DNA of 34,928 nucleotides from Bacteroidales bacterium (GTDB taxonomy: Bacteria > Bacteroidota > Bacteroidia > Bacteroidales > F082). Under the pieces are notes generated by a model. It did not search any database and had not been told where the DNA came from. It saw nothing but the letters and a program-made list of their open reading frames with translations. Shown here piece by piece: positions 1 through 34,928 of this stretch (position 1 is its first letter; each line of letters starts with the position of its first letter). The stretch covers positions 1-34,928 of the forward strand of contig JAKSNC010000022.1 in NCBI GenBank assembly GCA_024400195.1, written 5' to 3'. A program made the translations under genes and the position numbers.

Positions 1-84
1 AAAAGATGCCGGAAAGATATGCAAATCGCATCGAAATGACATACAATATAATTATTATTGTAAAAAATCAAAACAGCTTCTAAA
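1..84 (+). repeat. Right-hand part of a MITE-like element, cut by the window start
   Basis: Positions 1-84 match 2269-2352 in the same orientation with two mismatches. The complete copy at 2161-2352 is an inverted-repeat element, so this is the right part of a second copy whose left part lies outside the window. From 85 to 211 I see only the downstream flank of the nucleotidase gene. Confidence 0.85.
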
Positions 85-211
85 ATTATTTGGTGTTCAT
101 TTTATTCTCAAAGAAAATGTCGACATACCTACGCAGATTCTGTAGTAACTTCGCTATGCCTCCGTTTATGAATGGATAAACAACGGACAATTGACGAAAA
201 AGGGTTTGCGG

Positions 212-1825
212 TCATCTGAAATAGATTCGTCCGTCAGTTTGCGAATGCTCTCTGCCTATTGTTCCATGAAGGTGATTCTTGATATAGTCAACCACGAGAT
301 AGACATCAATATAAGATTGTTGGGTAGGAACCTCGGTTGCTCCGGCAAATACCAAGCCATCTCCTTGTTCCAGAAGAACATATTTCGCTGCTGCTATGGT
401 ATATTTGCCGGCAGGATTAAGTGGCGCGAAGTTCCCTGACTTATCTTGAACCATGACGCTTTTCACACGTCTCTCGCCGGCAACACGTTGGAACACACCA
501 TTTGCATCAAGCACAACTGTCGATGCAATGGTTGTATCAATCTCAACCTTCAAGCCTGCCACTTGCAGGAATCCTCCGTTTTCCACAGGGGTCATCCGGT
601 AGGACATCTCCAATGCATCAAGCAACGACTGACCGGTAACTTCAATCACGCACATCTCGTTGAGGAAGGGCAATACAGTAAAAATGGTGTTGAAGGTAAT
701 GTCTCCAGCCTCTATTTCTGCCCGCAAACCACCACCATTGACTACACCTATGTCTGCACCCAACATGGCTCTGCTGGCCTGAGCGACAAAATTGCCCAGT
801 GGGCACTCTTGGGTTCTTGCAAGGTTAATTCCGTTCTTGTCCCATACGACAAAATTCCCCTCTGCCACACCTATCTTCTCGTTTGCAAAAGCATCATATT
901 CTGCATTGGCCTTATCAACTTCAGTCTGAACTTTCAAACTTCTGTCGGTTATCTCCTCACAGTTAATCAAGCCGCTGCTTATCTTGCCATCAGCACTGAT
1001 AATCAACTTGCCCACGTTCTGAAAGTTGGTGCCCGTTGATGTCCAAAGCACCTGTTTGCCGTCAGCATCAGTGAAGTATGCCCCCGGTTGTACTGTATGC
1101 GCATGAGCGTCCAGTATGGCATCTACGCCACTCACGGATTTGATGATTTCTTCCATCAGCCATTCGCCAACATGCGAGAAAAGAATCACATAATCAGCAC
1201 CCTCGCTGATGGTGGCATCAACTTCTGCTTGTATAAGTTTCTCAACATTATTACTGCCAAAATCATATACGATATTGCCGGATTCGTCTGTGACACGGCT
1301 GAGAGGAATCAGAGAAATCATTTGGGGCATTGTGACCCCTACAAAACCCACACGTATGTTGCCATATTGCCGAACGTCATGCCCATCAAAGATCTGTTCG
1401 CCTGTACGGAGGTCGGCGAAGTTGCAGCAAAGAGTCTTTGCTCCAATGGCTTGCAGGCTATTCTGCATCAGAGCTATGGAGTTGTCAAATTCGTGGTTGC
1501 CAATGACGTTATAGTCATACCCGACAGATGACAATATGCTCGTCAACGAACGGCACGAGTCGAAGTTGCAATAAGAGCTGCCTGAGAGAAAATCGCCACA
1601 CGAGACTGTCACGACATACCTGTATTGCTCTTTCATTGCATCACGATAACCTGCAAAAAGCGGATAGCCATCAATTGCCCCGTGGACATCGTTTTCAAAT
1701 ATGATTACCACATCTTCCTTCTGCCGGTTGTCGTCAATGGGAGTTTCCTTTTTACAACCTACAAGCAATGCCAATGACAAAAAACAAACAAGTTTTGTCA
1801 GTCTGAATAAATTGAACTTTCTCAT
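212..1825 (-). CDS. 5'-nucleotidase/UshA-family metallophosphatase lipoprotein
   Basis: The 537-residue product has a lipoprotein signal ending in LLVGC (lipidated Cys24), so it should be anchored in the cell envelope facing the periplasm or surface. Residues about 38-270 form a calcineurin-like metallophosphatase domain, with metal-binding motifs D46-x-H48, GD at 77-78 and GNHEFD at 109-114, then an HVGEW block and DAHAHT. Residues about 335-505 form the 5'-nucleotidase C-terminal substrate domain, with NGGGLRA and a following VLPF...N...TG signature. Family members hydrolyse nucleotides, cyclic nucleotides or UDP-sugars; the exact substrate cannot be read here. Length is normal and there is no frameshift. 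It is monocistronic, divergent from hpdB, and flanked by two copies of a MITE-like element. Confidence 0.93.
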   Translation of the reverse strand: MRKFNLFRLTKLVCFLSLALLVGCKKETPIDDNRQKEDVVIIFENDVHGAIDGYPLFAGYRDAMKEQYRYVVTVSCGDFLSGSSYCNFDSCRSLTSILSSVGYDYNVIGNHEFDNSIALMQNSLQAIGAKTLCCNFADLRTGEQIFDGHDVRQYGNIRVGFVGVTMPQMISLIPLSRVTDESGNIVYDFGSNNVEKLIQAEVDATISEGADYVILFSHVGEWLMEEIIKSVSGVDAILDAHAHTVQPGAYFTDADGKQVLWTSTGTNFQNVGKLIISADGKISSGLINCEEITDRSLKVQTEVDKANAEYDAFANEKIGVAEGNFVVWDKNGINLARTQECPLGNFVAQASRAMLGADIGVVNGGGLRAEIEAGDITFNTIFTVLPFLNEMCVIEVTGQSLLDALEMSYRMTPVENGGFLQVAGLKVEIDTTIASTVVLDANGVFQRVAGERRVKSVMVQDKSGNFAPLNPAGKYTIAAAKYVLLEQGDGLVFAGATEVPTQQSYIDVYLVVDYIKNHLHGTIGREHSQTDGRIYFR

Positions 1826-1863
1826 AAACCTAAATTTTTATCACTTTGTTCCTATATGAATCT

Positions 1864-2007
1864 TTATGTCAGCCATTCAACATCGCGGCTCAATTCACTT
1901 TCAACCCCACAGGCGGCATAGAACCCTTTAATCCGCCCGATAAAGTTATATATGATGCCGGCAGCCTCCAAAATAGCGGCTGGTGTTGATGCGTTCCAGA
2001 TACAAAG
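1864..2007 (-). other. 48-codon open stretch in the nucleotidase leader, possibly a gene remnant
   Basis: Between the proposed minus-strand promoter (2003-2010) and the nucleotidase start there is a stop-free reading frame of 48 codons ending in TAA at 1864-1866. Its composition is protein-like (aromatic and charged residues, GRIKGFYAACGVE), but it has no ATG; a TTG is the only plausible start. It could be a decayed gene end, a translated leader, or chance. Weak call. Confidence 0.2.
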
Positions 2008-2010
2008 TTA
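2003..2010 (-). promoter_or_regulatory. Bacteroidetes -7 box for the nucleotidase gene
   Basis: Read on the minus strand this is TAACTTTG, matching the Bacteroidetes -7 consensus TAnnTTTG. A TTG-containing stretch lies about 20 nt upstream as a possible -33 box. It would give a 5' leader of about 170 nt before the gene. Confidence 0.5.
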
Positions 2011-2160
2011 GAACTTTTTGTTGATAAACAATATGACCATTATTAATTTTTTGAATTTCTATAATTATTGATTATCAGTTATTTTATAAGAATCAACTCG
2101 CTATAGAATCTAAAAATCCGCACCAACCGGCGTTGCCTTTTCAAAATTTGAATTTTCACC

Positions 2161-2352
2161 TTAAGAAGCTGTTTTGATTTATTCGATAGGGATTTGCATT
2201 ATATTTTCGAGCAGATTTTTCTTGTTTTGCGACGAAGAATAGTGGACTATTCGAGGAGTGAAACGAGGAAAAGATGCCGGAAAGATATGCAAATCGCATC
2301 GAAATGACATACAATATAATTATCATTGTAAGAAATCAAAACAGCTTCTAAA
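2161..2352. repeat. Complete 192-bp MITE-like inverted-repeat element
   Basis: The outer arms 2161-2180 and 2333-2352 are inverted repeats matching at 19 of 20 positions. The centre holds a near-perfect hairpin, GAATAGTGGACTATTC at 2237-2252, flanked by further imperfectly pairing sequence (TTCTTGTTTTGC against GTGAAACGAGGAA). There is no coding capacity. The right part recurs at 1-84. The form fits a non-autonomous mobile element or a long-hairpin intergenic repeat; no target-site duplication was confirmed. Confidence 0.7.
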
Positions 2353-2369
2353 GCAATCAGAAAAATCTT

Positions 2370-2377
2370 TATTTTTG
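2370..2377 (+). promoter_or_regulatory. -7 box of the hpd operon promoter
   Basis: TATTTTTG followed by C matches the TAnnTTTG consensus and sits 80 nt upstream of the hpdB ATG, just outside the right end of the MITE-like element. No convincing -33 box was found. The rest of the 1826-2457 intergenic stretch is AT-rich without another gene. Confidence 0.45.
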
Positions 2378-2457
2378 CAAAGCATTTTCACTTTATATGT
2401 TGTTTTCGAGAACAATGTTGAAAAACAATGTTTTCACATTTAGAAATCGTAATCATT

Positions 2458-5151
2458 ATGACTAACGAGGAGAAATTAAATGAATTGTTGAAACGCCGCG
2501 GCATCAGCGAGGAACAGATGTCAGCCGTTTCTATGGAAGACATACCGGCTCAGGCCGAGGGCTGTACTCATCTGATGGATGTCTATTACACCCTGAAGAA
2601 CACCGTTGACATGGAATATCCTTATTGGTATAACCGCGTGTGGCAGGAGAACGACGGCGAAGTGACCATCGTCCGCCGCGCAAAAGCCATGGCCGCCGCA
2701 CTGTCCCACATGACGGTCACGATACAGCCGCACGAGAAACTCGTGATGAACAAGACCCGTAACGTGCGCGGCGCATTCCCCTTCCCGTGGGTCACGGCGA
2801 GCTTTTTCAACGCGCAGGCCGAAGCCCTGATGGCCGAAGCCGACGCACCTGCCATGTCGGAAGCCGATTCCGTCTCCATCGTGGGTGACGGCGGCGGAAA
2901 CGTGACGAAGAGTTACGGCAACATCATCTCCATCGCAAAGAAATTCGGAATGCGCAAAGAGGAAATCCCCGTCTTGGTTAAAGTTTCCAAGCCTTGGGAC
3001 GGCAATTCCGTGGAAGAGCTGAGCAACAAATACGCAAAATATACTCCCGGTTATCAACTTGAACAAAATATCATGGAGTCGGTGCTGTGTATGTTCGATT
3101 CCTACTGCATCCCGCAGGGCCGCGAAGTGATGAACTACTATCTGCCGCTGCAATACGGCTGGGACGGCATCATCGCATTGTGCGACAAACGCATCGAGGA
3201 GACGATGGGCGAAGCCGACAACGACGGAGTTTTAGGCATGGGACGCGGCTATTATTATGTCGCCATGAAAATCATCGCGCAAGGTATGAGCAAATGGTGC
3301 CAAAACTACGCCGACCGCGCCCATTACCTCGCCGGCATTGAAACCGACGCGGCCTTCAAGAAGAATTATGAAGAAATCGAAGCCATGATGTCGCACATCG
3401 CGCACAAGGCCCCACAGACGTTCCGCCAGGCTCTCCAACTGACTTTGGCTTGTCATTACGGCGTGGTGAACGAAGACCCGCAGTCGGGACAGTCGATAGG
3501 CAGAATCGGTCAGGTTTTGCAGCCTTTCTACGAAAAAGATATCAGAGAAGGCGTGATGACGGAGGAAGAGGTTATCGAACTTTTGGAATTTTACCGCATC
3601 AAGATAACGTGTATCGAGTGTTTCGCGTCTGCCGGCGTGACGGGCGGCGTGCTTTCGGGCAACACTTTCAACAACCTCTCGCTCGGAGGCCTCAACCGCG
3701 ACGGTCTTAGTGCCGTGACGCCTCTCGAATATCACATCATAGAGGCGGGAATGCGCTGCCGTACGACACAACCCACATTATCAATTCTTTATGATGAAAA
3801 GACACCTGAAGACTTCCTGATGAAGGCCGCTGCGTGTACCAAACTAGGAATGGGCTATCCGGCGTGGATGAATAACCAGACGGGCATGAACTTCATGATG
3901 ATGAACTACGGTCCGGAAGGCATGAACCTTCAAGACGCGCGTGCCTGGTGTCTCGGCGGCTGCTTGGAGTCTTCGCCGGGCTGCTTCCTGCCTTTGGATT
4001 ACGACGGAAAAATAACGTGGGTTCCGGGCGGAGCCGGTCCGACAGCAGGCTCAGGCGTTCACTTCGTCGGACTTCCGAAAGTGCTGGAATTAGTGCTGAC
4101 AAACGGCTTCGACCATCGCATGAAACGCCAGATTCTTCCGGCGCACAACCGTAAACTCGACAGTTTCGAGGCTGTTCAGGAGGAATGGGTCAGTTATCTG
4201 AAAAAAATTATCGACGTCGTCAACAAGGTTAACAATTTGCAGATGGACATCTGGCGTAAGCACTGTATGCCGATCGTCAACTCGCTGCTCAAGCCCGACT
4301 GCTTCACCAAAGGCCGCGACCTCGGTATGATGGGCGGACGCTATAACGCAACCATCAACTTTGAATCATGCGGAACAATAACCTTTATAAACGCGCTGTC
4401 ATCTCTCTATAAAAACGTGTTTAAAGATAAAAAATACACTTTGGAGCAGATGAAGGACGCGATGCTTCACAATTTCGGCTTCAAGACTTCATACGAGACG
4501 GGCGTTTTCTCACCTGATTTCCGCGAGGCGACGGACGAGGCGGCAAAATACGAACAGATTTTCGCCGACTGCCTGAACGCGCCGAAATTCGGTAACGCCG
4601 ACTGGGAAGCCGACCAGTTCCTGAAATGGTACGAAGACACGATGTTCGGCTTGACACGTTCTTTCCAATCGTACTACGGGAAACCGCTCTATATGTGCCA
4701 GATTTCCGTCTCCACGCACGGCCCACAGGGTTTCGTCACCTTGGCAGATGCGGCGGGTCGTTTGGCCGGCACGACATATTCAGACGGTTCGGTATCAGCC
4801 GCTGCCGGAACCGACAAGAACGGCATCTACGCCATCTTCGAGTCGGCGACGGTCTATGACCACGGCACACAGCAGAACGCCCAGATGAACCTTAAACTGC
4901 ATCCGTCGGCGGTGAACGGCGTTCAGGGAACACGCAAACTGTTGGACATAGTCAGGGCTTATATGCGCAAAGGCGGCTTCCACGTGCAGTTCAACATAGT
5001 GGATTCCAAGACCTTACGCGCGGCACAGGCCAAGCCGGCAGACTACCGCGAGCTGATGGTCAGAGTCGCAGGCTTCACACAGTATTGGTGCGAGATTGGA
5101 AAACCGATTCAGGACGAAGTGATTTACAGAACGGAATACGAAAATGCGTAA
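2458..5151 (+). CDS. hpdB: 4-hydroxyphenylacetate decarboxylase, glycyl radical large subunit
   Basis: An 897-residue glycyl radical enzyme that decarboxylates 4-hydroxyphenylacetate to p-cresol in anaerobic tyrosine breakdown. The thiyl site GCLE gives Cys502 and Glu504, with His535 (GVHFVG) and Glu636 (NFESCG) as the other active-site residues. These positions fit the family pattern of the clostridial enzyme almost residue for residue. The glycyl radical loop RVAGFTQYW puts the radical on Gly872, close to the C terminus. I chose the ATG at 2458 because it starts MTNEEK and gives the family length; an in-frame ATG at 2428 adds an odd hydrophobic leader. The partner genes follow directly: the small subunit distinguishes this enzyme from indoleacetate and phenylacetate decarboxylases. 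GC is visibly higher than in the upstream intergenic DNA. Confidence 0.92.
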   Translation: MTNEEKLNELLKRRGISEEQMSAVSMEDIPAQAEGCTHLMDVYYTLKNTVDMEYPYWYNRVWQENDGEVTIVRRAKAMAAALSHMTVTIQPHEKLVMNKTRNVRGAFPFPWVTASFFNAQAEALMAEADAPAMSEADSVSIVGDGGGNVTKSYGNIISIAKKFGMRKEEIPVLVKVSKPWDGNSVEELSNKYAKYTPGYQLEQNIMESVLCMFDSYCIPQGREVMNYYLPLQYGWDGIIALCDKRIEETMGEADNDGVLGMGRGYYYVAMKIIAQGMSKWCQNYADRAHYLAGIETDAAFKKNYEEIEAMMSHIAHKAPQTFRQALQLTLACHYGVVNEDPQSGQSIGRIGQVLQPFYEKDIREGVMTEEEVIELLEFYRIKITCIECFASAGVTGGVLSGNTFNNLSLGGLNRDGLSAVTPLEYHIIEAGMRCRTTQPTLSILYDEKTPEDFLMKAAACTKLGMGYPAWMNNQTGMNFMMMNYGPEGMNLQDARAWCLGGCLESSPGCFLPLDYDGKITWVPGGAGPTAGSGVHFVGLPKVLELVLTNGFDHRMKRQILPAHNRKLDSFEAVQEEWVSYLKKIIDVVNKVNNLQMDIWRKHCMPIVNSLLKPDCFTKGRDLGMMGGRYNATINFESCGTITFINALSSLYKNVFKDKKYTLEQMKDAMLHNFGFKTSYETGVFSPDFREATDEAAKYEQIFADCLNAPKFGNADWEADQFLKWYEDTMFGLTRSFQSYYGKPLYMCQISVSTHGPQGFVTLADAAGRLAGTTYSDGSVSAAAGTDKNGIYAIFESATVYDHGTQQNAQMNLKLHPSAVNGVQGTRKLLDIVRAYMRKGGFHVQFNIVDSKTLRAAQAKPADYRELMVRVAGFTQYWCEIGKPIQDEVIYRTEYENA

Positions 5152-5176
5152 ATTTTTGTTAAATAGTTAATAATCA

Positions 5177-5443
5177 ATGACAATGAAACATATTGACTGC
5201 AAAAACTATATATATTTGGATTGTGAAAAAGGAATGTGCGCCTTGTCGAAATCGATATTGCCCATCGACGGGGAAGGAAGTGATGCTTGTCCGCGTTTCG
5301 TCATGGCTGAAAAATGCGGCTGCTGCGTGCATTTCGCCAATCCCGACTCACATAATGTGGGAACGTGCAAGGGCTTTGAGAAGGAAAACTGGACGTATGC
5401 CTCTTGTGGCGCGACTTCCTGCGAACACTTCAAAATGAAATAA
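5177..5443 (+). CDS. hpdC: 4-hydroxyphenylacetate decarboxylase small (iron-sulfur) subunit
   Basis: An 88-residue Cys-rich protein (86 if the ATG at 5183 is used). It carries a dozen Cys residues in two groups: an N-terminal set including DCEKGMC and a C-terminal set including CGCC, TCKG and SCEH. This matches the known small subunit, which binds two [4Fe-4S] clusters and forms a hetero-octamer with the large subunit. Placement 25 nt after hpdB and directly before the activase gene supports the assignment. This subunit occurs only with the 4-hydroxyphenylacetate enzyme, so it fixes the substrate call for the operon. Confidence 0.92.
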   Translation: MTMKHIDCKNYIYLDCEKGMCALSKSILPIDGEGSDACPRFVMAEKCGCCVHFANPDSHNVGTCKGFEKENWTYASCGATSCEHFKMK

Positions 5444-6391
5444 ATGACGGATTCGACGAATCTCAAGGCCGTTCTCTTTGATATTCAGGCTTTTTCGGTG
5501 CACGACGGGCCCGGATGTCGCACAACGGTCTTCTTTTCGGGCTGTCCTTTGCGCTGCCGTTGGTGTTCCAATCCGGAAAACTTCACGGTGCGTCCGCATC
5601 TGATGTTTGCCCAACGTGTATGCAAATGGGCTTCAGGGTGCAGGGCTTGTGAAAAAAGATGTCCGCGAAACGGCCTCGTCTTCGGTGACAACGGTCCTGA
5701 GATTCAATGGGAAATCTGTCGTCAATGTACGACTTTCGAATGCATAAGTGCTTGTGCGTCAAATGCGTTGAAGGTTTGCGGCAAATATTATTCCGTTGAT
5801 GAACTGATGTCGGTGTTGAAACGCGACTTCAACAACTGGGGAAGCGACGGCGGCGTGACTTTCAGCGGCGGCGACCCGTTGCTCCATGCCGATTTTCTGA
5901 AGGCAGTCTTGCATGAATGCAGGCGGTTGCAGATTCACACGGCAGTAGAGACATCGGCCTGCGTGCCTGAAAAAACTTTCTTAGACGTTATGCCGTTAGT
6001 CGATTTCGCCTTTGTCGATGTGAAAAACATGGACGACGCGCGGCATATCGATGGCACTTCCGTCTCCAACAAGCTCATTTTGAACAATATAGCGTCGTTA
6101 ATGACCTCGGGTTGGTCGGGGCGTTTGGTGTTGCGTTATCCTGTGATTCGCGGTTTCAACGACTCCGAGGAAAACGCACTTCGTTTGGCCGAATTTATGA
6201 AGAAAAACGGTCTTTTTGAAGTCAACATATTGAAGTTCCACCGTTTGGGGCAGACCAAATGGGAGCAGTTGGGACACACTTACGATTACGCCGTCGGTGG
6301 TGATGTCGGTGACGACGTGATGCAACACTTGCAATCCGTCTATCTCGACCACGACATATTATGTTATATCGGCGATAAGACGCCGTTCTGA
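5444..6391 (+). CDS. hpdA: Glycyl radical enzyme activase (radical SAM)
   Basis: A 315-residue radical SAM activase that makes the glycyl radical on HpdB, using S-adenosylmethionine and a reduced [4Fe-4S] cluster. The SAM-cluster motif CPLRCRWC (C-x3-C-x2-C) lies near residue 35, followed by SNPE, as usual in this group. A ferredoxin-like Cys-rich insert follows at about residues 60-110 (CRACEKRC and CRQCTTFECISAC), as expected for activases carrying extra clusters. The GGxP-type SAM contact appears as SGGDPLL. The ATG abuts the hpdC stop (TAAATG), so translation is coupled. The gene is intact and of normal length. Confidence 0.92.
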   Translation: MTDSTNLKAVLFDIQAFSVHDGPGCRTTVFFSGCPLRCRWCSNPENFTVRPHLMFAQRVCKWASGCRACEKRCPRNGLVFGDNGPEIQWEICRQCTTFECISACASNALKVCGKYYSVDELMSVLKRDFNNWGSDGGVTFSGGDPLLHADFLKAVLHECRRLQIHTAVETSACVPEKTFLDVMPLVDFAFVDVKNMDDARHIDGTSVSNKLILNNIASLMTSGWSGRLVLRYPVIRGFNDSEENALRLAEFMKKNGLFEVNILKFHRLGQTKWEQLGHTYDYAVGGDVGDDVMQHLQSVYLDHDILCYIGDKTPF

Positions 6392-6400
6392 CGGCTTGTG

Positions 6401-6713
6401 TCAACCACACTGCGGACATCGAATTTGAATTTTTTTCCTCACATTGACGGCGTGATGGCCACATATCACTTTTCGCTGCCAATCGACGGAACGATACCAA
6501 CGCGTATATCGGACTTGTGAAGTACCTTTCAAATAGTATTGTTTATTATGGCTGCGAATTACCATCATTGGCAGGTTGTGACGTGCCAGAATGAAGTTCA
6601 CCATCAGACGTGCGATACGGCCGTTTCCGTCTTCGAACGGATGCGGATATAGCGGTAATGGAAATTGTTCGTAAAAAATTAGAAAGTCAATAAAAAATAA
6701 TTGAAAATATGTT
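6401..6713 (-). pseudogene. Decayed Fic-domain protein fragment
   Basis: On the minus strand the complete Fic active-site motif HPFEDGNGR is encoded at about 6618-6644, followed by RIARLMVNFILARHNLP and KQYYLK, which are typical of Fic AMP/UMP-transferases. The frame then drifts. Moving to the next frame at about 6520 continues Fic-like sequence (HKSDIRVGIVPSIGSEK) to a stop at 6466-6468, so a one-base frameshift is likely. The N-terminal two thirds are missing: upstream the frame runs into a stop beside the tssH promoter. This is the remnant of a longer gene truncated at the left border of the T6SS locus. It fills most of the 356-nt gap between hpdA and tssH. Confidence 0.72.
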
Positions 6714-6721
6714 TATCTTTG
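6714..6721 (+). promoter_or_regulatory. -7 box for the T6SS operon
   Basis: TATCTTTG matches the Bacteroidetes -7 consensus exactly and lies 26 nt upstream of the tssH ATG, in an AT-rich stretch. No clear -33 TTTG was seen at the right spacing. It is the only good promoter box at the head of the locus. Confidence 0.55.
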
Positions 6722-6747
6722 GAGATTAATTCGATAAACTCATTTGT

Positions 6748-9231
6748 ATGAAGAAAAAGTTTGGTGATTTTTTTAACGAACTTGTCGAAATAGCGACGAA
6801 TTGCGCGGTTGACTCATGTTGTGCCGCCGTCTATCCGTGTCACTTGTTCAAAGCTTTACTGCACAAGGACATAGGACTTGTCGATTATTTTGAGACAGAG
6901 CTCGACAAAGATTATTATTATCTGCTTGAATGGGCTGATAATGAGACAGCAATGGCTCCGAAAGCCCAACGTGCCACTTCCGACCTCGACTTGTCGGAAG
7001 AATCCCTCGCAGTGTTCGAACAAGCCGAAGTGTTCGCGCACAAAGTCGGTCTTGACAATGCCGATTACAAATGCCTCCTCGCCTCACTCGCGACTCCGGG
7101 TGTCGGATTTACTCTGAATCAGCTTAAAACTTTGACAATATCTCCAACAGAGGTTATCGACACGGTCGGAGTAAAGAGCACTTCAGGACAAGGTTCCGCA
7201 CAGGTGGTCAGGCCAACCGCGAAGACATCAAAAAACCTGTCTAAATACTGCATCTCCAAAAACGAACTTGTCGCAAACGGTAAAATCGCCCCCGTCGTCG
7301 GTTTTGAGAGAGAACTTTCGTCTTTCTTCGACATTCTCGGACGTAAAACGAAGTCGAATATTCTCGTCGTGGGCGAGTCGGGTGTCGGTAAGACGGCCCT
7401 CGTCAACGGTTTCGTCCGCCGCCTTGTGACTGATGTGGTGCCTTCGTTTTTGAAAGACAGCGTGGTATATGAACTCGACCTTGCTTCTCTGTCGGGCGGT
7501 GCCGTCAACAAGATGGAGGTTGAAGATAGATTCGAAAAAATCCTTTCGGAACTTTCAGCCGCCGGCAACGCCATACTCCTCATAGAGGGACTTGACAAGA
7601 TGATGGACAAGCAGAGCATTTACTTCGGCACTAACGACATCCTCAAACGCGAGCTGAATCGCGGCGAGCTTCCCGTTATCTGCACTGCTACCACTGACGG
7701 CTTCACCAAAAACATTGAGACCGACAAGGAAATGGTGCGAAAGTTTGAGAAAATCACCGTTGACGAACCTGATGCCGAATTGTGCTTCCGTATAATAAAG
7801 GGCGCGAAAGACTCTTTCGAACAGTATCACGGACTGACTATTGATGATGAAGTTATACGTGAAGCAATCCGCCTCGCCAAGAGATATATGACCGAAAAGG
7901 CAATGCCCGACTCTGTTTTCGACCTCATCGACCGCACAATGGCACTCGTCAGCATCATGAACGACGTCTCAGCCGCCGATGTTGATGCGATGGAAAAGAA
8001 AGTCGTGGCATTGAAAGACACGCAGGATATGACCGACACGCAGGTTATGGTCGAATTGAACTGGCTCCACTACGAACTATTCAACAAGATGAGCGTCCTC
8101 CTCGTGGCACAGTTAGACGATGACACCGATTTCTCCAAGATAGCGACGAAGGAAGAGCGTTTCGCTTACCTCGAAAGCGTCATCGCGAAGTTTAAGACAC
8201 TCGTTGTCGAAAAACATACCAAAGTCGAAAGTTCCGACCTCTTCGCCGTTGTCGCAAAACAGACCGGTATTCCGTTGGGCAAGGTTCAGTCGAAGGAGAG
8301 AGAGAAACTCGTCAATGCGGAATCGATATTGAAACGCCGCGTCGTCGGACAGGACCACGCCGTCAAGATTATCCTCGATTCGATATACGAGTCGCGCTCG
8401 GGCCTTAACAAGAAAGGCCAGCCGATGGGTTCCTTCTTCTTCCTCGGACCAACCGGAACCGGTAAAACGGAGTTATCAAAGGCCCTCGCGGAATTTCTGT
8501 TCCAAGACGAATCGGCACTTATCCGCTTCGATATGTCTGAGTTCAAGGAAGAACATTCGGTGGCTCTTCTTTACGGTGCGCCTCCAGGATACGTCGGTTA
8601 TGAAGAAGGCGGTCTGCTCGTCAACAAGATTCGCCAGAAACCGTATTCCGTCGTGCTTTTCGACGAGATTGAGAAAGCCCATAAGTCGGTGTTCGACCTC
8701 TTCCTCCAGATCCTCGACGAAGGCAAGCTGCATGACCGTCTCGGACGTGTAGGCGACTTCTCCAACGCATTGATTCTGTTTACTTCCAACATAGGAAGCA
8801 AATATATAGTCGAACAATTCGGAAAAGGTATCGTACCCAAGAACAACGACCTTCTGACCATAATGCAGGAGTTTTTCCGTCCGGAATTTCTCGGTCGTCT
8901 AACCGAAATAGTGCCGTTCTCGCCTATCACTGAAAGCACCGTTACAATGATTTTCGGAATACACCTGAAAGCCCTCCTGAAATCGCTCGACGAACAGAAG
9001 ATAAAGCTCATCATTAACGACGAGACGAAACGTGCCATCGCCATGATGGGATTCAGTCCGGAGTTCGGTGCACGACCGATTATAGGTATAATAAGAAAGG
9101 AACTGCGCCGACCGCTGTCAAAACTCATCATCGCCGGTAAAGTCAAGAGCGGCGACGAAGTAGAGGTCGTCAAAGAAGAAACTGGCATCAAATTCAAAGT
9201 GAACGGAATAATAACCGAAAATAATCTTTAG
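6748..9231 (+). CDS. tssH: ClpV/TssH sheath-disassembly AAA+ ATPase
   Basis: An 827-residue Clp-family ATPase that extracts and recycles contracted T6SS sheath in the cytoplasm. An N-terminal Clp-like helical domain (about 1-150) is followed by two AAA+ modules. D1 has Walker A GESGVGKT (Lys215), but its Walker B region reads LLIEGL, with Glu280-Gly281 where Asp-Glu is normal. D2 has Walker A GPTGTGKT (Lys573), Walker B VLFDE (Asp639-Glu640) and the GRLTEI arginine-finger region, all intact. ClpB-type disaggregases share the layout, but position directly before tssB-tssC and the short middle domain point to TssH. It is the first gene of the locus, 26 nt after a good -7 box. D1 may bind but not hydrolyse ATP. 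Confidence 0.9.
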   Translation: MKKKFGDFFNELVEIATNCAVDSCCAAVYPCHLFKALLHKDIGLVDYFETELDKDYYYLLEWADNETAMAPKAQRATSDLDLSEESLAVFEQAEVFAHKVGLDNADYKCLLASLATPGVGFTLNQLKTLTISPTEVIDTVGVKSTSGQGSAQVVRPTAKTSKNLSKYCISKNELVANGKIAPVVGFERELSSFFDILGRKTKSNILVVGESGVGKTALVNGFVRRLVTDVVPSFLKDSVVYELDLASLSGGAVNKMEVEDRFEKILSELSAAGNAILLIEGLDKMMDKQSIYFGTNDILKRELNRGELPVICTATTDGFTKNIETDKEMVRKFEKITVDEPDAELCFRIIKGAKDSFEQYHGLTIDDEVIREAIRLAKRYMTEKAMPDSVFDLIDRTMALVSIMNDVSAADVDAMEKKVVALKDTQDMTDTQVMVELNWLHYELFNKMSVLLVAQLDDDTDFSKIATKEERFAYLESVIAKFKTLVVEKHTKVESSDLFAVVAKQTGIPLGKVQSKEREKLVNAESILKRRVVGQDHAVKIILDSIYESRSGLNKKGQPMGSFFFLGPTGTGKTELSKALAEFLFQDESALIRFDMSEFKEEHSVALLYGAPPGYVGYEEGGLLVNKIRQKPYSVVLFDEIEKAHKSVFDLFLQILDEGKLHDRLGRVGDFSNALILFTSNIGSKYIVEQFGKGIVPKNNDLLTIMQEFFRPEFLGRLTEIVPFSPITESTVTMIFGIHLKALLKSLDEQKIKLIINDETKRAIAMMGFSPEFGARPIIGIIRKELRRPLSKLIIAGKVKSGDEVEVVKEETGIKFKVNGIITENNL

Positions 9232-9257
9232 TTATAAACAATAAAAAAAAGAAGAAA

Positions 9258-9716
9258 ATGTTAGAGAAAAACTTCATTTCCAAGGCAACAGACGAAGAAT
9301 CAAGTGCAAATGTCAGTGCTTTGGACACAAACAAGACCCTGATGATAGATCAGTACACAACGGATGCGTCAGCGGAAGACCCGGAACTATTTGAGGACGC
9401 GCGTAACATATCCGACGTCTTCTCGCACTTCAAACCGAATGTCGAAGTGGGCTTCACCGACGAAGAAGGCGGCACAGTGACAGAGACACTTCAGTTCAGA
9501 GAAATCAAGGATTTCGAAGCAGACGGAGGTAAAGGCAACCTTGTCGCCAACAGCGAGTTCCTTTCAGGCCTCAAATCCAATATGGATAACGCCGCCAAGA
9601 TGAAGAAACAGTTGGAACAGAACAAGAAGCTTCGCGATATGCTGAAGAACGCAGACAGCAAGGAAGAACTCAAAGCTTATCTGCAGGAGTTGTTGAACGA
9701 ATTGGAAAACGCTTAA
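9258..9716 (+). CDS. tssB: T6SS sheath small subunit TssB (VipA-like)
   Basis: A 152-residue protein with the TssB core: a DVFSHFKPNVEVGF strand region, then a TLQFREIKDFEADG block corresponding to the LxFxxLxDFxP motif of the family, and a C-terminal amphipathic helix (about 100-152) of the kind that pairs with TssC. The N-terminal 50 residues are acidic and probably disordered. It polymerises with TssC into the contractile sheath. It starts 26 nt after tssH and ends 12 nt before tssC. Confidence 0.88.
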   Translation: MLEKNFISKATDEESSANVSALDTNKTLMIDQYTTDASAEDPELFEDARNISDVFSHFKPNVEVGFTDEEGGTVTETLQFREIKDFEADGGKGNLVANSEFLSGLKSNMDNAAKMKKQLEQNKKLRDMLKNADSKEELKAYLQELLNELENA

Positions 9717-9728
9717 TACTAACATATT

Positions 9729-11084
9729 ATGGAAGACGCTAAATTACAGAAAGTTGAAGAAGCCGGACAGCAGGAAGCCGTCCAACCCAAAAAAGACCTT
9801 AGTCAGCTTCTGAAGTCATTCGGAGGTTTTGCGGCCATCAAAGGCTTTATACCTGATGCCGACGACCTTAACCCGGCCAAGAAAGCCGCAAGGGAGAACT
9901 TCTTGAAGGACAGCCGCAAGAAAGCCAAACGCGAGGACCTGATGGCACAGCTGAGAGGCTGGATAGACCTCCTCAACGAGGATAACGCCACAGCTACAGC
10001 CATGGTTGACAGCTGCGCCGCCAAAGAAGAAAAATATATGAAGGTGCTCTCACAGGGTATCACCGACGCCCTCGAAGCGACAAAAGACCTCGAGAGATCG
10101 TACCGCGCTATTGACGCATTCTTTAAAAACGCCAACACCGACAAGGTTGACAAACTGAAAATCATCAACGTCAGCAAGGAAGCCATCACCGATTCCGATT
10201 CAAGCTTTAAAGACCAGGTTGAAGACCTCTTCAAACATGCTTTCGACCGTCTGAGCCTGAAAGACAGCTACAGCTTCGTCGTCATCCCTGGCGGCGTGTT
10301 CAAAGACCGCACCGAACTTCTGCGCTGGGCAAAGGCCGCCTTTAAATATAAGGTGATGCTCGTGACCGACACAGCACTCGACGAGGAGAACTCACTCACC
10401 AACCTCAAAGACTTCACCAAGGGCTTCATCGACAACGACCAGGCATTGATGAACGTCGTTATGGCATGCAACTGGCTTGTCGGCCGTGAGTCGGAGAAGT
10501 TCAGCGAAGTGGAAAAGGAAGAACCCGCGTTCTATATCTCGCCCGCCGGAGCACTCGCGGGTATGATGTACGACGAGGCCGTCGTGATGTCGCAGGGACG
10601 CGCCGGAAAGAAGTACGGCACCGTGTCGGACGTCAAAGGCGTGAAACTCGACCTCCTCAAGTCGGAGATAGCCTCTCTCATGGACGACCACGTCGTTCCG
10701 ATGGTGCAGTCGGAAGGCCGCGTGATGGCGTTCAACAACAACACTCTCTACAACGGCGACCTCGACGCGATGCAGGAATATCCTATCGTCCGCGTGTTCG
10801 ACTGGATTAAGAAGGTGCTGATGAACTACGTCCACGAAGTGGCTCTCGAAAACTGGGACCCATACAAGTCACCGCAGAAGCTTAAGGAGAAGATCCAGCT
10901 CTTCATGAACCAGTACCAGGGTTTTCAGAATTTCTTCCAGAGCTACAAACTCGGCGAGCCGAGGCAGGATCCCAATACGAAAGTCATCACCGTCGATATA
11001 TCGATAACCCCATATTTCGCCGCAAAGAACTTCGTCATCAAACTTGAAGCCGATAAGGAAAATATGTCGGCGGAAAACGCATAA
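9729..11084 (+). CDS. tssC: T6SS sheath large subunit TssC (VipB-like)
   Basis: The 451-residue product is the large sheath subunit. The N-terminal part (about 20-75) is charged, with a PAKKAARENF segment. The conserved core includes SFVVIPGGVFKD, ACNWLVGRESEKF, a FYISPAGALAGMMY block and the C-terminal DISITPYFAAKNFVIKLEAD strand typical of VipB. Length fits the family. With TssB it forms the sheath around the Hcp tube; contraction drives secretion. Paired order tssB-tssC is standard. The 74-nt gap to hcp is AT-rich and may hold a weak promoter, but I could not assign boxes. Confidence 0.92.
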   Translation: MEDAKLQKVEEAGQQEAVQPKKDLSQLLKSFGGFAAIKGFIPDADDLNPAKKAARENFLKDSRKKAKREDLMAQLRGWIDLLNEDNATATAMVDSCAAKEEKYMKVLSQGITDALEATKDLERSYRAIDAFFKNANTDKVDKLKIINVSKEAITDSDSSFKDQVEDLFKHAFDRLSLKDSYSFVVIPGGVFKDRTELLRWAKAAFKYKVMLVTDTALDEENSLTNLKDFTKGFIDNDQALMNVVMACNWLVGRESEKFSEVEKEEPAFYISPAGALAGMMYDEAVVMSQGRAGKKYGTVSDVKGVKLDLLKSEIASLMDDHVVPMVQSEGRVMAFNNNTLYNGDLDAMQEYPIVRVFDWIKKVLMNYVHEVALENWDPYKSPQKLKEKIQLFMNQYQGFQNFFQSYKLGEPRQDPNTKVITVDISITPYFAAKNFVIKLEADKENMSAENA

Positions 11085-11158
11085 ATTATTTTGACAAGAA
11101 GGTAAAAAAAACTTTTTTAATAAACTTTTAATTATTAACCATTTAAAATTTATTTATT

Positions 11159-11551
11159 ATGGCAGTTAATCCAGTAATGTTGAAAGTCAATGACTTAAAG
11201 GAAAGAGAAGTGATGCACGTTCACTATTCGTTTGATCAGAAAATTGACGTTGAAGGTCAGATGGCAGGCATTCCAAGGGGTGGCTTAATTACCATTAAGG
11301 TAAAGGCCCTTAACGACGGCAATGCGGATCTGCTCAATTGGATGGTAGCCCCTAACCTCGCCAAAGACGGAGCTATCGAATTCAACGAGACCAAGAGCGG
11401 CAACCTCATGAAGAAAATCGAGTTTAAGGATGCCTACTGCATCGGTTTCACCGAAGATTGGGAAGAAGGCATCGGCCATATCGAAGAGATTACACTCTCC
11501 TGCAGAGAGATAACCAACGGTTCGGTGACCTATACCAACCCATGGGCCTAA
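11159..11551 (+). CDS. hcp: Hcp tube protein (TssD), Bacteroidetes type
   Basis: A 130-residue Hcp of the Bacteroidetes family. It starts MAVNPVMLKVNDLKE, has an extended-loop segment IPRGGLITIKVKALNDG and ends in strands including KKIEFKDAYCIGFTEDW and EEITLSCREI. It stacks as hexameric rings to form the inner tube and can carry effectors. The gene is followed within 18 nt by a strong terminator hairpin, so it can be transcribed at high level with tssB-tssC. Its C-terminal strands align by eye with the longer Hcp-like protein that follows. Confidence 0.92.
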   Translation: MAVNPVMLKVNDLKEREVMHVHYSFDQKIDVEGQMAGIPRGGLITIKVKALNDGNADLLNWMVAPNLAKDGAIEFNETKSGNLMKKIEFKDAYCIGFTEDWEEGIGHIEEITLSCREITNGSVTYTNPWA

Positions 11552-11568
11552 CGGTTTGTGACGTTTCA

Positions 11569-11598
11569 GACAAGACCTCGCAAGAGGTCTTGTCTTTT
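11569..11598 (+). terminator. Intrinsic terminator after hcp
   Basis: A perfect 11-bp stem (GACAAGACCTC with its complement), GCAA tetraloop and TTTT tract directly after the hcp stop. It splits the locus into a sheath-tube segment and a downstream segment, so read-through or an unassigned second promoter must supply the downstream genes. Confidence 0.85.
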
Positions 11599-11640
11599 GT
11601 AGTTTTAAGAATATCGTTTTTTAATTAAAAATAAATAGAG

Positions 11641-12453
11641 ATGGCTGTTTCTGCTCAACTTCAAATTGGTAAAAGCTATGGTCCTATTTCAAATCCGCTT
11701 AATGTATATGACATTATAGAATTAAATTATACCCTTAACCGAAATTTTGATATGACGACACGTCCGAGTTCCGCAGTTTTGGGAGGACTTATAAATGTCA
11801 CCATACGTGGGAAAAAAGAGGCGACTGCGATGTTTCATGAATGGCTTAGTAAAAATGAAATTAATGCAGGGCGTATATTAATCTATGACTCCACATCAAT
11901 TGTGGGATCTCATTTTGGAACAGTGACTAAGTCTGAGGTTGTTCCTGATATCGACAAACTTGTAGATGCAGGTATTAATGCCATAGAGCGCGGCGGTAAT
12001 TCAAAAATGGAAAAAGGGGAAGCGGAAGAAGATCAGTTTGACGATATGAACAGGAAACAACTGAAAGCCTATATCAAAGACAAAAAATATGACATAAAGG
12101 TTGACACCGGCGATACTGACGATGATATAAGGAACAAGATACGTTTGAAAGAAAGCGGTAAATCTACTGATTGGTCGGATGTGACTAAAAAATCCTTGTT
12201 AGATAACGTAAAAAAAGACGGAATGAATACAGCAAAGGGAGCTTTAAAAGCCACTGCAAAATGGGTTTTGGAAACAGCTCGTAAAATAGAATTTAATAGC
12301 GCCTATTGCATCAGTGTGAAAGAGACATTTTCTAATTCCGACAAAACAAAAAGCCCGTGGCAGATGCAGATAGGACTGCTTTGTAAAGACATAGAGATTT
12401 CAGGTTTGAGTACAATGGGAATGAGTCTTTATAAATGTAAATTTGAGTTTTAA
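11641..12453 (+). CDS. Extended Hcp-like protein with an inserted domain
   Basis: The 270-residue product looks like an Hcp with an insertion. Residues 1-105 have Hcp-like strands (VYDIIELNYTLNRNFD, GGLINVTIRGKKEA), and residues about 222-270 resume the fold: RKIEFNSAYCISVKETF matches KKIEFKDAYCIGFTEDW of the neighbouring Hcp. The inserted 115 residues are charged, and part (NRKQLKAYIKDKKYDIKV...) resembles HeH/SAP-type helical mini-domains such as the Rho N-terminal helix-extended loop. It could be a specialised tube-end adaptor or a tube-borne cargo. The gene is AT-richer than tssB-tssC, lies between the hcp terminator and vgrG, and ends 12 nt before vgrG, so I infer a cargo/spike module. 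No catalytic motif is seen. Confidence 0.72.
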   Translation: MAVSAQLQIGKSYGPISNPLNVYDIIELNYTLNRNFDMTTRPSSAVLGGLINVTIRGKKEATAMFHEWLSKNEINAGRILIYDSTSIVGSHFGTVTKSEVVPDIDKLVDAGINAIERGGNSKMEKGEAEEDQFDDMNRKQLKAYIKDKKYDIKVDTGDTDDDIRNKIRLKESGKSTDWSDVTKKSLLDNVKKDGMNTAKGALKATAKWVLETARKIEFNSAYCISVKETFSNSDKTKSPWQMQIGLLCKDIEISGLSTMGMSLYKCKFEF

Positions 12454-12465
12454 TTTGTTAGTAAG

Positions 12466-15189
12466 ATGGCAGTAAGATTTAATAATGATAAAGAATTTGC
12501 AATTCAGATAAACGGAGGGCGAGTTGACCATAGTGGATCAATTTTTAGCGATTATAAGTTGATGGATTGTTCGCTTGAGTTAGGTCTTTTGAAACCCGCC
12601 GAATTACGCTTTACCATACGTCGTGAAGACGCTGTTAACAAAACTGAAGGCCAAGTAAAATTAAGCCCGATAACAGACTCTATCCTCGGGAAGAATGTGG
12701 TTTGTTCGTGGACGACAGTTTTAGACAACAACGTGGAAGAACAACACGCGATGCTGTTTGAAGGAATCGCCGTTGAAGCAAACGCCGACAAACTCCATAT
12801 AACGGTGGTGGCGTGTTCTAAAGACATCCTCCTCAATGATGCTCCGTGCTGTGAATCTTATACAGACAAGAGCGTCTCGGAGGTCATAAAAGAAAATTTA
12901 GGTAAACATTCAGTCAATAATAATATAGTTGGCGGTTCTCTTAAAAAAGAAGAATACATAGTGCGATATAACGAAACTTCGTATCAGTTCATTACCCGTC
13001 TCGCCCGACAATATGGACTATGGGTGTATTGGAGTTTAAAATATAAAAGAATGGTTGTGAGCGATAATATTATGCCTTTTGAAGACAGCCCGGCCACTTC
13101 GTTGTTAGTAAAAAAAGGGTATCAAAACTTTACATACAAGCTGAAGACGATGTATCCGTATCTTCCTTGTGCTGTTTATGATTATCTTAAGGATAATATT
13201 ATATGTAACAAAGGAGGTTCCGTAGCTGCGGCTGGTCTGGTTGAAAGTGTCGATAATGATTCTAAAACATTTTTCATTGGCAATGGTCAATACAAACCGA
13301 TAAACTATTACGACTATTATGTAAAACCTAATAAGAATGATGCCGAGTGGCTTAAAAATATGGTGGAGAGTCATGAAAACAGCCTTAAGTCACAGTATGT
13401 GGAATGCACCGGTACGACAAATTTTTCGAATTTGCAGATAGGGTCTGTTATTGCAATAATTGAAGACGGTTCTTGTCCTGCCGAACTTGTTGTGATAGGT
13501 ATGAGGTACGAGTGGGATTCTTCCGGCAATTTCATCGGTAAGTTCACGGCCATACCAAAGGATCAGAAAAAACCTCCCTATTTCGACCCGGGGGCGTATC
13601 CGAAGTCGGGAGTCCAGCGTGCCGTCGTCGTCGATAACAAGGACGACCAAGGTTTGGGGCGTGTCAAAGTGCAGTTTCTGTGGCAGGCAACGATGGATTG
13701 TGCCGATAATGCGGATATAAATAAGCTTGAAAATAAAGATAAAAAAACTATTTCCCCATGGATACGCGTGGCCCAGCCTTACGCCGGCAAAGGCGTGGGA
13801 TGCTATATAATACCTGAGATCGGCGACGAAGTCTTAATAGGCTTCGAGCACGACAACGTGGAAAAGCCATACGTCATCGGCGTACTTTACCACGGAGGAG
13901 CTGCAAAGGAAAATTATGTCGCACCCGATGAAAAATGGACGAAACTGCCTTCTGCTGATAAAAAGCCAAATGTAGTGAAGGCGCTCAGGACGCGGAGCGG
14001 ACAGACAATAGAAATACACGACGACTGTGACGAAGCTAATGTGCAAGATAAAAATGGCTTCGTCAGAATATACACCAACCCGTTAGCACAAAATAACGGC
14101 GGTGGTGGTGCAGGTGGTAATAATCCTCCTGCAAATAATCCGACTCCGAGGGAATACGATATAGTGCTTTCAAAAGACGAATGGCGCAAAGCAAACGACA
14201 TTGACAAAGCACTAACCGCCGCCGATGCTGAAAAAGTAAAAATCGGTGTCGCCTCCGACGGCTCAATCGTCATAAGCTGCGCCGAAAACCTCGTCCTTAA
14301 GGCGAAAAACGTAAAGATAATCGCAGACGAGACTTTCGACATGTCGGTTGCGGGAAAGACGGGCGGCAAGTGGAACGACAACCAAAACTGGAAAGACACC
14401 GAATTTGGTACCAAGGTGTCAATCTCGAAGGAGAAGATGGAAATTTTAGCAGTCGGTACAGAAAAAGAAAAAGAAAAAAAAGGTGTGAAAATGTATGTGC
14501 CGGCGGAACAAGGCAAGGCGGCGCAAACATTCGGTTTAACTGTAGGCAACTCTTCTGTTATTGTTAACGGGACAAAAGATAAGGAGGAAATTGGTCTCGT
14601 GGCGAATGAAGGTTCTTATATTTCTGTTATTGCAGATAAAGATAAGAATGGAATTGATCTTCAGGCGAATAAAGATAATTTTATTGCTGTTAACGGCAAG
14701 GACAATAAAATTGATGTCAAGGCGAAAGAGTCTCTTGTTACTATTGATGGAAAGAACGGTGCCGAGAAAATTGATGTCAAGGCGAAAGGGTCTTTTGTTA
14801 CTGTTGATGGAAAGAACGGTGCCGAGAAAATTGATGTCAAGGCGAAAGAGTCTCTTGTTACTGTTGATGGAAAGAACGGTGCCGAGAAGATTGATGTCAA
14901 GGCGAAAGGGTCTGGTGTTACTGTTGACGGTAATGGAAGTGCCGTGAAAATTGATACTGATGGCAGTATTAAGCTTACAGGCAAAAAGAATTTTACAGTT
15001 AGAGGTGTAGAAAATGGAGAAATCAATGCTTCCAAAAGTCTCAATATTGATGGTGGCAATGACATTAAAATGAAAGGCAATAATGCAGAGATATGTTCAA
15101 ATACAAAAGTTAAACTGGATGGCACAAATGTTGAATTGAGTGGTAAAGCAGGCCTTTTGTTCAAGGGGAGGGAAGACCATGGTTTATAA
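12466..15189 (+). CDS. vgrG: VgrG spike protein (TssI) with C-terminal repeats
   Basis: A 907-residue spike protein. Residues about 1-370 resemble the phage gpD/gp27-like base. Residues about 375-480 form the gp5-type OB domain (KSGVQRAVVVDNKDD, GLGRVKVQFLW, SPWIRVAQPYAGKGVG, PEIGDEVLIGFEHDN). A Gly/Asn/Pro linker sits near residues 542-565. The C-terminal third is a long beta-helix-like needle with 20-residue repeats built on KIDVKAK...VTVDGKNGAE. It trimerises at the tube tip and is followed by a PAAR-like cap gene. No enzymatic C-terminal domain is seen, so it is probably structural. The first part is AT-rich, like the preceding gene, which suggests a mobile cargo/spike cassette. Confidence 0.92.
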   Translation: MAVRFNNDKEFAIQINGGRVDHSGSIFSDYKLMDCSLELGLLKPAELRFTIRREDAVNKTEGQVKLSPITDSILGKNVVCSWTTVLDNNVEEQHAMLFEGIAVEANADKLHITVVACSKDILLNDAPCCESYTDKSVSEVIKENLGKHSVNNNIVGGSLKKEEYIVRYNETSYQFITRLARQYGLWVYWSLKYKRMVVSDNIMPFEDSPATSLLVKKGYQNFTYKLKTMYPYLPCAVYDYLKDNIICNKGGSVAAAGLVESVDNDSKTFFIGNGQYKPINYYDYYVKPNKNDAEWLKNMVESHENSLKSQYVECTGTTNFSNLQIGSVIAIIEDGSCPAELVVIGMRYEWDSSGNFIGKFTAIPKDQKKPPYFDPGAYPKSGVQRAVVVDNKDDQGLGRVKVQFLWQATMDCADNADINKLENKDKKTISPWIRVAQPYAGKGVGCYIIPEIGDEVLIGFEHDNVEKPYVIGVLYHGGAAKENYVAPDEKWTKLPSADKKPNVVKALRTRSGQTIEIHDDCDEANVQDKNGFVRIYTNPLAQNNGGGGAGGNNPPANNPTPREYDIVLSKDEWRKANDIDKALTAADAEKVKIGVASDGSIVISCAENLVLKAKNVKIIADETFDMSVAGKTGGKWNDNQNWKDTEFGTKVSISKEKMEILAVGTEKEKEKKGVKMYVPAEQGKAAQTFGLTVGNSSVIVNGTKDKEEIGLVANEGSYISVIADKDKNGIDLQANKDNFIAVNGKDNKIDVKAKESLVTIDGKNGAEKIDVKAKGSFVTVDGKNGAEKIDVKAKESLVTVDGKNGAEKIDVKAKGSGVTVDGNGSAVKIDTDGSIKLTGKKNFTVRGVENGEINASKSLNIDGGNDIKMKGNNAEICSNTKVKLDGTNVELSGKAGLLFKGREDHGL
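14701..14940 (+). repeat. Four tandem 60-bp repeats in vgrG
   Basis: Four consecutive 60-nt units align base for base with few changes, each encoding 20 residues of the VgrG needle (residues 746-825). More diverged units precede them from about 14570. Near-identity at DNA level suggests recent duplication or copy-number variation that would change needle length in steps of 20 residues. Confidence 0.9.
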
Positions 15190-15226
15190 TTTTGTTTTTT
15201 AACTTAAAAAATACAGTTCGATTAGT

Positions 15227-15589
15227 ATGCAGGACAAGGATTATATTTGTGCGGGGCAGAAGATAAAGTGCAGTATGGCTGCCGGGCCGTTCACGCTTAT
15301 GGTCATCGGGACACAGATGTATAAGAACAAGCCCATAGCCAATATCGGCGACAACAAGTTGGGCGTCAATATAATACCTCCGATATGCGTGTGCAAGTCG
15401 CCGGCGAATCCCGTCGTCGCGTCGATGATAGCTTCGACGATGGGAGCCGTCACACAGGCTCCGAGCGCACCACTGATAACCGCCCCGTGGGTCCCCGGCA
15501 ACCCTATGATTATAATCAGGAATATGCCGATACTGACCAAGAACAGCAAACTTATCTGCGCCTACGGCGGAATAATATCGATACAGTAA
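15227..15589 (+). CDS. PAAR-like (DUF4280) spike tip protein
   Basis: A 120-residue protein with the DUF4280/PAAR-like layout: VCAGxxxxCSxA-like start (ICAGQKIKCSMAAG), a glycine-rich middle ANIGDNKLGVNI, Cys pair near PPICVCKSPANP, and the end LICAYGGIISI. Such proteins cap the VgrG spike. There is no C-terminal toxin extension, so this is a bare tip. It follows vgrG by 37 nt and precedes the ubiquitin-like gene by 21 nt. Confidence 0.85.
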   Translation: MQDKDYICAGQKIKCSMAAGPFTLMVIGTQMYKNKPIANIGDNKLGVNIIPPICVCKSPANPVVASMIASTMGAVTQAPSAPLITAPWVPGNPMIIIRNMPILTKNSKLICAYGGIISIQ

Positions 15590-15610
15590 ACAATAAATTG
15601 ATTTTGTGAT

Positions 15611-15925
15611 ATGGATGATTTCTTCTTATTTTTAAAATACAGACACAAGACGATAAAGTTCAGGGTCGCGGATCCCACAATCACCCTCGACGTCCTGATG
15701 ACGAATCTCAGAAACGCCGTGGGCAAAGACGGCAACCGCATCTTCGACCTGCCTGACATCTTAGACGGCACACCGACGGACTACTATTTCGCCAAGACAG
15801 ATGAAGAAACGGGCAAAAACATCGTCCTTCAGCCTAAAATAGGCAAGACGCTGCTTCACCTCTCCGATTATAACGTGCATAACGGCGATACCGTGTCAGT
15901 CATCGCCGACCCGATAGCCGGATAA
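15611..15925 (+). CDS. Ubiquitin-like beta-grasp modifier
   Basis: A 104-residue protein that reads as a beta-grasp fold: strand 1 FFLFLKYR, strand 2 TIKFRVAD, helix LDVLMTNLRNAV, then a longer insert and the closing block LSDYNVHNGDTVSVIADPIAG. That block resembles the end of ubiquitin and YukD-like proteins (L-x-D-Y-x-V-x-x-GDT). The chain stops exactly at a Gly, so a C-terminal carboxyl for adenylation would be available without proteolysis. The residue before it is Ala rather than Gly. The E2-like gene begins 5 nt later and an E1-like gene lies in the same apparent operon, so a conjugation role is likely. A YukD-like non-conjugated role is the main alternative. Confidence 0.78.
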   Translation: MDDFFLFLKYRHKTIKFRVADPTITLDVLMTNLRNAVGKDGNRIFDLPDILDGTPTDYYFAKTDEETGKNIVLQPKIGKTLLHLSDYNVHNGDTVSVIADPIAG

Positions 15926-15930
15926 GTTTG

Positions 15931-16533
15931 ATGCCGATGTCGAACACGCCCAAAATAGAGGATTTCGAAGGCATTGCGGTGAAAGGCCGTAACGCCCGCC
16001 TTCTTGTCGAATGGCAGATGATGTCGAAGCAGTTTGAAGGCGACGGCGAAGTGTCGTTCTCGGTCGCGAAGCGTAATTTCATGGGACTGCCCGAAGCTTA
16101 TCTCGTTCGATATGACGTCAGGTCGTTTTGCGGCACGTTGCCTAAAGACGGAGACGGATTGGAAAAACCCGAAGTCGCCGACAGTTTTCTGATGGAGATA
16201 AATCTTCCGAATAATTATCCGAGCGCGGACGGTTTTCCGGAGTTCAAGTTCAGGACGAGTGACGACAAAGGCGTGAATATCGCTCACCCGTGGCATCCTA
16301 ACATAAGATACCACGGCGATTTTGCCGGACGCGTGTGTCTGAGCGCAGCAGAATGCGGCACCTTCACCGACCTCGCGTGGTACGTGGAGCGTGTGAGGGC
16401 TTATCTCAAATATGAAAAATACAACGCCAAAAACACGCCGCCTTTTCCGGAAGACGTCGTCGTGGCGCAGTGGGTCGAACAACAGGCCGAACCAAATGGA
16501 TGGATTGAGAATTTTAGGAAAAATATAAAATGA
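15931..16533 (+). CDS. E2 ubiquitin-conjugating-like enzyme
   Basis: The ATG at 15931 gives 200 residues. The UBC fold is visible: an N-terminal helix (RLLVEWQMMSKQF), a strand block ending SFLMEINLPNNYPSADGFPEFKFRT (the usual PxxYPxxPPxxxF region), HPN at 122-124, candidate catalytic Cys136 in GRVCLS, then Trp in DLAWYVERVRAYL and an asparagine/proline C-terminal region (NAKNTPPFPED). In typical E2s Cys lies about 8 residues after HPN; here it is 12, so there is a small insertion. It would accept the modifier from the E1 as a thioester. The stop overlaps the next start (ATGA), indicating translational coupling. A TTG at 15928 is an alternative start. Confidence 0.85.
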   Translation: MPMSNTPKIEDFEGIAVKGRNARLLVEWQMMSKQFEGDGEVSFSVAKRNFMGLPEAYLVRYDVRSFCGTLPKDGDGLEKPEVADSFLMEINLPNNYPSADGFPEFKFRTSDDKGVNIAHPWHPNIRYHGDFAGRVCLSAAECGTFTDLAWYVERVRAYLKYEKYNAKNTPPFPEDVVVAQWVEQQAEPNGWIENFRKNIK

Positions 16534-18026
16534 GACTTATCAGGATTTTGTTTTTGATGACGGCATTTTTCCCGATTGCCGTTTTTGGTCAGAGCACCAC
16601 GAATATGCCGGTTGAAAACGGGAAACCATGCGTCAGGACTGTCCGTGTGGAGGGCTTCAACCACACCTGCGCCCCACATCATCTTACGATAACGGCCAAT
16701 TTCGACCAAAATACCGAAACACTCACCTTGGGTTTAAAAGTCCCGAAAGACAACACTAAGAAAGATTGTGACTATATCTGGATTCCGGGAGAGGCGCATT
16801 ATTTTACCGATTTGGTGACGTTTTTCAAGTCAAAAGGCTGCAAATCGGCGAAGATAGCGACGAAATTTAAGAGGCAGATACGCAGAAACCGCCTTTATGG
16901 AAACCACGTGTATCAGTTTAACGCATCGGTGGTGTGCGAAAACAGCCTTTTCAATGAGGTCTTCAAGATAAACGACAACAGCTTGGATACGACGATCGAA
17001 ATATTCAAGGAGTTTATCGCCGCCGACGGAAAATCGGAGATGCAGCTAACATTCAAAGTGAAAGACGAAGCCGACACCGTGACTGTGACGCTGAAGAACA
17101 TCATTCCCGTGAAGGAGAAAGGAAAGAAGAAGGGCGAATTTATCCCGTTTGTGGAATATATGGCCAACGATATTGTAATCAACATCGCCATCGAACGCGA
17201 CAAATGTCTTCTAAGCAAGAAAGTCATAAAAGACCTGACAACGCTACTTGATTATCTCGGGAAACAGAAGTCCGACCTCGAAAAAATGAGGTTCGACGTC
17301 TCCAACTTCGAGGAGAGTTCAAAGACTTTTGACAAAACGAAGGAGGTTATGACGGCTAAGATTGACGAATTCGGGTTAGCACGATATATGGATTCCGGCT
17401 GTCCGACAGTCGATTCCATCATCGATTCCATTTTCGCCGTAAAGTTTATGCTTCCGACTTACCGTATGCCCGACGCCCGCGAGATTTGCGAATACATCAG
17501 TGCCGACATCAAGTTTGTTGACAGCCTGAATCAGGTGTTGTCGGCGGTTGTGATGGATTTGAGCAAGATGCGTTCCGGTGTCAAGACGGCAGAAGACAAC
17601 GATAATTTCTATCAGACAAAAGGTATAGCACTTGAGAATGTCAAAGGTCTCAATGTGAAAATGTATCTTAATTCTCCGTGTCCTGAAATGTGTCAGAAGG
17701 CGGAGGAACTGCAGCATCTGATAAACACCCTCAGATGGATGAAGTATGCGCCAGAAGATGGTCAGCAGGCAAAAGCGGAGTCGGTAAAGACTGTTGACGA
17801 GAACGAGATAAAGACGGTCGTGGAAAATATGAATACCTTGTATAATAAGTGGTCTGTCGCCTCGGAAGAAAACAAACCGCGACTCAAGGTCGAGTTTGAC
17901 AAGATTGTGATGGAAATGCAGGAAAAGATAAGGATTGTACCCGATGCTGACAGAAACGGCAAACTGAAAGTGATAATCAACGAATTTAATGTGGCCGTCG
18001 AATCATTGTCCGCACTGATGCGATAA
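16530..18026 (+). CDS. Secreted periplasmic protein of unknown function in the T6SS/ubiquitin-like cluster
   Basis: I do not recognise this 498-residue protein. It has a Sec signal peptide with likely cleavage after VFG (no lipobox). The mature part begins with beta-rich sequence to about residue 230, including repeated TVTVTLKNI-like strands, followed by a mainly helical second half. About ten scattered Cys residues could form disulfides, consistent with the periplasm. No membrane helix follows the signal. It overlaps the E2-like gene by 4 nt and precedes a one-helix membrane protein, so it is probably a periplasmic part of the same machine. It may fill the role of a T6SS envelope component, but no sequence motif proves this. 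Confidence 0.8.
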   Translation: MRLIRILFLMTAFFPIAVFGQSTTNMPVENGKPCVRTVRVEGFNHTCAPHHLTITANFDQNTETLTLGLKVPKDNTKKDCDYIWIPGEAHYFTDLVTFFKSKGCKSAKIATKFKRQIRRNRLYGNHVYQFNASVVCENSLFNEVFKINDNSLDTTIEIFKEFIAADGKSEMQLTFKVKDEADTVTVTLKNIIPVKEKGKKKGEFIPFVEYMANDIVINIAIERDKCLLSKKVIKDLTTLLDYLGKQKSDLEKMRFDVSNFEESSKTFDKTKEVMTAKIDEFGLARYMDSGCPTVDSIIDSIFAVKFMLPTYRMPDAREICEYISADIKFVDSLNQVLSAVVMDLSKMRSGVKTAEDNDNFYQTKGIALENVKGLNVKMYLNSPCPEMCQKAEELQHLINTLRWMKYAPEDGQQAKAESVKTVDENEIKTVVENMNTLYNKWSVASEENKPRLKVEFDKIVMEMQEKIRIVPDADRNGKLKVIINEFNVAVESLSALMR

Positions 18027-18039
18027 AATAAAGGTGAGA

Positions 18040-18840
18040 ATGAAATTATCTGTCAAAATATCATTATGGTTCATCGTGGCGATGATGTCGGTGACATTGT
18101 TTCATACGCCGGCTTCATCGCAGGTTTATGTCGATTATGTCGAATTTGACGACGGGACATCGCCGGCGAGCATAGCAAGGCAACTCGACGAAGTACGCTC
18201 CGAGATTGAACTTCTCGACAAAAGTATCGAAAACTTCAACGATGTCGAAAACCTGCGTTACGAAATACAGAAATATAAGGGCGCGATAACCTATTACGAC
18301 CCGTATGTGAATAAGAACGACGAGACGTATCAGGCCTACGAAGACTGCAACAAGGCGTATTTCAACCTTCTCCAAAAGGTTGACGAACTGACGGCTCTTG
18401 AGCAAAAGCAGAAAACATATCGTAAGACTTCTGCACTGATAGCGTCATCATTGCAGAAGATGGAGGCTCTTGAGAAGTCGGCGAAAGACTTTTTTGATAA
18501 AAAGAATGCCGATTCACTCGCGGTCGTAAAGAAACAGGCGGAGACGTTAGTTCAGGTAGTCAGCACTATGGTTGCCGAAAATAACGAGGCTTTGTCGGAT
18601 TATCCCGATATAACCGACGACAAGGCGAAACTTGAGGCTAAAAAGGCTATGATAGACTCTATGGAAATCAAGAAAAGGGATATTGGAGACCTGATTTTCA
18701 AGGGTGTAGTCGTTTTCGGAATCCTTTTCGGCCTCGTCAATATGCTTATTGCGAAGAGAGAGGCTGCCAAAGCAATGAAGGCCAGCGGAATAGCTCTTCT
18801 CGAAAAAGAATCAAAAAACAAAGATATACCGACGATATGA
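18040..18840 (+). CDS. Coiled-coil protein with one C-terminal membrane helix
   Basis: The ATG at 18040 gives 266 residues; a GTG at 18034 is possible. An N-terminal signal peptide (cleavage near PASSQ) is followed by long helical, charged sequence (about 35-215) with coiled-coil character, then one hydrophobic helix near residues 222-242 (LIFKGVVVFGILFGLVNML) and a basic tail IAKREAAKAMKAS. The positive-inside rule puts the coiled coil in the periplasm and the last 25 residues in the cytoplasm. Family unknown. It overlaps the VWA/RING gene by 4 nt (ATGA). A structural role in a trans-envelope complex is plausible. Confidence 0.8.
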   Translation: MKLSVKISLWFIVAMMSVTLFHTPASSQVYVDYVEFDDGTSPASIARQLDEVRSEIELLDKSIENFNDVENLRYEIQKYKGAITYYDPYVNKNDETYQAYEDCNKAYFNLLQKVDELTALEQKQKTYRKTSALIASSLQKMEALEKSAKDFFDKKNADSLAVVKKQAETLVQVVSTMVAENNEALSDYPDITDDKAKLEAKKAMIDSMEIKKRDIGDLIFKGVVVFGILFGLVNMLIAKREAAKAMKASGIALLEKESKNKDIPTI

Positions 18841-21290
18841 AGAATATTTTCAAGAAAATGATGAGATGCGTTGCCGTCGCCTGGCTGATGTTCGTGTCGG
18901 GTGTCGTGTACGGACAGGAGCCGATAACTGTGGATATAGTCTTTGACAGTATTCCTATCGTCTTCGACGAGGAGATGGATACGATGCGTGCCAATTTCAA
19001 ATTCAAGTGGAATGACGACATCATCAATGTGGGCGATCTGTCTCAATATAACATCGAGTTTTCTGAGACGGATGTTCATGTGGGCTCGGGAAAGGTTTCG
19101 GATAATATATGGCTTGAAGGCTGTAACAGCTCTCTTTCAAGTAAGTTGTCGATAGTGGTTCTTGCCGACAAGAGCGTTTCGATAAGTAACGAGGCTATGG
19201 AGAAGCAAAGACGCATCCTACGTTATCTGTTCAACCTCTGCGAAGACGTCAACTTGAGATTCTATGTTTCGGCTATGGACGATATGGTCACGATGACGAA
19301 GGAGATGACGACGATGGACGAACTCAACAGGTGGATTGTGTCGAATCTCTCTGTGCAATCCGAAGTTGACAAGTATCTATATGAGGCAATGGCATCTAAA
19401 ATAGAGGAGATTTCAGGGCTTTCTCACGAATGCTATCCGAGTGTGCCGCACAACATTTCGCTTCTCGATGATTCCGACAAGATTTTTGTTGTGCTGACAG
19501 ACGGCAAAGTAAAGAATGCCGACAGTACTTTCATCGGTGGAAAGGATTTCTTTAAAATGAAGAATTTCTTTGTGAGTCGGTTCAATTCTCGGATAAAGAA
19601 CGGCGAACTTACAATTTTACCCACGTATTTCATATATATAGGTGATGAGGAGCACGTTGACGAAGCCGAGCAGGAACTCCGCAGCATCAACAATATATCG
19701 GGTGACGATGATTTTCGTTGTGAATATTTTGTCAAAAATTACGACTTTGCCTCTCTTGAACGTCTGGCGAAGGACATGTTGAGTGGGCTTCACACGTCAT
19801 ATAGTATGCTTTTCAGAAACGCCCCCGGCAAAGTGTTTGGTGGGCAGGAACTCACACTCAGTATCTCTGTTAAAAACAATGCCGGTACAGCTGAAGGTTC
19901 GACACGTTATGTGATAGGCTCCAGGATGAAGCCGTTTGTAGTCGTTCCAGACTTGCGTCCATGGCAGACTGCATTATACGGATGGATAGGCGGGGCAATA
20001 GCGGCATTTATCCTATTCCTTTTGTTGTATTTCATCTTACAGTTTGTTTGTCCACGCATCAAATACAGACGTTTCCTCAAACGTCACGTCAAATGTTACG
20101 AGCACGACATCCCCGATGTCTCGGAGCAGTGCTGCTACTGCAAACAGAAGTTCTATCCGGGCGACAAAATAGTCACAAAATGCAAGCATACTGTGCATTG
20201 GGAGTGCTGGGAGGAAAACCGCGACCGCTGTCCGGAATACGGCAACGGGTGCGAAGACGGTTTTTATTACTACAACCGTGACAACCTGCGTGATTCGCGA
20301 AACACGACTCCCAAACTTAAATGGATGATGCTCGGTATGATTTCTGCCTTTATCGTATGGTGTCTGCATCAGGCTATACCCAACGAGGAGGTCGCATCTA
20401 ATTTCTTTGAGTGGTTTGTGAGGATGGTGAGCTTTGGCTTCGGCAGTAAGCAGTCTTCCGATACGGTTTACACATTGTTGAATATGAGAATCAAACTTCA
20501 GGAGATTGTGCTTATCGGTATGCAGTTCGGCTTCATCGTTACGTTGGTCTTCAGATATTATTTGTATATCGACCAACGCAATACCCGCGGCGTACTGAAA
20601 AATCTCCTACTTTCAATATTTAACATGTATATATGCGGAATCGCGGCTTTGATAGGTTCGGTGTTCTTTATCCTTATGGGCAAGGATTACAATTGCTTTT
20701 GGACGGACTTTTTGCCATGGCTCCTTTTCGGCTTTGCCTTGATGTGGCTGATAGTGCCTAAGACCGATTCATGTCTGAGAACCGCCATTTTGGCTTCTGT
20801 CTTATCCGTCATCGTGGGATATATATGCCTCTATATGATACCGTTTACGGGAAACCTCGGACTATTTTCCTATCTCAACAGCGTCGTGTCGATGATGATT
20901 ATCGGAGCCGGATTCGGTATCGGCGTGGCCGTTAAACCGCGTTTCTCAAACAAATTCTTCCTCCACGTCGGAGAATCGGTGAAGGGCTTGGATATAGCCA
21001 TATACAAATGGATGATGTCGTCAGGCGGCTTCAGAAGGGTTTCGATAGGACGCGACTTCCACTGTATGATTGATATGCGCTGGGACGACAGCGACGGCAT
21101 CGACGGCAAACAAGTCGAACTATATCTTAAAAACGACCTTCCTTACTGTCGTGTCCTTGCTCCGGGTGTGAAAATAGGGTCTGATGAAATTACGACAATA
21201 CGGGATGTGGATGAAGAGGTTCGTTTGCACAACAAAATGGTCATAGGGATAGGTAAGACGACATTCTCATATTTTGAAAAAGACAGATGA
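18837..21290 (+). CDS. VWA - membrane - RING-like - polytopic membrane protein with FHA-like tail
   Basis: The 817-residue product has an unusual domain order. Signal peptide (cleavage near VYG); VWA domain at about 100-310 with MIDAS D111-K-S113-V-S115 and TDG at 221-223; first membrane helix at about 382-404 followed by basic residues, so the VWA faces the periplasm. A cytoplasmic RING-H2-like cluster follows: C432-x2-C435-x13-C449-x-H451-x2-H454-x2-C457-x7-C465-x6-C472. Six more helices lie between about 497 and 700, with positive loops placing the C terminus in the cytoplasm. The last 100 residues (VSIGRDFHC ... MVIGIGKTTFSYFE) look like a degenerate FHA fold. Overlaps of 4 nt with both neighbours, including the E1-like gene, tie it to the conjugation set. 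It is a candidate membrane E3 and secretion anchor; the last Cys spacing differs from standard RINGs. Confidence 0.78.
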   Translation: MKNIFKKMMRCVAVAWLMFVSGVVYGQEPITVDIVFDSIPIVFDEEMDTMRANFKFKWNDDIINVGDLSQYNIEFSETDVHVGSGKVSDNIWLEGCNSSLSSKLSIVVLADKSVSISNEAMEKQRRILRYLFNLCEDVNLRFYVSAMDDMVTMTKEMTTMDELNRWIVSNLSVQSEVDKYLYEAMASKIEEISGLSHECYPSVPHNISLLDDSDKIFVVLTDGKVKNADSTFIGGKDFFKMKNFFVSRFNSRIKNGELTILPTYFIYIGDEEHVDEAEQELRSINNISGDDDFRCEYFVKNYDFASLERLAKDMLSGLHTSYSMLFRNAPGKVFGGQELTLSISVKNNAGTAEGSTRYVIGSRMKPFVVVPDLRPWQTALYGWIGGAIAAFILFLLLYFILQFVCPRIKYRRFLKRHVKCYEHDIPDVSEQCCYCKQKFYPGDKIVTKCKHTVHWECWEENRDRCPEYGNGCEDGFYYYNRDNLRDSRNTTPKLKWMMLGMISAFIVWCLHQAIPNEEVASNFFEWFVRMVSFGFGSKQSSDTVYTLLNMRIKLQEIVLIGMQFGFIVTLVFRYYLYIDQRNTRGVLKNLLLSIFNMYICGIAALIGSVFFILMGKDYNCFWTDFLPWLLFGFALMWLIVPKTDSCLRTAILASVLSVIVGYICLYMIPFTGNLGLFSYLNSVVSMMIIGAGFGIGVAVKPRFSNKFFLHVGESVKGLDIAIYKWMMSSGGFRRVSIGRDFHCMIDMRWDDSDGIDGKQVELYLKNDLPYCRVLAPGVKIGSDEITTIRDVDEEVRLHNKMVIGIGKTTFSYFEKDR

Positions 21291-22447
21291 AACAGGGAAA
21301 TAACGAAATAGATGTCTTCGGCGAACTGCCGTGGTTTGACGCCGACGTGGTGCGTAAGGCACGCGTCATCGTTGCCGGTGCTGGCGCACTCGGTAACGAG
21401 GTGCTGAAAAACCTCGCCCTTTTCGGCATCGGACACATCTTCATCGTTGACCCCGACATCGTTGAAAAAGGCAACCTCTCGCGTTCTATACTCTTCCGGC
21501 AGTCCGATGCCGAAAAAGGTGTGCCGAAAGTGGAAGCCGCCGCAAAGATGATACGCGAAATCAATCCCGACGTCGATGTCGAATATGTCAGAGGCCGCCT
21601 CGCCTCCGATGTAGGCCTCTCGGTCTATCGCAACTCCGATGTCGCCGTGGGCTGCCTCGACAACAGACTCGCACGCCTACAACTTAACAGAATATGTATG
21701 AGGGCCGGCATTCCGTGGGTCGATGGCGGCATCGAGGATATGACCGGTTCCGTCAAAGTCTTCAAACCCGGACTGAACTGCTACGAGTGTCAGCTCTCCG
21801 ACGCCGACAGAAATCTCATCACGGCAAGACTATCGTGCTCCGACATAGCAAAGAGAAATATCGCCTCAGGACACGTCCCGACAACGCCCGTCATCGCCTC
21901 GGTGATAGGTGCCGTACAAGCACAGGAAGCTCTCAAAATCATTCATAAAAACAAGAATTTCGACGATTTGTGCGGCAAAATATTTTATTATGACGGATTG
22001 TCCGTTGAAACCGGCGTCTTCGAGATGCAGTCATTCAGCGACGAATGCCCGTCACACGAAAAATGGGACGACATCATCATAATAAAAGAATTGAAAACCA
22101 ATGCTACCGTGAAACACACTCTCGAAATCCTGAAAAACAAACTCCAAACTTCTTCAGTCGAAATAAACCTGAGAAATGATAAGTTCGTCGATAAAGTCAT
22201 ATCACGCGAAAACGGAAAAATATTCACGCCTATGCTCCCTGAATCGAAAATCCCAGACTATATTGACGACATTCCGGAATTGCGCATTCAACCTCAGAAC
22301 AGCCTCAACCAAAACGTTTTTGAAAACATCAACGACGACTTCCCATATAAAGAACTGACACTTAAAGAAATAGGCATTCCATACAACGACATTATACAGG
22401 TAACGACCGACAAAGGCCCCGCATACGTCGCTATTGATAACAACTAA
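21287..22447 (+). CDS. E1/ThiF-like modifier-activating enzyme
   Basis: A 386-residue ThiF/E1-fold adenylating enzyme. The nucleotide loop GAGALG lies at 31-36, Asp55 and Asp57 in VDPD, Asn63 and Arg66 in KGNLSR, Lys81, and Asp125 in CLDN, which together make the ATP-binding set of E1 and MoeB/ThiF enzymes. Cys184 (RLSCSD) is the best candidate catalytic Cys, followed by the conserved TTPVIASVIGAVQAQEALK helix. A zinc site may use C165-x2-C168 with C254-x2-H257, His replacing the usual last Cys. About 130 extra residues follow the ThiF core, ending in a beta-rich segment. It should activate the 104-residue beta-grasp protein. MoeB/ThiF roles in cofactor synthesis are less likely given the adjacent E2. 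Confidence 0.87.
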   Translation: MKQGNNEIDVFGELPWFDADVVRKARVIVAGAGALGNEVLKNLALFGIGHIFIVDPDIVEKGNLSRSILFRQSDAEKGVPKVEAAAKMIREINPDVDVEYVRGRLASDVGLSVYRNSDVAVGCLDNRLARLQLNRICMRAGIPWVDGGIEDMTGSVKVFKPGLNCYECQLSDADRNLITARLSCSDIAKRNIASGHVPTTPVIASVIGAVQAQEALKIIHKNKNFDDLCGKIFYYDGLSVETGVFEMQSFSDECPSHEKWDDIIIIKELKTNATVKHTLEILKNKLQTSSVEINLRNDKFVDKVISRENGKIFTPMLPESKIPDYIDDIPELRIQPQNSLNQNVFENINDDFPYKELTLKEIGIPYNDIIQVTTDKGPAYVAIDNN

Positions 22448-22457
22448 CACAAAGACA

Positions 22458-23237
22458 ATGCTTCTCAACGATGAAAATATAGTAAAGACAGGAGACATAA
22501 AAGCGGAACTGCTGATTTCCGTTCTCTGGAATAAAATAAACGAATGGACGGTTTCGTATAATGGCACGTTCAACAGAAATTATGCCGAAGACATTGTCGA
22601 AGCCGACATCAACACGGGCGAGATTACTTTGTCCAGAAACGGCATCTACGACGTCCTGCCGGAACTTCTATTCTTCAGAACCAACGACTTGAACTCTTTG
22701 GACAGCCGCGATTTTAAAGAACAGGACGAAAAACTGCACCTCAAGAGAAACCATATAAAGGACTTTTTCAAACCTTTCGATTCGATACTTTTTAATAAAT
22801 CGATACAACTTGAAAAGTTACTCAATGAATATGAAGCCGAAAATCTGAGGTCGCTTCTGCTGCGCTATTTCGACTACGACATCACGGAAGAAAGAAACAT
22901 CTATGTCAGAAAATTTGCACCGATGATGCTTTTCGTCGCAAGGCTGAGAGGCAATTTCCGCAAACTGTCGGCCATACTCTCTGCCGTGACCGACTGCTTT
23001 GTGACATACACCATTAGAAAACGGCACATCCGCTTCGTTGTCATCAAGGAAAACCTTAACGCTGCTGAATATAAACAGTTTACATCCGAGTTGAAACCGC
23101 TTTTCGATATGGTGGAGGAAAAATTTATACCTTTTGACGCGCGATTCGACTACAGGGTGAAGAATTACGTTCCCGATTTCGCATTTCGCGGTGAGTTTCC
23201 TCTGCTTTTGGATTACAATACACATTTTAAGAAATAA
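22458..23237 (+). CDS. tssG: T6SS baseplate wedge protein TssG
   Basis: The ATG at 22458 gives 259 residues. The assignment rests on weak family-like sequence (SLLLRYFDYDITEERNIYVRKFAP and a charged C-terminal half with RGNFRKLSAILSAVTDC) plus position beside tssK, tssE and tssF, since every T6SS baseplate needs a TssG. It is shorter than typical TssG (about 300-350). It begins 10 nt after the E1-like stop, so the conjugation and baseplate genes are in one transcription unit. A TTG at 22434 inside the E1-like gene is a less likely start. Confidence 0.65.
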   Translation: MLLNDENIVKTGDIKAELLISVLWNKINEWTVSYNGTFNRNYAEDIVEADINTGEITLSRNGIYDVLPELLFFRTNDLNSLDSRDFKEQDEKLHLKRNHIKDFFKPFDSILFNKSIQLEKLLNEYEAENLRSLLLRYFDYDITEERNIYVRKFAPMMLFVARLRGNFRKLSAILSAVTDCFVTYTIRKRHIRFVVIKENLNAAEYKQFTSELKPLFDMVEEKFIPFDARFDYRVKNYVPDFAFRGEFPLLLDYNTHFKK

Positions 23238-23250
23238 AAATAAATTGATT

Positions 23251-24153
23251 ATGAACAATTTAGATGAAAGGATAAATTGGCATTCAGGGATGGAGATAAC
23301 GCCGGAGACGTTCGTCGTCCACGACAATATCTCGTATGTCTATCGAACTATGCTTCGACGGATTGTATCAACATCGTTATTTGGCATCATTCCCGGATTT
23401 TGCTTCAATATAAAGGCCTCCGTATCAGGCAAAAGCCTCGTTATCAGTCAAATTGACTGCGACGTGATGTTGAAGACGGGAACTGTTGTCAGACTTCATA
23501 ATGACGCTGCCGTGGAATATGCCATACCTGAAACCGATTCCGAACAACTATACTTCATAGCAGTCCCATCTGAAATGCAGGAAACGGAATGGGATGAGAC
23601 GGAGATGCTCGTCAATGCCTGTCATTATAGTCTTGGTACTTTGCCAAAATATTCCGAGGGTTTCCCACTTCTGAAAATCAGGCGCAGCAACGGGCAATGG
23701 GCTGTTGACGACGACTATATCGCGCCGTTTGCAGCCATATACGATTCTGACAAACTGAAGAATTTTCTTGCGGAAGCGAAAAAACTTGTCGAGATAATAG
23801 TCGCACACCAGTCAATGGAAAAGATAACGGGCCGATACGTCATTGATGTTTTGGCAGACCGTCTCGACTCAATAACCGATTCCGACGCGAGTAAGAGTTT
23901 TGGGGATGTGTCGCAGCTGATAATGAATGCTATAAAGCATTTTATTATCGAAAATGCTACAGCAAAAGGCAAATTCGAGTTTTACGATATGGAGCCGTTT
24001 TACACGTCCTTCGTAAAAACACTGAATGAGGCCATCAACAAACTTGATGAATTGGCAATAGTCATTCCGGAACCCGAACCAGAGCCCGAACCAGAGCCCG
24101 AACCAGAGCCCGAACCAGAGCCCGAACCAGAAGAATATTTCCCGATAATATAA
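23251..24153 (+). CDS. tssK: T6SS baseplate protein TssK, short form with a Pro-Glu tail
   Basis: The ATG at 23251 gives 300 residues. The N-terminal INWHSGMEITPETF matches the W-x-x-GM-x-x-x-P-x-x-F signature of TssK, and the following beta-rich domain (about 30-170) and helical part (about 170-275) fit the shell and neck of TssK. Proteobacterial TssK is about 445 residues; here the C-terminal head that docks onto the membrane complex appears to be missing, replaced by about 20 residues of alternating Pro-Glu. An upstream in-frame start at 23191 lies in tssG and is rejected. TssK connects baseplate to membrane complex, so the missing head bears on how this system attaches. Confidence 0.78.
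   Translation: MNNLDERINWHSGMEITPETFVVHDNISYVYRTMLRRIVSTSLFGIIPGFCFNIKASVSGKSLVISQIDCDVMLKTGTVVRLHNDAAVEYAIPETDSEQLYFIAVPSEMQETEWDETEMLVNACHYSLGTLPKYSEGFPLLKIRRSNGQWAVDDDYIAPFAAIYDSDKLKNFLAEAKKLVEIIVAHQSMEKITGRYVIDVLADRLDSITDSDASKSFGDVSQLIMNAIKHFIIENATAKGKFEFYDMEPFYTSFVKTLNEAINKLDELAIVIPEPEPEPEPEPEPEPEPEPEPEEYFPII
24070..24132 (+). repeat. 12-bp tandem repeats encoding a Pro-Glu tail
   Basis: Five copies of GAACCAGAGCCC-type units encode alternating Pro and Glu near the end of TssK. Such short repeats change length easily by slippage. The encoded segment is rigid and acidic and could act as a spacer or binding stretch. Confidence 0.9.
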
Positions 24154-24170
24154 CTTAACATACACGAAAG

Positions 24171-24641
24171 ATGATTCTGACAAGACCTTTAAAAATGACA
24201 TTTCCAATAGCGAGGATGAATGACAGCGTTTTGGTTAGGTCGATTGACACATTCATCAATATGATAGTCGCTTCGGAAAGAGGCTGCTGCAAAGCCGACC
24301 CTGATTTCGGCTTCGCCTTTGAAGATTTTCATTACGCAGCTTTCAGCACGGAACGCGCCGAATTTTTCAAGACACTCGCCACAGATACCAACAATAAGAC
24401 ACTTGCCTCCATAACCGACCCGATGTACGATAGGACGATTGTCGGTTCGAGTAAGAATACAGGTAATTTTGCGGAAACATTGAAGGCTATAATCGAGCGT
24501 TATGAAAAACGACTTACGGATGTCTGTGTCACAATAGACTATATGATTTCCGACAAGGTGCTGTGTATCGAAATTGATGCAGTCATCAACGATGAAACGA
24601 GGAATCCCTACAACCACCGTATATATTCACAAATCTGGTAA
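24171..24641 (+). CDS. tssE: T6SS baseplate protein TssE (gp25-like)
   Basis: A 156-residue gp25/TssE-family protein. The signature is near the N terminus: SIDTFINMIVASERGCCKADPDFGFAF corresponds in order to the helix, the ER of the family GER motif, and the P-x-FG turn. The C terminus has the expected beta strands (DVCVTIDYMI, VLCIEIDAVIND). It starts sheath assembly at the baseplate. It lies 17 nt after tssK and 11 nt before tssF. Confidence 0.88.
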   Translation: MILTRPLKMTFPIARMNDSVLVRSIDTFINMIVASERGCCKADPDFGFAFEDFHYAAFSTERAEFFKTLATDTNNKTLASITDPMYDRTIVGSSKNTGNFAETLKAIIERYEKRLTDVCVTIDYMISDKVLCIEIDAVINDETRNPYNHRIYSQIW

Positions 24642-24652
24642 AAATCATAATT

Positions 24653-26368
24653 ATGAGGAACGAGGAATATAAAAACATACAGAAGCAGACTCAGGACCTT
24701 TTGGAAAAGATTCTCGAACTATGGAAGAAACAGGGCAAATGGGACGGCGACGACAGAAGCATGCCTTACTACGGACTCGATAAAGACCCTATTTTGTCGA
24801 TTCTGATAACGGCCTTCGTGTTTCAAATAAACCAACTCGAAGATAATATAAAGGCGTTTCGCGAAGGACTTTTTGACGAATTTGAAGACCTCGCCGTGCC
24901 TTTTGAACTTGTCAAACCCGTTCCGGCCATCGCAATGCTCGCCACATCAAAAAGAAAGGGCGACAACGACACCATCTTTACCGATCAAGATATGTCTTTT
25001 GAAATCGAAAAGAAAATGATGATGTCTTCCGAAAGATATGCTTTTGCACCGCTTTTCAATACGCGCCTCGTCAATATAACCCCAGTAGGCGTAAAGCAGT
25101 TATCGGAGACGAAATGGCTCGTCAATTTCGACAACGATGAGGCCGAACTCGACTTGGGCTGCATCGCATTCTTCTTCGACAAACTGAACTTCACCGACCT
25201 GAAAATTACCATTGACGGCAAAGAGATACCATTGGTAAAACCATGGGAATACGACCGATTCCCGCTCAATCCGTGGATAACGGCAAAAAACATTGTTTGC
25301 AACAAGGCACTCGTTTACGGCAGCAACGAACAGTGGTTCGACCTGTGGGTGAATCACGAACTCAACTATTACCTCATCGCACCCGACTTTAAAAGAAAAA
25401 TAAAGGATAAAAACTTCAGCCTCACTTTCGACTTCGCGGGCTTGGACGGCAGTCAGACACTTAACGCAGAAAACATCATTCTCAACGCCTTCCCTATCGT
25501 CAACGTGACGCGAAAAGACTTCTTCCTGTCGTTAAACTCGCCGGTTGTCAAAATATCGGAAGAAAACCTTGACGATTCCGAAGATGAAGAAGATCAGCAT
25601 AATTCGTTCTTTATGAACCTCGTCTTCGATGAAGAAAAAAACGAATACGACGACTTAGACAAATTCACTCTGCGACATTTCGGCTGCGAGCGTTTCGACA
25701 TGGCCGAACTCATCAACACCGCAAACACCTTGGTGCGCAGATACGGCACCGATTTCTACGCATTCCAGTCAATATCGCAGTTCCAAAGCAGCGAACGCAT
25801 GCGCCGACTTTCATACGTCGTGAAAGACATAACGGATATACTCAAGCAGTACGGCATCCCAAAATCAGGAATCTACGCCATACTGAAGAATAAAAACTAC
25901 CTCTCGCCTGACGAGGCAAAACTGACGATTTGCTCACTCTTTACCAACGGAGTCGCGGCAAACGACATCGACATTAACGCCTCCATCATCTCTTCCGATA
26001 ATTTAGACAATAAAAAAACACGGCTTCTGACTATGACATCGGGCGGAAAAGACGAAATAATGAACCACGACGAGAAAAGAATGCTCGGCAGATATTATCT
26101 GCAGACAAACGACAGAATCGTAACGCGCTCTGACTTAAACCTCTTCTGCCGCAGAATGCTCATTCAGGAAGGCATTAACGCCAAATATATTACAAACATC
26201 GACGTTCCACACACGACCAGCGACGACAAAGCACAAAAAGTCTTTATCGCTGTTGACAGGGATTTCGTCTCCGATATTGACTTCGCTCATCTCGCTTCCA
26301 AAATGCAGAAAATGATAGACGTAAGAAGCGCAGGCTTAATGCCGGTGGAAATTGTTTTTTCTGAATAA
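24653..26368 (+). CDS. tssF: T6SS baseplate wedge protein TssF
   Basis: A 571-residue TssF-like protein. The N terminus has a helical start and the block FEDLAVPFELVKPVPAIAML, matching the conserved TssF region in which Pro-Ala-x-Ala/Met-Leu follows the first helices; the middle is beta-rich, and the C terminus ends in a small alpha/beta domain. Length is near the 590 typical of the family. TssF with TssG forms the wedge around the hub. It is the last gene of the locus; no obvious terminator follows, and the helicase gene with its own -7 box begins 68 nt later. Confidence 0.85.
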   Translation: MRNEEYKNIQKQTQDLLEKILELWKKQGKWDGDDRSMPYYGLDKDPILSILITAFVFQINQLEDNIKAFREGLFDEFEDLAVPFELVKPVPAIAMLATSKRKGDNDTIFTDQDMSFEIEKKMMMSSERYAFAPLFNTRLVNITPVGVKQLSETKWLVNFDNDEAELDLGCIAFFFDKLNFTDLKITIDGKEIPLVKPWEYDRFPLNPWITAKNIVCNKALVYGSNEQWFDLWVNHELNYYLIAPDFKRKIKDKNFSLTFDFAGLDGSQTLNAENIILNAFPIVNVTRKDFFLSLNSPVVKISEENLDDSEDEEDQHNSFFMNLVFDEEKNEYDDLDKFTLRHFGCERFDMAELINTANTLVRRYGTDFYAFQSISQFQSSERMRRLSYVVKDITDILKQYGIPKSGIYAILKNKNYLSPDEAKLTICSLFTNGVAANDIDINASIISSDNLDNKKTRLLTMTSGGKDEIMNHDEKRMLGRYYLQTNDRIVTRSDLNLFCRRMLIQEGINAKYITNIDVPHTTSDDKAQKVFIAVDRDFVSDIDFAHLASKMQKMIDVRSAGLMPVEIVFSE

Positions 26369-26409
26369 AAATCCAAAATCTGTAGATTTTTACTCTTAAA
26401 AAAATTCCC

Positions 26410-26417
26410 TATCTTTG
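26410..26417 (+). promoter_or_regulatory. -7 box for the DEAD-box helicase gene
   Basis: TATCTTTG followed by C matches the Bacteroidetes -7 consensus, 19 nt upstream of the helicase ATG. No clear -33 box was found. It marks the end of the T6SS unit. Confidence 0.6.
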
Positions 26418-26436
26418 CAGCTTATTTTCAATCTTT

Positions 26437-28257
<1,821 letters not shown>

Positions 28258-28266
28258 GAGGGTTGA

Positions 28267-28353
28267 GGGTCTAAGGTCTAAGGTCTAAGGTCTAAAGTCT
28301 AAAGTCAAAAAGTCTAATCGTCAAATTGTCTAATTGTCTAATTGTCAAATCGT
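28267..28353 (+). repeat. Short degenerate tandem repeats
   Basis: Runs of the 7-mer unit GGTCTAA/AAGTCTAA change into TTGTCTAA and TCGTCAA units. There is no coding sense. Such intergenic microsatellite-like arrays occur in Bacteroidales; function unknown. It fills most of the gap between the helicase and C69 peptidase genes. Confidence 0.75.
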
Positions 28354-28398
28354 CACGGCTCACGGCTTAAAAAAAATAATAACAAAAAATAATTTAAT

Positions 28399-29970
28399 AT
28401 GAAGAACAGAACTATCTTTTTAGCATTGATTATCAGTGTTTTTTGTCTGATAGCAAATGCACAGGACACTGAATTTACGAATTGTACGAGCATCATGGTC
28501 GGCAAGAAGGCTTCAGCCGACGGCTCCGTTATAACATCACACACTTGTGACGGTTTTTATCGTACATGGATGCGCTGGGAGCCGGCCCAAGACCACGAGA
28601 AAGGTGCTATGCACAAAGTCTATAAAGGCACTATGCACACCGCCGACCCTTACGACAGCCGCCGCGTCGAATTAGTTGGAGAGATTCCCGAAGTGGAACA
28701 CACTTATTCGTACCTCAACACTGCTTATCCGTGCCTCAACGAGAAACAGCTTGCCATAGGCGAGACGACGTTTTCCGGGCCCGACACGCTGGTCAACAGC
28801 GAAGGCTGGTTCTGTATTGAGGAACTTGAACGTATAGCCCTCCAACGCTGCGACAACGCCCGCGATGCCATCCGCGTGATAACCGAACTTGCCGAAAAAT
28901 ACGGTTACGGCGACGGCGGCGAATGTATCACCATAGCCGACAAAAACGAAGTCTGGTTGTTCGAAATCATGGGTGCCGGCCCGAAAAAACCAGGGGCGGT
29001 GTGGGCTGCACAACGCGTTCCTGATGACGAAGTCTGCGTCTCCGCCAACATACCTCGCATCATAAAACTCAACAGAAACGACCCCGACAACTTCCTCTGC
29101 TCGGATAACGTCGAAAAAATAGCAAAAAAATATGGCTTATGGGACGGCGAAGGCGAACTGATTTGGTACAAGGCCTTCTCCTCAAGTTATTCAAATGGGA
29201 AAAATCACCGCGAACGCGAATACTTCATCTTCAATGAGTTAGCCCCGTCACTCAATCTTCAGTTGGATGACGTCGAGCTGCCTTTCTCGGTCAAACCGGA
29301 AAAGCTTGTCAGCGTGACCGACGTGACACGCCTCTTCCGCAGCACCTACGAAGGCACCGACATGGATATGACCAAGAACCTCAAGGCCACAGACCGCAAC
29401 GGAGACACAATAATCAGCCCTATAGCAAACCCGTGGGTCGGCAGCTGGGAACAAGAGACATGGAATATCGTCAAACCGGGAACGATAGAATTTCGCCGCA
29501 CAGTGGCCGTTTCGTGGTGCTCATATTCGTTTGTGGCACAATTGCGCGACTGGCTTCCCGATGAGATAGGCGGAGTATGCTGGTTATCAGTTGAAAACCC
29601 AGGACAAAGCCCGAGAATACCCGTCTTCTGCGGAGCATCAAAGATGCCTTCATGCTTCGACCGCTGCGGACACGACCGTTACGACGAAGAGACCGCTATC
29701 TGGCGCTATCGCAAAGCCAATAAACTCGCACAAGTCCAATGGGGAAGAACAAAACAGTTGATGTTCAACGAGATACTTCGCTACGAAGATAAATTCCAAA
29801 AAGACCTTCCTTCACTTGAAAAAGATGTCGTCAGACTTCTTGACGAAGGTAAAAAAGACGATGTGACGAGACTTCTCAACAACTACACGATGGAGTTTGA
29901 AGCAGCAACAGCCGAGTCGTGGAAGCAGTTAGAACACCGTTTCTGGAGAATGTTCGCCGGCGGTTTTTAA
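28399..29970 (+). CDS. C69-family dipeptidase (PepD/U34 type)
   Basis: A 523-residue secreted peptidase of the Ntn-hydrolase family C69. A signal peptide ends near ANAQ. The nucleophile is expected to be Cys29 in NCTSIMVGKKASADGS, the family motif near the mature N terminus, exposed by autocatalytic removal of a short pro-segment. Conserved blocks TSHTCDGF, VEHTYSYLNTAYPCLNE, IGETTFSG, GDGGECITIAD and EIMGAGP follow. It hydrolyses dipeptides in the periplasm or outside, a common trait of amino-acid-using Bacteroidales. The stop overlaps the convergent barrel gene by 4 nt. Confidence 0.92.
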   Translation: MKNRTIFLALIISVFCLIANAQDTEFTNCTSIMVGKKASADGSVITSHTCDGFYRTWMRWEPAQDHEKGAMHKVYKGTMHTADPYDSRRVELVGEIPEVEHTYSYLNTAYPCLNEKQLAIGETTFSGPDTLVNSEGWFCIEELERIALQRCDNARDAIRVITELAEKYGYGDGGECITIADKNEVWLFEIMGAGPKKPGAVWAAQRVPDDEVCVSANIPRIIKLNRNDPDNFLCSDNVEKIAKKYGLWDGEGELIWYKAFSSSYSNGKNHREREYFIFNELAPSLNLQLDDVELPFSVKPEKLVSVTDVTRLFRSTYEGTDMDMTKNLKATDRNGDTIISPIANPWVGSWEQETWNIVKPGTIEFRRTVAVSWCSYSFVAQLRDWLPDEIGGVCWLSVENPGQSPRIPVFCGASKMPSCFDRCGHDRYDEETAIWRYRKANKLAQVQWGRTKQLMFNEILRYEDKFQKDLPSLEKDVVRLLDEGKKDDVTRLLNNYTMEFEAATAESWKQLEHRFWRMFAGGF

Positions 29971-31313
29971 AAGATATAATTGAATCCGACATACAGTTTC
30001 AGTGCATCGCCGTCACGCTTGTCAAGAGCTTTGGCGGCGTCAACTGAAACGACAAGGTTGTGATTCATAATGAGTTTCAATCCGCAGCCGAGTGCCGTAT
30101 GCAAACTCTCGTCCTTGCCGCTGTAGATATAGTCGTCGATGTCGGAGACTGCGTATTTGTCGCATAAAGTCTGCCACGCCTGTTTCTGCTCGTCAGCGCG
30201 GAAAACCTGAGTCACGAGGCCTGCATCAAAGAAGGGATTGAGGCCGATAATCCAATTTTGTTTGACAAACTTAAAATCATAGATACGGCAACGCAGTTCG
30301 GCATTCAGCCACGCGTAGCCCTTTCCGATGACACCGTTGGGATTGATACCCCTCAGACTATTGCTTCCGCCAAGCGCATCGGTAGTTAACTTCTTGTAAA
30401 ACAAGATATTGGTATTCATCATTGCATGAAAGGGAACATCTCCGGCGATAACATTCTGCGCTCCAAGCCTGTAAGCGAAAGTGAAATGATTTTTCACAAA
30501 TGAATAATACTGCGAGAAGACGGCTGTAGCAGTCATGAAGTCATATCCATGGCCGTCGATGAGGTCAGGGGCCCCGGTGACGACGGCTTCGATATAAGTT
30601 CCGGAACAAGGATCGTTCTCGTGGTCGCGACTGTCGAATATGAGTCCTGCCTTAAATTGCGTGACATTGCCGTATTTCTCGTTATCTTTGATGAGATTGG
30701 CATCGCGGTAAAGCTCAAAAAGCGAAAGCTGGTCGTCGTAACCGCTCACGTCTAAGCGGTCGGAGGCGTTATTGAAATAGCCGAGGCCAAAAGCATAAAA
30801 CAATCTGCTGCACGACGGGAACGGACGTTTCACGCTGACGATAGCGCGTATCTGCTTGCGGCACATATAGTTAAACGCACTTTTGCCGTCATGGTCAACA
30901 TAAAAAGAATCGTTGTTTTTGAAGACGGCAATGTCATTCTCGAAGACGCCGCGATAGCCGTTAAAGCCATAGAAACCGAACTCCTTATCAATAAAATAAG
31001 CCACATCGACAAAGAGTTTCGTTTTCGGGAAGATGTCGTTATAGTCGCCGTAGAAACGGAAAGTCGAACTGCCTTTCGTATATGTTGACACTTCGACGTT
31101 CATCTTGTAATTGTAATTCGGATAACGCGAGCCGTCGCCGTAGTTGAAAATATCAACGCAGGCACCATATTGGAAGCCGAGGTCGCTGCTGAAACCCACG
31201 ACGGGCAGCGGGCCGAAGTTCCAGCCTTTCTTTATTATTTCCTTTTTTTCGCTTTGCGCGAAGACAAACACGGTGACAATCAGAAGAAATGCGAGAATGA
31301 TATGCCTTTTCAT
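29967..31313 (-). CDS. Omp85/surface-antigen-type outer membrane barrel
   Basis: A 448-residue outer membrane protein. Signal peptide with cleavage after VFA; the mature part consists of alternating beta strands to a final aromatic residue (FNYIF), the outer-membrane insertion signal. The GGSNSLRGI block resembles the RG motif of the Omp85 barrel (BamA/TamA bacterial surface antigen), followed by LNAELRCRIYDFKF and a FFDAGLV strand. No POTRA domains are present, so this is a stand-alone barrel; related Bacteroidetes proteins are often annotated as BamA/TamA-family outer membrane proteins. Function unknown. Confidence 0.82.
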   Translation of the reverse strand: MKRHIILAFLLIVTVFVFAQSEKKEIIKKGWNFGPLPVVGFSSDLGFQYGACVDIFNYGDGSRYPNYNYKMNVEVSTYTKGSSTFRFYGDYNDIFPKTKLFVDVAYFIDKEFGFYGFNGYRGVFENDIAVFKNNDSFYVDHDGKSAFNYMCRKQIRAIVSVKRPFPSCSRLFYAFGLGYFNNASDRLDVSGYDDQLSLFELYRDANLIKDNEKYGNVTQFKAGLIFDSRDHENDPCSGTYIEAVVTGAPDLIDGHGYDFMTATAVFSQYYSFVKNHFTFAYRLGAQNVIAGDVPFHAMMNTNILFYKKLTTDALGGSNSLRGINPNGVIGKGYAWLNAELRCRIYDFKFVKQNWIIGLNPFFDAGLVTQVFRADEQKQAWQTLCDKYAVSDIDDYIYSGKDESLHTALGCGLKLIMNHNLVVSVDAAKALDKRDGDALKLYVGFNYIF

Positions 31314-31337
31314 GATGAATTGTTTTTAAAACAGATA

Positions 31338-31345
31338 CAAAGTTA
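31338..31345 (-). promoter_or_regulatory. -7 box for the barrel gene
   Basis: On the minus strand this reads TAACTTTG, a match to TAnnTTTG, 24 nt upstream of the barrel ATG and directly downstream of the neighbouring terminator. Confidence 0.55.
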
Positions 31346-31361
31346 ATTGTTTTTTACTTTG

Positions 31362-31394
31362 AAAAAAAGAGGCACAATCTCTCGACCGTGCCTC
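31362..31394 (-). terminator. Intrinsic terminator of the 246-residue T9SS cargo gene
   Basis: Stem GAGGCAC/GTGCCTC (31369-31375 with 31388-31394), loop of 12 nt, followed on the minus strand by a run of seven T. It separates the two minus-strand genes into different transcripts. Confidence 0.85.
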
Positions 31395-31418
31395 AATACT
31401 AACAACGTAAAAAATGCT

Positions 31419-32159
31419 TTATTTTGCCACGACAAACTTCTCCGTCTTGACGACCTGTCCGTTGACGACGAGATTGCAGAAATAAATACCGTCTTCAAAG
31501 TCGGAAACTGAAAGGACGACCTGACCATTTTCGACATTCTGTCTCATCACTTCGCGACCGACGAGGTTGTAAAGAACTAATGAAGCAGAACCTTCGCAGT
31601 TAACATCGAAACGAACCATCGACGAAGCCGGATTCGGGTAGGCGTTACCGAGGCTGATCTGGTTTTCGTCAACTGAGGTGAGGTCAGAAACGAATTTAAC
31701 GACGAGACTGACTTTATCGTCTTCGTTATCCAAGTCGAAAGCCGTGTATTTCACGACGGTAGAACCCTGTATCCATTGTGCCGGATCGCCAGTGTAATAA
31801 GGATCAAACTGGGCATGTACCGAGAAACCGCCTTCTCCTGAAATAGCACCGGCTTCCATCTGCACAGGACCACTCACAAACGTCTGAGGTCCAAAGCAAA
31901 GTCCCCAGCAGAAAGAGTTCTCAACACCTTCGAGTGGTTCTAACACTTCCTTCATAACGACCACATTGATGGTATTTCCAGAGATGTTGTGAATCTGAAA
32001 TTCCTGGGCAATCTCACCTAACATCAAATTCTTTTCAACGCAGACGACTTGTTCGCCGTCGGCATAGACATGACCGTTAAGTTCAAACTGAAGAGACTGT
32101 GCTGAAACAAGACTCCAAACGGCGAGCAACGCCACTGTAAGTAAAGATTTTCTAATCAT
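31419..32159 (-). CDS. Secreted protein with T9SS C-terminal sorting domain
   Basis: A 246-residue secreted protein. Signal peptide ends near VSAQS. Residues about 20-165 are a beta-sandwich-like domain of unknown function. The last 75 residues are a type A T9SS sorting domain: NAYPNPASSMVRF, LYNLVGREVM, and an end block DFEDGIYFCNLVVNGQVVKTEKF. It is exported through the type IX system and attached to or released from the cell surface. It is divergently transcribed from the second T9SS cargo gene. Confidence 0.88.
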   Translation of the reverse strand: MIRKSLLTVALLAVWSLVSAQSLQFELNGHVYADGEQVVCVEKNLMLGEIAQEFQIHNISGNTINVVVMKEVLEPLEGVENSFCWGLCFGPQTFVSGPVQMEAGAISGEGGFSVHAQFDPYYTGDPAQWIQGSTVVKYTAFDLDNEDDKVSLVVKFVSDLTSVDENQISLGNAYPNPASSMVRFDVNCEGSASLVLYNLVGREVMRQNVENGQVVLSVSDFEDGIYFCNLVVNGQVVKTEKFVVAK

Positions 32160-32191
32160 AATTATTTGTGTTATTTGTTATCAATCGGGCG

Positions 32192-32199
32192 CAAAGATA
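32192..32199 (-). promoter_or_regulatory. -7 box for the minus-strand T9SS cargo gene
   Basis: On the minus strand it reads TATCTTTG followed by C, 32 nt upstream of the gene's ATG. It faces away from the plus-strand box at 32240. Confidence 0.55.
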
Positions 32200-32239
32200 C
32201 AAAAAAATGCCGTCTCCTAATATCTCTTCAAATTTTTTA

Positions 32240-32247
32240 TAACTTTG
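32240..32247 (+). promoter_or_regulatory. -7 box for the thioredoxin-like T9SS cargo gene
   Basis: TAACTTTG followed by C matches the Bacteroidetes -7 consensus, 44 nt upstream of the ATG at 32292. No clear -33 box. Confidence 0.5.
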
Positions 32248-32291
32248 CAGACATAACTTCATGAGTATTTACCAACTTGTTTTTAAGTAAT

Positions 32292-33917
32292 ATGAAAAAA
32301 TTACATTATGTTTTAGCATCATTTCTGATGCTCATCGCGTTGAATGTCAGCGCACAAAATCAAAGAGTATTATTATTTGAATGTTTCACCAACACCGGTT
32401 GCGGTCCTTGTGCGTCGCAGAATCCGGCTTTGGACGCCCTCATCAACGCCAACGGCGACCGTATAGCCGCCATCAAATATCATGTAAGTTGGCCGGGACC
32501 AGGCGACCCGATGTATCTTCACAACCCATCGGAAAGCAATTCGCGTGTAAGTTATTACGGAGTGCAGGCTGTCCCCCACACCGTCGTTGACGGAAACCGT
32601 TATGCAAACGTACCGAGCGGACTCACTCAGAACAAAGTCAACGAATGGCTTGCCATCGAGTCGCCGTTGGAAATGACCATGACGCACAGACTCAACGCCG
32701 CTCAGGACACCATCACGGTCTTCGTCATGGCAAAAGCCAATGCCCCTGTAAGCGGCAACCTCAAACTCATGGTCGGCGTCATCGAGAAGGAGATTCATTA
32801 TACTTCGGCACCGGGAAGCAACGGCGAACGCGACTTCTACAGCGTCATGAAGAAACTTCTGCCGTCGGCATCAGGAACCAACATTGAAAATATGTCGGAA
32901 GGCGACGTCATCACCTACGCATTCAAATGGAAATTAGAAAACGTATATCACAACGAGCAGCTTTCAGCCATCGCATGGATTCAGGACTTCTCCACCAAGG
33001 CGGTGTTTCAGGCCTGTAAATCAGACGAAAACGCGACTTTCTATAACAACGACGCTATGATGAGCGAGATAAGCAACATCAAGACGATGGTCTGCAGCGG
33101 CGTCTCCGAACCTAAAGTCGTCCTCACAAACTTCGGAAAGAACATCATCACAAGTGCCGACTTTGAAGTCCGCGTGAACGGCGAAGTCGTCAAAACGGCG
33201 ACGTGGGAAGGCAGTTTAGCGAGTTTGGCTTCCACCACTGTCAGCATTGGCGAGATTGAATATCCCGTTGAGGGAAGCAACGTCGTTGATATTATTGTGA
33301 CGAGCGTCAACGGCGGCGAAGACGAGAACCATGGCAACGACACTGCCACCCTCAGCTTCAGCGGCTCACCGGCGAACACGGGCGCGACAATAAAACTCGT
33401 TTTGCGCACCGATGCCAACCCACAGGAGACGACGTGGGAAGTCACGAACATATCCACCGGCGAAGTAGTGTTGTCAGGCGGTCCATACAGTGAGCCAAAT
33501 AAGTTGCACAACGAAACGCTCGTCATGCCGAGCGGCGGATGCTACGACTTCACCATCTACGACACAGGCGGCGACGGACTCACCGACGGCAGCGGACTCT
33601 ACGGCGTAAAAGCCGGCAACACGACGCTCTTCTCCGGCAGGGAATTTACTTACAGCGAAAGCAACGAGTTCACATTCGATGGTCCGACCGGTGTTGAGGA
33701 AAACCAAACATTATCAAGCATCTACCCCAACCCTACGAGCGGCATAATCAACATCGTCGAAGCCGGCGAGAACACTGTGAGCATATTCACCATGACAGGT
33801 CAGCGCGTCTATCAGACCGTCATCAGCGAGAGCGCGAAAATAGACATGAGCGAGTTCGGCAAGGGTGTCTATGTCATCAAAATCGGTGACAAGGTGCAGC
33901 GTGTCGTGGTAGAATGA
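32292..33917 (+). CDS. Secreted thioredoxin-like Omp28-type protein with T9SS sorting domain
   Basis: The ATG at 32292 (MKKLHYV) gives 541 residues; a TTG at 32277 is rejected because the signal peptide fits best from MKK. After the signal (cleavage near VSAQ) comes a thioredoxin-like domain with C37-G-P-C40 in FTNTGCGPCASQNPA and a cis-Pro-type VPHTVVDG block, as in Omp28/thioredoxin-fold proteins of Bacteroidetes. Then beta-sandwich repeats occupy about 270-470, with a glycine-rich GGDGLTDGSGLYGV calcium-loop-like part. The last 70 residues are a T9SS sorting domain (YPNPTSGIINI ... GKGVYVIKIGDKVQRVVV). The biotin ligase start overlaps the stop by 4 nt. Confidence 0.88.
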   Translation: MKKLHYVLASFLMLIALNVSAQNQRVLLFECFTNTGCGPCASQNPALDALINANGDRIAAIKYHVSWPGPGDPMYLHNPSESNSRVSYYGVQAVPHTVVDGNRYANVPSGLTQNKVNEWLAIESPLEMTMTHRLNAAQDTITVFVMAKANAPVSGNLKLMVGVIEKEIHYTSAPGSNGERDFYSVMKKLLPSASGTNIENMSEGDVITYAFKWKLENVYHNEQLSAIAWIQDFSTKAVFQACKSDENATFYNNDAMMSEISNIKTMVCSGVSEPKVVLTNFGKNIITSADFEVRVNGEVVKTATWEGSLASLASTTVSIGEIEYPVEGSNVVDIIVTSVNGGEDENHGNDTATLSFSGSPANTGATIKLVLRTDANPQETTWEVTNISTGEVVLSGGPYSEPNKLHNETLVMPSGGCYDFTIYDTGGDGLTDGSGLYGVKAGNTTLFSGREFTYSESNEFTFDGPTGVEENQTLSSIYPNPTSGIINIVEAGENTVSIFTMTGQRVYQTVISESAKIDMSEFGKGVYVIKIGDKVQRVVVE

Positions 33918-34663
33918 CGATAAAGATAACGCACATAGAGCAGACAGACTCAACCAACGTCTATCTGCAGCGTCTGCAGGCGGCGACCGACATCAGGGGA
34001 TGTGCGGTCGCCGCCTGTCGGCAAACAGCAGGCAGGGGCATGGGCGACAACATCTGGGAGAGCGAGGCAGGACAGAACCTGACTTTTTCGGTCGCCTTAG
34101 ACATGTCGTTTCTGCGGGCGGCGGCACAGTTTCAGTTATCGAAGGCGGTATCGTTAGGCTTGTTGGATGCCCTAAGCGGAGCCGCGAATGAGAAACATTT
34201 CACGATAAAATGGCCCAACGACATCTACTGCGAAGGACACAAAATAGGCGGCATCCTCATCAACAACACCATCAACGGCAGCATGATGGACGTTTCCATC
34301 ATCGGCATAGGCCTCAACGTCAACCAGACAACGTTTAAAGAATGGCCGACAAATCCGTCGTCGCTGCACAACCTCACAGGCAGAAAACACCAATTGGAAC
34401 CGCTTCTTCAATCCGTCTGCCTCCATATTGAAAAACAGTGGGAAAGACTGAAGGAACTCAACAAAACAAACGATTTCACAAGTTTGGACAACGACTATCT
34501 GAATAATCTGCTTCGTTATCATACGTGGGGCGATTACGAAGTCGGCGGCAACGTGAAAAACCTCTTCATGGAGGGCGTTGACCCTTTCGGACGCCTCAAA
34601 CTCCGCGACGCACTCGGCGAGACACACACCTTCGACATCAAAGAGGTGAAGTTCAGGTGGTGA
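33914..34663 (+). CDS. birA: Biotin-[acetyl-CoA carboxylase] ligase, without N-terminal DNA-binding domain
   Basis: A 249-residue biotin protein ligase that attaches biotin to the biotin carboxyl carrier protein via biotinyl-AMP. The N-terminal TDSTN and the GRGMGDNIW loop (from Gly40; the usual form is GRGRxGR, so one Arg is replaced) are present, as is the KWPNDIY motif with the ligase Lys near residue 100, then GGILI and GIGLNVNQ. It has a C-terminal SH3-like domain (about 205-249). It lacks the helix-turn-helix of E. coli BirA, so it is a class I ligase and not a repressor. The start overlaps the preceding stop by 4 nt. Confidence 0.92.
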   Translation: MTIKITHIEQTDSTNVYLQRLQAATDIRGCAVAACRQTAGRGMGDNIWESEAGQNLTFSVALDMSFLRAAAQFQLSKAVSLGLLDALSGAANEKHFTIKWPNDIYCEGHKIGGILINNTINGSMMDVSIIGIGLNVNQTTFKEWPTNPSSLHNLTGRKHQLEPLLQSVCLHIEKQWERLKELNKTNDFTSLDNDYLNNLLRYHTWGDYEVGGNVKNLFMEGVDPFGRLKLRDALGETHTFDIKEVKFRW

Positions 34664-34672
34664 AAGTCCGTT

Positions 34673-34747
34673 ATGGAGACGACACAAAGCAACATAATGA
34701 CACCCGCACTCAATATAGATAAATCCAACTGGAAGAAAAAGAATTAG
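34673..34747 (+). other. 24-codon ORF, possible remnant of a restriction specificity gene
   Basis: A short frame starting ATGGAGACG ends at a stop after KSNWKKKN. The LDKSNWKK-like piece resembles the N terminus of type I restriction specificity (HsdS) proteins, but this rests on a few residues only. I see no real gene here. The rest of 34664-34784 has nothing else supportable. Confidence 0.2.
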
Positions 34748-34784
34748 AAAGTGCTGTTAAGAGAAAAACAAGGAGGAACAAGCG

Positions 34785-34928
34785 ATGGAATCACAAAATA
34801 TGGAATACAAAGAATCGTGGCGCGATGAATATATGAAATGGATTTGCGGTTTTGCTAATGCGCAAGGCGGCACACTCTATATCGGCAATGATTGCGTTTT
34901 TCCTGCCAACTGGACCAAGGAGACCTTG
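34785..34928 (+). CDS. AlbA_2 (Schlafen-like) putative DNA-binding protein, partial at window end
   Basis: Starts with a good AGGAGG ribosome site at 34771-34776, unusual for this genome. The 48 visible codons open ESQNMEYKESWRDEYMKWICGF and then ANAQGGTLYIG, the N-terminal AlbA_2 signature of putative ATP-binding transcription-regulator-like proteins. After LYIG the sequence changes to NDCVFPANWTKETL, which I would expect much later in that family, so an internal deletion is possible. The gene continues beyond the window. Confidence 0.6.
   Translation, partial: MESQNMEYKESWRDEYMKWICGFANAQGGTLYIGNDCVFPANWTKETL

What the first reader, a model, noticed from the sequence alone, without database searches (positions are those of the whole stretch)
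15611..22447. Ubiquitin-like conjugation set built into a T6SS operon
Seen: a beta-grasp protein ending in Gly, an E2-like protein with HPN and a candidate catalytic Cys136, and an E1/ThiF protein with a full ATP-binding set, all on one strand with 4-nt overlaps or short gaps, sandwiched between the spike genes and the baseplate genes of a T6SS. Known: prokaryotic Ubl/E1/E2 sets occur in defence systems such as Bil (which also has a JAB protease) and, as fused E1-E2, in CBASS Cap2. Here the set sits with secretion genes, the E2 and E1 are separate, and no defence effector is seen. Inference: the modifier regulates, builds or targets the secretion machine, or tags its cargo.
Basis: partly seen in the sequence, partly recalled or inferred. 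Interest (0 to 1): 0.95.

Follow-up and report, generated by a model that had tools for sequence, protein, structure and literature searches.

The report
Ubiquitin-like tagging pathway inside bacterial harpoon
A group of gut and rumen bacteria carries a protein-tagging pathway much like our own ubiquitin system (tag, activating enzyme, carrier and membrane ligase, usually with a tag remover) inside the genes for the spring-loaded harpoon they use on neighbours, which suggests that the weapon is assembled or fired through ubiquitin-like tagging.

Summary
Confirmed, and larger than reported. In relatives a fifth part, a membrane-anchored JAMM isopeptidase, completes the cycle (14 of 15 cassette genomes tested; missing in the window's). 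A scan of GTDB genomes gave 89 relatives; of the 80 loci kept, 77 hold T6SS genes and 72 hold Ubl, E2, RING and E1, nearly always in one order. These systems fall outside the TssC clade of TssN-bearing T6SS, and none of 13 tested has TssN. Three genomes with the set but no T6SS evidence carry an extracellular contractile injection system. Best reading: a membrane-bound, usually reversible ubiquitin-like switch built into contractile injection systems, acting on the machine at the inner membrane. Conjugation and substrate are untested. My searches of the held library found no paper linking Ubl conjugation with T6SS; a 2011 survey of prokaryotic RING sets was not readable.

The parts
6748..9231 (+). 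ClpV/TssH sheath-recycling ATPase
   Evidence: AAA_2 7e-58, ClpB_D2-small
9258..9716 (+). TssB sheath (VipA-like)
   Evidence: T6SS_VipA E=0.0051, below cut-off; position before TssC
9729..11084 (+). TssC sheath
   Evidence: PF17541 1.3e-105
11159..11551 (+). TssD/Hcp tube
   Evidence: PF17642 2.6e-28
11641..12453 (+). second, extended Hcp (270 aa; two matched stretches, the best at residues 1-85)
   Evidence: PF17642 1.8e-18
12466..15189 (+). VgrG spike
   Evidence: Phage_base_V 1e-20, Phage_GPD 9e-15
15227..15589 (+). PAAR-like (DUF4280) spike tip
   Evidence: DUF4280 4e-22
15611..15925 (+). Ubl modifier, 104 aa, ends ..IAG at the stop, so no processing needed
   Evidence: AlphaFold2 pLDDT 88.9, beta-grasp; ubiquitin and EccD5 Ubl matches; 11 of 12 aligned sequences end IAG-stop
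15931..16533 (+). E2 (UBC-like); HPN and catalytic Cys136; an alternative TTG start lies at 15928
   Evidence: UQ_con in 12 of 12 sequences, best 2.9e-6; PDB profile match UBE2K 2.2e-7
16530..18026 (+). Predicted secreted/periplasmic protein 'Q', 498 aa, N-terminal hydrophobic signal only
   Evidence: no Pfam family with E under 0.1; homologue at this place in 15 of 80 loci; hydropathy
18034..18840 (+). Predicted periplasmic coiled-coil protein with C-terminal membrane helix, weakly TssO-like
   Evidence: TssO E=0.0022, below cut-off; hhalign prob 19; hydropathy
18837..21290 (+). Membrane RING protein: signal, vWA region, helix about 378-410, RING 432-472, further membrane helices, C-terminal FHA-like region
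   Evidence: zf-RING_2 0.0011, in 12 of 12 sequences at E up to 1; VWA and FHA each in 2 of 12, not in the window's own, and strong in distant L193; topology
20130..20252 (+). RING finger: Cys432, Cys435, Cys449, His451, His454, Cys457, Cys465, Cys472
   Evidence: seven ligands invariant and Cys465 nearly so in 12 sequences; full pattern in 73 of 75 relatives
21287..22447 (+). E1: ThiF domain, CxxC/CxxH presumed zinc site, candidate catalytic Cys184, extra C-terminal domain of about 130 aa
   Evidence: ThiF 3e-52; alignment A2; nearest solved structures UBA7/UBA1 at 4e-31 to 4e-29
22434..23237 (+). TssG-like baseplate protein (start uncertain)
   Evidence: no Pfam hit with E under 0.1; homologue in 70 of 80 loci
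23191..24153 (+). TssK (start uncertain)
   Evidence: T6SS_VasE 2e-4, below cut-off; homologue in 66 of 80 loci
24171..24641 (+). TssE
   Evidence: GPW_gp25 1.7e-6
24653..26368 (+). TssF-like
   Evidence: no Pfam hit; homologue after TssE in relatives

Best explanation
A ubiquitin-like conjugation pathway forms part of a Bacteroidales T6SS subtype. E1 activates the Ubl C-terminal Gly, E2 takes it as a thioester, and a RING protein anchored in the inner membrane directs transfer to a lysine of a T6SS component at the cytosolic face, most likely of the baseplate or membrane complex. A periplasmic vWA region and a cytosolic FHA-like tail let that ligase sense envelope state and phospho-threonine, so tagging switches assembly or firing. 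In most relatives a membrane-anchored JAMM isopeptidase removes the tag; the window's operon lacks it. Shown by computation: the parts, their active-site residues, topology trends, recurrence and gene order, place on the TssC tree, absence of TssN. Inferred: conjugation itself, substrate, switch function, sensing.
For: Parts and catalytic residues conserved. Of 80 loci, 77 hold T6SS genes, 72 hold Ubl+E2+RING+E1, 70 also the JAMM family. JAMM in 14 of 15 cassette genomes and 0 of 10 T6SS genomes without cassette; its profile matches RPN11 1.6e-10. K/R excess on the domain side of the membrane helix in 73 of 74 RING and 71 of 74 JAMM proteins, which by the positive-inside rule (recalled) puts both domains in the cytosol, where Ubl, E1 and E2 are expected to be (no signal peptide was looked for in them). 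TssN in 7 and cassette E2 in 13 of 26 genomes, none with both; TssC tree. Kinases, a PP2C phosphatase and FHA proteins beside some cassette systems. A second T6SS in G003 has its own Ubl and RING but no E1/E2/JAMM in its locus, as if modifier and ligase are specific to each machine.
Against: No substrate or conjugate is known. The TssN/cassette split follows one boundary on the TssC tree, so it is about one independent event. G316 keeps a related T6SS with neither cassette nor TssN found; in all, 6 of 26 genomes had neither. The set is patchy (8 of 60 genomes of the window's genus by E2; 3 of 395 phylum genomes). The window genome and locus L069 lack the JAMM, so reversal is not universal; a T6SS-type JAMM protein (L045) got no Pfam JAB match, its motif aside. 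Window Pfam scores for E2 and RING are below the curated cut-offs; VWA and FHA are not detected in the window's own protein; the RING family's best solved-structure RING match is weak (RNF165, 0.011). The RING's last pair is spaced C-x6-C, not C-x2-C (recalled norm). MIDAS DxSxS is in the window protein but in only 14 of 75 relatives. Kinases were found in 3 of 8 cassette genomes whose further flanks were fetched.
Confidence: 0.62

Rival explanations
1. The Ubl tags cargo: effectors (for example the Tle1-like phospholipases encoded just upstream of the Ubl in some relatives) are marked for loading or kept inactive until firing.
For: Variable genes lie between PAAR and Ubl in the relatives listed; two of those tested, in L133 and L087, are Tle1-like. 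Some loci carry Ubl-domain proteins without a terminal Gly near there.
Against: The window's operon has no separate gene between PAAR and Ubl; the genes at that place differ between loci while the cassette is constant; the ligase is a membrane protein encoded beside baseplate genes.
Confidence: 0.13
2. The set is a defence module (Bil-like or CBASS-like) that merely sits in the T6SS operon and acts against phage.
For: Known bacterial Ubl/E1/E2/JAB sets are anti-phage (recalled); the E1 matches PADLOC E1-E2 models (3e-14); an nSTAND gene lies beside the L193 set.
Against: No PADLOC match for Ubl, E2 or RING protein at E up to 1; fixed place inside the T6SS operon in most of 80 loci; membrane topology.
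Confidence: 0.07
3. The Ubl is a sulfur carrier or a non-covalent adaptor and is never conjugated.
For: ThiF-type E1s also serve sulfur transfer (recalled); one other ThiF match lies elsewhere in this genome.
Against: Canonical E2 active site, RING and JAMM have no known role in sulfur carriage; E1 Cys184 lies where Ub-type E1s carry the catalytic Cys (recalled).
Confidence: 0.05
4. A broader envelope-stress or quality-control ubiquitin-like system that happens to be co-transcribed with injection systems and modifies many membrane proteins.
For: vWA/FHA sensor layout; a genome whose cassette lies next to SrfB/SrfC-like genes rather than structural genes of an injection system.
Against: All three cassette genomes without T6SS evidence encode a contractile injection system tube protein; linkage to T6SS genes in 77 of 80 loci.
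Confidence: 0.13

Closest known systems
BilABCD (Ubl, E2, JAB, E1 operon)
   Same: Bacterial operon with separate Ubl, E1, E2 and JAMM genes
   Different: No RING in the passages I read; its E2 carries a CEHH motif (PMC11354881, passages) where ours has HPN and no His after the Cys; Bil is an anti-phage module (recalled), not lodged in a T6SS operon
Bub / CBASS Cap2 E1-E2 systems
   Same: E1/E2-driven Ubl conjugation; the E1 profile matches BubCD 1e-10 and PADLOC E1-E2 models
   Different: Here E1 and E2 are separate genes, with membrane RING and usually JAMM, in T6SS operons
Caldiarchaeum subterraneum Ub/E1/E2/small-RING/Rpn11 system (PMC5654768, PMC6043591: abstract starts seen in a listing)
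   Same: Complete prokaryotic Ub-E1-E2-RING-JAMM pathway
   Different: Archaeal; here the RING and JAMM are membrane-anchored and tied to a contractile injection system
Prokaryotic RING/E1/E2/JAB/YukD-like Ubl neighbourhoods of Burroughs et al. 2011 (recalled; not held)
   Same: RING, E2, JAB and E1 side by side
   Different: As recalled, not described as part of a T6SS; could not be checked
T6SSiii with TssNQOPR membrane complex (PMC10781749, passages and section 11 read)
   Same: Bacteroidota T6SS with TssB/C/D/E/F/G/K, VgrG and PAAR
   Different: TssN absent; TssP and TssR not recognised by profile; instead Ubl, E1, E2, RING and usually JAMM

Membership tests
Bacterial Ubl conjugation pathway (E1-E2-E3) | Beta-grasp modifier with C-terminal Gly | tested here: met
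   fold; 76 of 82 Ubl ORFs end in Gly at the stop
Bacterial Ubl conjugation pathway (E1-E2-E3) | E1 adenylation domain with catalytic Cys | tested here: met
   ThiF 3e-52; Cys184 invariant in 12 of 12; its catalytic role is inferred
Bacterial Ubl conjugation pathway (E1-E2-E3) | E1 UFD domain that binds E2 | tested here: inconclusive
   C-terminal domain conserved but no Pfam or convincing PDB match; hhalign to the Ubl prob 5
Bacterial Ubl conjugation pathway (E1-E2-E3) | E2 with HPN and catalytic Cys | tested here: met
   12 of 12; 80 of 80 loci, 74 by strict pattern and 6 with variants around HPN and Cys printed
Bacterial Ubl conjugation pathway (E1-E2-E3) | RING E3 zinc ligands | tested here: met
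   below Pfam cut-off, atypical last spacing; ligase activity not tested
Bacterial Ubl conjugation pathway (E1-E2-E3) | Isopeptide-linked conjugates | not testable with these tools
   needs mass spectrometry
Bil system | JAB peptidase in the operon | tested here: not met
   not found in window or its genome (genome 89.7% complete); present in relatives
Bil system | BilB-type CEHH E2 | tested here: not met
   HPN lies before the Cys and the window E2 has no His after it (sequence)
T6SSiii (TssNQOPR type) | Sheath, tube, spike and baseplate genes of the Bacteroidota type | tested here: met
T6SSiii (TssNQOPR type) | TssN | tested here: not met
   PF17555 found in 0 of 13 cassette genomes (G000 included) and in 7 of the other 13 tested
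T6SSiii (TssNQOPR type) | TssO, TssQ, TssP, TssR | tested here: inconclusive
   weak TssO likeness of 18034-18840; no profile match for P, R or Q, from sets of 2 to 6 sequences

The most novel reading that the evidence does not exclude
The cassette is the membrane complex of a distinct contractile-injection-system class: RING protein, JAMM protein and the two or three predicted periplasmic partners replace TssN/O/P/Q/R, and Ubl attached covalently to the baseplate does the docking that the ubiquitin-like domain built into TssN does elsewhere. The same module serves both T6SS and extracellular contractile injection systems, so ubiquitin-like conjugation would be a general way for Bacteroidota to control injection machines.
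Probability: 0.25. Interest if true: 0.97.

Novelty: new variant of a known kind. Interest (0 to 1): 0.92.

Why it matters
Bacterial ubiquitin-like conjugation is known to me mainly from anti-phage defence. Here a near-complete eukaryote-like set, with a dedicated membrane RING protein and usually a membrane isopeptidase, is tied to a contractile weapon across Bacteroidales, many from gut and rumen. If it acts on the machine, it would be a form of secretion-system control not known to me, it could explain how T6SS loci without TssN work, and it would give a compact system for the question of what ubiquitin-like tagging did before eukaryotes. Relatives include strain-named records (Xylanibacter muris PMUR, Barnesiella sp. 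An22), which may make it testable.

Tried and rejected
Rejected: chance ORFs (conservation over the loci); defence island as the main reading. Phage or plasmid cargo: no E2 match in plasmids, phages or IMG/VR. Led nowhere: profile comparison of RING, JAMM, Q and X2 with TssN/P/Q/R (an earlier run, used global mode by mistake and its comparison table is discarded; my TssO set had also drawn in TssQ, so its control row means nothing); UFD detection in the E1; FHA motif scan by regular expression (too strict, it missed the FHA proteins of L119 that Pfam then found); the first kinase motif scan missed the kinases that Pfam found. The first genome-contig scan with the single E2 found nothing; the alignment found 89, of which the tool kept 80. 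A fold of the RING protein (alignment A6) was never accepted because the machine was busy; only the Ubl was folded.

Limits: loci reach at most about 10 kb each side of the E2, so missing TssE/F/B/C in them is no absence. The members of alignments A1-A4 are the window plus 11 relatives, some close to each other. TssC tree: 63 hits, 45 rows after dropping short and near-identical ones, quick method, SH-aLRT only, midpoint root, long branches flagged. T6SS was not searched genome-wide in G512 and G606; only their fetched flanks were compared. How common eCIS are in such genomes was not measured, so 3 of 3 is suggestive only. The U-box reading of the RING region in L193 is my own and untested. 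Paper listings were capped, so papers beyond the listed rows were not seen.
Full report
What is there. The window (contig 15 of a 1.84-Mb, 89.7% complete genome) carries a T6SS operon on the + strand: ClpV, TssB, TssC, two Hcp, VgrG, a DUF4280/PAAR-like tip, then the region in question, then TssG-, TssK-, TssE- and TssF-like genes. The Ubl, E2 and E1 of the finding are real and correctly placed. Gene gaps from PAAR to E1 are 21, 5, -4, 7, -4 and -4 nt.

The enzymes. E2: UQ_con in 12 of 12 sequences at E up to 1; nearest solved structure UBE2K, 2.2e-7; HPN and Cys invariant. E1: ThiF 3e-52, nearest solved structures UBA7 (4e-31) and UBA1 (4e-29), presumed zinc ligands Cys165, Cys168, Cys254, His257 and Cys184 invariant in 12 of 12. 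A C-terminal domain follows; whether it is a UFD could not be shown.

18837-21290 has seven RING ligands invariant and the eighth nearly invariant in 12 sequences; zf-RING_2 matches 12 of 12 at E up to 1 (best 3.5e-4), and the best solved-structure RING match of the profile is weak (RNF165, 0.011). In 75 relatives the strict pattern is met in 73; L104 has all ligands with a one-residue shift (seen) and L134 keeps the first part. VWA is matched in 2 of 12 and FHA in 2 of 12, not in the window's own protein, but a distant homologue in L193 has VWA_2 1.6e-7 and FHA 3.2e-8, where the RING cysteines are partly lost. Hydropathy gives a signal, one membrane helix before the RING and several after it; K/R excess puts the RING in the cytosol (73 of 74).

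The eraser in relatives. The gene before the RING gene in most relatives is a membrane-anchored JAMM protein: Pfam JAB 2.8e-8 in L193 and 1.7e-8 in L049, though none in the T6SS-type L045 protein; JAMM residues invariant in 13 of 13, motif in 74 of 75 (the other is cut by a contig end), nearest solved structure RPN11 1.6e-10. It is in 14 of 15 cassette genomes and in 0 of 10 T6SS genomes without the cassette. The exception is the window's own genome, searched with Pfam JAB and the JAMM profile, and the window by motif. L069 also shows none in its locus; three further loci without it are short or hold no more than the E2 side (L090, L093, L108).

Recurrence. E2 homologues: 9 of 100 relatives including the window genome, 8 of them among 60 genomes of its genus, so the set is patchy. 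E1 orthologues: 6 of 393 order genomes including its own at E<1e-90, the next match being 2e-27. E2 by profile: 3 of 395 phylum genomes including its own. GTDB contigs: 89 relatives, 80 kept, titles naming Bacteroidales, Prevotella, Muribaculaceae, Barnesiella, Xylanibacter muris and others, many from ruminants. In these 80 loci: E2 80, Ubl 78, JAMM family 75, RING 75, E1 74, TssG 70, TssK 66, PAAR 60, VgrG 57; 77 hold at least one T6SS gene. The three that do not are L103 (6.7 kb), L119 (full set with FHA proteins beside it) and L134.

A T6SS subtype. TssC occurs in 18 of 393 order genomes. Among those 18, five have the cassette, seven have TssN and six neither by these tests, some of them at contig ends. 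Over 26 genomes TssN is in 7, the E2 in 13, both in none, neither in 6. On the TssC tree the TssN-bearing systems sit in one group of 12 rows (8 TssN, 4 neither; support 100) and the cassette systems outside it, with G316 as the only cassette-free row among them and G105 next to the TssN group; the label needs 2 changes against 11.4 in shuffles. The published survey calls tssN nearly ubiquitous in T6SSiii and describes a ubiquitin-like domain in TssN and likeness to EccD (PMC10781749; passages, and section 11); none of the passages I saw mentions Ubl conjugation.

Beyond T6SS. In G512 and G606 (same class, another order) the set lies near PAAR and eCIS-type genes (in L193 PAAR_motif and eCIS_core by Pfam), and in G512 sheath, tube, baseplate and CIS_tube genes lie within about 30 kb on the same contig. 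G075 (= L134) has no TssC match but has CIS_tube on another contig; CIS_tube is found in all three and not in G000, G444 or G365. G075 also carries a second JAB protein and further Ubl-like ORFs (my reading).

Mechanism. The cytosolic active sites are on one membrane face and the membrane parts are the ligase and the eraser, so tagging near the base of the machine is the simplest reading. vWA and FHA-like parts, kinases (G029, G018, G444), a PP2C (G029) and FHA proteins (L119) suggest a phospho-signal upstream. A second T6SS in G003 with its own Ubl and RING but without E1, E2 or JAMM in its locus suggests that modifier and ligase are specific to a machine while E1 and E2 can be shared.

Prior work. 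Searches of the held library listed no paper that links Ubl conjugation with T6SS by title or abstract start; the listings were capped. I read passages of PMC1779556, PMC3482391, PMC11354881 and PMC10781749 and saw no such link. bioRxiv and most subscription papers are not held. I recall a 2011 survey by Burroughs and others of prokaryotic RING/E1/E2/JAB sets; it could not be read, so priority for parts of this operon may lie there.

Noticed in passing
L208:3-12038 (G003 contig 37, 20000-32999): A second, tandem T6SS locus beside the cassette system, with its own Ubl (ends VAG), O and RING genes but no E1, E2 or JAMM.
   Followed up: partly
L119:487-2058 and 9028-9600: Two FHA-domain proteins (one with a trypsin-like domain) upstream of a complete Ubl/E2/JAMM/RING/E1 set in a locus without T6SS genes in 20 kb.
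   Followed up: partly
L070:8719-9642, L099:5050-5769, L109:8082-8465, L097:8656-9471: Ubl-domain proteins without the terminal Gly, most of them longer than the modifier, near the Ubl gene.
   Followed up: no
L193:12847-15228 and L194:12825-15173: Homologues of the RING protein; the one in L193 has lost RING cysteines and a DPIT-containing stretch in it looks U-box-like to me.
   Followed up: no
L049 and L176 (G075 contig 685): The set lies with SrfB (1e-213), Virul_Fac/SrfC-like (2e-139), a subtilase-like ORF and a second JAB protein.
   Followed up: partly
L166:4320-5429: In the related T6SS without cassette (G316) an M23 peptidase with a Tsi6-like neighbour sits between PAAR and TssG.
   Followed up: no
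window 11641-12453: Hcp-like protein of 270 aa whose Pfam match is in two stretches, with a charged stretch between; function unknown.
   Followed up: no
window 23191-24153: The TssK-like protein has a long Glu-Pro repeat near its end.
   Followed up: no
window 2428-6391: Glycyl radical enzyme with a radical SAM protein upstream of the T6SS; probably unrelated.
   Followed up: no
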